A DNA stretch of 64,000 nucleotides from Pyropia yezoensis. Its lineage: Eukaryota; Rhodophyta; Bangiophyceae; Bangiales; Bangiaceae. Positions within the stretch are counted from its first letter, which is position 1; each line of letters opens with the position of its first letter. The notes under the pieces are model-generated. The model had not been told where the DNA came from and did not search any database. It saw nothing but the letters and a program-made list of their open reading frames with translations. The stretch spans positions 22,367,346 to 22,431,345 of the forward strand of contig CM020618.1 of the NCBI GenBank assembly GCA_009829735.1, read 5' to 3'. Position numbers and translations under genes: made by a program. This document shows, in pieces, positions 1 to 64,000 of the stretch.

Positions 1-3000
1 CAATTCGGCATGCGCCATGACCCACCTTCCGTGTCCCAATGAGCGACGACGATTGCGCGGGGAAGGCATCTCCCATGCATACCGTGACTGACGACATGGT
101 AAACCCCCGCCTCACACCTTGTATTGGGGTGAAAACACCGACCGAAACGCAAATTTCGGTCCACATGTCCCAACCGAAATTACCGCCTCCCGCCGCCTGC
201 ACCAGTCCCAGTGGCCGTCGTGGACCCAGGATGGTGTCCAAACATTTTTTCAGTGTGCATGCCGACATATGGGCGTGCAGGACGCGACTCCACACCACTC
301 AGGTGGTGGGTGATCACGTGGATCGCAATATCGCCGTTTCGGGGGCCTAATCAGCATGCGCCATGACCCACCTTCCGCGTCCCAATGAGCGACGACGACT
401 GCGCGGGGAAGGCATCTCCCATGCATACCGTGACTGATGACATGGCAAACTCCCGCCTCACACCTTGTATGGGGGTGAAAACACCGACCGAAACGCAAAT
501 TTCGGTCCACATGTCCCAACCGAAATTACCGCCTCCCGCCGCCTGCACCAGTCCCAGTGGCCGTCGTGGACCCAGGATGGTGTCCAAACATTTTTTCAGT
601 GTGCATGCCGACATATGGGCGTGCCGGACGCGACTCCACACCACTCAGGTGGTGGGTGATCACGTGGATCGCAATATCGCCGTTTCGGGGGCCTATTCGG
701 CATGCGCCATGACCCACCTTCCGCGTCCCAATGAGCGACGCCGGCTGGGCGGGGAAGGCATCTCCCATGCATACCGTGACTGATGACATGGTAAACCCCC
801 GCCTCACACCTTGTATTGGGGTGAAAACACCGACCGAAACGCAAATTTCGGTCCACATGTCCCAACCGAAATTACCGCCTCCCGCCGCCTGCACCAGTCC
901 CAGTGGCCGTCGTGGACCCAGGATGGTGTCCAAACATTTTTTCAGTGTGCATGCCGACATATGGGCGTGCCGGACGCGACTCCACACCACTCAGGTGGTG
1001 GGTGATCACGTGGATCGCAATATCGCCGTTTCGGGGGCCTAATCAGCATGCGCCATGACCCACCTTCCGCGTCCCAATGAGCGACGACGACTGCGCGGGG
1101 AACGCATCTCCCATGCATACCGTGACTGATGACATGGCAAACTCCCGCCTCACACCTTGTATTGGGGTGAAAACACCGACCGAAACGCAAATTTCGGTCC
1201 ACATGTCCCAACCGAAATTACCGCCTCCCGCCGCCTGCACCAGTCCCAGTGGCCGTCGTGGACCCAGGATGGTGTCCAAACATTTTTTCAGTGTGCATGC
1301 AGACATATGGGCGTGCAGGACGCGACTCCACACCACTCAGGTGGTGGGTGATCACGTGGATCGCAATATCGCCGTTTGGGGGGCCAATTCGGCATGCGCC
1401 ATGACCCACCTTCCGCGTCCCAATGAGCGACGACGACTGCGCGGGGAAGGCATTTCCCGTGCATACAGTGACTGATGACATGGTAAACCCCCGCCTCACA
1501 CCTTGTATTGGGGTGAAAACACCGACCGAAACGCAAATTTCGGTCCACATGTCCCAACCGAAATTACCGCCTCCCGCCGCCTGCACCAGTCCCAGTGGCC
1601 ATCGTGGACCCAGGATGGTGTCCAAACATTTTTTCAGTGTGCATGCCGACATATGGGCGTGCCGGACGCGACTCCACACCACTCAGGTGGTGGGTGATCA
1701 CGTGGATCGCAATATCGCCGTTTCGGGGGCCTATTCGGCATGCGCCATGACCCACCTTCCGCGTCCCAATGAGCGACGACGACTGCGCGGGGAAGGCATC
1801 TCCCATGCATACCGTGACTGATGACATGGCAAACTCCCGCCTCACACCTTGTATTGGGGTGAAAACACCGACCGAAACGCAAATTTCGGTCCACATGTCC
1901 CAACCGAAATTACCGCCTCCCGCCGCCTGCACCAGTCCCAGTGGCCGTCGTGGACCCAGGATGGTGTCCAAACATTTTTTCAGTGTGCATGCCGACATAT
2001 GGGCGTGCAGGACGCGACTCTACACCACTCAGGTGGTGGGTGATCACGTGGATCGCAATATCGCCGTTTCGGGGGCCTATTCGGCATGCGCCATGACCCA
2101 CCTTCCGCGTCCCAATGAGCGACGACGACTGCGCGGGGAACGCATCTCCCATGCATACCGTGACTGATGACATGGCAAACTCCCGCCTCACACCTTGTAT
2201 TGGGGTGAAAACACCGACCGAAACGCAAATTTCGGTCCACATGTCCCAACCGAAATTACCGCCTCCCGCCGCCTGCACCAGTCCCAGTGGCCGTCGTGGA
2301 CCCAGGATGGTGTCCAAACATTTTTTCAGTGTGCATGCCGACATATGGGCGTGCCGGACGCGACTCCACACCACTCAGGTGGTGGGTGATCACGTGGATC
2401 GCAATATCGCCGTTTCGGGGGCCTATTCGGCATGCGCCATGACCCACCTTCCGCGTCCCAATGAGCGACGACGACTGCGCGGGGAACGCATCTCCCATGC
2501 ATACCGTGACTGATGACATGGCAAACTCCCGCCTCACACCTTGTATTGGGGTGAAAACACCGACCGAAACGCAAATTTCGGTCCACATGTCCCAACCGAA
2601 ATTACCGCCTCCCGCCGCCTGCACCAGTCCCAGTGGCCATCGTGGACCCAGGATGGTGTCCAAACATTTTTTCAGTGTGCATGCCGACATATGGGCGTGC
2701 CGGACGCGACTCCACACCACTCAGGTGGTGGGTGATCACGTGGATCGCAATATCGCCGTTTCGGGGGCCTATTCGGCATGCGCCATGACCCACCTTCCGC
2801 GTCCCAATGAGCGACGCCAGCTGGGCGGGGAAGGCATCTCCCATGCATACCGTGACTGATGACATGGTAAACCCCCGCCTCACACCTTGTATTGGGGTGA
2901 AAACACCGACCGAAACGCAAATTTCGGTCCACATGTCCCAACCGAAATTACCGCCTCCCGCCGCCTGCACCAGTCCCAGTGGCCGTCGTGGACCCAGGAT

Positions 3001-6000
3001 GGTGTCCAAACATTTTTTCAGTGTGCATGCCGACATATGGGCGTGCCGGACGCGACTCCACACCACTCAGGTGGTGGGTGATCACGTGGATCGCAATATC
3101 GCCGTTTCGGGGGCCTAATCAGCATGCGCCATGACCCACCTTCCGCGTCCCAATGAGCGACGACGACTGCGCGGGGAAGGCATCTCCCATGCATACCGTG
3201 ACTGATGACATGGCAAACTCCCGCCTCACACCTTGTATTGGGGTGAAAACACCGACCGAAACGCAAATTTCGGTCCACATGTCCCAACCGAAATTACCGC
3301 CTCCCGCCGCCTGCACCAGTCCCAGTGGCCGTCGTGGACCCAGGATGGTGTCCAAACATTTTTTCAGTGTGCATGCCGACATATGGGCGTGCAGGACGCG
3401 ACTCCACACCACTCAGGTGGTGGGTGATCACGTGGATCGCAATATCGCCGTTTCGGGGGCCTATTCGGCATGCGCCATGACCCACCTTCCGCGTCCCAAT
3501 GAGCGACGACGACTGCGCGGGGATGGCATCTCCCGTGCATACCGTGACTGATGACATGGTAAACCCCCGCCTCACACCTTGTATTGGGGTGAAAACACCG
3601 ACCGAAACGCAAATTTCGGTCCACATGTCCCAACCGAAATTACCGCCTCCCGCCGCCTGCACCAGTCCCAGTGGCCGTCGTGGACCCAGGATGGTGTCCA
3701 AACATTTTTTCAGTGTGCATGCCGACATATGGGCGTGCCGGACGCGACTCCACACCACTCAGGTGGTGGGTGATCACGTGGATCGCAATATCGCCGTTTC
3801 GGGGGCCTATTCGGCATGCGCCATGACCCACCTTCCGCGTCCCAATGAGCGACGACGACTGCGCGGGGAAGGCATCTCCCATGCATACCGTGACTGATGA
3901 CATGGCAAACTCCCGCCTCACACCTTGTATTGGGGTGAAAACACCGACCGAAACGCAAATTTCGGTCCACATGTCCCAACCGAAATTACCGCCTCCCGCC
4001 GCCTGCACCAGTCCCAGTGGCCGTCGTGGACCCAGGATGGTGTCCAAACATTTTTTCAGTGTGCATGCCGACATATGGGCGTGCAGGACGCGACTCTACA
4101 CCACTCAGGTGGTGGGTGATCACGTGGATCGCAATATCGCCGTTTCGGGGGCCTATTCGGCATGCGCCATGACCCACCTTCCGCGTCCCAATGAGCGACG
4201 ACGACTGCGCGGGGAACGCATCTCCCATGCATACCGTGACTGATGACATGGCAAACTCCCGCCTCACACCTTGTATTGGGGTGAAAACACCGACCGAAAC
4301 GCAAATTTCGGTCCACATGTCCCAACCGAAATTACCGCCTCCCGCCGCCTGCACCAGTCCCAGTGGCCGTCGTGGACCCAGGATGGTGTCCAAACATTTT
4401 TTCAGTGTGCATGCCGACATATGGGCGTGCCGGACGCGACTCCACACCACTCAGGTGGTGGGTGATCACGTGGATCGCAATATCGCCGTTTCGGGGGCCT
4501 ATTCGGCATGCGCCATGACCCACCTTCCGCGTCCCAATGAGCGACGACGACTGCGCGGGGAACGCATCTCCCATGCATACCGTGACTGATGACATGGCAA
4601 ACTCCCGCCTCACACCTTGTATTGGGGTGAAAACACCGACCGAAACGCAAATTTCGGTCCACATGTCCCAACCGAAATTACCGCCTCCCGCCGCCTGCAC
4701 CAGTCCCAGTGGCCATCGTGGACCCAGGATGGTGTCCAAACATTTTTTCAGTGTGCATGCCGACATATGGGCGTGCCGGACGCGACTCCACACCACTCAG
4801 GTGGTGGGTGATCACGTGGATCGCAATATCGCCGTTTCGGGGGCCTATTCGGCATGCGCCATGACCCACCTTCCGCGTCCCAATGAGCGACGCCAGCTGG
4901 GCGGGGAAGGCATCTCCCATGCATACCGTGACTGATGACATGGTAAACCCCCGCCTCACACCTTGTATTGGGGTGAAAACACCGACCGAAACGCAAATTT
5001 CGGTCCACATGTCCCAACCGAAATTACCGCCTCCCGCCGCCTGCACCAGTCCCAGTGGCCGTCGTGGACCCAGGATGGTGTCCAAACATTTTTTCAGTGT
5101 GCATGCCGACATATGGGCGTGCCGGACGCGACTCCACACCACTCAGGTGGTGGGTGATCACGTGGATCGCAATATCGCCGTTTCGGGGGCCTAATCAGCA
5201 TGCGCCATGACCCACCTTCCGCGTCCCAATGAGCGACGACGACTGCGCGGGGAAGGCATCTCCCATGCATACCGTGACTGATGACATGGCAAACTCCCGC
5301 CTCACACCTTGTATTGGGGTGAAAACACCGACCGAAACGCAAATTTCGGTCCACATGTCCCAACCGAAATTACCGCCTCCCGCCGCCTGCACCAGTCCCA
5401 GTGGCCGTCGTGGACCCAGGATGGTGTCCAAACATTTTTTCAGTGTGCATGCCGACATATGGGCGTGCAGGACGCGACTCCACACCACTCAGGTGGTGGG
5501 TGATCACGTGGATCGCAATATCGCCGTTTCGGGGGCCTATTCGGCATGCGCCATGACCCACCTTCCGCGTCCCAATGAGCGACGACGACTGCGCGGGGAT
5601 GGCATCTCCCGTGCATACCGTGACTGATGACATGGTAAACCCCCGCCTCACACCTTGTATTGGGGTGAAAACACCGACCGAAACGCAAATTTCGGTCCAC
5701 ATGTCCCAACCGAAATTACCGCCTCCCGCCGCCTGCACCAGTCCCAGTGGCCGTCGTGGACCCAGGATGGTGTCCAAACATTTTTTCAGTGTGCATGCCG
5801 ACATATGGGCGTGCCGGACGCGACTCCACACCACTCAGGTGGTGGGTGATCACGTGGATCGCAATATCGCCGTTTCGGGGGCCTATTCGGCATGCGCCAT
5901 GACCCACCTTCCGCGTCCCAATGAGCGACGACGACTGCGCAGGGAACGCATCTCCCATGCATACCGTGACTGATGACATGGCAAACTCCCGCCTCACACC

Positions 6001-8512
6001 TTGTATTGGGGTGAAAACACCGACCGAAACGCAAATTTCGGTCCACATGTCCCAACCGAAATTACCGCCTCCCGCCGCCTGCACCAGTCCCAGTGGCCGT
6101 CGTGGACCCAGGATGGTGTCCAAACATTTTTTCAGTGTGCATGCCGACATATGGGCGTGCAGGACGCGACTCTACACCACTCAGGTGGTGGGTGATCACG
6201 TGGATCGCAATATCGCCGTTTCGGGGGCCTATTCGGCATGCGCCATGACCCACCTTCCGCGTCCCAATGAGCGACGACGACTGCGCGGGCAACGCATCTC
6301 CCATGCATACCGTGACTGATGACATGGCAAACTCCCGCCTCACACCTTGTATTGGGGTGAAAACACCGACCGAAACGCAAATTTCGGTCCACATGTCCCA
6401 ACCGAAATTACCGCCTCCCGCCGCCTGCACCAGTCCCAGTGGCCGTCGTGGACCCAGGATGGTGTCCAAACATTTTTTCAGTGTGCATGCCGACATATGG
6501 GCGTGCCGGACGCGACTCCACACCACTCAGGTGGTGGGTGATCACGTGGATCGCAATATCGCCGTTTCGGGGGCCTATTCGGCATGCGCCATGACCCACC
6601 TTCCGCGTCCCAATGAGCGACGACGACTGCGCGGGGAACGCATCTCCCATGCATACCGTGACTGATGACATGGCAAACTCCCGCCTCACACCTTGTATTG
6701 GGGTGAAAACACCGACCGAAACGCAAATTTCGGTCCACATGTCCCAACCGAAATTACCGCCTCCCGCCGCCTGCACCAGTCCCAGTGGCCGTCGTGGACC
6801 CAGGATGGTGTCCAAACATTTTTTCAGTGTGCATGCCGACATATGGGCGTGCAGGACGCGACTCCACACCACTCAGGTGGTGGGTGATCACGTGGATCGC
6901 AATATCGCCGTTTGGGGGGCCAATTCGGCAAGCGCCATGACCCACCTTCCGCGTCCCAATGAGCGACGACGACTGCGCGGGGAAGGCATCTCCCATGCAT
7001 ACCGTGACTGATGACATGGCAAACTCCCGCCTCACACCTTGTATTGGGGTGAAAACACCGACCGAAACGCAAATTTCGGTCCACATGTCCCAACCGAAAT
7101 TACCGCCTCCCGCCGCCTGCACCAGTCCCAGTGGCCGTCGTGGACCCAGGATGGTGTCCAAACATTTTTTCAGTGTGCATGCCGACATATGGGCGTGCAG
7201 GACGCGACTCCACACCACTCAGGTGGTGGGTGATCACGTGGATCGCAATATCGCCGTTTCGGGGGCCTATTCGGCATGCGCCATGACCCACCTTCCGCGT
7301 CCCAATGAGCGACGACGACTGCGCGGGGAACGCATCTCCCATGCATACCGTGACTGATGACATGGCAAACTCCCGCCTCACACCTTGTATTGGGGTGAAA
7401 ACACCGACCGAAACGCAAATTTCGGTCCACATGTCCCAACCGAAATTACCGCCTCCCGCCGCCTGCACCAGTCCCAGTGGCCGTCGTGGACCCAGGATGG
7501 TGTCCAAACATTTTTTCAGTGTGCATGCCGACATATGGGCGTGCCGGACGCGACTCCACACCACTCAGGTGGTGGGTGATCACGTGGATCGCAATATCGC
7601 CGTTTCGGGGGCCTATTCGGCATGCGCCATGACCCACCTTCCGCGTCCCAATGAGCGACGACGACTGCGCGGGGAAGGCATCTCCCGTGCATACCGTGAC
7701 TGATGACATGGTAAACCCCCGCCTCACACCTTGTATTGGGGTGAAAACACCGACCGAAACGCAAATTTCGGTCCACATGTCCCAACCGAAATTACCGCCT
7801 CCCGCCGCCTGCACCAGTCCCAGTGGCCGTCGTGGACCCAGGATGGTGTCCAAACATTTTTTCAGTGTGCATGCCGACATATGGGCGTGCAGGACGCGAC
7901 TCCACACCACTCAGGTGGTGGGTGATCACGTGGATCGCAATATCGCCGTTTCAGGGGCCAATTCGGCATGCGCCATGACCCACCTTCCCCGTCGCAATGA
8001 GCGACGCCGACTGGGCGGGGAAGGCATCTCCCATGCATACCGTGACTGATGACATGGTAAACCCCCGCCTCACACCTTGTATTGGGGTGAAAACACCGAC
8101 CGAAACGCAAATTTCGGTCCACATGTCCCAACCGAAATTACCGCCTCCCGCCGCCTGCACCAGTCCCAGTGGCCGTCGTGGACCCAGGATGGTGTCCAAA
8201 CAGTTTTTCAGTGTGCATGCCGACATATGGGCGTGCAGGACGCGACTCCACACCACTCAGGTGGTGGGTGATCACGTGGATCGCAATATCGCCGTTTCGG
8301 GGGCCTATTCGGCATGCGCCATGACCCACCTTCCGCGTCCCAATGAGCGACGCCGACTGGTCGGGGAAGGCATCTCCCATGCATACCGTGACTGATGACA
8401 TGGTAAACTCCCGCCTCACACCTTGTATTGGGGTGAAAACACCGACCGAAACGCAAATTTCGGTCCACATGTCCCAACCGAAATTACCGCCTCCCGCCGC
8501 CTGCACCAGTCC
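1..8512. repeat. 346-bp satellite, about 24.6 tandem copies
   Basis: The same block recurs every 346 bp without spacers from the window edge to 8512, where the match stops inside a monomer. Copies differ by scattered substitutions only. Each monomer carries three inverted motifs: a 7-bp stem ACCGAAA/TTTCGGT (141-160 in the first copy), a 6-bp stem CACCAC-TCAG-GTGGTG (293-308), and GATCACGTGGATC (312-324) with a CACGTG core. Every monomer contains 60-150 aa ORFs on both strands, but 346 is not a multiple of three and the frames do not join, so I treat them as non-coding. The array is cut by the left window edge, so its full length is unknown. Confidence 0.98.
1769..5920. repeat. Higher-order repeat: two 2,076-bp blocks of six monomers
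   Basis: Monomer variants recur with period six. The monomer at 1769 (with the rare GACTCTACACC variant) reappears at 3845 and 5921, the GGCCATCGTGG variant at 2461 recurs at 4537, and the GCGACGCCAGC variant at 2807 recurs at 4883. Blocks 1769-3844 and 3845-5920 are near identical, while neighbouring monomers inside a block differ more. A third block begins at 5921 and loses register near 6613. Before 1769 the register is visible but diverged (731 resembles 2807, 1423 resembles 3499). This is the pattern left by recent unequal exchange or block amplification. Confidence 0.9.
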
Positions 8513-8651
8513 GACGCCCACGTTGGACGATTGCGCTCATATTCAACTTGTGGCTCCGGGATGGTCTTGAGATGGTTGCGACGTAAGTGGTAGTACTCTC
8601 AGGCGGTGCGCCCCCCCCCGAACGAATTGTTCAGCCACACCACCTCCTCGG

Positions 8652-8845
8652 GCGGGATGATTTGCGGCGGTCGGACCCGCGACCTACCGCCCTGGTGCGC
8701 ATCCCCCCCTGTCGCACGGCCCCATGCACCCACACCGCCCCCCAGTGCGGGATCGTTTGCGGCGGTCGGTCCCGCGGCATACCGGCCTGGTACACAACCC
8801 TCCCCCCGGTCACGGCCCCATCCGCCAACACCACCTCCCACCATG
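8652..8845. repeat. Degenerate tandem duplication of a ~95-bp unit
   Basis: Two adjacent copies start with GCGGGATGATTTGCGGCGG (8652) and GCGGGATCGTTTGCGGCGG (8747) and stay alignable through the CACGGCCCCAT segment near each end, with roughly 80-85% identity by eye. No function is apparent. Confidence 0.75.
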
Positions 8846-9026
8846 ACGTTTTTCGGCGGGGGGGCCTGCGCTCTCCACAGACCGCCTTCGCAGGGCGATC
8901 CTCCCTCCAGCGCGGCTTCATCGGCGTCTCCAGTCGGCTTCAGAAGTTTCAAGCATGTGATGACACTTTGACAGCGGGCCGCTCTAAAGCTATTAACAGC
9001 AATACACCTTCCCTTATCCCGAAACG

Positions 9027-9106
9027 AGTTGGTCGCGACCAACTTGGATACCAACTTAGTGCCGAGTTGGGCTCCAAGTTGGTTTCCGAGATGGTCGTGA
9101 CCAACT
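9027..9106. repeat. 80-bp imperfect palindrome
   Basis: The whole segment reads almost the same on both strands. It starts with a perfect 18-bp palindrome (AGTTGGTCGCGACCAACT, 9027-9044) and ends with its near copy AGATGGTCGTGACCAACT. In between, CCAACTT/AAGTTGG words alternate in orientation. Counting from 9031 and 9102 inwards, about five mismatches occur over the first 27 bp of each arm. It could extrude as a cruciform or bind a dimeric protein. Confidence 0.85.
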
Positions 9107-9782
9107 TGTATGTTAACGTGGCACACAAGACTTGAATCAACTCCGTCAACTCCATTGGGCTGTGAACACGAAACGAAGACCCGAGTCCGACCAAATCGGG
9201 ACGCCTCCGGACCCCGGCGGCGGCCCACAAGCGCCCCCTGGGTGCTAATTTGCCCAGAGACGTTTCGCAGCCACGTGGGGGCTCAATTGAAACCTGCGAA
9301 TATATATGCGAGTTGGTATCGAGTTGGTTGTGCCGTCGGTGGTATTGCAGGCGTCCCAATTTTGGCGGTGTGCTCGAAGATAAGAGTTCAACAGCGGTTG
9401 ACCAATGGCGTGCATCAGATCTTGCTGTCGCGACCAATGGCAGCCTTGGAGCGGGGTCCGTTGTTGTGCAAACAGAGCGATCGGAGATTGCCGACCGACT
9501 TCTGTGGTCAGCCAGCTGGAATGGGGACTAAGGAAGTCGTTAAAGAAATATGGCGCAGCATTGAGAGCGACCGGAGACATGTGGCGTTCGCCACGACGTA
9601 CTCCACGACGTTTCGAAGACGTTGACATTTTTTTCCCACACATGGAGCAGAACACTAGAATCGTTTGATTACCATTGGTACACGTCAAAAAATCATTTGA
9701 GTTTCATTGGCCCCGTCAAGGGGCTCGGAAATCAAATCTCGATGTCGATTGGTTGCAAACAGTCCGACGGGATAGAGAGCTG

Positions 9783-10897
9783 GCCTGGGCGCGCCGGCTC
9801 GGGTACCATGCACACACGAGTTTTTTGTTTTGATTAGGGATGCTTTTGATTATTGATTTGCGCTTTACGGGCTACAGGAAAAGTTTTAAAATTTTCGAAT
9901 GTTCTTGCTCGCCCAGGAAGGAGGCAGTGGAGCGAACGGCGTCCTCTCGTATGACTGCGGTCGTCGGACTTCCAGAAGCTGCACTATTGATGGCACTATG
10001 GATGGCGATGTATTATGGTGGAGAGGGACCGCCGGGGGGGGTAAGGAGATGGCACCACCTTGAACTGAATGGGGTTTGAGGGTGGCTGCGTGGCGAGGCG
10101 TCCTTGCGCAGGTCTCTCATGTGAGCGGGGAAGAATGTAGTAGAGGGTGGCGGTCGCCCCATGGGCGGTGACTCGCCCCCGTCCGCGGCATTGACACCTC
10201 CGCGTCAGCGGCGGTGACTGCGGCCGGTAGCCTGTCGGTCGGCGCTGCTGCCAGTGCCCCTGCCGCCACGCGCGCCGCCGCCAGTGTGGGCGGCGCGGAC
10301 CAGGTGGAGGCTTGCGTCAACGCGGGGGCTGCGGCATCGGTGCTCGCCGCCGCCGCGGTGGGTACAGGCGGCGGTCGCGGCGACGGTAGCGGCGGCGTCG
10401 TCGGAGGCTGTTCCGGCGACGACGGCCGTCGGCAGCGGTGGCCATGCTGGGGAGGGGGGGGGGGGCTCTCGGCATGACGCGAGGTGCGAATGGTGATGGG
10501 GGTGAATGTGGTGGGGGATCCTGGACACGCGACGAGACGAGGCATGGGGGCAGCCCCGGGGACGGAAGGGTGAAGTGAGGGGCGCGGCGACCACCAGAAT
10601 CCTTCCCCTGGGCAAAAGATTTTTTAAAAGTCGAGGCGATGATGATCTTTCAAACTATTCTTCCCATGCATGGTGAAATATGTGAATGCAGTATTCCGGG
10701 GATTCTATTGGCTGAAGGCCAAATGCCCTCGTGCGCTGTGAGCCGGCACATACTACATGCGGCTAGGAATCGTCGAGATCGGTCGCTCCTGTCCATCACT
10801 GAACGAACCTGGGCCAGGTCGGATTCTATTGGTCGGAAGAATATTGGAGAAATTTAGAGCTCGTGTGTGCATGGTATCGGGGCCGACGCGCCGGGCG
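9783..10897. mobile_element. Possible small non-autonomous element with terminal inverted repeats
   Basis: TACCATGCACACACGAG at 9804-9820 recurs as its exact reverse complement at 10860-10876. The match continues outward, less perfectly, through a GGCGCG-C-CGGC segment for about 38 bp per arm. The enclosed 1.04 kb has no recognisable coding capacity and includes a GGC-rich tract. I did not find a convincing target-site duplication, so an inverted pair of unrelated repeats or shared regulatory sequence is an alternative. Confidence 0.35.
10200..10480. repeat. GCC/GGC-rich low-complexity tract
   Basis: GCC/GGC/GCG trinucleotides dominate and end in a G run near 10450. ORFs on both strands here encode only Ala/Gly/Pro/Arg strings and show no domain. 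Confidence 0.6.
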
Positions 10898-11510
10898 GGC
10901 CCCCCAACTCGTGTGGGGTGGGACGGCCGTGAGAGGAGCGTCGCGACGGCCAACTGACCCCCGGTCCATGACATGCCACAAAGATGTGGCCCCGAGTTTG
11001 TGCCGCCGCTTGACCTTCGCCACAACCGAAAATGCTGTCGATGACATGTATTGATGTGGCACTGAACTTTATGCGAAGTCTATATTTGAATGGGTCGAAT
11101 TGCTAGGGCTGGGCTGCCCTTCTTAGCAAGTTACCACGGTGCGCGCCCGACCACCGTCACCCTCTCCGGTCAAACGCAGACTCATAGCAGTCTTCGACCA
11201 GCGTGTTCCCGCATGCCACTCCATCATGGTTTCCGCTGGCGACTCGGATGAGGTGTTCATGGTTGCACGTCGCCGCCGGACAGCATTTCCGCGGGCGGTG
11301 CTGAGGAGCGTTGCAATGAGAGACAGCGCGAGGGCTCTTTCGAGAGCATTGCTGTCGCCAAAACGATATGGTGCGAGTTTCACGCGCGCCACACGCCTCT
11401 GAGGCCTGCTTCGGCGTTTTGTTGAGAATTTGATCCCCTCCTCCACCTTCAAGGAACGCGGTCAGCAGGCATGCGACCAACAGATCGGATGGGTGCTCAG
11501 ACAGCGATCG

Positions 11511-11633
11511 TATAGTGCGTCCTGTAAAAAGTGGACGTGCTCGTGTCGTGATCATGTCAAATATCGGCCACTGGACCAATCAAACCCACACTGCACGACC
11601 CGTACACGTCCACTTTTTACGGGACGCACAATA
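11511..11633. repeat. 123-bp fold-back: 40-bp inverted repeats around a 43-bp centre
   Basis: The left arm 11511-11550 contains GTAAAAAGTGGACGTG. The right arm 11594-11633 contains its complement CACGTCCACTTTTTAC. The arms align over 40 bp with about five mismatches. The size and shape suit a miniature inverted-repeat element or a structured RNA locus. Confidence 0.75.
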
Positions 11634-11745
11634 TCCCCCCCCCCCCAGCCGCCCCCTCCCACCACCCTCCCCCCCGCCACCCCACCCTCCCACAAACGCC
11701 GCCACCCAGCTCCACCCCCTTGCGCTCCCCCCCCCCATAGGTTGT
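11634..11745. repeat. C-rich homopolymer/low-complexity tract
   Basis: A nearly pure C/A tract (CCCCCC, CCACCC, CCGCCC words) directly follows the fold-back. No gene is visible. Confidence 0.6.
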
Positions 11746-11902
11746 CGGGAACACAGCGTGGATGTCATGCTATGGCACGTACAGAACTGCGTCGCAGGTG
11801 GCGGGAACGATCGGAAGCCAGCGCGCCGGAACTGACCGTGCGAGAGATGAAGAGGTTGCGGACCGATCCGTCGAGGTGCAGGACGTGGGTTGCGCGAGCG
11901 CG

Positions 11903-11919
11903 CTCGTCCGTCGGACGAG
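11903..11919. promoter_or_regulatory. 17-bp perfect odd palindrome
   Basis: CTCGTCCG and CGGACGAG flank a single T. This is the size and symmetry expected of a dimeric transcription-factor site, but no gene lies close enough to assign it to. Confidence 0.35.
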
Positions 11920-12036
11920 TTCATTCCTCGCCACTGAGCGCCCCGGGGAAATTCGAACACAACTTCTAAGCAACTTCATATATGCAAGGTACGTAAGTGA
12001 CGGCCGTTCCGGAACACGGTCGAGTTCGCGGCACAT

Positions 12037-12060
12037 CGAGTTCGCGGCGCCGCGAACTCG
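12037..12060. promoter_or_regulatory. 24-bp perfect palindrome with upstream half-site
   Basis: A perfect 24-bp palindrome is built from CGAGTTCGCGGC and its complement. The same half-site also stands alone at 12021-12032, and GTTCCGGAAC, another perfect palindrome, lies at 12006-12015. The cluster resembles a binding region, with no assignable target gene. Confidence 0.4.
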
Positions 12061-12385
12061 TTGCCACATCCGATGCGTCTTTTTGGACATCGCAGATGGT
12101 CATTGAGCTGGGGCCTCGGACGACGCCAAATACATAGCAGTTGGGTCCACGTAGTTTCAAAAACTTCTTATGGACCAATCGACCAATCTGTTTTGCAAAA
12201 ATTTTGGGGACCACGGTTGCTGTCCCACACTGGTCTCCACGTCTATGCCGACGCCCTGCTCGCCCCTCCTGAGCTGTTGCCGGTGCATCACGATACCCCC
12301 CCCCTTCCCCCTACACCCCCGGAGCTCCCCCCCCTATTGCACAGCGATGGACTACTCGGCAATGGAGGCCATGATGGTAAACCAA

Positions 12386-12450
12386 TGAGAGCATGCCACG
12401 TCGTGACACAATCTCGGCGCCACATGGTAAACCATGTCATAGACCGCGCG
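12386..12450. repeat. Dispersed repeat, copy 1
   Basis: This segment shares an exact 18-mer (CACAATCTCGGCGCCACA, 12407-12424) and an alignable ATAGACCGCG tail with 45677-45745. Over about 60 bp the two copies are roughly 75% alike by eye. Palindromic TGGTAAACCA-type words flank this copy. Confidence 0.6.
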
Positions 12451-13029
12451 TAAGGGACAGCGGCTGCTGCGGGGGAGACGACGCGGCCGCCGAGGCGGAG
12501 TGGCTGCGTGGCTGCTGGTGGGGGGGCGGCGCAGCGCTGGCGCCGGGGCTGCGCGGCTGTTGACGGGGAGATGTTGCAGTCGCTGAGGGGTGGGGCACAG
12601 CGGCCAGTCTTTGGAGCGGCCCGGCTGCGGTGGAGGGGGGGTGGCAGCTGATGGGGGACTGCTGGCGCAAGGCGGCGTGCACGGCGGGGGTCGGCGGCAC
12701 GGCAGAACTATGGCGTTCTTGCTGCACTGGCCTCCATGTCCATCCGATGGTGTGAGCGACCGCACTCCATGTAAAGAACATCAATGAATACGACACCCGC
12801 AGCATCAATGGACTCACCGTCAGCCGCTCACATGAACAAAACCCTGCCCGTCACCCACGAACGGACCTCCCCTTCGAACTCCCCCCCCCTACCGCCAGCA
12901 CCGCATCACGCCTCCAGCGCTTGCCACCCACGCATCCAGCAGCCGTTCCACCTCACCCAGCAGCTGTCCCCGGACACCAGCGGCCTGCCAACCCCCCGAC
13001 AACCTGCACCCCAACGCCAGCGCCCTATT

Positions 13030-13245
13030 TCCTAGACAGAGCTCTCTCGACAGCCGCTCCACACTCACTTGACACTCCTCAGCAGCCACTCAACATTTGC
13101 TCGACAAGCACTCGACAGCCACTGAACACCCACCCAACAGCCACTCAACAATCCCTCGACAACAATCAAAACCCACTCAACACCCAACAATCAACACTCA
13201 TTGAACATTCACTCAACACTCACTCAACACTCACTCAAGTGCGCG
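13030..13245. repeat. Degenerate CACTCAACA-type simple repeat
   Basis: Variants of CACTCAACA/CACTCGACA recur at irregular 9-20 bp spacing, most regularly in the last 40 bases. G is almost absent on this strand. It is not convincingly coding. Confidence 0.65.
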
Positions 13246-13854
13246 GATCGAATGCATGGCCGAAGCGGGAAGACAAACGGGCCAATCACAACGAGGAAAC
13301 GTGGAGAAACGTGTCGCCCCCCCCCCCCCGCCATACCCTCAGCGGCCACCCCCCCAGCAGCCTCCCTGGACCTCTCCAGGGACCCCCCAGCCCCCGCCGC
13401 CCTGACGACCCTGACGACAGGCCATCTGGCTCCCCCCCCCGCACGGCCAGACGGGAGTTCGGGGGCGCGCCGTCCTCGCCGAGCGCTCGCCCCGCTGTTC
13501 GCAGGCCGTCGGTGTTCCGCCGCAGCCCCACGAAGCACTGGTCATGAAGCACACGGAGAGAAGCGCCATCTGGAGGGAATAGCCCTGGCCCTGTGGACCT
13601 TACTGAAGAATTATTATTCCTTTCGTAGCGTGCACGGCAGCCAAAAACGCAGTGTCAGCGAGGCTCCCTGGGCGCCCGAGCGAAGGCGCGGAGCGCCGGA
13701 GCCCAAACGCCCCTGCCAACGCTTCACTCCCCGACACATACGCTCTTCCCGCCGCCGGCACCACGCCGTCCCCCTCCCCCAAATGCCCGTCACCGAGGAT
13801 GCCACCGTCGTGCCCACCCACACCTCCAGCATAGTAGCCGCCCCTGCCCTGTAG

Positions 13855-14035
13855 TGGTCGTCATCGTTGTCGTCTGCACCATCGCCACCGACCATCGCTG
13901 TCGCCGTTGCCGTCTCCGCCACCGTCGCCCTCGTCGCCACCGTCGATGTAATCGCCGTCTTTACCGTCACCGTTCGCGCCGCCACCACCAACTCGGCCCC
14001 GCCCAAGCACCACCAGCGGCGTCGGCACCGGCCCA
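13855..14035. repeat. GTC/GCC trinucleotide-rich tract
   Basis: Imperfect GTCGCC/ATCGTC triplets run through the segment. All frames give monotonous Thr/Val/Ala/Arg/Asp strings, so I read it as simple sequence rather than a gene. Confidence 0.6.
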
Positions 14036-15520
14036 ACAATCGCTCTGAAGATATTTGATTGAATCTCGCGACCCAAATGAGGCGCCCTCAGTTCGGCCGC
14101 AGATTACGGACCATGTTTTGCCCCAAGGGTAAAGAGACGGTGCTGAGTCCGATTCGGCTGTCAAAAAAACCGGGAGAAAGACCAGTACGCCAGAAAAACA
14201 GGACATCACGAAATCCTGTGGCAACCTGGAAAGCCCTCTTGAAATTGAGCAGGGCCTCATCAGGTAATTGGACGAGCTGATTAGAGCTTGTGTAGTCTCG
14301 GCCATTTCTGGAGAGAGAGCCAGACCTCGATTGCCCGCAACTCTCGACTTTTCGTGGTCGGAGCGGAACAGTAGCTCACGGACACGAGGTCCTGGAGCTC
14401 CTCCGAGTGTGATACACCACGTGAGCTCTGTGTATGGCGGGGCCAGATCCGCGGGCTCTGGGTAAAAACAGCTCGTCTTTGGCCCCGCGTGCACTCCGCC
14501 TTGGTCCACAGCGGAACGCTCATAGGCAGGCGAAGGAGGGGCGCTCTCACCCTTTCACCTGCATGTTCTGGACAGCCGTCTTCATGCGATGTCCTCTGGC
14601 TCTGGGGACGCCCGAGGCCGACTAGCCGTGGGATGTGTTGCCGCAGACGGCACTGCCGCAGCAGCGCTGGGTGCACCTCCGTCTCGGGCCGTCAGCATCC
14701 TGCGTGGGCGCGCACCAGAGAAGGCGTTGAGCAAGTCCGAACCGAATGAAGTAGAATTCATACACAATTTGATTTTGAGATACGACTGCCTGTCCTCTTT
14801 CGTCATGCTTCACCATCATCATTGGTCGGCTCAGCGAACAGTGGGCACGTGCTGCAGATCTGGTGCTGTGTAGGCGACAGTGAACACGAATTCTATCCTA
14901 TTCGCGGTCTTCGTGGATGCGCTTCGCAGTCCGATCAGTTGCCACTGCCACTTTTTCCGTTGGGCTGACGTTTGACCGCGCGAAAGCATAGGCCAGCGCA
15001 CAGTACGCCCCCCGACAGAACGCCCACGCCAGGGCCGTTAGCACCTCATGTGGCACGCTCTGAGGAGTCCCCACTCGGCACCCACCCCCCCACTGCGCCC
15101 CCTCATGCCCTTCGCCACGCCCACCACTGTTTGTTACGAGCGCAGCTCCTGCCCCGACCGTCTCCTGTCCACCCCCCAACCCTTCTCGCTTGCTAGAATT
15201 CTATGGTACCCATATGCCCAGCGATTGACGAGCGTGGCTGGGGGAGCACCGACGTCGTGGGCAAAAGTGGGGGGGGAAGCCGCCGAGGGGAGACTCAGCG
15301 TGCTTGCGGGGGGGTGAGGGGTGGTTTCTCCGCATGGGAGCTGGTGCTCAGCAGCTGTCAAGAGGAGAGCAAGTGGAATGAGGAGGGGCGGTGGTACCGC
15401 ACTCATGCTATGTCTCCTGGACTCACACGCACGGTGCGGGGTGCATTTAACAGCGGAAAGAGCGATTGACTGGACTGGAGGGGTGAGGAGGGTGCGAGTG
15501 GGGAGACAAGCAGATACGGC

Positions 15521-15984
15521 TGTCCTGGTCCCACGTAGGGGGCAGGACTCGTCACATGGGGACGGGAGTCAAGTGGTCCTACCCGTTTCCCTCTTTGCAA
15601 TTGCGTCTGAACTCCCTGGAGTAAGGACTTCTTAGTTTAGTAGTAAATCCAACTTGCATTGGGGGGTTTTTTGCAATCTAATGGTCTTGAGTTTCGAGTG
15701 GCCCGGTGGGCAGGTGCTAGGGTGGGAGATTCTGATTGGCGAGGCTCTGAGGGACCCTGGAGGGAAGAGGGGAGGGCCAGCGCGGCTGGGCCTTGCTTCC
15801 CCGTCCCGACCAAAAAACTGTTGTCCGGTACACACCCAGCTAGTTACGCTGTGGAGGGCTTGGTCCGCAACAGTGGCCGCGTGCGTGCGACTTGCACTGC
15901 TTCCGGTCCTCGCGATATAGGAAGGCAACCTCTACACACGGCCCCAACTTTGGATGCCGGTCGTGTAGTATGGGCTTTGCCACA
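15521..15984 (+). repeat. 5' LTR of element A
   Basis: About 464 bp alignable end to end with the 468-bp LTR of element 1, starting TGTCCTGGTCCC and ending CTTTGCCACA. The GTAGGGGGCA, TAGTAGTAAATCCAACTTG and GGCCCGGTGGGCAGGTGCT blocks are shared. The exact left edge is inferred from alignment. A primer-binding-site-like TGGTGGAGCAGCAAGGG follows at once. No matching 3' LTR is left in the window. Confidence 0.8.
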
Positions 15985-16103
15985 CTTGGTGGAGCAGCAA
16001 GGGACAGACGTAAAGGTTACCTCCGGGTACACCCGGGTGTAAGGGGCTCTCTATCTCAGAGGAACGGTGGTTTTGAACCCTATCGTGTGCGTCGTAAGCG
16101 AGC

Positions 16104-17698
16104 ATGTCCGGATCGGACCCCCGGTCGTCCGGGGAGTACACGGGTGACGCACGTACTTCGGTGCCTTTGAATACTGGCGAGACGCTGGCCGGTGAGCCAG
16201 GGGCCGCAGAGGGACTAGGGGTCCCTCCAGCCAGCAGGACCGGGAGTGCAGGCGCGCTGAAGGGCTTTCTGACTTTGTCGGGAGCTCACACGGGTGATTC
16301 CTCTGACCTCGGTGGTCCGAAGTTCGGCCACCGGGTGGTGAGTCCCGTGGGAGCGTCCCAAGGTGAGGTGGCGTCTCCACAGGGAACTTCCCGGGCTGGA
16401 TTAAACTCCGGCATGGATCCTTCGCTAACTAGGCGGGTGGAGGACGGTGGACCTTCACACGTCGGAGATGGGCTCGCGCCCTGGGCCGCCTCATGTAAAA
16501 ACCGTTATGGGCCGAGGTCATTCCCCGAGTTGATTCCCGGAGGTGGACCGAGGCTCAAATAGTACCGGACACGAGGTCCTGGCGGGAGCTGTCCTCCAGA
16601 AGGCCACTAAGGTGCTACGGCAAGCTTTGCCGACCCTCGTCCTCACAATGACGGACTCGATATGGAATCCGATTGCGTCGAGCCTTCCGAACACTCTTCA
16701 TGTTGGGGCTGGTGTGAGACTTCCGAGCCCACCGGCGACGGGGGCACCTTCCCTTTCGCCTTGTACGGGGCGTCCCATGCTGGGATCGACCCCCGTGACT
16801 CCCAACGTGGGAGGCACTTCGGCAACTCCTGGTAATACGCTCTAAACGGGGGCGTTTCCCGTGGAGACGCCGACGGGAGCGCAGAGCCTGTCGTTCCAGT
16901 CTATGAGGGCTACGGGTCAGTACACTCCACTGCCCTTGCGGCTGGTCTCTCACCGTGAGGTACAGCCCAAGATCCTGGTAGCCAACCCTGTCTACGAGAG
17001 GATCTTCGACTGTGAGACCTACGCCCTGAACAACAAGTCAGTGGTGTATGGCCCGGCTCAGGCCCGAGCCACGGGCCTCGCCCAAAAGGACGTAACTCAC
17101 TCATTAGGGCACAAGGCTGAGTGGGATGGCACTCCTCTCTTCAAGATCTTGGAGTTTCTCCGTCATTTTAAAAAAGATTGTGACTAAATTGCCGTAATTG
17201 AGGGCATGGCCTTCTACATGCTGCAGGAGCTCACTGAGGGTGACCTCCGGACGGAGATTATGTTCGTCATGTTCAGCTCGTCAAGTGGAGGCGCTGGCGA
17301 GCTAACCATATACTTGGCGCTTGTCAACAGCATGTTAAGGGTGACGGTGGATGAGGCCGCGTTGGCTACTCAAGTCCAGGAGCTCACGCTGGCCCAGCAA
17401 GCGGACGGCGAGGACGAGTTAGCCTTTGCCGAGCGGGGTTGTGAGCTCAAAAACCTCTGTAGTTTTCTTTATGCTCAAGCTGTGGTGAAGAGTCGCTCTG
17501 TGGAGGGTCTCAACTGGTCGGTCCATATGGAGAACCGGAAGCCTAGTACCTCCCCGGCGACCGTGGCCGGGTTAGTACGCTTTGAGTATTGTCATGGCGA
17601 CGAGTGCCGCAATTTGCGGGAGGAGCAGCGCCAAGAGCGGCAGGGCAAGTTGGCCGAGGAAAAGAAAGACGCTCGCAAAGCTCGAGATTTGCCGGAGG
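16104..17698 (+). pseudogene. gag: Gag of element A, left fragment, broken
   Basis: From the ATG at 16104 the product begins like the gag of elements 1 and 2 (SSGEYTGDARTSVPLNTGET). It then breaks into short ORFs (to 16562, 16861-17187, 17206 onward) through stops and shifts. The conserved mid-gag block, with HKAEWDGTPLFKILEFLRHF and the ELTEGDLRTEIMFVM region, is still readable in the later fragments. The remainder, including the zinc knuckle, lies beyond element 1. It cannot make a functional capsid protein. Confidence 0.88.
17694..17698. repeat. Target-site duplication of element 1, left copy (GGAGG)
   Basis: GGAGG directly precedes the LTR, and the same five bases directly follow the 3' LTR at 32801-32805. 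A 5-bp duplication is usual for Ty3/gypsy integration. Confidence 0.92.
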
Positions 17699-18166
17699 TG
17701 TGGCAGTATTGACCCCCAGGTAGGGGGCAACACGTGCCATGCAAGGGGCGGCAGGCCACTAGCCTGATCCGTTCCTCCCCCTGCATTTGGGTCCATATTC
17801 CCTAAGTTCGGGATAGTTAGCTTAGTAGTAAATCCAACTTGGATTTGAGGGTTTTCTGCATTTATCGTCTTGAATTTTCGTGTGGCCCGGTGGGCAGGTG
17901 CTGGGGTGGGAGATTCTGAGTGGCGAGATTCTGAGTGGACCCTGGGGGGATAAGGGGAGGGACAGCGGGGCTTGGCCCTGCGTCCCCGTCCCGACCAAGA
18001 AACTGTTGGACCACACACCATCTTCTTGTTTGTCCGTGGGGGGATTGCCCCACAACAGGGATAGAGTGTGTGCGACTTGCACTTCTTCCGGTTCCCCCGA
18101 CACGGGAGGCAGCCCTCGCACACCGCCCCAATTTGGGTACTGTGTGTGCGAATGGTTTTTGCCACA
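17699..18166 (+). repeat. 5' LTR of element 1
   Basis: 468 bp, begins TGTGGCAGTATTGACCCCCA and ends TTTTTGCCACA, giving perfect 7-bp terminal inverted repeats. It contains a direct duplication of GAGATTCTGAGTGG(C). No clear TATA box was found. Confidence 0.95.
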
Positions 18167-18168
18167 TT

Positions 18169-18185
18169 TGGTGGAGCAGCAGGGG
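18169..18185 (+). other. Primer-binding site of element 1
   Basis: TGGTGGAGCAGCAGGGG starts two bases after the LTR and begins with the TGG complementary to a tRNA CCA end. The predicted primer tRNA 3' end is CCCCTGCTGCTCCACCA. I cannot name the tRNA. The same site is kept in element 2 (34630-34646) and, with one change, in element A. Confidence 0.75.
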
Positions 18186-18200
18186 ATCAGAGGTAAACTT

Positions 18201-18254
18201 TACCTCCGGGTGCACCCGGGTGTAGGGGGCCCTCTGTCTCAGAGGAACGGTGGA
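18201..18254 (+). other. Leader stem-loops in element 1 RNA
   Basis: CCGGGTGCACCCGG at 18206-18219 is a perfect palindrome, followed by a CCTCTG-TCT-CAGAGG hairpin in the next 35 bases. The CCGGGT/ACCCGG stem persists in elements 2 and A with different central bases (GC, GT, AC). The position between primer-binding site and gag is where retroelement packaging or dimerisation signals lie. The function is inference. Confidence 0.4.
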
Positions 18255-18286
18255 CTTGGACCGTGTCATACGGATCGTTAGCCAAC

Positions 18287-20233
18287 ATGGCTAGCTCGGA
18301 CCCCCCGTCGTCCGGGGAGTACACGGGTGACGCACGTACTTCAGTGCCTTTGAATACTGGTGAGACACAGGTGGGTTTACCTGGGGTCGCAGAGGGACTA
18401 GAGGTCCCTCAAGCCAGCAGGACTGGAAGTGCGGGCGGGCAACAGGCCACCCCGACTCAGTCGGGAGTTCACTCGGGTGACACTTCTGACGTGGGTGGGC
18501 CGAAGTCTGGCCACCGTGTGGTATACTCAACGGGAACGTCCCAAGGGGTGAGGACTGTCCCCGCGAGTTCCACTCGGGTTGGAGCCAACTTTGGCATGGA
18601 GCCATCGCCAACTAGGCTTTCGGAGGACGGCGGACCTCCGTTGGTCGGCGATGAGCTCGCGCCCATGCCCCCGGTTGAGACCCCTGAGGAACGTGGTTAC
18701 CCCTCAGGTGGACTCCCGGAGGTGGACCGAGACTCAACTGGAGTCGTCAATCCACTCCTCGCGGAAACTGTCCGTCGGGAGGCGACCACTGTGTTGCGGC
18801 AGACTTTGCCGGACCTGGTGGTCACGATGACGAATACTATTCTGAATCAGATTGTGGCGAGTTTGCCAGATGGCCTTAATGTCCAGACCGGATTGGGGCC
18901 TTCGAGCCCGCAGGCGCAGGGGGTGCCCCCCCTGACACCTATCTCGGGTCGCCCTGAACAGGGGGCGACCCCTGTGACTCCCAACGAGGGAGCCACACCA
19001 TACTCGGTGGGGCGTACGCCCTTCATGGGGGAGTTCCCCCCGACAATACCGGCGGCTACACCAAGCGCGCCGCGCCGGACTACAGGCACTGTGGGTGAAC
19101 TTACCCCAGTGCCACAGCGGCTGTTCCCTCAACGTGAGGTGCCGCCCAAGATCCAGGTAGCCAACCCGGTCTACCAGAGGATCTTTGACTGTGAGACCTA
19201 CGCCCTCCACAACAAGTCGGTGGCGTATGGTCCTGACCAGGCCCGAGCCATGGGCCGTGCCAAGAAGAATGCACTTCATTCTTTTGGGCACAAAGCGGAG
19301 TGGGATGGAACTCCCCCCCTCCGTGTCTTTGAGTTCCTACGTCGTTTCACAAAAGCCTGTGACGACAATGCCATAAGTGAAGGCATGGCTTTTTACATGC
19401 TACAGGAGTTTACGAAGGGAGACCTGCGGACAGAACTTATGTCCGTCATGCCCAGCTCCTCAAGTGGAGGCGCTGGGGAGGTGACGTCCTATTTGGAGCT
19501 CGTCAACTGGTTGTTGAGGGCCATGGTTGATGAAGCGGCGTTGGCTTCTCAAGTCGAGGAGTTTACGCAAGCCCATCAGGAAGAGGCGGAGGACGAGTTG
19601 TCCTTTGCGGAGCGAGTCCGTAAGCTCAACAATCTTTGTGGGTTTCTTCATCCACAAGCTGTGGTGAAGAGTCGGTTTGTGGAAGGACTCCACTGGTCAG
19701 TCCGGATGGAGACCCGGGAGCATAACACTGCCCGGGCGACCCTGGCCGAGTTGGCTAGGTTCGCCTACCGCAGAGGCGAGGCCTACCGCAAGTTGCGGGA
19801 GGAACAACGCCAGGAGCGTCAGGCCGAGTTGGCCAAGGAACGGGAAGAGGCGCGCCAGGCCAGAGAGTTGCGAGAGGCACGCCGAATCCGCAAGGAGAGG
19901 GTGGTAGCTGCCGTGGGAACTTCCCAAGGTACCTCGTCGTCTTCCCCAGTTGGGAAGACCCCTCCGGGAACTGATCATCGGTGTTGGAACTGCAACTCCG
20001 ATGGTCACTGGGCATATGATTGCCCCAAGTTGAGTAAACGCATCCAACAGCTTGTTAGGAATGCGAGTAAGAAGTCGGCTACGAACGAAGTGCGTTCACG
20101 CCGCGAGGGTGGGTCTCGACCAGTGGTGGCGGTCGCCACACCCTCGACGGAGGGGGCGGACACGTCGTCCTCGGACTCGTCGTCGTCCCCTTCGCCCTCA
20201 GATTCGGACGCCAAGTCGGCGGGAAACGAATGA
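18287..20233 (+). CDS. gag: Gag polyprotein of element 1 (648 aa)
   Basis: Structural protein that would form the cytoplasmic particle and bind the genomic RNA. The ATG at 18287 has a strong context (AACATGG); the frame is open a little upstream but only from a non-ATG codon. Residues 1-270 are low-complexity, rich in Gly, Pro, Thr and Ser. Residues about 300-500 are the conserved helical capsid-like part. A charged coiled-coil-like stretch (EEQRQERQAELAKEREEARQ) precedes one CCHC zinc knuckle, C566-x2-C569-x4-H574-x4-C579. The C-terminus is a Ser/Asp-rich tail. The stop overlaps the start of pol as ATGA. Element 2 encodes a nearly identical protein. Confidence 0.93.
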   Translation: MASSDPPSSGEYTGDARTSVPLNTGETQVGLPGVAEGLEVPQASRTGSAGGQQATPTQSGVHSGDTSDVGGPKSGHRVVYSTGTSQGVRTVPASSTRVGANFGMEPSPTRLSEDGGPPLVGDELAPMPPVETPEERGYPSGGLPEVDRDSTGVVNPLLAETVRREATTVLRQTLPDLVVTMTNTILNQIVASLPDGLNVQTGLGPSSPQAQGVPPLTPISGRPEQGATPVTPNEGATPYSVGRTPFMGEFPPTIPAATPSAPRRTTGTVGELTPVPQRLFPQREVPPKIQVANPVYQRIFDCETYALHNKSVAYGPDQARAMGRAKKNALHSFGHKAEWDGTPPLRVFEFLRRFTKACDDNAISEGMAFYMLQEFTKGDLRTELMSVMPSSSSGGAGEVTSYLELVNWLLRAMVDEAALASQVEEFTQAHQEEAEDELSFAERVRKLNNLCGFLHPQAVVKSRFVEGLHWSVRMETREHNTARATLAELARFAYRRGEAYRKLREEQRQERQAELAKEREEARQARELREARRIRKERVVAAVGTSQGTSSSSPVGKTPPGTDHRCWNCNSDGHWAYDCPKLSKRIQQLVRNASKKSATNEVRSRREGGSRPVVAVATPSTEGADTSSSDSSSSPSPSDSDAKSAGNE

Positions 20234-23200
20234 CCGTTGGAGCTGGTCGTCCGAAGCTCACAACGGCAGCCTCGGCCAAGTGGGCCAAGAGGACGAACCA
20301 ACCGTGTCGGATACTGCGGCGACCTAAGGGAGTCCGCCCACCTCGGGTGGGACTTCCCAAGAACGTAAACCCACGTCGGGTCATCGCGGTGCTGACGGGT
20401 GAGAACTTCCAGGTGGCTGGACGGGTGCAACTTGCCCCCGGCCGCGCCTGTTGTGTCCGTATCGTACTTGATACCGGGTCAGGAGCCTCCTTGATACGCA
20501 AGTCGCTATTACCAAAGGGGATGAGGCTCCAACGCTGGAAGTCTAAAGCTGACCATCTGATCGATATCAATGGTGGGGTACTTCCCATCGTTGGTGCCGT
20601 GACCCTACCAACTCGGTTGGGGACCCATGAGGTCGACGTGACCTATGGTGTAGTTGAGAATATATCGGTACCCCTGCTTCTGGGTACCCCTTATGTCGTA
20701 ACACAAGTGCCTTTGATTTGTGGCCCTGAGTACTGGGTCAAGTTGATGAATGGGGAGACTATCCCCATCCTTGGTAAGGGAAAGTCTGTGGCTCCTGTGA
20801 CAGTTTCACAGTCGAAGCCTGTTTGTTCTGTGAGGGAAGGGTTTACTGCTACTCTGCGTTTAGCCCGTAAAGTCATGTTGCCCCCCAACTCGGTGGCGCA
20901 CGTGGATGTTGTAACTGATTTTTCGGGGAACGGGTTGGTGCACCCTCACCCCCGTCTTGCTCGCAAGCACCAAGTGCATGTTGCCCTTGGCACGATGGAC
21001 TCCAAAGCCGGAGTCCCGTGGAGGATCCAGGTGATGAACCTGAGCTCGTCGCCCAAGTTCTTCAAGTCGGGGGCCAAGTTCGGCTATATCGACCAACACG
21101 AGGGACCGGTAGTAGCGGTCACCCTCAGCGCGGGCGCAAGTAGCGACCCGAAGTCCGGAAAGGAGAAGCATCAAGCCAAGTCGGCCGCCTCTCCTCGGCC
21201 CCAGGTAAACATGGAGGGTGTTCCACCCAGGTTGAGGGTTCAAGTTGAACGCCTCTTGGACCAATATCACAAGTTGTGGGATGGTCAATTGGGACTCATG
21301 AGAGCTACCCAACACCGGATCGAGTTGAAACCCGGTGCGCCCCCTATACGCCAACAACCGTATAGGGGGGGACCCCGTTCAAGGGCCCTCGTTAAGGAGC
21401 AAGTTGCTCGCATGGAGGCCCTCGATGTGATCGAGGCCAGCAACGCCGAGTGGGCGAGTCCGGTGGTGATCGTCCCCAAAGTTGATGGGACCCCCCGGTT
21501 CTGTATCGACTACCGTAAGCTCAACGAGAGCACGGTGAAGGATAGTTATCCCCTACCTCGGATGGATGACTGTCTGGACTCTCTGGGGGAGGCAAACGTG
21601 TTCTCTACCCTGGACTGTAACGCGGGGTACTGGCAAATTCCCATTGCCCCGGAGGACAGGCATAAAACTACCTTTACCTGTCACTGTGGTACCTACCAGT
21701 GCAAGCGTCTACCGTTTGGCCTGTGTAACGCGCCGGCAACTTTCCAGCGCGCTATGGACATGATTCTGGCCGGAGTACGGTGGCAGATCTGTCTCGTGTA
21801 CCTAGACGATATCATTGTGTTCTCCCGAAGTCCGGAGGAACACATTGGCCATCTTGGCCAGGTGTTCAAGCTACTTGCTGACGCCGGAGTGTCACTGAAG
21901 GCGAGTAAGTGCCACCTCTTCACTCAGGAGGTGGAGTACTTGGGACATGTTGTCCGTCCGGGGCGTCTCAGTGTCAACGAGAAAAACTTGAGGGCCATCC
22001 GCAAGGCTCAGTACCCCCGGACCCAGACCCAGATGAGGAGCTTCCTCGGGATGTGTAACGTGTACCGACGTTTCACTAAGGGCTTCGCCAAAGTGGCGAA
22101 GCCGTTGAATGAGTTAGTGAGCTCAACGCTACCGAAGAACCTGCCTCCCCCAAGTCGGGTGGAGCAGGAATCCTTTGAGACTCTTCGGGACCTTCTGCTG
22201 AAGCCCCCTATCCTGGCTATTCCCAGGTTGGGAGGCCACTACATCCTGGATGTGGACGCTAGCTATGACCAACTTGGTTGTGTGTTGCTTCAGCAACAGC
22301 CGGACAAGGAGTACTTGCCGGTGGGATACTTCAGCAAGGGGCTAAACTCGGCCGAGAAGAACTACGGAGTCACCGAGTTGGAAGGACTCGCAGTGGTATG
22401 GGCGGTGACGTCACTTCGTCACTACCTAGAGGGTGAGAAGTTCCTCATCCGCTGTGACCACCGCGCGTTGCAGTTCATCTTCAAGACGGACTGTACGAAC
22501 ACTCGTCTCAACCGGTGGAGGGTGCGACTTGCACCCTTCAACTTTGATATTGAGTACCGACCTGGCAGGCAACATGCCCTTGCCGACGGCCTCTCTCGGG
22601 TACCTACCGAGGGACTGGACACCACCCCAGTCGATGAGGACATCCCCATCGTGGGGGTAGTCACGCGCTCGGGTCAGGCGTTGAATCCCGAGGCGCCAGG
22701 GAACAAGAAGTACTTGCCCCTGTCCCTGGACGAAGTAGTGAAGGCCCAGGCCGAGGATCCCTTCTGCAAGTCGCAGAGGGATACCCTGGATACAGTGGCG
22801 GAGACGCGGTTCTTCCTGGGAGACGATGGCCTCCTCATGAGGAGGGGGGTATTCCAGGGGACCGAACAACTTGTCGTCCCCGCATCCCTCAAGGACAGTA
22901 TCCTTGAGAGGGAGCATAACGCTCCCACGGGTGGACACCTGGGGTCTAGTAAACTGTACCAGACCCTGAGGACCAGGTACTACTGGCCGTCCATGGTGGT
23001 GGACATCTATAGTTGGGTGGCTGCCTGCACAAGTTGTGCACAGAACCGTCTGATGGAACGGCGGCCTAGTACGGCTATGCTATTGTTCCCGGCCAAGGAG
23101 CCCTTCGCCGCGTTGGCGATGGACATCCTTGGGCCACTGCCAGTGACCGAGGAGGGCAACCAGTACCTCCTGGTCATCTGTGACCGCTTCACGAAACTTA

Positions 23201-24212
23201 CGCGAGCGATCCCACTGGCAGAGATCACGGCCATGTCGGTCGTGTCAGCCTTCCTAGATCACTGGGTTGCCGCGTATGGCATTCCGGATAGTACACTATC
23301 GGACAATGGACCGCAATTTGCGTCTGTACTGTTTCAAGGAGTGCTGGATATGTTGGGGGTTAAGGCAAACTATGCCACCCCTACCACCCACAAACTAATG
23401 GGCAGGTGGAGCGCTTCAACAAAACTATTGTTAGGCAGCTGCGCCATTATGTGAGTGAGCACGTGAAGACGTGGGACCAATACATTTCTATTCTGACCAC
23501 TGCCTACAATTCGCAGGTTCACTCATCTACCGGGGAAGTACCCCTCGCTTTTGTGACCCCCCGTCGCGTGCGGTCTATTGCCGTGCGGCGGCCGCTCCCA
23601 ACTAGGGAGGATGGTGGCAGTACGCCCACTCCTACTGAGAGTAAGGCGGAGTTCGCTGCTAGGCTTGAAAACCTCATCCCTAAAGTCAGGGCTGAGATGG
23701 ACAAAGCACAAAAGCGCTACAAGCGTACCTTTGACAAAAAGGTGCGCAACGCCAAGCATGTCCCCGAGCAGGGTGACTGGGTATTGGTCCACTCACACAC
23801 CCCAACTGGGGGTAAGTTGGTGTTCCAGACGAAGGGGCCGTACCAGGTCCTTCGTACTGATGGGCGGTGCTTCACCATCGAAAGTGACGATGGGGTCCGC
23901 ACAGTGAACGGACAGGACGTGGTCAAAGTTGCACCACCGCCTGCAGGCGACCCAGCTTGGGCGCGTGCTTTGAAAACGTGGCGCCTGCCCTCGCTGCCTG
24001 CAGCCAAACAGGGCCCGCAGGAGTACGTGTTCGACAAGTTCATCGACCACGGCTGGGATGAGGATACTGACCGCCTCATGTTGAGGGTGCGTTGGTTTGG
24101 CTACAAAGCCAAGGATGATACGTGGGAGTATGTGGAGGACCTTCCTGCTGAGAAGGTCCGGGCGTACTGTGCCCGGAACGAGATAGACCCTAACAGCCCT
24201 CCCTCAACGTGA
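20230..24212 (+). CDS. pol: Pol polyprotein of element 1 (about 1,327 aa; one apparent 1-base deletion)
   Basis: Replication and integration enzymes, from the ATG in the ATGA overlap with gag. Order: aspartic protease (DTGSGAS at residue 81); reverse transcriptase with YLDD at 524-527; RNase H with Asp676, Glu718 and Asp743; integrase with an HHCC finger (HNAPTGGH then CTSC) and catalytic Asp965, Asp1025, Glu1061 (35 residues between the last two); C-terminal chromodomain (EYVFDKFIDHGWDEDTDRLM then RVRWFGY and DTWEYVEDLP). The frame breaks at a C run (23379-23382) that is one base shorter than in the duplicate right of the gap, where the frame is open through 29935. The break is therefore probably a sequencing error and the gene is likely intact. 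Confidence 0.93.
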
Positions 24213-24215
24213 GGG
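24201..24215. terminator. Hairpin across the pol stop codon, between convergent genes
   Basis: CCCTCA-ACG-TGAGGG forms a 6-bp stem with the pol TGA inside it, about 100 bp before the end of the antisense ORF. The same hairpin stands at 29924-29938 and in element 2. It might help end transcription or processing from either side. No poly(A) signal was identified, so this is only suggestive. Confidence 0.3.
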
Positions 24216-24301
24216 AAGGCCGAGCAACAGTGCCAAGAGAGTGCTTCAAGTCGAAGTGGTACGCAGAGTGGCTTTAAACTACAGCCCTAACCCTCACACT
24301 C

Positions 24302-24685
24302 TCACAACAAAGGCAGCTGCCAACTAGGCACGCATGCTAGACTCTCCCACTCCACGGCCCTCGCCCTCACGTGGAGGCGAGCGGCGAGACCCACGCCGAT
24401 AACGGTCTCCACTCGTTGGAAGGGGCGGCGGCTCCAAGTCGGAACCGTCGCGCCCCTCACGGTCGCGCAAGTGGCGCCGACCGTGGCTACTCTTCTGCCT
24501 GGTCTTGCGCGCAAGTTTGCGACGCAGACGCTGGACAGACTCCGTCTCCGATGGGGTAGAGGACTCCGAGACGGAGTAAGACAACTCGTCTTCCGACACG
24601 GAGGGAGAGCGCCGCGAGTGACGGCGACGACGGCGAGGAGGCGAGTATGCCCGGCTCGCACGACGCTTGCCACGCCCAAGTGGGG
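24302..24685 (-). CDS. C-terminal end of the antisense ORF, left of the assembly gap
   Basis: Identical in sequence to the C-terminal (Arg/Ser-rich) part of the antisense ORF at 30047-31990 and cut off by the N-run. It is almost certainly the same piece of DNA assembled twice, not a second gene. Confidence 0.8.
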   Translation of the reverse strand, partial: PHLGVASVVRAGHTRLLAVVAVTRGALPPCRKTSCLTPSRSPLPHRRRSLSSVCVANLRARPGRRVATVGATCATVRGATVPTWSRRPFQRVETVIGVGLAARLHVRARAVEWESLACVPSWQLPLL

Positions 24686-25185
24686 NNNNNNNNNNNNNNN
24701 NNNNNNNNNNNNNNNNNNNNNNNNNNNNNNNNNNNNNNNNNNNNNNNNNNNNNNNNNNNNNNNNNNNNNNNNNNNNNNNNNNNNNNNNNNNNNNNNNNNN
24801 NNNNNNNNNNNNNNNNNNNNNNNNNNNNNNNNNNNNNNNNNNNNNNNNNNNNNNNNNNNNNNNNNNNNNNNNNNNNNNNNNNNNNNNNNNNNNNNNNNNN
24901 NNNNNNNNNNNNNNNNNNNNNNNNNNNNNNNNNNNNNNNNNNNNNNNNNNNNNNNNNNNNNNNNNNNNNNNNNNNNNNNNNNNNNNNNNNNNNNNNNNNN
25001 NNNNNNNNNNNNNNNNNNNNNNNNNNNNNNNNNNNNNNNNNNNNNNNNNNNNNNNNNNNNNNNNNNNNNNNNNNNNNNNNNNNNNNNNNNNNNNNNNNNN
25101 NNNNNNNNNNNNNNNNNNNNNNNNNNNNNNNNNNNNNNNNNNNNNNNNNNNNNNNNNNNNNNNNNNNNNNNNNNNNNNNNNNNNN
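24686..25185. other. Assembly gap, exactly 500 N
   Basis: A round-number N block inside element 1. The sequence ending at 24685 reappears ending at 30408, and the sequence starting at 25186 reappears starting at 19451. The flanking contigs therefore overlap by about 5.2 kb rather than being separated. Confidence 0.98.
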
Positions 25186-26932
25186 CCCAGCTCCTCAAGT
25201 GGAGGCGCTGGGGAGGTGACGTCCTATTGGAGCTCGTCAACTGGTTGTTGAGGGCCATGGTTGATGAAGCGGCGTTGGCTTCTCAAGTCGAGGAGTTTAC
25301 GCAAGCCCATCAGGAAGAGGCGGAGACGAGTTGTCCTTTGCGGAGCGAGTCCGTAAGCTCAACAATCTTTGTGGGTTTCTTCATCCACAAGCTGTGGTGA
25401 AGAGTCGGTTTGTGGAAGGACTCCACTGGTCAGTCCGGATGGAGACCCGGGAGCATAACACTGCCCGGGCGACCCTGGCCGAGTTGGCTAGGTTCGCCTA
25501 CCGCAGAGGCGAGGCCTACCGCAAGTTGCGGGAGGAACAACGCCAGGAGCGTCAGGCCGAGTTGGCCAAGGAACGGGAAGAGGCGCGCCAGGCCAGAGAG
25601 TTGCGAGAGGCACGCCGAATCCGCAAGGAGAGGGTGGTAGCTGCCGTGGGAACTTCCCAAGGTACCTCGTCGTCTTCCCCAGTTGGGAAGACCCCTCCGG
25701 GAACTGATCATCGGTGTTGGAACTGCAACTCCGATGGTCACTGGGCATATGATTGCCCCAAGTTGAGTAAACGCATCCAACAGCTTGTTAGGAATGCGAG
25801 TAAGAAGTCGGCTACGAACGAAGTGCGTTCACGCCGCGAGGGTGGGTCTCGACCAGTGGTGGCGGTCGCCACACCCTCGACGGAGGGGGCGGACACGTCG
25901 TCCTCGACTCGTCGTCGTCCCCTTCGCCCCTCAGATTCGGACGCCAAGTCGGCGGAAACGAATGACCGTTGGAGCTGGTCGTCCGAAGCTCACAACGGCA
26001 GCCTCGGCCAAGTGGCCAAGAGGACGAACCAACCGTGTCGGATACTGCGGCGACCTAAGGGAGTCCGCCCACCTCGGGTGACTCCCAAGAACGTAAACCC
26101 ACGTCGGTCATCGCGGTGCTGACGGTGAGAACTTCCAGTGGCTGGACGGGTGCAACTTGCCCCCGGCCGCGCCTGTTGTGTCCGTATCGTACTTGATACC
26201 GGGTCAGGAGCCTCCTTGATACGCAAGTCGCTATTACCAAAGGGGATGAGGCTCCAACGCTGGAAGTCTAAAGCTGACCATCTGATCGATATCAATGGTG
26301 GGGTACTTCCCATCGTTGGTGCCGTGACCCTACCAACTCGGTTGGGGACCCATGAGGTCGACGTGACCTATGGTGTAGTTGAGAATATATCGGTACCCCT
26401 GCTTCTGGTACCCCTTATGTCGTAACACAAGTGCCTTTGATTTGTGGCCTGAGTACTGGGTCAAGTTGATGAATGGGGAGACTATCCCCATCCTTGGTAA
26501 GGGAAAGTCTGTGGCTCCTGTGACAGTTTCACAGTCGAAGCCTGTTTGTTCTGTGAGGGAAGGGTTTACTGCTACTCTGCGTTTAGCCCGTAAAGTCATG
26601 TTGCCCCCCAACTCGGTGGCGCACGTGGATGTTGTAACTGATTTTTCGGGGAACGGGTTGGTGCACCCTCACCCCCGTCTTGCTCGCAAGCACCAAGTGC
26701 ATGTTGCCCTTGGCACGATGGACTCCAAAGCCGGAGTCCCGTGGAGGATCCAGGTGATGAACCTGAGCTCGTCGCCCAAGTTCTTCAAGTCGGGGGCCAA
26801 GTTCGGCTATATCGACCAACACGAGGGACCGGTAGTAGCGGTCACCCTCAGCGCGGGCGCAAGTAGCGACCCGAAGTCCGGAAAGGAGAAGCATCAAGCC
26901 AAGTCGGCCGCCTCTCCTCGGCCCAGGTAAAC
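25186..26932 (+). pseudogene. Duplicate of gag 3' half and pol 5' part, riddled with 1-base indels
   Basis: Matches 19451-21210 but carries at least eleven single-base losses or gains, nearly all in homopolymers (for example CCTATTTGG to CCTATTGG at 25222, GTGGGCC to GTGGCC near 26012, GGCCCCAGG to GGCCCAGG near 26920). They break gag and the protease frame repeatedly. Beyond 26933 the match to the left copy is almost perfect. This is the signature of an unpolished contig end, so I regard it as an artefact, not a biological pseudogene. Confidence 0.85.
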
Positions 26933-29900
26933 ATGGAGGGTGTTCCACCCAGGTTGAGGGTTCAAGTTGAACGCCTCTTGGACCAATATCACAAGTTGTG
27001 GGATGGTCAATTGGGACTCATGAGAGCTACCCAACACCGGATCGAGTTGAAACCCGGTGCGCCCCCTATACGCCAACAACCGTATAGGGGGGACCCCCGT
27101 TCAAGGGCCCTCGTTAAGGAGCAAGTTGCTCGCATGGAGGCCCTCGATGTGATCGAGGCCAGCAACGCCGAGTGGGCGAGTCCGGTGGTGATCGTCCCCA
27201 AAGTTGATGGGACCCCCCGGTTCTGTATCGACTACCGTAAGCTCAACGAGAGCACGGTGAAGGATAGTTATCCCCTACCTCGGATGGATGACTGTCTGGA
27301 CTCTCTGGGGGAGGCAAACGTGTTCTCTACCCTGGACTGTAACGCGGGGTACTGGCAAATTCCCATTGCCCCGGAGGACAGGCATAAAACTACCTTTACC
27401 TGTCACTGTGGTACCTACCAGTGCAAGCGTCTACCGTTTGGCCTGTGTAACGCGCCGGCAACTTTCCAGCGCGCTATGGACATGATTCTGGCCGGAGTAC
27501 GGTGGCAGATCTGTCTCGTGTACCTAGACGATATCATTGTGTTCTCCCGAAGTCCGGAGGAACACATTGGCCATCTTGGCCAGGTGTTCAAGCTACTTGC
27601 TGACGCCGGAGTGTCACTGAAGGCGAGTAAGTGCCACCTCTTCACTCAGGAGGTGGAGTACTTGGGACATGTTGTCCGTCCGGGGCGTCTCAGTGTCAAC
27701 GAGAAAAACTTGAGGGCCATCCGCAAGGCTCAGTACCCCCGGACCCAGACCCAGATGAGGAGCTTCCTCGGGATGTGTAACGTGTACCGACGTTTCACTA
27801 AGGGCTTCGCCAAAGTGGCGAAGCCGTTGAATGAGTTAGTGAGCTCAACGCTACCGAAGAACCTGCCTCCCCCAAGTCGGGTGGAGCAGGAATCCTTTGA
27901 GACTCTTCGGGACCTTCTGCTGAAGCCCCCTATCCTGGCTATTCCCAGGTTGGGAGGCCACTACATCCTGGATGTGGACGCTAGCTATGACCAACTTGGT
28001 TGTGTGTTGCTTCAGCAACAGCCGGACAAGGAGTACTTGCCGGTGGGATACTTCAGCAAGGGGCTAAACTCGGCCGAGAAGAACTACGGAGTCACCGAGT
28101 TGGAAGGACTCGCAGTGGTATGGGCGGTGACGTCACTTCGTCACTACCTAGAGGGTGAGAAGTTCCTCATCCGCTGTGACCACCGCGCGTTGCAGTTCAT
28201 CTTCAAGACGGACTGTACGAACACTCGTCTCAACCGGTGGAGGGTGCGACTTGCACCCTTCAACTTTGATATTGAGTACCGACCTGGCAGGCAACATGCC
28301 CTTGCCGACGGCCTCTCTCGGGTACCTACCGAGGGACTGGACACCACCCCAGTCGATGAGGACATCCCCATCGTGGGGGTAGTCACGCGCTCGGGTCAGG
28401 CGTTGAATCCCGAGGCGCCAGGGAACAAGAAGTACTTGCCCCTGTCCCTGGACGAAGTAGTGAAGGCCCAGGCCGAGGATCCCTTCTGCAAGTCGCAGAG
28501 GGATACCCTGGATACAGTGGCGGAGACGCGGTTCTTCCTGGGAGACGATGGCCTCCTCATGAGGAGGGGGGTATTCCAGGGGACCGAACAACTTGTCGTC
28601 CCCGCATCCCTCAAGGACAGTATCCTTGAGAGGGAGCATAACGCTCCCACGGGTGGACACCTGGGGTCTAGTAAACTGTACCAGACCCTGAGGACCAGGT
28701 ACTACTGGCCGTCCATGGTGGTGGACATCTATAGTTGGGTGGCTGCCTGCACAAGTTGTGCACAGAACCGTCTGATGGAACGGCGGCCTAGTACGGCTAT
28801 GCTATTGTTCCCGGCCAAGGAGCCCTTCGCCGCGTTGGCGATGGACATCCTTGGGCCACTGCCAGTGACCGAGGAGGGCAACCAGTACCTCCTGGTCATC
28901 TGTGACCGCTTCACGAAACTTACGCGAGCGATCCCACTGGCAGAGATCACGGCCATGTCGGTCGTGTCAGCCTTCCTAGATCACTGGGTTGCCGCGTATG
29001 GCATTCCGGATAGTACACTATCGGACAATGGACCGCAATTTGCGTCTGTACTGTTTCAAGGAGTGCTGGATATGTTGGGGGTTAAGGCAAACTATGCCAC
29101 CCCCTACCACCCACAAACTAATGGGCAGGTGGAGCGCTTCAACAAAACTATTGTTAGGCAGCTGCGCCATTATGTGAGTGAGCACGTGAAGACGTGGGAC
29201 CAATACATTTCTATTCTGACCACTGCCTACAATTCGCAGGTTCACTCATCTACCGGGGAAGTACCCCTCGCTTTTGTGACCCCCCGTCGCGTGCGGTCTA
29301 TTGCCGTGCGGCGGCCGCTCCCAACTAGGGAGGATGGTGGCAGTACGCCCACTCCTACTGAGAGTAAGGCGGAGTTCGCTGCTAGGCTTGAAAACCTCAT
29401 CCCTAAAGTCAGGGCTGAGATGGACAAAGCACAAAAGCGCTACAAGCGTACCTTTGACAAAAAGGTGCGCAACGCCAAGCATGTCCCCGAGCAGGGTGAC
29501 TGGGTATTGGTCCACTCACACACCCCAACTGGGGGTAAGTTGGTGTTCCAGACGAAGGGGCCGTACCAGGTCCTTCGTACTGATGGGCGGTGCTTCACCA
29601 TCGAAAGTGACGATGGGGTCCGCACAGTGAACGGACAGGACGTGGTCAAAGTTGCACCACCGCCTGCAGGCGACCCAGCTTGGGCGCGTGCTTTGAAAAC
29701 GTGGCGCCTGCCCTCGCTGCCTGCAGCCAAACAGGGCCCGCAGGAGTACGTGTTCGACAAGTTCATCGACCACGGCTGGGATGAGGATACTGACCGCCTC
29801 ATGTTGAGGGTGCGTTGGTTTGGCTACAAAGCCAAGGATGATACGTGGGAGTATGTGGAGGACCTTCCTGCTGAGAAGGTCCGGGCGTACTGTGCCCGGA

Positions 29901-29935
29901 ACGAGATAGACCCTAACAGCCCTCCCTCAACGTGA
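26933..29935 (+). CDS. pol: Pol of element 1, right-hand assembly copy (open from before RT to chromodomain)
   Basis: The same sequence as 21212-24212 with the full-length C run at 29101-29105, giving an uninterrupted 1,000-codon frame through reverse transcriptase, RNase H, integrase and chromodomain. The start shown is only where the frame becomes readable after the error-rich stretch; the natural start is the ATGA overlap. It differs from the left copy at YRGDPR versus YRGGPR (a G/C run of the same total length), another run-length call. It documents that element 1 probably has an intact pol. Confidence 0.85.
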   Translation: MEGVPPRLRVQVERLLDQYHKLWDGQLGLMRATQHRIELKPGAPPIRQQPYRGDPRSRALVKEQVARMEALDVIEASNAEWASPVVIVPKVDGTPRFCIDYRKLNESTVKDSYPLPRMDDCLDSLGEANVFSTLDCNAGYWQIPIAPEDRHKTTFTCHCGTYQCKRLPFGLCNAPATFQRAMDMILAGVRWQICLVYLDDIIVFSRSPEEHIGHLGQVFKLLADAGVSLKASKCHLFTQEVEYLGHVVRPGRLSVNEKNLRAIRKAQYPRTQTQMRSFLGMCNVYRRFTKGFAKVAKPLNELVSSTLPKNLPPPSRVEQESFETLRDLLLKPPILAIPRLGGHYILDVDASYDQLGCVLLQQQPDKEYLPVGYFSKGLNSAEKNYGVTELEGLAVVWAVTSLRHYLEGEKFLIRCDHRALQFIFKTDCTNTRLNRWRVRLAPFNFDIEYRPGRQHALADGLSRVPTEGLDTTPVDEDIPIVGVVTRSGQALNPEAPGNKKYLPLSLDEVVKAQAEDPFCKSQRDTLDTVAETRFFLGDDGLLMRRGVFQGTEQLVVPASLKDSILEREHNAPTGGHLGSSKLYQTLRTRYYWPSMVVDIYSWVAACTSCAQNRLMERRPSTAMLLFPAKEPFAALAMDILGPLPVTEEGNQYLLVICDRFTKLTRAIPLAEITAMSVVSAFLDHWVAAYGIPDSTLSDNGPQFASVLFQGVLDMLGVKANYATPYHPQTNGQVERFNKTIVRQLRHYVSEHVKTWDQYISILTTAYNSQVHSSTGEVPLAFVTPRRVRSIAVRRPLPTREDGGSTPTPTESKAEFAARLENLIPKVRAEMDKAQKRYKRTFDKKVRNAKHVPEQGDWVLVHSHTPTGGKLVFQTKGPYQVLRTDGRCFTIESDDGVRTVNGQDVVKVAPPPAGDPAWARALKTWRLPSLPAAKQGPQEYVFDKFIDHGWDEDTDRLMLRVRWFGYKAKDDTWEYVEDLPAEKVRAYCARNEIDPNSPPST

Positions 29936-30046
29936 GGGAAGGCCGAGCAACAGTGCCAAGAGAGTGCTTCAAGTCGAAGTGGTACGCAGAGTGGCTTTAA
30001 ACTACAGCCCTAACCCTCACACTCTCACAACAAAGGCAGCTGCCAA

Positions 30047-31990
30047 CTAGGCACGCATGCTAGACTCTCCCACTCCACGGCCCTCGCCCTCACGTGGAGG
30101 CGAGCGGCGAGACCCACGCCGATAACGGTCTCCACTCGTTGGAAGGGGCGGCGGCTCCAAGTCGGAACCGTCGCGCCCCTCACGGTCGCGCAAGTGGCGC
30201 CGACCGTGGCTACTCTTCTGCCTGGTCTTGCGCGCAAGTTTGCGACGCAGACGCTGGACAGACTCCGTCTCCGATGGGGTAGAGGACTCCGAGACGGAGT
30301 AAGACAACTCGTCTTCCGACACGGAGGGAGAGCGCCGCGAGTGACGGCGACGACGGCGAGGAGGCGAGTATGCCCGGCTCGCACGACGCTTGCCACGCCC
30401 AAGTGGGGTTGGCTGGGGCATAATAGCCCCAATGCGAGCCAACTCGGCCGTCATAAACTCCGCCACCGACTCGCAACTCGCGGTCGCCACTGCAGTACGA
30501 ACGCGCTCCTCAAGTTGAGGAGTCTCGGAACTTTGGAGGGTTGCGGTCGACGCGGCCAACCAGGAAATGGTGCGCACCAACGTGGTGATCATCATCTCTG
30601 AGGTTAGAGGCGTGGGCGGTAACACCAACTTGGGGTATACCGTCAGGAGGGTGGCCCCCAAGTTGGGAGACACCGGTGTGGATGACTCCACGGCCACGCT
30701 GATCGGGATGTTCCCGTGAGGCTGGAAAGGAACAGGAGGAAGCGGAGGGGCACGCCGAGGTGGCGGTACCCGGGTGTAACTGCGACCCCGACTTGGGGCC
30801 CCCGCAGTAGGTTGAGTCATATGGTCATCATATGAGGGCACAGCCATAACTATGGGCTTGTCCGGGGGTGGCGCAGTGTGACGATCCACCCCCGGGGCAT
30901 ACGGGTAGTCCCCGATGCCCAACCCCTCTCGTAGGACCACACGGCCGTCGTGAAGTTCACGAGCGACCCACACGAACTGGCGAAGTGCGCCATCGTCCTT
31001 GGGCCCCCGAGTGGGGCGGCGCAACTTGTGCTCAATGCTCTCCCACTCGATAAACTTGTGGAGGCGGAGCATCTCCTCAAGTAGAGTGAGTTGTCCTGAT
31101 GAGCACCCCTCAGCAACTAGCTGAGGGGTGAGCTGTTCCAGACCTTGGATGAGCCGGAGGGGGAGATGCCAGAGCATCCCCCGCCGCTGAACACATGACA
31201 CCCAGGTCGACATGACCTCGAGGAGCCACTGGGTGGCCAACATGGCCCACACCAGATGATCAGGGCCAGCCGTCAACATGACGGAGCCGAAGTGGTCAAG
31301 CAACCGTGGCAACAATGCCGGGAACCCGTAGGGGACCTCAACTTGAGGCCACCACTCGGGCTTCTTCGGGTAGTATTGCTCCTTACTGGCAGCAGACTGC
31401 TGAGGAAACTCAAGTTGAGCCGAGGTCACCAAGTAGGGACCTCGCCGGAAGTCCTTCTCCATCCGCACATCAAAGTGATGAGTGTGCGGATCGGCCTCGT
31501 GAAGGTACGGGGGGCGAGTTGCCACCGCGTCCCAAGTGAAGGTCGGCAAGTCGCCGGGACCCGGGATAGTTCCCCCGCGGTCCACCATGGCCTTGGCCCG
31601 CTGCACGTCCTCGACCTCCTCGTCGTCCAGGAAGGCAAACTGGTCCGTCCTGAAGCCGGCAGGGAACCCGACCCTACGGGGATACTTCTCCCGTAGGCGG
31701 TCCCATACCCGACCCATCGCTGCGCCGAGTCGGCCACAGCGAAGAACAGTCAACCCCTCCTCATACAGAGGCCAAGCGGGGTAAAACCACCGCCCCAAGG
31801 CCTCACGCGGGACAACTTGTCCCGCCTCCGGGGGAGATCCTGCCGTCAACCCAAAGCCGGGTGACGCGGGAGTCCCACCCCCCGGAGCGATCGCGGAGCC
31901 CCCGCCGGAAGTCCCGGCAGGCGCTGCACCGTAGGAGGTGTCCTCCATACGCTCATCGAGAGAGTCCGTCTCCACTCCCGGAGTCGCCAT
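30047..31990 (-). CDS. Antisense ORF between pol and 3' LTR (647 aa), unknown function
   Basis: No family recognised. It reads opposite to gag-pol and converges on pol, with 111 bp between the two stop codons. The first ATG (31990) has a good context (GCCATGG); the frame stays open to 32161 without an ATG. The N-terminal ~100 residues are acidic then Pro/Gly-rich. The centre (about 70-400) is globular in composition, rich in Trp, Tyr, Phe and Leu (RWFYPAWPLYEEGLTVLRCG is one landmark). The last ~130 residues are Arg/Ser-rich and basic, with RRRRRHSRRSPSVSEDELS and RRKLARKTRQK, as in RNA-binding or nuclear proteins. Competing frames here reach at most about 146 codons. Its promoter would have to lie in or next to the 3' LTR. 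Element 2 keeps the whole frame except one nonsense codon. Confidence 0.75.
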   Translation of the reverse strand: MATPGVETDSLDERMEDTSYGAAPAGTSGGGSAIAPGGGTPASPGFGLTAGSPPEAGQVVPREALGRWFYPAWPLYEEGLTVLRCGRLGAAMGRVWDRLREKYPRRVGFPAGFRTDQFAFLDDEEVEDVQRAKAMVDRGGTIPGPGDLPTFTWDAVATRPPYLHEADPHTHHFDVRMEKDFRRGPYLVTSAQLEFPQQSAASKEQYYPKKPEWWPQVEVPYGFPALLPRLLDHFGSVMLTAGPDHLVWAMLATQWLLEVMSTWVSCVQRRGMLWHLPLRLIQGLEQLTPQLVAEGCSSGQLTLLEEMLRLHKFIEWESIEHKLRRPTRGPKDDGALRQFVWVARELHDGRVVLREGLGIGDYPYAPGVDRHTAPPPDKPIVMAVPSYDDHMTQPTAGAPSRGRSYTRVPPPRRAPPLPPVPFQPHGNIPISVAVESSTPVSPNLGATLLTVYPKLVLPPTPLTSEMMITTLVRTISWLAASTATLQSSETPQLEERVRTAVATASCESVAEFMTAELARIGAIMPQPTPLGRGKRRASRAYSPPRRRRRHSRRSPSVSEDELSYSVSESSTPSETESVQRLRRKLARKTRQKSSHGRRHLRDREGRDGSDLEPPPLPTSGDRYRRGSRRSPPREGEGRGVGESSMRA

Positions 31991-32319
31991 GGCTCTCCCC
32001 AAGTTGGGGAGAGACGTCCTGGCTATCGCGGCACGAGACCCGCCTCGAGTTGAGGGGGACTCGGATCGTGGGTAAACGGGTGGCCTCCCCAGCGTGGGGT
32101 GGCCCCGTGTAAGGTGAAGGAGAAGTGGTGGTGGTGGTGAGGTGTGAACCGAGGAGAGCAAGCTGCCAAGTGGGCAAGCTTGAGGAGAGGGGCGGCCAAC
32201 GTGACCGCCTCCACATCCGCGTTACGTACTCAAGGGGGGACAGCAAGTCGCGTCCCCCCCCAACGCCGAGACGTGCGTTTACGCACCCCCTCACAGGGCC
32301 GACCGGGTCGGTCGGAACT

Positions 32320-32332
32320 GAGGAGAGGGGAG
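32320..32332 (+). other. Polypurine tract of element 1
   Basis: GAGGAGAGGGGAG abuts the 3' LTR, as expected for the plus-strand primer of reverse transcription. The same tract precedes the 3' LTR of element 2 (43085-43097). Confidence 0.88.
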
Positions 32333-32800
32333 TGTGGCAGTATTGACCCCCAGGTAGGGGGCAACACGTGCCATGCAAGGGGCGGCAGGCCACTAGCCTG
32401 ATCCGTTCCTCCCCCTGCATTTGGGTCCATATTCCCTAAGTTCGGGATAGTTAGCTTAGTAGTAAATCCAACTTGGATTTGAGGGTTTTCTGCATTTATC
32501 GTCTTGAATTTTCGTGTGGCCCGGTGGGCAGGTGCTGGGGTGGGAGATTCTGAGTGGCGAGATTCTGAGTGGACCCTGGGGGGATAAGGGGAGGGACAGC
32601 GGGGCTTGGCCCTGCGTCCCCGTCCCGACCAAGAAACTGTTGGACCACACACCATCTTCTTGTTTGTCCGTGGGGGGATTGCCCCACAACAGGGATAGAG
32701 TGTGTGCGACTTGCACTTCTTCCGGTTCCCCCGACACGGGAGGCAGCCCTCGCACACCGCCCCAACTTGGGTACTGTGTGTGCGAGTGGTTTTTGCCACA
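32333..32800 (+). repeat. 3' LTR of element 1
   Basis: 468 bp, differing from the 5' LTR at only two positions that I can see, both near the right end (AACTTGG for AATTTGG and GCGAGTGG for GCGAATGG). It is followed directly by GGAGG. Confidence 0.95.
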
Positions 32801-34158
32801 GGAGGAAGCCGTATCCATAAGCATAAGGTGGTTGCGGCTGTGGGAACTTCCCAGGCCAGTATACCGGGGCCCAAAGTCGAGAAGACACCCCCAGGAGCCG
32901 AGAACCGGTGTTGGAACTGCAACGACGATAGACACTGGGCGTACGATTGCCTAAGCTGGGCAAGCGCATTCAAAATCTTGTTAAACATTCAAGCAAGAAG
33001 ACGGCAAGGAAAGAAGTACGCTGTAGCTGTGAGGGAGGCGCGCGACAAGCTGCTGCCGCACTACCCTCGGCGGGAGAGGCGGACACGTCGTCCCCGGACT
33101 CGTCGTCTTCCCAGTCATCCTCGGACTCGGATACCAAGTCTGCGGGAACGGAGTAGCTGCTGGGGCTGTTCGTCTCAAGCTCACAGCGGTTGGCTCGGCC
33201 AAGTGAGCCCAGAGGGCGAACCAACCCTGTCGAATACAATGTCGACCCAAGGGGATCCGCCCGCCGCGGGGGGGACTTCCCAAGCACGCGGACCCACGTC
33301 GGGCTAGCGCAGTGCTGACGGATAAGGCTTAAAAGTGAGCGCCCGGGTCCAACTAGCCCAAGTTCGAACGTGCTGTGTACGTATCATACTGGATACGGGC
33401 TCCGGCGCTTCCTTGGTGTGCAAGTTGCTGCTGCCGAAGGAAGAGGAGCTCCAACGTTGGAGTTCCAAGTCAAGCTACATGCTCGACATCAACAGTGGGG
33501 TACTACCCATCGCTGGTGCCGTGACCCTGCCAGCTGGGTTAGGGAGCCATAAGTTCGACATGACCTATGGCGTGGTTGAGAACATGTCGGTGCCCCTGCT
33601 TTTGAGCACCCCCTATGATGCCACTCAGGTGCCTTTGATATGTGGCCCTGAGTGCTGCGTGAGGTTGAGGAACGGGAAGACTATCCCCATCCTGAGAGGA
33701 GAAATTTCTGTGGCTCTTGTGACAGTTTCACAGTCGGAGCCAGCTTGTACTGCGAGAGAGGTTTGTACTGCCTCCTTGCGTCTAGCTAGTGAGGTCACCT
33801 TGCCCCCCAGCTTGGGGGTGCACGTGGATGTTGTAACTGACTTTACGGGTAATGGGATAGTGCATTCTCACCCCCGTCTTGCTCGTAAGCACCAAGTGCA
33901 TGTTGCTTTTGGCCCCATGCACTGCCAAGCCGGCGTCCCTTTGAAGTCGCAGGTGATGAACGTGGGTTCGTCACTCAATTTCTTCCAGTCGGGACCCAAG
34001 TTCGGCTCTGTCAGTCACCATGAGGGTTCCATCGTTGCCGCGACTCTCAACGCTCCTACAATGCCAGAAAGACTACCTGGAGAGAAAAAGGAGAAGGCCA
34101 AGTCGGCGACTTCTTCCCGTCCCCATGTGAACCTGGACAATGTTCCGCCGGAGATGCG
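32801..34158 (+). pseudogene. Element A, right part: nucleocapsid and protease remnant
   Basis: Resumes the gag of element A after element 1 (the first five bases are its target duplication). A CCHC knuckle, CWNCNDDRHWAYDC, is readable near 32910, then the Ser/Asp-rich gag tail. The protease starts in the ORF around 33335, with LDTGSGASLV retained, and stays open to the break, ending in the NLDNVPPEMR segment just before reverse transcriptase. At 34159 element 2 begins, and no reverse transcriptase of element A is found anywhere. Identity to elements 1 and 2 is clearly lower than between those two. Confidence 0.85.
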
Positions 34159-34627
34159 TGTGGCAGTATTGACCCCCAGATAGGGGGGCAACACGTGCCA
34201 TGCAAGGGGCGGCAGGCCACTAGCCTGATCCGTTCCTCCCCCTACATTTGGGTCCATATTCCCTAAGTTTGGGATAGTTAGCTTAGTAGTAAATCCAACT
34301 TGGATTTGAGGGTTTTCTGCATTTATCGTCTTGAATTTTCGTGTGGCCCGGTGGGCAGGTGCTGGGGTGGGAGATTCTGAGTGGCGAGATTCTGAGTGGA
34401 CCCTGGGGGGATAAGGGGAGGGACAGCGGGGCTTGGCCCTGCGTCCCCGTCCCGACCAAGAAACTGTTGGACCACACACCATCCTCTTGTTTGTCCGTGG
34501 GGGGTTTGCCCCACAACAGGGACAGAGTGTGTGCGACTTGCACTTCTTCCGGTTCCCCCGACACGGGAGGCAGCCCTAGCACACCGCCCCAATTTGGGTG
34601 CCGTGTGTGCTTGTGGTTTTTGCCACA
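34159..34627 (+). repeat. 5' LTR of element 2
   Basis: 469 bp with the same TGTGGCA/TGCCACA ends as element 1. It has AGATAGGGGGGC where element 1 has AGGTAGGGGGC near the start. Confidence 0.95.
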
Positions 34628-34629
34628 TT

Positions 34630-34646
34630 TGGTGGAGCAGCAGGGG
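34630..34646 (+). other. Primer-binding site of element 2
   Basis: The same 17 bases as in element 1, TGGTGGAGCAGCAGGGG, two bases after the LTR. Confidence 0.75.
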
Positions 34647-34746
34647 ACAGAGCTAAACTTTACCTCCGGGTGTACCCGGGTGTAGGGGGCCCTCTGTCTC
34701 AGAGGAACGGTGGACTTGGACCGTGTCATACGGATCGTCAGCCAAC

Positions 34747-36693
34747 ATGGCTAGCTCGGACCCCCCGTCGTCCGGGGAGTACACGGGTGACGCACGTACT
34801 TCAGTGCCTTTGAATACTGGTGAGACACAGGTGGGTTTACCTGGGGTCGCAGAGGGACTAGAGGTCCCTCAAGCCAGCAGGACTGGAAGTACGGGCGGGC
34901 AACAGGCCACCCCGACTCAGTCGGGAGTTCACTCGGGTGACACTTCTGATGTGGGTGGGCCGAAGTCTGGCCACCGTGTGGTATACTCAACGGGAACATC
35001 CCAAGGGGTGAGGACTGTCCCCGCGGGTTCCACTCGGGTTGGAGCCAACTTTGGCTTGGAGCCGTCGCCAACTAGGCTTTCGGAGGACGGTGGACCTCCG
35101 TTGGTCGGCGATGGGCTCGCGCCCATGCCCCCGGTTGAGACTGCTGAGGAACGTGGTTACCCCTCAGGTGGACTCCCGGAGGCGGACCGAGACTTCACTG
35201 GAGTCGTCAAGCCACTCCTCGCGGAAACTGTCCGTCGGGAGGCGACCAATGTGTTGCGGCAGACTTTGCCGGACCTGGTGGTCACGATGACGAATACTAT
35301 TCTGAATCAGATTGTGGCGAGTTTGCCAGATGGCCTCAATGTCCAGACCGGATTGGGGCTTTCGAGCCCGCAGGCGCAGGGGGAATCCCCCCTGACGCCT
35401 ACCTCGGGTCGCCCCGAACTGGGGGCGACACCTGTGACTCCCAACGAGGGGGCCCCACCATACGCGGTGGGGCGTACGCCCTTCATGGGGGAGTTCCCCC
35501 CGGAAACGCCGGCGGCTACACCAAGCGCGCCGCGCCGGACTACAGGCACTGAGAGTGAACTTACCCCAGTGCCACAGCGGCTGTTCCCTCAACGTGAGGT
35601 GCCGCCCAAGATCCAGGTAGCCAACCCGGTCTACCAGAGGATCTTTGACTGTGAGACCTACGCCCTCCACAACAAGTCGGTGGCGTATGGTCCTGACCAG
35701 GCCCGAGCCATGGGCCGTGCCAAGAAGAATGCACTTCATTCTTTTGGGCACAAAGCGGAGTGGGATGGAACTCCCCCCCTCCGTGTCTTTGAGTTCCTAC
35801 GTCGTTTCACAAAAGCCTGTGACGACAATGCCATAAGTGAAGGCATGGCTTTTTACATGCTACAGGAGTTTACGAAGGGAGACCTGCGGACAGAACTTAT
35901 GTCCGTCATGCCCAGCTCCTCAAGTGGAGGCGCTGGGGAGGTGACGTCCTATTTGGAGCTCGTCAACTGGTTGTTGAGAGCCATGGTTGATGAGGCAGCG
36001 TTGGCTTCTCAAGTCGAGGAGTTTACGCAAGCCCACCAGGAAGAGGCCGAGGACGAGTTGTCCTTTGCGGAGCGAGTCCGTAAGCTCAACAATCTTTGTG
36101 GGTTTCTTCATCCACAAGCTGTGGTGAAGAGTCGGTTTGTGGAGGGACTCCATTGGTCAGTCCGGATGGAGACCCGGGAGCATAACACTACCCGGGCGAC
36201 CCTGGCCGAGTTGGCCAGGTTCGCCTATCGCAGAGGCGAGGCGTACCGCAAGTTGCGGGAGGAACAACGCCAGGAGCGTCAGGCCGAATTGGCCAAGGAA
36301 CGGGAGGAGGCGCGCCAGGCCAGAGAGTTGCGAGAGGCACGCCGAATCCGCAAGGAGAGGGTGGTAGCTGCCGTGGGAACTTCCCAGGGTATCCCTTCGT
36401 CTTCCCCAGTTGGGAAGACCCCTCCCGGACCGGCCCATCGGTGTTGGAACTGCAACTCCGATGGTCACTGGGCATATGATTGCCCCAAGTTGAGTAAACG
36501 CATCCAACAACTTGTTAGGAATGCGAGTAAAAAGTCGGCTACGAACGAAGTACGTTCACGCCGCGAGGGTGGGTCTCGACCGGTCGTTGCGGTCGCCACA
36601 CCCTCGGCGGAGGAGGCGGACACGTCGTCCTCGGACTCGTCGTCTTCCTCCCCGCCCTCAGATTCGGACGCCAAGTCGGCGGGAAACGAATGA
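34747..36693 (+). CDS. gag: Gag polyprotein of element 2 (648 aa, open)
   Basis: Same length and architecture as the gag of element 1: a Gly/Pro/Thr-rich N-terminal third, the capsid-like middle, a charged coiled-coil-like segment, one CCHC knuckle (CWNCNSDGHWAYDC) and a Ser/Asp-rich tail. The ATG at 34747 has the same AACATGG context, and the stop overlaps the pol ATG as ATGA (36690-36693). Differences from element 1 are scattered single residues, mostly in the low-complexity N-terminal part. It is the only gene of element 2 without a disabling change. Confidence 0.92.
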   Translation: MASSDPPSSGEYTGDARTSVPLNTGETQVGLPGVAEGLEVPQASRTGSTGGQQATPTQSGVHSGDTSDVGGPKSGHRVVYSTGTSQGVRTVPAGSTRVGANFGLEPSPTRLSEDGGPPLVGDGLAPMPPVETAEERGYPSGGLPEADRDFTGVVKPLLAETVRREATNVLRQTLPDLVVTMTNTILNQIVASLPDGLNVQTGLGLSSPQAQGESPLTPTSGRPELGATPVTPNEGAPPYAVGRTPFMGEFPPETPAATPSAPRRTTGTESELTPVPQRLFPQREVPPKIQVANPVYQRIFDCETYALHNKSVAYGPDQARAMGRAKKNALHSFGHKAEWDGTPPLRVFEFLRRFTKACDDNAISEGMAFYMLQEFTKGDLRTELMSVMPSSSSGGAGEVTSYLELVNWLLRAMVDEAALASQVEEFTQAHQEEAEDELSFAERVRKLNNLCGFLHPQAVVKSRFVEGLHWSVRMETREHNTTRATLAELARFAYRRGEAYRKLREEQRQERQAELAKEREEARQARELREARRIRKERVVAAVGTSQGIPSSSPVGKTPPGPAHRCWNCNSDGHWAYDCPKLSKRIQQLVRNASKKSATNEVRSRREGGSRPVVAVATPSAEEADTSSSDSSSSSPPSDSDAKSAGNE

Positions 36694-39600
36694 CCGTTGG
36701 GGCTGGTCGTCCGAAGCTCACAACGGCAGCCTCGGCCAAGTGGGCCAGGAGGACGAACCAACCGTGCCGGATACTGCGGCGATCTAAGGGAGTCCGCCCA
36801 CCTCGGGTAGGACTCCCCAAGAACGTAAACCCACGTCGTGTCATCGCGGTGCTGACGGGTGAGAACCTCCAGGTGGCTGGACGGGTGCAACTTGCCCCCG
36901 GCCGTGCCACCTGTGCCCGTATCGTACTTGATACCGGGTCAGGAGCCTCCTTGATACGCAAGTCGCTATTACCAAAGGAGGTGAAGCTCCAACGCTGGAG
37001 GTCCAAAGCTGACCATATGATTGACATCAATGGTGGGGTACTTCCCATCGTTGGTGCCGTGACCCTACCAACTAGGTTGGGGACCCATGAGGTCGACGTG
37101 ACCTATGGTGTAGTTGAGAATATATCGGTACCCCTGCTTCTGGGTACCCCTTATGTCGTAACACAAGTGCCTTTGATCTGTGGCCCCGAGTACTGGGTCA
37201 AGTTGATGAATGGGGAGACTATCCCCATCCTTGGTAAGGGAAAGTCTGTGGCTCCTGTGACAGTTTCACAGTCGAAGCCTGTTTGCTCTGTGAGGGAAGG
37301 GTTTACTGCTACCCTGCGTTTAGCCCGCAAAGTCACGTTGCCCCCCAACTCGGTGGCGCACGTTGACGTTGTAACTGATTTTTCGGGGAACGGGTTGGTG
37401 CACCCTCACCCCCGTCTTGCTCGCAAGCACCAAGTGCATGTTGCCCTTGGCACGATGGACTCCAAAGCCGGAGTCCCGTGGAGGATACAGGTGATGAACC
37501 TGAGCCCGACGCCCAAGTACTTCAAGTCGGGAGCCAAGTTCGGCTATATCGACCAACATGAGGGACCGGTAGTAGCGGTCACCCTCAACGCGGGCGCAAG
37601 TAGCGACCCGAAGTCCGGAAAGGAGAAGCATCAAGCCAAGTCGGCCACCTCTCCTCGGCCCCATGTGAACATGGAGGGTGTTCCACCCAGGTTGAGGGTT
37701 CAAGTTGAACGCCTCTTGGACCAATATCACAAGTTGTGGGATGGTCAATTGGGACTCATGCGAGCCACCCAACACCGGATCGAGTTGAAGCCCGGTGCAC
37801 CCCCTATACGCCAACAACCGTATAGGGGATGACCCCGTTCAAGGGCCCTCGTTAAGGAGCAAGTTGCTCGCATGGAGGCCCTCGATGTGATCGAGGCCAG
37901 CAACGCCGAGTGGGCGAGTCCGGTGGTTATAGTCCCCAAAGTTGATGGGACCCCCCGGTTTTGTATCGACTACCGTAAGCTCAACGAGAGCACGGTGAAG
38001 GACAGTTATCCCCTACCTAGGATGGATGACTGTCTGGACTCTCTGGGGGAGGCGAACGTGTTCTCTACCCTGGACTGTAACGCGGGGTACTGGCAAATTC
38101 CCATTGCCCCGGAGGACAGGCATAAAACTACCTTTACCTGTCACTGTGGTACCTACCAGTGCAAGCGCCTACCGTTTGGTCTGTGCAATGCGCCGGCAAC
38201 TTTCCAGCGCGCTATGGACATGATTCTGGCCGGAGTACGGTGGCAGATCTGTCTTGTGTACCTAGACGACATCATTGTGTTCTCCCGAAGTCCGGAGGAA
38301 CACATTGGCCATCTTGGCCAGGTGTTCAAGCTACTTGCTGACGCCGGTGTGTCACTGAAGGCGAGTAAGTGCCACCTCTTCACTCAAGAGGTGGAGTACT
38401 TGGGACATGTTGTCCGTCCGGGGCGTCTCAGTGTTAACGAGAAGAACTTGAGGGCCATACGTAAGGCTCAGTACCCCCGGACCCAGACCCAGATGAGGAG
38501 CTTCCTCGGGATGTGTAACGTGTACCGACGTTTCACCAAGGGCTTCGCCAAGGTGGCGAAGCCGTTGAATGAGCTAGTGAGCTCAACGCTACCGAAGAAC
38601 CTGCCTCCCCCAAGTCGGGTGGAGCAGGAAACCTGCCTCCCCCAAGTCGGGTGGAGCAGGAATCCTTTGAGACTCTTCGGGACCTTCTGCTGAAGCCCCC
38701 CATCTTGGCTATTCCCAGGTTGGGAGGCCACTACATCCTGGATGTGGACGCTAGCTACGACCAACTTGGTTGTGTGTTGCTTCAGCAGCAGCCGGACAAG
38801 GAGTACTTGCCGGTGGGATACTTCAGTAAGGGGCTGAACTCGGCCGAGAAGAACTACGGAGTCACCGAGTTGGAAGGACTCGCAGTGGTATGGGCGGTGA
38901 CGTCACTTCGTCACTACCTAGAGGGTGAGAAGTTCCTCATCCGCTGTGACCACCGCGCGTTGCAGTTTATCTTCAAGACGGACTGTACGAACACTCGTCT
39001 CAACCGGTGGAGGGTGCGACTGGCACCCTTCAACTTTGACATTGAGTACCGACCTGGCAGGCAACATGCCCTTACCGATGGCCTCTCTCGGGTACCCACC
39101 GAGGGGCTGGACACCAACTCAGTCGATGAGGACATCCCCGTCGTAGGGGTAGTCACGCGCTCGGGTCAGGCGTTGAACCCCGAGGCGCCAGGGAACAAGA
39201 AGTACTTGCCCCTGTCCCTGGACGAGGTAGTGAAGGCCCAGGCCGAGGATCCCTTCTGCAAGTCGCAGAGGGATACACTGGATACAGTGGCGGAGACGCG
39301 CTTCTTTCACGGAGACGATGGCCTCCTCATGAGGAGGGGGGTATTCCAGGGGACCGAACAACTTGTCGTCCCCGCATCCCTCAAGGGCAGTATCTTTGAG
39401 AGGGAGCACAACGCTCCCACGGGTGGACACCTGGGGTCTAGTAAACTGTACCAGACCCTGAGGACCAGGTACTACTGGCCGTCCATGGTGGTGGACATCT
39501 ATAGTTGGGTGGCTGCCTGCACAAGTTGTGCACAGAACCGTCTGATGGAACGGCGGCCTAGTACGGCTATGCTATTGTTCCCGGCCAAGGAGCCCTTCGC

Positions 39601-40704
39601 CGCGTTGGCGATGGACATCCTTGGGCCACTGCCAGTGACCGAGGAGGGCAACCAGTACCTCCTGGTCATCTGTGACCGCTTCACGAAACTTACGCGAGCG
39701 ATCCCACTGGCAGAGATCACGGCCATGTCGGTCGTGTCAGCCTTCCTAGATCACTGGGTTGCCGCGTATGGCATCCCAGATAGTACACTATCGGACAATG
39801 GACCGCAATTTGCGTCTGTACTGTTTCAGGGAGTGCTGGATATGTTGGGGGTTAAGGCAAACTATGCCACCCCCTACCACCCACAAACTAATGGGCAGGT
39901 GGAGCGCTTCATCAAACTATTGTTACGCAGCTGCGCCACTATGTGAGTGAGCACGTGAAGACGTGGGACCAATACATTTCTATCCTTACTACTGCCTACA
40001 ATTCGCAGGTTCACTCATCTACAGGGGAAGTACCCCTCGCTTTTGTGACCCCCCGTCGTGTGCGGTCTATTGCCGTGCGGCGGTCGCTCCCAGCTGGGGA
40101 GGGTAGTGGCAGTACGCCTACTCCTACTGAGAGTAAGGCGGAGTTCGCTGCTAGGCTGGAGCACTTCATCCCTAAAGTCAGGGCTGAGATGGACAAAGCA
40201 CAAAAGCGCTACAAGCGTACCTTTGACAAAAAGGTGCGCAATGCTAAGCATGTCCCCGAGCAGGGTGACTGGGTGCTGGTACACTCGCACACCCCAACTG
40301 GGGGTAAGCTGGTATTCCAGACGAAGGGACCGTACCAGGTCCTTCGTACTGATGGGCGGCGCTTCACCATCGAAAGTGACGACGGGGTCCGCACAGTGAA
40401 CGGACAGGACGTGGTCAAAGTTGCACCACCGCCTGCAGGCGACCCAGCTTGGGCGCGTGCGTTGGAAGCGTGGCGCCTCCCCTCACTGCCTGCGGCGAAA
40501 CAGGGCCCGCAGGAGTACGTGTTCGATAAGTTCATCGACCACGGATGGGATGAGGACACTAACCGTCTCATGTTGAGGGTGCGTTGGTTCGGCTACAAAG
40601 CCAAGGATGATACGTGGGAGTATGTGGAGGATTTTCCCGCTGAGAAGGTCCGGGCGTACTGTGCCCGGAATGAGATAGACCCTAAGAGCCCTCCCTCAAC
40701 GTGA
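36690..40704 (+). pseudogene. pol: Pol of element 2, inactivated by three lesions
   Basis: Starts in the ATGA overlap, with an intact protease (DTGSGAS). Lesion 1 is a TGA at 37830-37832, between protease and reverse transcriptase, where element 1 has a glycine or aspartate codon. Lesion 2 is a 32-bp tandem duplication (38599-38630 repeated at 38631-38662) in the stretch linking reverse transcriptase and RNase H, which shifts the frame. Lesion 3 is a net one-base loss near 39912-39916, just after the integrase glutamate. The remaining text (YLDD, RNase H residues, HHCC, DD35E, chromodomain) is conserved. It cannot give a complete Pol by itself. Confidence 0.92.
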
Positions 40705-40815
40705 GGGAAGGCCGAGCAACAGTGCCAAGAGAGTGCTTCAAGTCGAAGTGGTACGCAGAGTGGCTTTTAACTACAGCCCTAACCCTCACACTCTCACAAC
40801 AAAGGCAGCTGCCAA

Positions 40816-42759
40816 CTAGGCACGCATGCTAGACTCTCCCACTCCACGGCCCTCGCCCTCACGTGGAGGCGAGCGGCGAGACCCACGCCGATAACGGTCT
40901 CCACTCGTTGGAAGGGGCGGCGGCTCCAAGTCGGAACTGTCGCGCCCTTCACGGTCGCGCAAGTGGCGACGACCGCGGCTACTCCTCTGCCTGGTCTTGC
41001 GCGCAAGTTTGCGACGCAGACGCTGGACAGACTCCGTCTCCGACGGGGTAGAGGGCTCCGAGACGGAGTAAGACAACTCGCCTTCCGACACGGAGGGAGA
41101 GCGCCGCGAGTGTCGGTGACGACGGCGAGGAGGCGAGTATGCCCGGCTCGCGCGACGTTTGCCACGCCCAAGTGGGGCTGGCTGGGGCATGATAGCCCCA
41201 ATGCGAGCCAACTCGGCTGTCATAAACTCCGCCACCGACTCGCAACTCGCGGTCGCCACTGCATTACGAACGCGCTTCTCAAGTTGAGGAGTCTCGGAAC
41301 TCTGGAGGGTTGCGGTCGACGCGGCCAACCAGGAAATGGTACGCACCAACGTGGTGATCATCATCTCTGAGGTCAGAGGCGTGGGCGGTAACACCAACTT
41401 GGGGTATACCGTCAGGAGGGTGGCCCCCAAGTTGGGGGACACCGGGGTGGATGACTCCACGGCCACGCTGATCGGGATGTTCCCGTGAGGTTGGAAAGGA
41501 ACAGGAGGAAGCGGAGGGGCCCGCCGAGGTGGCGGTACCCGGGTGTAACTGCGACCCCGACTTGGGGCCCCCGCAGTGGGTTGAGTCATATGGTCATCAT
41601 AGGACGGTACGGCCATAACTATGGGCTTGTCCGGGGGTGGCGCAGTGTGGCGATCCACCCCCGGGGCATACGGGTAGTCCCCGATGCCCAACCCCTCTCG
41701 TAGGACCACACGGCCGTCGTGAAGTTCACGAGCGACCCACACGAACTGGCGAAGTGCGCCATCGTCCTTGGGCCCACGAGTGGGGCGGCGCAACTTGTGC
41801 TCAATGCTCTCCTACTCGATGAACTTGTGGAGGCGGAGCATCTCCTCAAGTAGAGTGAGTTGTCCTGATGAGCACCCCTCAGCAACTAGCTGAGGGGTGA
41901 GCTGTTCCAGACCTTGGATGAGCCGGAGGGGGAGATGCCAGAGCATCCCCCGCCGCTGAACACAGGATACCCAGGTCGACATGACCTCCAGGAGCCACTG
42001 GGTGGCCAACATGGCCCACACCAGGTGATCAGGGGCAGCCGTCAACATGACGGAGCCGAAGTGGTCAAGCAACCGTGGCAACAACGCCGGGAACCCGTAG
42101 GGGACCTCAACTTGAGGCCACCACTCGGGCTTCTTCGGATAGTACTGCTCCTTACTGGCAGCAGACTGTTGAGGAAACTCAAGTTGAGCCGAGGTCACCA
42201 AGTAGGGACCTCGCCGGAAGTCTTTCTCCATCCGCACATCAAAGTGATGAGTGTGCGGATCGGCCTCGTGGAGGTACGGTGGGCGAGTTGCCACCGCGTC
42301 CCAAGTAAAGGTCGGCAAGTCGCCGGGACCCGGGATAGTTCCCCCGCGGTCCACCATGGCCTTGGCACGCTGGACGTCTTCAACCTCCTCGTCGTCCAGG
42401 AAGGCAAACTGGTCCGTCATGAAGCCGGCAGGGAACCCGACCCTACGAGGATACTTCTCCCGTAGGCGGTCCCATACCCGGCCCATCGCTGCGCCAAGTC
42501 GGCCGCAGCGAAGAACAGTCAACCCCTCCTCATAGAGAGGCCAAGCGGGGTAAAACCACCGCCCCAAGGCCTCACGCGGGACAACTTGTCCCGCCTCCGG
42601 GGGAGATCTCGCCGTCAACCCAACGCCGGGTGACGCGGGAGTCCCATCCCCCGGAGCGATCGCGGAGCCCCCGCCGGAAGTCCCGGCGGGTGCTGCACCG
42701 TAAGAGGTGTCCTCCATGCGCTCGTCAAGAGAGTCCGTCTCCACTCCCGGAGTCGCCAT
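40816..42759 (-). pseudogene. Antisense ORF of element 2, one nonsense codon
   Basis: Same position, direction, ATG context and length as the antisense gene of element 1. The frame is open except for TAG at 41812-41814, a single-base change of the Trp codon (TGG) that element 1 has in its KFIEWES segment. That gives two open parts, 315 codons from the ATG and about 325 after the stop. About twenty residues differ from element 1 over the whole length, many in the Pro-rich N-terminus and the Arg/Ser-rich tail. In a short sample of the tail I counted three replacement and two silent changes, which does not show selection. Confidence 0.75.
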
Positions 42760-43084
42760 GGCTCTCCCCAAGTTGGGGAGAGACGCTCTGGCTATCGCGG
42801 CACGAGACCCGCCTCGAGTTGAGGGGGACTCGGATCGTGGGTATACGGGTGGCCTCCCCAGCGTGGGGCGGCCCAGTGGAAGGTGAAGGGGAGGTGGTGG
42901 TGATGGTGAAGTGTGAACTGAGGAGAGCAAGCTGCCGAGTGGGAAAGCTTGGGGAGAGGGGCGGTCAACGTGACCGCCTCCACATCCGCGTTACGTACTC
43001 GATGGGGGACAGCAAGTCGCGCCCCCAACGCCGAGACGTGCGTTTACGCACCCCCTCACAGGGCCGACCGGGTCGGTCGGAACT

Positions 43085-43097
43085 GAGGAGAGGGGAG
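43085..43097 (+). other. Polypurine tract of element 2
   Basis: GAGGAGAGGGGAG directly before the 3' LTR, identical to that of element 1. Confidence 0.88.
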
Positions 43098-43566
43098 TGT
43101 GGCAGTATTGACCCCCAGATAGGGGGGCAACACGTGCCATGCAAGGGGCGGCAGGCCACTAGCCTGATCCGTTCCTCCCCCTGCATTTGGGTCCATATTC
43201 CCTAAGTTTGGGATAGTTAGCTTAGTAGTAAATCCAACCTGGATTTGAGGGTTTTCTGCATTTATCGTCTTGAATTTTCGTGTGGCCCGGTGGGCAGGTG
43301 CTGGGGTGGGAGATTCTGAGTGGCGAGATTCTGAGTGGACCCTGGGGGGATAAGGGGAGAGACAGCGGGGCTTGGCCCTGCGTCCCCGTCCCGACCAAGA
43401 AACTGTTGGACCACACACCATCCTCTTGTTTGTCCGTGGGGGGTTTGCCCCACAACAGGGACAGAGTGTGTGCGACTTGCACTTCTTCCGGTTCCCCCGA
43501 CACGGGAGGCAGCCCTTGCACACCGCCCCAACTTGGGTGCCGTGTGTGCATGTGGTTTTTGCCACA
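43098..43566 (+). repeat. 3' LTR of element 2
   Basis: 469 bp, ending TTTTTGCCACA. Differences from the 5' LTR include CCTGCATTT for CCTACATTT, AACCTGG for AACTTGG, GGAGAGACAG for GGAGGGACAG and GTGCATGTGG for GTGCTTGTGG. Confidence 0.95.
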
Positions 43567-43794
43567 GCGAAGTGCGCCATCGTCCTTGGGCCCACGAGTG
43601 GGGCGGCGCAACTTGTGCTCAATGCTCTCCTACTCGATGAACTTGTGGAGGCGGAGCATCTCCTCAAGTAGAGTGAGTTGTCCTGATGAGCACCCCTCAG
43701 CAACTAGCTGAGGGGTGAGCTGTTCCAAACCTTGGATAAGCCGGAGGGGGCGATGCCAGAGCATCCCCCGCCGCTGGACACAGGACACCCAGGT
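43567..43794 (-). pseudogene. Orphan fragment of the antisense ORF
   Basis: Corresponds to 41754-41982 inside element 2. The first ~150 bp are identical to it, including the TAG nonsense codon, while the last ~80 bp differ at five places (for example CCAAACCTTGGATAAG for CCAGACCTTGGATGAG). It runs straight from the 3' LTR into the satellite. It could be the tail of another inserted copy, a product of recombination between copies with partial conversion, or an assembly join. Confidence 0.85.
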
Positions 43795-44605
43795 TACACC
43801 TGGAATGGGGGTGAAAACACCAGCCGAAACGCAAATTTCGGTGCACATGTCGCGACCGAAATTTCCGCCTCCTGCCGCCTATACCAGTCGCAGTGGCTCT
43901 GGTGGACCCAGGATGATGCCAAAACATTGTTTCAGTGTGTTTGCTGACATATGGAAGTGCAGGACGCGGCTCCACACCACTCAGGTGGTGGGTGATCACG
44001 TGGATCGCAATATCGCCGTTTCAGGGGCCTATTGGGCATGCGCCATGACCCACCTTCCGCGTCACAATGAAGAACGCCGACTACGCGGAAAAGGCATCAA
44101 CCATGCATACCGTGTTAGATGACATGGCAAACTCCCGCCTCACACCTTGTATGGGGGTGAAAACACCGACCGAAACGCAAATTTCGGTCCACATGTCGCA
44201 GCCGAAGTTACCGCCTCCCGCCGCCTGTACCATTCGCAGTGACCGCGGTGGACCCAGGATGGTGTCTAAACATTGTTTCAGTTTGATTGCCGACAAGTGG
44301 GCGTGCCGGACGCGACTCCACACCACTCAGGTGGTGGGTGATCCCGTGGATCGCAATATCGCCGTCTCTGGGGCCTATTCGCCATGCGCAATGACCCACC
44401 ATCCCCGTCGCAATGAGCGACGCCGACTACGCGGGGAAGGCATCTCCCATGCATACCGTGACTGATGACATGGGAAACTCCCGCCTCACGCCATTGATGG
44501 GGGTATAAAACACCGACCGAAACGCAAATTTCGGTGCACATGTCGCAACCGAAATTTCGGCCTCCCGCCGCCTGCACCAGTCCCAGTGGCCGTGGTGGAC
44601 CCAGG
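43795..44605. repeat. Second satellite block, about 2.3 diverged monomers
   Basis: Same 346-bp repeat and same orientation as the array at 1-8512, but each copy differs from it at many positions (for example CAGCCGAAACGC, AACATTGTTTCAGTG and a GGGGGTATAAAAC insertion at 44499). Both edges are truncated. The divergence suggests an old array margin that escaped homogenisation. Confidence 0.95.
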
Positions 44606-44949
44606 GTTTTTGTCGATAATTTGTGACTAACTAACTCGTGGATATTTCGACCGGATAAAAAAATGCGAGATATTTCCATGCATATTAGACGGCCGCATGG
44701 ATCGGAAAACCTCTTTCCAATTGTGATATAAAGGGGGCTTTTTTCCAAAACTCGTGGACATGTGCACCCTTTCTGCTGGGGCGGTCAGGCCAGAGTCATA
44801 AAGGGACTTGAGGGAGGTGTGACAACTTCGTTTACGAAGCACAGCGCGTGTGCTGGGGTTCTATGTACCCGTGCTGCTGGCTTCGTTGTCCTCCGTTGGT
44901 GCTCGCGTCGCTGCGCGTGCCGCAGCAGAGCGTTGCTCTCTCTGTCGTC
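44606..44949. other. AT-richer spacer with TATA-like box
   Basis: Follows the satellite. AT-rich for this window, with repeated AACTCGTGGA words (44634 and 44749) and TATAAAG at 44727-44733, some 220 bp before the next ORF. No gene inside. Confidence 0.5.
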
Positions 44950-45492
44950 ATGGGCACAGACGCAGCGCCTTGGGCCGGCGGCACTGCCGGGGGCTCCTCG
45001 TCGGTTGGCTCGGCGTCCTCTGGTCCAGTCCCCGTGCTGCCAGAGACTGTGCAAAGCACTCAGGGTCCTGGAGATGTGCGCCCCACCCAAAAGGAGGGCA
45101 TACTTGAGCGTGAGAGCGTGGGCGAGTTCCTACCCAGCCGACTAAAGCACGCCCGCTCTCGGTGGACGGAGCGCGACGACTACCTGGCGGTGAAAGTCGT
45201 TGTTGGCGCAGGTGCCCACGTCGCTCCGTAGCGCGAGGCCACAAAGCGCTTCGCTGCTGCCGTGTACAGCTTCATCAAGCACCCTCAGGCAACGCGGCGC
45301 CCGCACGGCAAGAAGCTGCGGGACCGCTTCTACCTACAGAAGAACCGGTTTGCTTTCGAGGACAAGAGCGGGCCGCTCAAGCCAGACGGGGACCGAAACG
45401 AAGACGGGGACGGGGACGAAGGAGGGGGCGAGGGCGGGGACGAGGGCGAGGGCGGGGACGAGGGCGAGGACGAAGACGGGGCGGTGACATAG
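44950..45492 (+). pseudogene. SANT/Myb-like (trihelix-type) ORF with an internal TAG
   Basis: From ATG 44950 the frame gives a Gly/Ser/Pro-rich start, then SRWTERDDYLAV, a stop (TAG 45229-45231), then in the same frame REATKRFAAAVYSFIKHPQA and GKKLRDRFYLQKNRFAFEDK, and a Gly/Glu/Asp-rich acidic tail ending at 45492. The tryptophan-acidic opening followed by KLRDRF resembles Myb/SANT-like DNA-binding modules, which are common in mobile-element-derived proteins. The family call is tentative. The stop falls inside the domain, so this is a pseudogene, a readthrough product or a base error. It could be a domesticated or dead transposon gene given its place beside repeats. Confidence 0.4.
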
Positions 45493-45676
45493 GGGGCAAC
45501 CCGACGAGTACTGTTTTGCAATCAAAACCCACAACCGCGAACTCCTCAAAAAACGGATTGACAGAAGCCCTCTGAGCGCAGGAGTTTTCCGATCCGCTGC
45601 CAGCGTTGCTGGAGCGCAAAATGTCCACGACATATCCACGAGATATCCTCATGGACAGGTTTTTCGGATGTGGTGA

Positions 45677-45745
45677 GTGTCATGGCGCGCCACAATCTCG
45701 GCGCCACACGAATGTGACGTGTCACAGACCGCGGGTCAGATATGT
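45677..45745. repeat. Dispersed repeat, copy 2
   Basis: Related to 12386-12450. It shares CACAATCTCGGCGCCACA (45691-45708) and a CAGACCGCG tail, and lies about 160 bp upstream of the CLC start. Confidence 0.6.
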
Positions 45746-45900
45746 AGCAATGATGATCTTTGGGTGCCCGCAGATCACGAATCCATAACCCGTAGAGGAA
45801 GCTCCCCGATCCGGCGGAGGCCTGCAGCTGGGTCCTCCCTCTTCCCCCGCACTGCGCCCCTTTCCCTTTCCCACCGGCGGACCGTCACAGGGCGTGCTGC

Positions 45901-48900
45901 ATGGACCCCCGCCGACCGGCGGTCAGCGGCGCCGGCAGCGGCACCCGCGATGAGCGGGCCCAGACGCTGCAGCTGCCTGCCCCAGTCGGGCGGCCCACCG
46001 CCTGGTCCGACGGTGACGGGGACGTTGCCAGGGGCAGTCGCCGCCGCTGCCGCAGCGGTGGCGGCGGCGGCGGCAGCGGCAGCGGTAGTGGCGGCGACGG
46101 TAGTAGTAGCAGCTCCGACCGCGTGCCTACGGCGGCCGCGTTTTCCATGGGACCGGGCCGTACCAGCCGCTGGCCGAGGAGCGACGACCCGGCGAGCGGC
46201 ACGGCTGCCGGCTCGTCCATGCCGCACGACGCGGGCGATGCGTCGTGGACGGCCGACACGGCAGACGAGTCGTCGGGCCTGGACGCGCGCGATGGCCCGC
46301 CCGCAGCCGACCACTCGAGCAGCAGCAGCAGCGGCGGCGGCGACAGCAGCCGCAGCCACCCACACGCGGCCGCGCCGCTTCCGCCCCCCCCCGCCCGTCC
46401 CCCCCACCGCACCAGGGGAGGGCGCCACCATCCCCGCCGTGGAGGACCGCTGGCGCGAGAGGTGCCGCCCGCGGGTGGTGGCGGTGGCGGTGGCGGCGGC
46501 CGCGGCGGCGGCGGTGACGGCGGCGGCGGCACCCGCCATGAGGCCATCTTTGTGGACCTCCTCGACGCGGCCCACACCGCCGACGCGACGGGCGCGTCGA
46601 CTGCCGCCGCCGCCGTCGGCGGCGGTGGTGGGGGCGCCGCCGCCGACACGCACGCCGCTGCGCGTGGCCGTGGCCACCGCCGCCGACAGAGCGCGGCCGA
46701 CGCGACGGCCGCCGCGGGCCGCCGTCGGGAGGCACGCACGCGGCTGCGGCTGGCACTGGGGCTGGGGGGGGACTGGGGGGGGGGGGGGGGGGGGGGGGCG
46801 CCCGATGGCGCCCCCCTGGCTGGCGTCACCGTCGTTGACAGTGGTGGCGGGGGTGGCGACGCGGGGCGTCGCGGCGACGGCGGCGGGGACGTCGTTGACA
46901 ACGAAGGTCCCGGCGGGCGCGGGGACGGCACGACCGCGGCGCCCGCGGCGGCCACCGCCGCCCCCTCCCTTGCGGGCGAGGGCAGTGACGGCGAGGCACA
47001 GCCGCTGCTCGGAGCCTCTCGCTCGTCGGGAGCATCCGCAACGACAGCGCCCCCCCCCGGCGCTCGCCCTCGCGCAGCGGCAGCGGTGGGTGGCGTTGGG
47101 GGTGTGGGTCCGCGTCGGCGTCCTGCCCCCCGCGGTGCCCCCCGCGCCCCCGACGGCGGGCCGCCGTCGCCACCCCGCCTCGGGCGATACCACGCCTCCA
47201 ACGCTCTGGTCCGGTCGGCGGCGCCCGAGGCGATTGCCGACCGCTGGTGCCGCGCCGAGACGGCGGCGAGCCCGGTGGGGGCCGCCGCGCCGACGCCTGC
47301 GCCCGCCACGGTGGCGGCGCGGGCAGGGGTGTACCGGCAGCTGTCGGGATCGGTCGGGGGGGGGCGGGGGGGGGGCACGGCGGTCGTGGCCGAACCGCCG
47401 GGGGCGGGGGGGGGGCGTCGGCCGCGGCGGGGGAGCGGCGGCGGGGGGGACGGCGCTGCCGCCTCCCGCGGGCCACTCCCCGGTGGCGGCGGGGATGCGT
47501 CTGACGCGGATGGGCACGGAGGGGGGGGGGGCGGGGTGGGGGCACTTCCGCCGCTCGTGTCGGCCTCGGCCCGGGAGGGGTCAGTGGCCGTGCGGCGACG
47601 GCGTCGGCGGGCGTCGAGTCTTGCAGAGGGGGGGGGGGGTGGCGGAGGGAGGGATGCGTCTGTCCATGGCACGGACGGCGCCCAATGGGAGGACCAGGAG
47701 GGGGGCGGGGGGGAGGGTGGCGGCGTCGACGACGGTGGCTACCGCCGCAAGGCCGCCGCTGCCGCCAGCAGCAGGCACCATCGGCGGCTGCCTCTGGCCG
47801 CCCGAGGCGCCGACGACGGCCCCCGCTGGCCCTGGCGCCGCCCCGTGGCCGACGACGCGGCCGTGCCGGCCGGGTGCCTCCTCTACCTGGGCCTCCTCGG
47901 GGTGGCGGTCTTTCCCCTGTGCCATCTGGTCACGCTCGCCACCCGGGGCCTCGTTGCCGGCCGCGACGCGGCAACCGCCGCGGCGGGTGCCGCGGGTGGA
48001 CCCGCCGCGGCGGTCGCCGTCACCACCGCCCTGCGGGTGGCGGCGGCGGTGGGCGCGCTGGGCGTCACCCGCCGGCTGGGCGGGCGGTACGCCGCCGGGT
48101 CGGGGGTGCCTGAGATCAAGTGCTTCCTCGCCGGCACCTACCTGCCGGGCGCCCTGTCGGGGGGGGCGCTGCTGGCAAAGGCGGTGGGCCTGCCGCTGGC
48201 GCTCGCGTCGGGCCTTTCGTACGGGGTCATGGGGCCGTACGCGTCCATGGCGGTCATCCTGTCGTCGTTTGTGGGGCGGCTGACGCTCTTTCCCGCCCTC
48301 GCCGGCAGCGCCCGCGCGCAAATGATGGCGTGCGCGGCGGCGGCGGCGGCGGGCATTGGCGCCACCTTTGGGACCCCCATTGGCGCCACCCTGCTGACGA
48401 TTGAGCTGGCCGCCGCGACCTTTCCCGTCCACTGGCTGCCGCTGATGCTCTACACCGTCGTGGCGGGCTACACCGTCACCCTCTGGGTGTTTGACGTGGC
48501 CGGGGTGGTGTACTTTGCGCTCGAGCCACCGCCCGCGCCGCCGGGGGCGCTGCTCGCCAATGTGGCCCTGCAGGCCGCCCTGGGCGCGGTGTGTGGCCTT
48601 GCCGGCGCGGGCCTCGTCGGCGCCATCCGTGTGACCAGCCGGGCGGTGGCGACAGTAGTGCCGCCCGCGAGCACCCGCCGGGCGGTGGCGCTCGTCGCGG
48701 CGTTTGTGACCGCCCACACGGCCATTGCGTGGTCGCTCGGGGGGGTCATGTGGGCGCCCACCCAGCGGGACGGCCTGCTCTTCCTGTTCAACACGCCGGT
48801 GGGGGCGGGCACGACGCCCTACATTCACCTCCCGGCGTGGATGCTGCCGCCGCCGGTCCCTGCCACCGGTGCGCCCTCCCGCTACACGTCGGCCGTGACG

Positions 48901-50104
48901 CTGGCGGTGGTGGCGGTGGTCAAGTGGGTGCTCACCGTCTTTTCACTGCTGCTGCCGCTCCCCGCCGGCGCCTTCCTCCCCATCTTTCAAACGGGCGCCG
49001 CGGGCGGGCGGGCCGCCGCCGAGGCCCTCCTCGCCGCCTTTCCGGGCCGCCTCCCGTGGCTTGACCCCCGCACGTACGCTGTGCTGGGCGCCGCGGGCCT
49101 GACGACGGCTGTCATGCAGACGGTCAGCATTGGGATGGTGATGGTGGAGCTCACCGGCGGGGGCGTCAGCATCCTCAGCCTCACTGTGTCGGGCGTCACC
49201 GCCTACGCCACCGCCCAGGCGCTGACGCACGACCTCTTTAGTGACATCCTCCGGCGGCGGCGGCTACCGTACGTGTATGGCCCCCGGGAGCGTACCCGCG
49301 GACGCGCCGCCGCCTGGCGGGACGCCGCCAGCCTGTGGACCGCCGCGGACTTGGTGTCCACCGTACCCGCCGCCCCGCTCGCGCGGCGCGGGCGGGATAA
49401 CGATGACGCCCGCCCGCCCCCCGCCGCGTGTGGGCGGGTAACCTGGCCGGGCATCACGGTGGGGGAGGTGTGTGGGCTGCTGGGCACGCCCGGCGGCTGG
49501 ACGACGGCGGCGGTGGTGGACGCGCCGGGGGGGGGGGTGCTGCTGGGGGCGGTCAGCCGCCACCGGCTGCAGCAGGAGGTGGACGCGGTGATAGCCACGG
49601 CCGTGGGGGCGCCGCCGGGGGGGGGGGAGGGGGGGGGGGTGCTGGCGGCTATGGCGCTACGACCGCCACCTCTACCACGGCCGCCCCTGCGCCGTCGGGG
49701 GCGGAGGGGGGGGGGGGGGCAGCGCCGTCGATGCTGCAGCCGCTGCGCTGGCTGACGGCGCGACCGCCGCGGCGGTGGCGGCGACGCCGCTTCCGCTGCT
49801 CGCGGCCTACGACCCAGCCGTCGGCGCGGCGGCGGTCAACCCGACGCCCTTTGCGGTGGGCGGGGACACCCCCTTTTGGAAGGTCGCCCACTTTTTTACC
49901 GCCCTCTCGTGCGCACAGATGTTTGTGACCGACCGGGGAGGGGGGTACGTGGGCGTCCTGTCCAAGGCGCGGTTCATAGATGCTTTTTACGCCCTCTCTG
50001 CGGGGGGGGGGGGGAGACGGTGCCGCCGCCGCCGCCGCCGCCCACGTGATACGGTTCGGGAGAAGGGAGTAGGGGGGATGTCGTCTCCTCTGCGACCGAC
50101 GTGA
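45901..50104 (+). CDS. CLC-family chloride channel with C-terminal CBS domains (one apparent frameshift)
   Basis: Anion channel or transporter of an internal or plasma membrane. From ATG 45901, residues 1-650 are Gly/Ser/Ala/Arg-rich and disordered, and the start within this part is uncertain. Membrane helices run from about residue 655 to 1150, with the selectivity motifs GSGVPE (733-738) and GAFLPIF...GAAGGR (1023-1037). The gating glutamate is replaced: the usual GxEGP is YGVMGP with Met777. The position after Glu835 (TIEL), where exchangers have a second glutamate, is leucine. Both changes argue for a channel rather than a Cl-/H+ exchanger. The first CBS domain follows (ITVGEVCGLL onward). 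A G run at 49617-49639 shifts the frame; the second CBS (PFAVGGDTPFWKV, YVGVLSKARF) is read one frame over, from about 49640 to 50104. The extreme C-terminus follows another G run and is unreliable. Confidence 0.88.
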
Positions 50105-50833
50105 CGGTCGAGGAACAGCGCGCCACCGAGGAGCCTAACAGCGGCTAATGACTGACAAGCGTAGGAAAAATGCACATAGAGCGAGTAGCTGGTGAGGGAG
50201 ACGGGTGTGCCAAAAGCGTATGACTGGTTTTAGAATGGGAAACTACTACTAACAGCAAAAGAAGCATCAAGGACAAGCAGTGGGAAGAGCCACAAACAAG
50301 TCGACAAAGGGACGCCCGTGGAAGCGCCCAAAAGTGGCGGGGAGGACAGGGGCGCGGGGCAAGCCGACGGACGCTACCAGGCACTGGGTGCCCGGGGGGA
50401 GAGCCCGCGCGGCCGCCTATGAAGGCGCCTGTGGCCGGCGCCCGAGTCGACCGCCGCGCCGAGCGTCCCGCCAAAGAAACGGCCCGCCCACGGGGACGAG
50501 TCTGCCAGGGGCCCGTCCCGCCGCCGCAAGCGGCGCCGGTCCAGGCAGTCGGCAGGGGCCGGGGAAGGGATGGTGGCGGGAAAGCGCGCGAGCGGCCGGT
50601 AGGGGACGAGGAGGGGGGAGGAGCAGGCGGCACCGTAACTGCTGGCGGCCGCTGCCGCCTAGCCGGCGCCGTCACAGGACGGCCCGGCCGATCGTCCGCC
50701 TGGTTGCGCCGCCGACCGCCAGTTGTAAACCCCCCTCAGCCGCGCGGGCGAGAAGCCAGTTACCGGCCGGTGGGATCACAGGGGGTTATGAAAGGCATGG
50801 TGGAAAGCCGCCATACCCCCCCCCCCCGCTTTG
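50105..50833. other. Spacer between CLC and MED6 3' ends
   Basis: Two convergent genes end here. ORFs on both strands encode only Arg/Pro/Gly strings. No RNA gene or repeat was recognised. Confidence 0.5.
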
Positions 50834-51663
50834 TCATACCACCATGGGGTCCCCCCCTCCCTCTCCCCCACCCTCCCCCGCTCCCGGCGGGGGAACCTCA
50901 CCAACCTCCCCCGCCGCCGTCGCCATCCGGTGGTTGCCCTCGACCAGCCCGACGAGGAGGCCGTCCACCACCCGCCGCTCCGCCGGGTTGGCCCCCTCTC
51001 GGCCGTCCGCGTCGGCCGCCGCCGCCGCCGCCGCGGCGGCGGCGGCGGTCGCGCCCGCCCCCCCCCCCCCCCCCCCCCCCCCCCCGCGGCGGCGGCGGCG
51101 GCCCCCCCTGGTGGCGGGCGCCACACAAAACCGCCGGGGGCGGAGCACTCGACCGCCGCCGCCGCGTGCACCGACGCCCACGCGCGGGTCACCGCGTCCA
51201 GGCTGCTGCGGAGGACACAGCCAAGGACACCCGCCACCGACGGCGCCTGGTAAATCCCCCCGGCGTCAATGTAAAAGGTGGCCAGGGGCGTCACGTCGCC
51301 CGCGCCGGGCCCTGACCGGTACACCTTGTGCACAATGTAGATGCGGGCGGGCTCACGGTCGGCGGGCACCGGCTCAACCGCGTACTCGACGCCCGTCATG
51401 GTGGGGAGGATGGTCGCCGGGTCCAGCCGCTGCATCTTGACCAGCTCGTTGTTGCACGTCGGGTCGTAAAAGGGGGAGAGCGAAAAGTAGTCGAGCGCAG
51501 TGGTGGCGTTGAGGGACAGGTAGGACAGCCACGTCTTGTCCGACCACTGGAGGGCGGTGAGGTCGGGGGTGGCCGCCACCGCCGCGGCAAGGGGGTTGGG
51601 CGGGGGGGGGGCGACGCCGACGGGGGGGGGGGCGCCCACCCCCGCCGCCGCGGGCGACGCCAT
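50834..51663 (-). CDS. MED6: Mediator complex subunit 6 (MED6), about 275 aa
   Basis: Head-module subunit of Mediator, the nuclear coactivator bridging transcription factors and RNA polymerase II. The ATG at 51663 (GCGATGG) starts a Pro/Ala-rich leader of ~38 residues; the frame is open upstream to 52065 but that part looks like untranslated leader. The MED6 signature follows: LQWSDKTWLSYL, LDYFSLSPFYDPTCNNE, LVKMQRL, then MTGVEYAVE, TPLATFYIDAGGIYQAPSV and the helix to about residue 155. A 28-base C run (51058-51085) then breaks the frame. One frame over, the tail PAERRVVDGLLVGLVEGNHR leads to a stop at 50834; this is more protein-like than the Arg/Pro-rich tail in the original frame. The length suits the family (about 250 aa in animals). 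Confidence 0.9.
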
Positions 51664-52573
51664 CGCACCGGGGCGACAAGGCCAGACGCAGGCACACGGC
51701 GTGCCGCCCAACAGCTGCACAGGAGATAGGGGCGGGGATGGTGGGGACGGGAGCAGGGGCGCACGAGAGCCCGCAGCGCACCACAGCAGAGAAGAGCACC
51801 GCCGGCCGACACACCACTGCCAGGCACCCGCCGACGCCCGCTCACACGCGAACAGGTGCCGGCTTGCGGGCAGTGCCGGTGGGACAGGTAGCACAGCGAG
51901 GAGGTGAGCAGGAAATGTCGAAGACATGGACTGCGAGGGCGTCCGCGCGCGCAAACAGGAGTCGGCTGCCCCTCTGAGTGTGAAAACACAGCTCGAGCAG
52001 AGTGGACACTTTAGCTCCAATACTCTTTTCATTTTCGCGGCGAGGTTTCCGTTTGACAACGGCAAGTACCTAGATACTCAAGTGGAAATTGTGCAGCAGA
52101 AGCCAGTACGGGTACAGCAAGTGGCTGGCGTGTAAGCCCGTTCACACCGCGTGATCCACGGTGACGGAGAGGGGCGGGACGGGAAGTGCCGTCCTGCTTT
52201 CACTTCGTCCCTGGGCGTGAGAGATCCCCGCGGACGCTTCCAGACTGACGACCACCACTGCGGGGCAGCGAACAAGAGCGCCGTCCCCACCCCCGCTCCC
52301 CCTGCACTCCCAAGAAGACTTTCTCCACGGGGCACCCACCACGCGCCACACCTCACTGCCCGGGCGGCCACCGCTGCCGGGCGCGCAGCTGAACACCCAC
52401 GAGGGCCGGTCGCTGTGCGCCCCCACCTCCCCTCAACCACCTCTGTGGGACTCGTCCCCGCCCTGCTCCCCGCCCCCTCCCTCCCCCAGTGCTATTCCCT
52501 TCCTCTCCTTTGATCTGCTTATCCCCAGCCCTCCCCCTTCCTTCCTTCCAACTCTTCCTTGCGGCTCGCTGCC
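51664..52573. promoter_or_regulatory. Divergent promoter region of MED6 and the F-box/LRR-like gene
   Basis: The 910 bp between two divergent starts. The part next to the plus-strand gene (about 52440-52570) is a long CT-rich leader. No TATA box or clear motif was found. Confidence 0.45.
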
Positions 52574-54010
52574 ATGCCCCCCCCCCCAACTGCCACGGTG
52601 GCACCCGTAGAGGCCCCCGTCGCGGCGCCGCCGGCCGGGGGTGTGGCGGATGCCGCGGCCGCGGCCGTTGCGGCCGCACGTGCCGCGTCGGCCGCCGCAG
52701 CGGCAGCGGCACCTCCATCGACGAGCGGGACAGGGACGCCAACACCGGCGCCTGCGCGGGCGGTGGAGGACCTTCCCGGCGGGCGGCGCCCGCCGCTGCC
52801 GTCCGTGACGCTCTCCACCATCCTCTCCATCCCCGAGCTGGCGTGCCTCCTCTACGACCACCTCGCGGGGGTGCCCTTTACCGCCGCCCCCCCCGCAGAC
52901 CCTGACTCGCCCGGCGCCTTTGCGTGCGCCCTGACGCTGGTCGGCGCCGCGGCGGTGGCGCCGCTGGCCGCCACCTGCCGGGCGGCCCGGTCGGCGCTCC
53001 GCCCCGCCGTCCGCACGCTGTCGCTGTCCCCGCCGCCCACGGCGTCGGCAGTGGCGGGGACGCTGCTGGGGGGTGGTGGCGGCGGCGGCGGCGGCGGCGG
53101 CAGTGCGCGCAGGGGGCGGATAGGGTCAGCGGCAGGGGCGGCGGCCGCAGACGCGACGACCGCGGCGGCCCTGTCGGCCCGCCGTGCGGCCGCGCTGGGC
53201 CGCCTCCTCCGCACCTTCCCCGCCCTGCGGTGCTTGTCGGCAGTGCGGGCGGGGTGGGTGGACGCGCCGGCGCTTGCGGCGGTCGCCGCGTCGGCGCCGC
53301 GGCTCGAAGCCCTCCGCCTGGCGGGCGTGCCGTCGCTCCCCGCGTCGGCGGTGGGGGCGCTCGCGGCGCTATCCCGCCTGGGGCACCTCAACCTGGGCTA
53401 CCCCCCCGCCCCCGCCCCCACTGGCGCAAACGCCCCCACGGCCACCCCCGCAGCTGCGGCGGCAGCGTCAGTGGAGCGGTGTGCGGTGGTCGGGGCGCTG
53501 CCCGCCCTCACCTCCCTCTCCCTCAGTGGCCACGCGCTGTCCCCCGGCGCCCTCGCGGCGGTCGGGTCGGGCGGGCGGCTGCGCCGGCTGTGGCTGACGG
53601 GCGCGTCGGGGGTGTCGCCCGCGGCGGTGCGGGCGCTGGCGTCGTCCCCGGCGGGGGCCACCCTCACCCACCTGTGGGTGGCGGGCGTCAATGGCGGGCA
53701 CGGCGTGGCCGACGCGCACGTGGCGGGGCTGGCGCCCGCCGGTGCCCTGCGGGAGCTCCACCTGGGCCACGCCCTGTCGCTGACCGACGTGGGCCTGGCG
53801 GCCGTTGCCGCCGCCGCCTTTGCGCCGTCGTTGCGGGTGCTGGTCTTGGAGGGTGGGGGGGGGGGGGCGGAGGGTGTCACCCGGGGGGGGGTCGCCGCAC
53901 TGCGCGCTGCGCTGCCCGCGTGTGAGCTGCGGATAGGAGTGGGGGGGGAGGAGGGCGAGGCGGCGGCGGCGGGTGACGGGGGGGGGTGGGTGGACGGTTG
54001 GCACCCGTGA
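52574..54010 (+). CDS. F-box-like / leucine-rich-repeat protein (478 aa)
   Basis: Probable substrate-recognition protein of an SCF-type ubiquitin ligase; the LRR part is clear, the F-box call is weaker. ATG 52574 follows CT-rich leader; the frame upstream opens only from a TTG. Residues 1-75 are Ala/Pro low complexity. About 75-150 hold a helical F-box-like segment (SIPELACLLYDHL, then AAVAPLAATCRAARSALRPA). After a Gly/Ala linker, LRRs of the AMN1/cysteine-containing kind run from about 210 to 450: LEALRLAGVPSLP, LGHLNLGY, LTSLSLSGHALSPGALAAV, LRRLWLTGASGVSPAAVRAL, LTHLWVAGVNG, LRELHLGHALSLTDVGLAAV, LRVLVLEG. The C-terminus is Gly/Glu-rich. It is Ala-rich like its neighbours and has no visible intron. 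Confidence 0.7.
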   Translation: MPPPPTATVAPVEAPVAAPPAGGVADAAAAAVAAARAASAAAAAAAPPSTSGTGTPTPAPARAVEDLPGGRRPPLPSVTLSTILSIPELACLLYDHLAGVPFTAAPPADPDSPGAFACALTLVGAAAVAPLAATCRAARSALRPAVRTLSLSPPPTASAVAGTLLGGGGGGGGGGGSARRGRIGSAAGAAAADATTAAALSARRAAALGRLLRTFPALRCLSAVRAGWVDAPALAAVAASAPRLEALRLAGVPSLPASAVGALAALSRLGHLNLGYPPAPAPTGANAPTATPAAAAAASVERCAVVGALPALTSLSLSGHALSPGALAAVGSGGRLRRLWLTGASGVSPAAVRALASSPAGATLTHLWVAGVNGGHGVADAHVAGLAPAGALRELHLGHALSLTDVGLAAVAAAAFAPSLRVLVLEGGGGGAEGVTRGGVAALRAALPACELRIGVGGEEGEAAAAGDGGGWVDGWHP

Positions 54011-54606
54011 GGGTGGGGTGCGCTCGCGCGTCGCGGCCAGTGGGGGCGAGGCGGGGGGGAACGAGGGGGGGCAAGGCGGAACAGCGGGTGCCTGGGATGT
54101 ACATACAAACATACATGCATACATACATACAAGTGGATGGGTTGGACGTACCGCCTCCCGTGGGCGCTTGCCGCAGCCGTTGAAGTGTTGAGTGGCCTGC
54201 ACATCTTGCTTCCCCGCACCACGCCCCGTTCGCCATGCTCCGGCCGCCGTGCAGTAGAGAAAAAACGCCAGCACCCTCAAGAACCCGCTTCGCCCAGTTC
54301 CGTGCTCGCGCACGGCTACCTTCGTGCGACAGGGGTGCCCGCTTCGGCATGCAGAGGCAGCGAGCGGTGCACTCGCTGACCTCGTAGTGCTGTAAATACA
54401 GTACAGACAGTTCGTACATACCTAATGTACCGGTACACCCGTTCGAGCAGGTCAATCGCGCGGAGTTTGAACCGTGCAGGACTGTACAGTACATGAATAC
54501 ATAGATGCAGCCTGCCCGAGTCGGCCTGCGACTTTACGGCGAGCCCTCTCTGCAGGGCAGCTGCCTCGCGGGTCCTTCGTCCCCCTTCCGCCGCAGCAAA
54601 CGAGAA
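54011..54606. other. Spacer with CATA repeat and GTAC-rich segment upstream of Taspase 1
   Basis: Holds a short (CATA)n tract at 54101-54132 and, at 54390-54495, six GTAC tetranucleotides, including the palindromes TGTACCGGTACA (54426-54437) and ACTGTACAGT (54481-54490). AT-richer than the genes. No tRNA could be folded with confidence, although GGTTCAAACTCC on the minus strand resembles a T-arm. Confidence 0.5.
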
Positions 54607-56640
54607 ATGGCGCCGCCCTTTACGCCGCGGCCGCCCCCCTTTCCGGTGGCCGCCGCCGCCACCACGGCCGGTGCTGCGGTCCCAGCCCCTGCTGCTGCCA
54701 ATGCCTCTGCCACTGCCACTGGCACCGCCGTGACCTCCGCCGCCGCCGCCGCCGCCGCCGCCGCGCGCCGGCCGCCGCGGCTCATTGCCATCCACGCTGG
54801 CGCTGGCCGCCATGGGGTGAAGGAAGGCACGTCCCCCGCCGCTTTTTCTCTCACGCACCGCCCAGCCCGAGCTGGCGTCGCCTCCCCGCAGTGGGGCGCC
54901 GCGGGGGCTTGTCCCTCCCGCACCCGCCGCTGCCGCTGCTGCTGCTACGGCCGCCGCCGCTGCTGCTGCCGCCGCCGCCCGCTGCCGCCGCCGTCGCGTG
55001 ACCACGGGGCGGGGCGTGAGGTGACCGGGGCGTGACTGACAGTGCGGCCCTTTTATTGGGTGCTCTCCTCCTCCCCCCCGCCCACCCCCCCCCCTTTTTT
55101 TTTTTTGTCTGTGTGCTGCGTTCATCGTGCCCGTGGCGCCTTCCCCCCCCCGCCCCCCCCCCGAAACGCTCACAGAACGTCGCGTGTGCGCGGCGATGCG
55201 CGCGGCTCTGGCCGCCGCCGCCGCCACCGCCGGGGACGCGGCGGCGGTGGCAACGGCGGCGGTGGCCGCGCTGGAAGCGTCGGGGGTGACCAACGCGGGC
55301 CCCGCCGGCGGGGCGCTCACCTGGGATGGCGCCCCCGAGGCGGACGCGTGTGTGGTCACGCCGTCTTCGTACGGGGCGGTGGGGGCGGTGGCGGGGCTCG
55401 CGTCGGCCGTCACCGCCGCCGCCGCAGTGGCGGACGCCCAAGGAGGGGGGCCGCGGCGGTTGGTGGGGGGGGGTCGTGGCGGGGGGGATGCGGCAGCCAG
55501 GACGGCCGCCACGCCCTTTGGCGCGGGCCGCGCAGCAGGGGAGGCGGAGGTGGCGGGGCTGGTCGCCCCGGGCGTGCTGGCCGGCGGCGCCGCCGCCGCG
55601 TATGCCGACCGGCTGGGCCTGGCCCGCGCGCCGGGTGGGGGGGTGGGCGCCCGCCGCGAGGACCGTTGGCGACGGTATTCGGCGGTCGTGGCGGCGGCGG
55701 TGGACGCGGAGCGGTCTGGGGGCGCGGCGGGTGAGGGGCGGAAGCGGCCCCGCCCCACCCCTGACGCGGGGGAGACGCCAAACGGTCCCGGGGGGGACGG
55801 CAGTGGCAGCGGCCGCGGCGGCTGGGGCGGCGGCGTCGACAGCTCGGGCGGTGCGGCCGCGGGCGGTGACGCGGGGGTGGCCCCCCCCCCCCCTGCCAAT
55901 GACGCCGTTACCGACACGGTCGGGGCGGTGGTGGTGGACGCGTGCGGGGGCGTGGCGGCGGCCGCCTCGTCGGGCGGCGCCTGGCTCCGCCCCCCCGGCC
56001 GGCTGGGCGCTGCCGCCATCCCCGGCGCGGCGGCGGGGGTGGACCCGGCGGGCGCCGCCGCCGCCGCCGCGTCGGGGGTGGGCGAGCGCCTCATCGCGGG
56101 GGGGGTGGCGGCGACACTGGCGCGCGCGCTGGGGGGTGGGTGCCCGCTCGCGGCCGCCGCGGCCGCCGCCGCCGCTGCACAAGCCACCGCCAAGCAGCCG
56201 GGGCGGAGCGGCGCGGGGGGGGGGGAGGCGGCCGCCCGGCAGACCCCCTCACCGACAGCGGCGGCAGCAGCAGCAGCAGCAGCCGTGGTGGGGACAGCAG
56301 CCGCAGCAGCGGCGGTGACGGGAGGGGCGGCGGCAGACATGGCAGCGGCGGCGGCGGCGGCCGCCGCCGCAACCGCGGCGGCGGCCTTGACGCCGCCACG
56401 CTGTGCCGCGTTGCGGCCGCCGGGTGTGGCGGCGGCGTCCTTGGCGTGGGCCCCCTGACGCCCGTGGGGGCGGCGGTGAGCTGGGCGCACGCGACGCCGT
56501 CCTTTGCGGTGGGCGTCTGGGCGCCCGCCGCCGGGTCGGCGGTCACCGTGTCGCGGCTGCCGCCGGGGGCGGCCGTCGCCGCCGGCGGCCGGTGCGTGCG
56601 GTGGCCACCACCGGGGGGGGGGGGGAACCCACCCGCCTGA
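54607..56640 (+). CDS. TASP1: Taspase 1-like threonine aspartase (two exons, one homopolymer frameshift)
   Basis: Ntn-hydrolase of the asparaginase-2 family; the animal enzyme cuts itself and cleaves nuclear regulators after aspartate. Exon 1 (54607-54816) has an Ala-rich leader and RLIAIHAGAGRHG. A putative GT-AG intron (54817-55175) follows, with a pyrimidine tract and CTCACAG acceptor. Exon 2 continues RRVCAAMRAALAAAAATAGD, then ASGVTNAGPAGG, SYGAVGAVAGLA, a loop with the basic cluster GRKRPRP where human Taspase 1 has its nuclear signal, and DTVGAVVVDACGGVAAAASS. The catalytic threonine codon is 55916-55918. A G run at 56215-56225 shifts the frame; the C-terminus (VSWAHATPSFAVGV, VSRLPPGAAVAAGG) is read two frames over to 56640. 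Splice phases match only if the GGGG at 54814-54817 is one G short. The SWAH and SRLPPGA motifs separate it from plain asparaginases. Confidence 0.85.
54817..55175 (+). other. Putative intron in Taspase 1
   Basis: Interrupts the family alignment between HAGAGRHG and RRVCAAM. GTGAAG donor, T- and C-rich tract near 55080-55170, only one AG before the conserved text. 359 bp. Boundaries are by inspection. Confidence 0.6.
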
Positions 56641-56660
56641 CAGACACCCCCGCGTCTCTC

Positions 56661-56696
<36 letters not shown>

Positions 56697-57777
56697 CGTC
56701 TCCCTGGCCTCTTTCTTTCCTTTCCCCCCCCCCCACCCCCCCCCCCCCCGCCACCATGATGGCGCGGTCATCGCGCGGCGGCGGCGGCGTCGTGTCTACC
56801 CAAGCTCCGTTGCCGCCGCCCGCGCGCGTCCCCCCCCCCCCCCCCTGGTCCGTTGCCCAGCGGCCGTGCGGTGCGGTGGCGCGCGGTGGGCGGGTGGCGC
56901 GCCCCCCGCCGCGGCCTGCGGGTGGCGCCCCCCCGCCCACGCGGCGCGGCGGGGAGGGCGGGCACCGCCCGCCTTCCCACTGCGGTGACCCGCCGGGCTC
57001 CCGCCCCAGCCGCTGCTCCCGGCGGTGGACGGCCCCCCTCCCCCCCCGAGGGCAGTCCCCCCGGCCGTCTGCCCTTGACCCCGCGCGGCCGCCCTCTCCC
57101 GCCAGGTTGAACCCGACTCGTCGGCCGCGTTGGAGCGCAGCCAGCTGGGTGAAGCGACCGCTTGGTTTAACCCCCGCCGTCGCCCACCGCTGCAGGGGGG
57201 GGGGGGGTGGGCGGGGGCAACGGCAACGACGGCGGCAAGTGGCGCGCGGGACCCCCCGCCAAGCAAAAAAGCCGCGGAGGAGCACGCCCGGTGGGGGGGG
57301 GGGAGGGTTCCCTACCACCGCCGCCGCCGCTGATGGCGGCGGGACGGCGCAGCCGCCGTCCCACCCACGGGTGCCCTGCTCCTACCTACTCCTCCCGTCG
57401 GGGGCTGTTGCCGTCGCGGGGGGGAAAAAAAAAAACGACCGGCAGAGGCGGCAGGCAGCCACGGCAGCGCCAGCCCGGCCGTCGATCGATCCTCTGTAGG
57501 GGGGGGGGGGGGGGGGGGGCGGGGGGGGGCGGGCTCCCCACAGGCCCCCCTTCCCCCGCGCGGCGCACCACCCCCCCCAAAACACCACGCGCACCCCACC
57601 CCACCCCACCCCGGGGCGGCGCGGGACGGACGCGCTGGGCACAGGTCCAGCGGCACCCGCCCCGGTGGAGCCGTTGCCAGACGCACCCCGCCGCCGCGGC
57701 GGGGGTGCACACAGAGGGACGGAGCAGCAGCGCCGGTACGGCCCTTTTTTTTTTTTTTTTTTCTTCAAAGGACGACG

Positions 57778-57808
<31 letters not shown>

Positions 57809-59813
57809 AGGCGCGACGAGGTCGACCCCACTACCCCACGGTGGCGCGCCTGGGGGGGGAGGGGGGGGAGGGGGGGGGGGGGGGGGGGTGGGGAGGGACG
57901 GCGCCGCCCCCCGCCGCGGCGGCCGCCGCGGGGCAAGCGGGCCACAGCGGGCCAGCGGTCGTGTGGCGCGCCCGGCGGCGCGGCGGGGGGCCACGGCGCG
58001 CGCCGTGGCCGGTGGCGGGCCACATGCCGCGCCCCCCCCCCCCCCTCTCTCGTGGGCACACGCTACCAGGGGGTCTCTGCCCAGGCGGGGGCAGGGCAGG
58101 CGGGTCACGCCCACCACCCGCTTCTTCCCCCGCCTCTGCCCGCCAGCGGTGGCGGTTTCATCTGGGGGGGCCCGATCTGGGCACCCCCCCCCCTGCCGCG
58201 TGCGTGGCCTCGCGCCCGGGGTGGGGCGGGGGGGGGCTCCATCCATTCCAAAACGCGGGTCTCCCCCCCACCCCCCCCCCCCCCCCCCCCCCCACCCGTC
58301 CTCTCCCTCCACTGGCTGGCGCGCATGGGATTTTGGGTTGCAAGGGGGGGGTGGGTGGGTGGGGGTGGAGGTGGTGGGGGTGGGGGGGGGGAGGGCGGGG
58401 GGGGGGCAGTGGTGTGCTGGCTGTTTATTATAGCTGGGGGTGCGGGCTGTGGGCGGCGGTCAAGCAGGGGGCGCCAACGCGCCCGGGCGGGGCCCTCTCC
58501 CCACCCACCCCAACTCCCCACCGCTGAGCGAGGGGGGGGGGGCGTGGAGGGAGACAACGACAGCGTGGTGGAGGTGGTGGTGGTGGTGGTGGTGGTGGTG
58601 GTGGTGGTGGTGGTGGTGGTGGTGGTGGTGGTTGGGGGGGGTGGTTTTATGGGCGACTGCCGAGGTCGACGCAGCGCATGGTGGTGGGGGCACCGTTTTC
58701 TTGAGGGAGAGGGTGGGGGGGGCAGCAGACCGCCCCGACCGCCCCCCCCCCCCCCCACCGCCCTCGCTGTGCGCCTCCCCCCCCCCCCCCCCCCCCACCC
58801 ACACAGTGCCGCTGCCAGGGAAGCAAAGAAGAAAAAGGGGGCTGCTGGCCGCCCCGCGGCGGGTTTGGGGGGGACAGACCCGCCACGCGCCGGGACACAC
58901 ACATACACACGCCGCCGCGGCAGCCGCAGCGGCGCCGCGCCCGGGCCCCCCCCCCCCTCCCCCCCCCCAAGTGGCGGCTCGCACCCCCCCCCCCCCGCCC
59001 CCCCCCCGCCGCTCCCGGGTGGGCCCCCGCACGAGAGCAGCCACCGCGACCGCCACCGCCACACGCCCCCCCCCCCCCCCGCTGCCGTGGCCGCCCGCGC
59101 GCGCGCACGCACGGCGGGAGGGAGGGGGGGGGGGGGCGCGCGCTGCCGCCGCCAGTGGGGCAGCGGCCGGCGGCGGCGGGCCGCGGCGGGCGGCGGCTGG
59201 CTGCCCCGGTGCGCCGCCCCCGCGTGTGCGCCACGCCGGCGGCGGTTGCGCTGCCGCCCGCCCCCCCCGACCGTAGCCGGCCGGTCATTGGCACGGTGCC
59301 TCCTCCGCCACGCCGCCGCCCTTCCCCCCCCCCCCCACCCCCTACCCCCCCCCCCGCCCCATTCCCATCCTCCCTCTCTGCGCGCGTGGCCTCGACTCGG
59401 CTGTCCGGCCACCTCCCCCCCCCCCCCCCCCCTCCCCAGCCGCTCCGTTGCGGACCCTGTCGCCCGTCCTCTGTCTCCCGCCGCTTCCCCCCCCGCTGTC
59501 CCTCGCCATCCCTGCCGTCCCCTCTTTTCCCCGTGCCCCTGCTGCCCCCCCCCGCGCCCTCGTCCCCCTGTCCGCTCCCGCGCTCCTCCTCCTCCCCCTC
59601 CCATCCCCGTCTGCCGCTCCCCCCTACGCTCCTTTGCTGCGTGCCCCCCCCTTGCTTCCCCCCCCCACCCCCCCCCCCCCCCCCCCTCCCCCGGCCTGCT
59701 CTGCGCCACACCCCTCCCACCCCGAGCCGTCCTTCCCACGCCCACACTCCCACTCCCCCGCACCCCCCCCCCCCTCCTCCCCCCTGGCCACACGCGTGGC
59801 GACGGTGGCACGC
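56641..59813. repeat. 3.2-kb homopolymer- and microsatellite-dominated spacer
   Basis: Lies between Taspase 1 and Raptor. It contains a long T run (about 56663-56697), G runs of 20-30 (near 57500, 57781, 57860), C runs (about 58263-58293, 58780, 59660) and a (GTG)n tract. Runs of G cluster on this strand from 57490 to 58720, and C from 58740 to 59800. Open frames up to 1,000 codons exist on both strands only because A/T-containing stop codons are rare. A GCCACCATGATGG start at 56756 leads into Pro/Arg/Gly strings that I do not accept as a gene. Confidence 0.7.
58564..58633. repeat. (GTG)n microsatellite
   Basis: About 22 nearly uninterrupted GTG/TGG triplets, with one GAG interruption near the start. 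Confidence 0.95.
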
Positions 59814-62800
59814 ATGGCGCCGTCGGTACCCGACGGGCCCACCGGGGGGGGCGACCGCCGGTTACCCCCCGCCGGCGGCGGCGGCGGCGGCGGTGAGGCG
59901 CCCGGCCGGCCCAGGGCGGGCTTTGGCGGCGGCTGTGGTCCCCCGCCCGCTGGGGGGGGAGGCGGAGGGAGAGGGGGAGGGAGGGGGGGAGGGGGAGGGG
60001 GGGCTGCCGGTGGTGGCGGCGCCTGCCCGCCAGGCCAACCGTGTGGTCACGCCGGAGGGGGGCACGCCGCTGGCGGGGGGGGGGGGGGGGCGGCGGCGGC
60101 TGCGGCGGCGGCGGCACCTGTGCTGGCGGCACCTGCGGGACGGTGGGCCGGGGGGGCGGTGGCCATGGCGCCGCCGCTGCCGCGGGCGGCGGCGGCAGCG
60201 GCGGCAGCGGCGGCAGCGGCGGCAGCGGCGGCAGCACCGGCAGCGGCGGGGGGGGTCGCGGCGGCTGGGCGGCGCGCCCCCTCTACTGCTCCCCCGTCCA
60301 CGATGTGATGGTGCTGGAGGAGGAGCCGTCGGCGGGGCTCCCACGATCGGGGACGGACCTGTCGCTGGGGGGGGGGGACGGCCGCCTCACTGGGGGGGGG
60401 GGGGGGGGGGGGGGGATCTTGGCGGCGGCTCTGGCGGTGGCGGTGGCGGCGGCGGCGGCGGCGCGGCGGCGCGGGGGGAGGGGGAACGGCCAGAGGTGGC
60501 GGCGGTCGTGGTGCCCGGCACGAGGCCGCCACAGGTGGGTGTGGCGTCGTACTCGCCCTCCCAGCTGCTGGTACCCGCGGGGTCTGACGCGGGGCGGCCA
60601 CTGTCGCCACACGTGTCGACGGAACGGTTGGCGGCGGTGGCTGGCGGTGGCGGCGGCGGGGGTGGTGGGGGCGGCGGCGTCGGCGGGGACGACGACGAGC
60701 CGCTGGTGGTGCCACTCCCGCTGGTGCACGCGCCCATGACGCCGCTCGCGACGGCGCCGCCAACGCTGCAGCCGTGGCGCGTGCGGGACCGCATGAAGAC
60801 CGCGTCGGTGGTGCTGGTGCTGTGCCTCAACCTGGGCATTGACCCCCCCGACGTTGTTAAGCCCGACCCCTGCGCGCGGCTCGAGTGCTGGCACGATCCC
60901 AAGACCATTGGCGCCGCTCGCGCGCTTGACCTGATCGGCCGCGCCTTGCAGGCACAGTACGAGGGGTGGCAACCTACCGCCCGTTACCGCACCGTCACGG
61001 ACCCTACGTTTGACGACGTCCGAAAGGCGTGTGTGGCGCTGCGGCGCAATGCCAAGGACGAGCGCGTGCTCTTTCACTACAATGGCCACGGGGTGCCACG
61101 ACCAACGGCCAACGGGGAGCTATGGCTGTTTAACCGGAGCATCACCCAGTATATCCCACTGTCCCTGTTTGACCTTCAAGAGTGGATGGGCGCGCCCGCC
61201 ATCTACGTCTTTGACTGCTCCGCCGCGGGGCTGTGCATTCCGGCATTTCGGCAGTTTGCAGAGCAGCGCGAGCGGGAGGTGCGGTGGAAGGCGGCGCAAA
61301 TGGCTGCGGGAGCCGGGGCGGGGGGCGGTGCTGCGGGGGCGGGCGGCAGGGGACCATCAAGAGGGGGCTCCGACGGCATGGACCCGCGGGCCTCGGCGGC
61401 AGCGGCGGCAGCCGCAGCAGGGGCGGCGGCAGCGGCGGCAGCGGCGGCGGGGGCGCCAGCTGGGGCGGCCGCTGGCGGCGCGGCGCAGCCGCGGCAGCCG
61501 GCCACGGCGGGTCACCCAGAACGGCCAGGCCAGCGGGCCGGTGGCGGCGAGGGGGGGGGGCGTCGCTCATCGGGTAGCAGCCGTGGAGCGTACCCCCCAC
61601 CCGGCGCGGATGGGCCCTACGCCGCGCCCCCCCCGGGAGCCACCCCGTCTCCATTGGCCAGCGCCCCCGACTTTAAGCAGTGTATCCTATTGGCCGCATG
61701 CGGCGCCGACGAGCTGCTGCCCACCGCGCCTGAGCTTCCCGCCGACCTGTTCACCTCGTGCCTCACCACGCCCATCAAGACCGCTCTCCGCTGGTTTGCG
61801 CCGCGCTCGCTCCTCAACAACATCACGCCGGCGATGCTCGAGCGCATCCCCGGGAGGCTCAACGAGCGGCGGACACCGCTCGGCGAGCTCAACTGGATTT
61901 TCACCGCCATTACCGACACGATCGCGTGGAATGTGCTGCCGCGGCCGCTCTTCAAGCGCCTCTTCCGGCAGGACTTGCTGCTTGCGTCGCTGATGCGGAA
62001 CTTCCTCCTTGCTGAACGGATCATGCGGTCTGCCAACTGCACCCCCGTCTCGGAGCCGCCGCTACCAAAGACGCACGAGCACCCGTTATGGCAGGCGTGG
62101 GACTACACCGTCGAGCAGTGCCTTGCGCAACTACCCGAGCTGATTGCAGCCGACGAGGCGGCTGCCGCTGCGGCGGCTTCAGCAGCTGCATCGACGGCTG
62201 CTCGGGCGCCCCCATCGCCCGCGAATGGGGAACTTGGGGGGGTTGGACAGCCAGGGGGTGGCAGTATCAGTGCCTACGATGCGCAGGCACATCAGCAGCA
62301 GCAGCAGCTGCAGCTGGCACAGTTGCAGCAGCAGCAGCAGTCGCACATACAGGTTCAACATGGTCCACCACAGATTCAGCCATTGGCTGCTCCCCTGACG
62401 AACAATCCTTATGGGGCGGGTGTCGGCGGCCTCGGCACTCGTGTCGGTTATGTCATGGACGACGGCTTGGATGGTAACGAACAGCCGCTTCAAGTTTCGG
62501 ATTCGCTACCTGCCGTGGAGCCGTTTGTGTATCAGCACAACACGTTCTTTGAGGACGAGATGACGGCCTTTTCTGTGTGGCTCCGCATGGGACCCGCCTA
62601 CCGCAAGCCACCAGAGCAGCTGCCTATAGTGCTGCAGGTGCTGCTGTCACAGGTGCACCGGGTCCGGGCGTTGGACCTGCTCGCCCGCTTTCTTCAGACT
62701 GGCCCCGTAGCGATTGATCTGGCACTGTCGGTGGGCATCTTTCCCTACGTGCTGCGGCTGCTTCAATCGTCGGCGCTCGACCCTCGGGCGCCGCTGGTGT

Positions 62801-64000
62801 TTATCTGGGCCAAGGTGCTGGCCGTCGACGGCACCTGTCGGTCCGACCTGGTCAAGGAGAATGGGCAGGAGTATTTTGCAGCTTTTCTAGCGTCATCAGA
62901 GGCGACGTCTCTGCCGGTCCACACTGCGCTTGCGGCGTACGTTCTGGCGACGGTGGCCTTCCCGGACGATTCGCTGCCGTTGGCCGTTTCCCCACCATCG
63001 CCCGACTCGGGAGGAGACGCAACGGCGCTGTCCACTGCCAGCGGCGCGGCAGCTATGCAAGCGGCAGCGGCGTCAGCGGCAGCCGTTGGCCCCTGCGTGC
63101 TGCCCGACAGTGTGCCTGACTCGTGCGTGCGATTGCTCGCGTCGTCGCCATCTCCACTGGTGCGGCGCTGGGCCGCCCTCTGTCTTGAATGTGCATTCAA
63201 GGCTATTGCTGCCGCTGACGGGTCCGATGGCTCATCGGAGGAAGCTCAGCAGCCTGCTGTGGGAACAGCGCCCTGTTCGCCCCCAACATCTGGGCCTTCG
63301 CCTCCATCATCGACGCTACCATTTAGCTTCTCGTGGATGACGAGCACCATGTCAGTGCTATTGCGGGTGGCGCAGGCAGACCCAGTTGCGGCCGTGAGGG
63401 CGGCGGCAGTGGCTCCGCTGACGACGCTGCTACTAGCAGTGCTGCGGCCGACCTACGCCGCCGCTGCGCTGGGTACCTCCATTTTGAGGGGGTCCGCTCC
63501 CGATGCCGGCGATGCATACGTATCGAACCTCACTGGGGGTGGTAGAGCAGTCCCCTACAGCTCGACTGCCGGTGGTGTCGGTGGTGGAGAGACACCGGGA
63601 GACGTGCGGCATCCACGTGTTGACGAGCTTGTCGGCCGCCGCCGCCCGTTCGGCCGCGCCGATGCGCCAGCGTCCGACAACTCGAGCAGCGGAGCCAGCA
63701 GCGGGAGCGCGGAGAGCTCTAGTACGGGTCCGCCTGCGGCTCCGCCTCCTTCGCCTGCGACGTCGTCCTATTCGGGGGATGACAGTGCACAGTCGCACTC
63801 GCACGATGCGCTCCAGCGGCAGACGACGAACTACGGCGTGATCACCAGTGGTGACAGCCGGCGGGTACACGCATACGACCCGTCATCATCTGCGGTAGGA
63901 GACCGTCCTGCCACGGGCGGTGACAATACAGCAGGCATGCATGGAGCCAGCGGCAGGGGTGGTGGCGGCGGCGGTGGCCATAGCAGCGTGAGCGGCGGCG
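59814..64000 (+). CDS. RPTOR: Raptor (regulatory-associated protein of TOR), 5' part, runs off the window
   Basis: Scaffold subunit of TORC1 that recruits substrates to TOR kinase. The start is uncertain: ATG 59814 opens a Gly/Ala-rich leader, and RPLYCSPVHDVMVLEEEPSA (60275-60340) is read one frame from the rest, with the shift at a 24-base G run (60392-60415). From 60421 the frame is open to the end. The Raptor N-terminal caspase-like domain: VRDRMKTASVVLVLCLNLGI, CARLECW, RRNAKDERVLFHYNGHGVPR, TQYIPLSLFDLQEWMG, YVFDCSAAG. A ~120-residue Gly/Ala insert (61300-61660) precedes KQCILLAACGADELLP, LPADLFTSCLTTPIKTALRW and ELNWIFTAITDTIAWNVLPR. A Gln-rich insert (about 62285-62375) comes before FFEDEMTAFSVWLRMG and PPEQLPIVLQVLLSQVHRVR; HEAT-type repeats follow. 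The C-terminal WD40 part is beyond 64000. No intron over 3.5 kb. Confidence 0.93.
60188..60236. repeat. (GGCGGCAGC)n minisatellite
   Basis: About five 9-bp units in the Gly/Ala/Ser-coding leader of the Raptor gene; prone to length variation. Confidence 0.85.

What the first reader, a model, noticed from the sequence alone, without database searches (positions are those of the whole stretch)
30047..31990. A conserved antisense gene inside a chromodomain retrotransposon
Both nearly complete elements carry, between pol and the 3' LTR, a ~650-codon frame on the opposite strand, with an ATG in good context, a globular-looking centre rich in aromatic residues and an Arg/Ser-rich basic tail. I recognise no family. 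Extra ORFs, some antisense, are known between pol and the 3' LTR of plant Tat-lineage Ty3/gypsy elements, and HTLV-1 makes HBZ from its antisense strand. A large, SR-tailed antisense product in a chromovirus of this kind of genome would be new to me. It implies a minus-strand promoter at the 3' LTR and convergent transcription with gag-pol, with possible roles in RNA export, packaging, silencing or self-limitation.
Basis: partly seen in the sequence, partly recalled or inferred. Interest (0 to 1): 0.88.

Follow-up and report, generated by a model that had tools for sequence, protein, structure and literature searches.

The report
Antisense gene in nori seaweed retrotransposon
A jumping element present in many copies in what appears to be the genome of the seaweed nori carries, on the strand opposite to its replication genes, a real protein-coding gene of unknown family that selection keeps intact; such backwards genes are known in a few plant and fungal elements, but this one matches no known protein family and sits in a red alga.

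Summary
Window 31990..30047 (minus) is an intact 647-codon frame between pol and the 3' LTR of a Ty3/gypsy element with a weakly scoring C-terminal chromodomain. The frame is coding: between the two window copies 51 of 66 differences fall at third codon positions, and dN/dS from the ATG is 0.088; pol gives 0.08, gag 0.27. A copy 74% identical in protein, open over about 600 codons, gives 0.25 at dS 0.59. Genome searches returned many open copies, but list only the best-scoring. No Pfam or PDB relative was found; the one protein-database hit is a near-identical copy. Antisense genes at this position are described in flowering plants and a fungus, so this is a new variant of a known kind. The likeliest role, a nuclear nucleic-acid-binding accessory regulator, is inferred; transcription could not be tested. 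The element also carries unexplained palindromes with an AASTT core (17 found in E2, 0.2 expected).

The parts
30047..31990 (-). antisense gene (asORF), ATG to stop, 647 aa, intact in element E1
   Evidence: dN/dS 0.088 against E2, 0.25 against L069
30911..31450 (-). most constrained part of the product (codons 181-360)
   Evidence: 80-85% protein identity to L069, dN/dS 0.10-0.16 in three 60-codon windows
30551..30730 (-). second constrained block (codons 421-480)
   Evidence: 83% identity, dN/dS 0.14
30050..30400 (-). basic Arg/Ser-rich tail (codons 531-647)
   Evidence: net charge +18, 5 RS/SR dipeptides
31991..32332 (-). presumed 5' leader between the 3' LTR and the ATG; one upstream ATG, out of frame, at -226
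   Evidence: the 57 in-frame codons next to the ATG have dN/dS 0.77 from 11 differences
40816..42759 (-). asORF copy of element E2, one in-frame stop at 41812-41814
43567..43794 (-). 228-bp asORF fragment (E3) directly after E2's 3' LTR, with the same stop as E2
18263..20233 (+). gag frame of E1 (CCHC zinc knuckle)
26933..29935 (+). pol frame of E1 as assembled right of the gap (RT, RNase H, integrase, weak C-terminal chromodomain)
17699..18166 (+). 5' LTR of E1; TSD GGAGG at 17694-17698
32333..32800 (+). 3' LTR of E1; TSD GGAGG at 32801-32805
24686..25185 (.). 500-N scaffold gap between two overlapping assembled halves of E1
34159..43566 (+). element E2, LTR to LTR; its pol is split over several frames
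31993..32013 (.). 21-bp AASTT-core palindrome just upstream of the asORF start codon

Best explanation
Shown: the element family carries an antisense protein-coding gene between pol and the 3' LTR, kept by purifying selection that between the two window copies is about as strong as on pol, and already present before the family split into subfamilies about 0.6 synonymous substitutions per site apart. Inferred: translation starts at the ATG at 31990; expression comes from a minus-strand promoter in the leader or the 3' LTR; the product goes to the nucleus, where its aromatic-rich centre and basic Arg/Ser tail bind the element's own DNA or RNA, and it acts as an accessory regulator that favours the element (escape from silencing, RNA export or integration). 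It would be the functional analogue, not a shown homologue, of plant Grande/Retand antisense proteins and of retroviral accessory proteins.
For: Third-position bias 6/9/51. dN/dS 0.088 from the ATG and 0.77 in the 57 codons upstream (the upstream value rests on 11 differences); for codons 1-600, 0.083 with bootstrap 0.04-0.15. Pol 0.08 and gag 0.27 on the same copy pair. L069 is 74% identical, open over about 600 codons, with the same start Met and dN/dS 0.25 (bootstrap 0.20-0.32). Two decayed copies compared with each other give 0.74 (0.54-1.06), as expected after loss of constraint. Codon usage correlates with gag-pol best in this frame (0.81 against 0.26-0.67). 30 of 30 loci cut out have pol on one side and the LTR on the other. 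The one database relative begins at the same Met. No transmembrane-like stretch (highest 19-residue hydropathy 1.23). The nuclear role rests on the basic tail and on analogy: Grande's antisense protein is reported nuclear (review).
Against: No transcript or protein evidence was available. E2 and E3 share a stop in the frame, so a lineage with a truncated product may have spread. Over longer time the asORF is less constrained than pol: in copy L064 asORF 0.29, pol tail 0.15. RS content is modest. The copies listed by the genome searches are the best-scoring ones, not a random sample.
Confidence: 0.55

Rival explanations
1. The frame is a by-product of GC-rich sequence or of codon structure on the other strand and codes for nothing.
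For: Antisense frames are often open in GC-rich DNA (general knowledge); the LTR and its flank also hold a 252-codon antisense frame.
Against: No long plus-strand frame lies there; third-position bias p = 3e-13; dN/dS 0.088; open over about 600 codons in a 74% identical copy; 1000 shuffles reach 415 codons at most.
Confidence: 0.02
2. The antisense transcript, not the protein, matters: convergent transcription makes double-stranded RNA that limits the element or serves the host's silencing.
For: Proposed for antisense aORFs in the review; only 111 bp lie between the pol stop and the asORF stop, so transcripts would probably overlap (sequence, inference).
Against: Does not explain codon-level selection about as strong as in pol. 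It could act besides the protein.
Confidence: 0.08
3. A host gene captured in antisense orientation, whose product does a cellular job rather than an element-regulating one.
For: Capture is known for LTR elements, though usually in sense orientation (review and survey).
Against: No relative in Pfam or PDB and one near-identical database hit. 30 of 30 cut-out loci lie in the element. But the genome searches were saturated by element copies, so a diverged host relative could be missed.
Confidence: 0.15
4. A structural or assembly factor (second capsid-like or nucleocapsid-like protein) used in particle formation rather than in the nucleus.
For: A basic tail would also suit a virion protein; length is close to gag (647 and 656 aa).
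Against: Profile comparison with gag gives probability 1.5%. A structural protein needed in quantity on a separate antisense transcript would be unusual (inference).
Confidence: 0.15

Closest known systems
Antisense additional ORFs (aORF-3R) of plant Ty3/gypsy Grande, RIRE2 and Retand (TRP28 / PF04195 in Retand)
   Same: Antisense, between pol and 3' LTR, repeated over many copies, unknown function; nuclear localisation reported for Grande
   Different: Retand is a non-chromovirus lineage of flowering plants; no PF04195 match in the asORF or in this genome. Direct sequence comparison with Grande or RIRE2 proteins was not done
brtn of Boty-like elements in Botrytis cinerea
   Same: An additional antisense gene of a gypsy element outside plants (title in a reference list; review)
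   Different: Fungus; the brtn sequence was not compared here, so relatedness is untested
PvRetro13 ORF2 (Phaseolus)
   Same: Antisense aORF between pol and 3' LTR
   Different: Said to carry an SMC domain; the asORF has no Pfam match
HBZ of HTLV-1
   Same: Antisense gene with a nuclear product
   Different: bZIP protein (recalled); no Pfam match of any kind here
VANC anti-silencing proteins of Arabidopsis VANDAL transposons
   Same: Element-encoded regulator that binds a short motif enriched in its own family (passages)
   Different: Not an LTR retrotransposon (recalled); VANC motifs sit in tandem repeats of non-coding DNA, the palindromes here also in coding sequence; binding of the asORF product to them is untested

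Membership tests
aORF-3R (antisense ORF between pol and 3' LTR) | Position and orientation | tested here: met
   (30 of 30 loci cut out)
aORF-3R | Repeated over many copies of the family with coding conservation | tested here: met
   113 of 138 scored copies have no stop in the match and an open frame of 715 aa or more (hand tally); 63 of 72 stop-free over up to 605 codons; best-scoring copies only, so the share of all copies is unknown. dN/dS
aORF-3R | Own antisense transcript | not testable with these tools
Retand TRP28 proteins | Transposase_28 domain (PF04195) | tested here: not met
   no Pfam family at E up to 1; 0 matches in the genome at E up to 1 (no control genome passed the cut-off, so that search lacks a positive control)
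[quoted passage not shown]
   PF00385 E = 6.5e-4 at residues 942-986, 20.0 bits, below the cut-off of 25.1; not listed for the 99% identical P0011, listed for relatives P0016, P0017. Probably present but marginal
Chromovirus sensu stricto | RT/RNase H/integrase phylogeny inside the chromovirus clade | not tested
   no named reference set; chromodomain elements outside chromoviruses exist (passage)
Classical SR protein | RNA-recognition motif plus RS domain | tested here: not met
   no RRM or other Pfam match; 5 RS/SR dipeptides in the 117-residue tail
HBZ-like antisense protein | bZIP domain (feature recalled) | tested here: not met
   no Pfam match at E up to 1
Env-like aORF | Sense orientation and transmembrane segments | tested here: not met
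   antisense; highest 19-residue hydropathy 1.23

The most novel reading that the evidence does not exclude
The antisense gene encodes a self-recognition factor: its product binds the family-specific AASTT-core palindromes spread over the element (as DNA sites or RNA/cDNA stem-loops) and so marks the element's own copies or transcripts for escape from silencing, export or packaging. It would be a red-algal retrotransposon counterpart of VANC/VANDAL or of Rev and its response element.
Probability: 0.15. Interest if true: 0.88.

Novelty: new variant of a known kind. Interest (0 to 1): 0.6.

Why it matters
Antisense accessory genes in LTR retrotransposons are described in flowering plants and a fungus, with functions still unknown. 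A young red-algal family with many open copies, decayed relatives at several distances and a constrained protein makes it possible to ask directly what such genes do. If the palindromes are its targets, protein and sites could be studied together. It also warns annotators of this genome that the repeated frame belongs to an element and not to a host gene family.

Tried and rejected
Close relatives of the asORF in viral contigs: none; pol relatives there: none. asORF in genome contigs: none. Pol in genome contigs: 2 loci, in contigs filed under bacterial MAGs; in L001 no antisense frame after pol exceeds 133 aa, and L002 ends inside pol. Two protein searches with the asORF found one near-identical protein (the first scored only the 8000 candidates sharing most words), although pol relatives at 55-67% identity are in that database; either their antisense genes are too diverged for the word search or they lack them. 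Gag homology: rejected. PF04195: rejected. LTR antisense frame 32230-32988: the comparison is uninformative because it ran outside the LTR; dropped. In one search three rows (L035, L038, L039) were aligned in the wrong orientation and are discarded; one search repeats them correctly (dN/dS 0.22, 0.27, 0.30). L063 and L065, fetched as expected 3' parts of diverged copies, gave no asORF match. A recalled lead, an extra ORF in the Chlamydomonas element REM1, was looked for in papers (4 listed, none opened) and not pursued. Literature searches (listings) showed no title or abstract start that I recognised as a red-algal or chromodomain element with an antisense gene; that is not proof of absence, and most subscription papers are not held.

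Full report
Where this is. The window is G000:C1:22367346-22431345 in an assembly of 107,475,971 bases in 11 contigs. Its three long contigs are 43.59, 34.33 and 29.39 Mb. The P. yezoensis genome paper gives scaffolds of 43.6, 34.3 and 29.4 Mbp, 48% repeats and 71% GC in coding regions (PMC7423979, abstract and passages). I take the host to be Pyropia (Neopyropia) yezoensis; the assembly itself is unnamed.

The elements. E1 (17699-32800) has LTRs with 2 mismatches in 468 aligned sites and a 5-bp target duplication GGAGG. Its apparent length of 15.1 kb comes from a 500-N gap (24686-25185) flanked by 99.66% identical overlapping sequence, so it is most likely one element about as long as E2. E2 (34159-43566, 9.4 kb) has LTRs with 6 mismatches in 469. 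E1 lies inside an older relative, E0 (about 75-77% identical, pieces at 15632-17693 and 32801-34157). Gag has a CCHC knuckle. Pol carries RT, RNase H, integrase and a chromodomain that scores below Pfam's cut-off. An intact 1327-aa pol, 99% identical over the searched part, exists in another public contig.

The antisense frame. It runs from ATG 31990 to the stop at 30047 (647 aa), open back to 32221. Shuffled sequence reached 415 codons at most in 1000 trials. E1 and E2 differ at 66 of 1944 sites, at codon positions 6/9/51 (p = 3e-13). Nei-Gojobori dN/dS is 0.088 from the ATG; the other five frames give 0.18 (one plus frame) to 3.6, and the 57 codons upstream in the same frame give 0.77 from 11 differences. 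So constraint appears to begin near the ATG. For the same pair, pol gives 0.08 (998 codons) and gag 0.27 (648 codons). E2 has one in-frame stop (41812-41814), and a 228-bp fragment after its 3' LTR has the same stop; E2's pol is also split over frames, so it is a decaying copy.

Copies elsewhere in the genome. A protein search scored 63 of 13,335 candidates; 63 of 63 have a 724-codon frame without stops in the match. A second query scored 138 of 3,383 candidates: 7 of 138 have a stop inside the match, and by my hand count 113 of 138 have none and a frame of 715 aa or more. A third scored 72 of 2,392: 63 of 72 are stop-free over up to 605 codons. These lists hold best-scoring copies and overlap, so they show many open copies, not the share that is open. 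In 30 of 30 cut-out loci the frame lies between pol and the LTR. The 30 loci, E1's own included, hold 20 distinct coding sequences with 0 to 9 differences from E1; they were picked by protein score, so no selection test was made on them.

Older subfamilies. Four decayed copies (L064, L066, L067, L068) and one with an open frame (L069) were read. E1 against L069: 74% protein identity, 600 codons without stops, dS 0.59, dN 0.15, ratio 0.254 (bootstrap 0.20-0.32); the start Met is conserved and L069's frame departs from E1's near the C-terminus. Codons 181-360 and 421-480 are the most constrained. Between decayed copies the ratio rises to 0.57-0.76, for example 0.74 for L064-L066 (0.54-1.06). Against the decayed copy L064 the pol tail gives 0.151 (169 codons) and the asORF 0.29, so over longer times the asORF evolves somewhat faster than pol.

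What the protein is. No Pfam family at E up to 1 and no PDB chain at E up to 10, alone or as a profile. No resemblance to the element's gag. One relative, P0005 (97% identical, same start Met, 576 aa), was found among about 5.8 billion proteins, with a word-based search of limited reach. Composition suggests an acidic start, an aromatic-rich centre and a basic Arg/Ser tail.

Mechanism. Shown: coding, constraint, position, age relative to subfamilies. Inferred: use of that ATG, expression from a minus-strand promoter, nuclear entry through the basic tail, nucleic-acid binding, regulation in favour of the element. Only 111 bp lie between the pol stop and the asORF stop, so convergent transcripts may overlap and double-stranded RNA may be an additional effect.

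Known relatives in kind. A review and a survey (PMC7264820 parts 1-2 of 3; PMC11963269 abstract, background, part 1 of 2 of the structure section, discussion) describe antisense ORFs between pol and the 3' LTR in Grande, RIRE2, Retand, PvRetro13 and the fungal Boty. Grande's protein is reported nuclear and transcribed from its own promoter (cited there). 97% of the Retand clusters surveyed encode TRP28 (PF04195), which this protein and this genome lack in my searches. The Boty gene brtn is known to me here only from the review and a reference entry. Passages of three more papers on chromodomain elements and additional ORFs were seen (PMC2864245, PMC12477816, PMC5408684). Hence: known kind of arrangement, a protein unrelated where tested, a new host lineage as far as my searches go.

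An unexplained companion. While reading the region I saw many odd palindromes with centre AASTT. E2 has 17 with arms of 5 or more (0.20 expected by shuffling); of the five commonest core halves listed, AA has 17, the others 2, 1, 1, 1. For E2's 21 CAASTTG sites, 70 of 105 arm positions pair, against 30.1 when right arms are permuted among sites, and 0 of 20,000 permutations reach 70. The arms differ from site to site, and centres are split 10 C to 11 G. They occur in subfamily loci L034, L035, L038, L069 and, with other arms, in E0 (3, 0.07 expected); they are absent from the four other stretches checked (46-62 kb, 8.7-15.6 kb, L063, L065) and from the distant element L001, and L002 has 1 (0.20 expected). 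One 19-bp palindrome inside the asORF is in E1 and E2 but in 0 of 5 older copies. Genome-wide CCTCAASTTGAGG occurs 2113 times against 1 for the reversed pattern; many of the first places listed are pairs about 828 bp apart, the spacing of two such sites in E1's asORF, so this count probably reflects element copies. Pairing without a fixed arm sequence points to a stem-loop; the lack of strand preference points to DNA or to both RNA strands. Whether the antisense protein binds them is untested. The comparison with VANC proteins and their motifs rests on passages of PMC5735166.

Verdict. It is a new variant of a known kind, well supported as coding, with function inferred.

Noticed in passing
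34158-43566 and 17699-32800 (e.g. 31993-32013, centres 31816 and 32472): Dispersed odd palindromes with AASTT core and site-specific but self-complementary arms, far above chance and seen in this element family and its relative E0. Meaning unknown.
   Followed up: partly
24686-25185: 500-N scaffold gap that makes one element look like a 15 kb duplicated one; overlapping contig ends were apparently not merged.
   Followed up: partly
1-8608 and 43687-44605: Tandem array of a 346-bp satellite (25 copies listed) and about 2.3 further units right after the retrotransposon block.
   Followed up: no
43567-43794: Fragment of the antisense gene directly abutting E2's 3' LTR, sharing E2's stop, which suggests recombination between copies; E2 shows no clear target duplication.
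   Followed up: partly
45901-49755 +: Very GC-rich single-frame host gene with a voltage-gated chloride channel (CLC) domain and long low-complexity N-terminus.
   Followed up: no
15632-17693 and 32801-34157: Older, about 75-77% identical relative (E0) interrupted by E1 and abutting E2; of 40 genome matches to its pol piece the top one was itself and the other 39 were 74-76% identical.
   Followed up: partly
L001 (WTKN01000225.1), L002 (JALZUP010000409.1): Ty3/gypsy pol related to this element's, in contigs filed under bacterial MAGs (Moorena, Robiginitomaculum), probably eukaryotic contamination.
   Followed up: no
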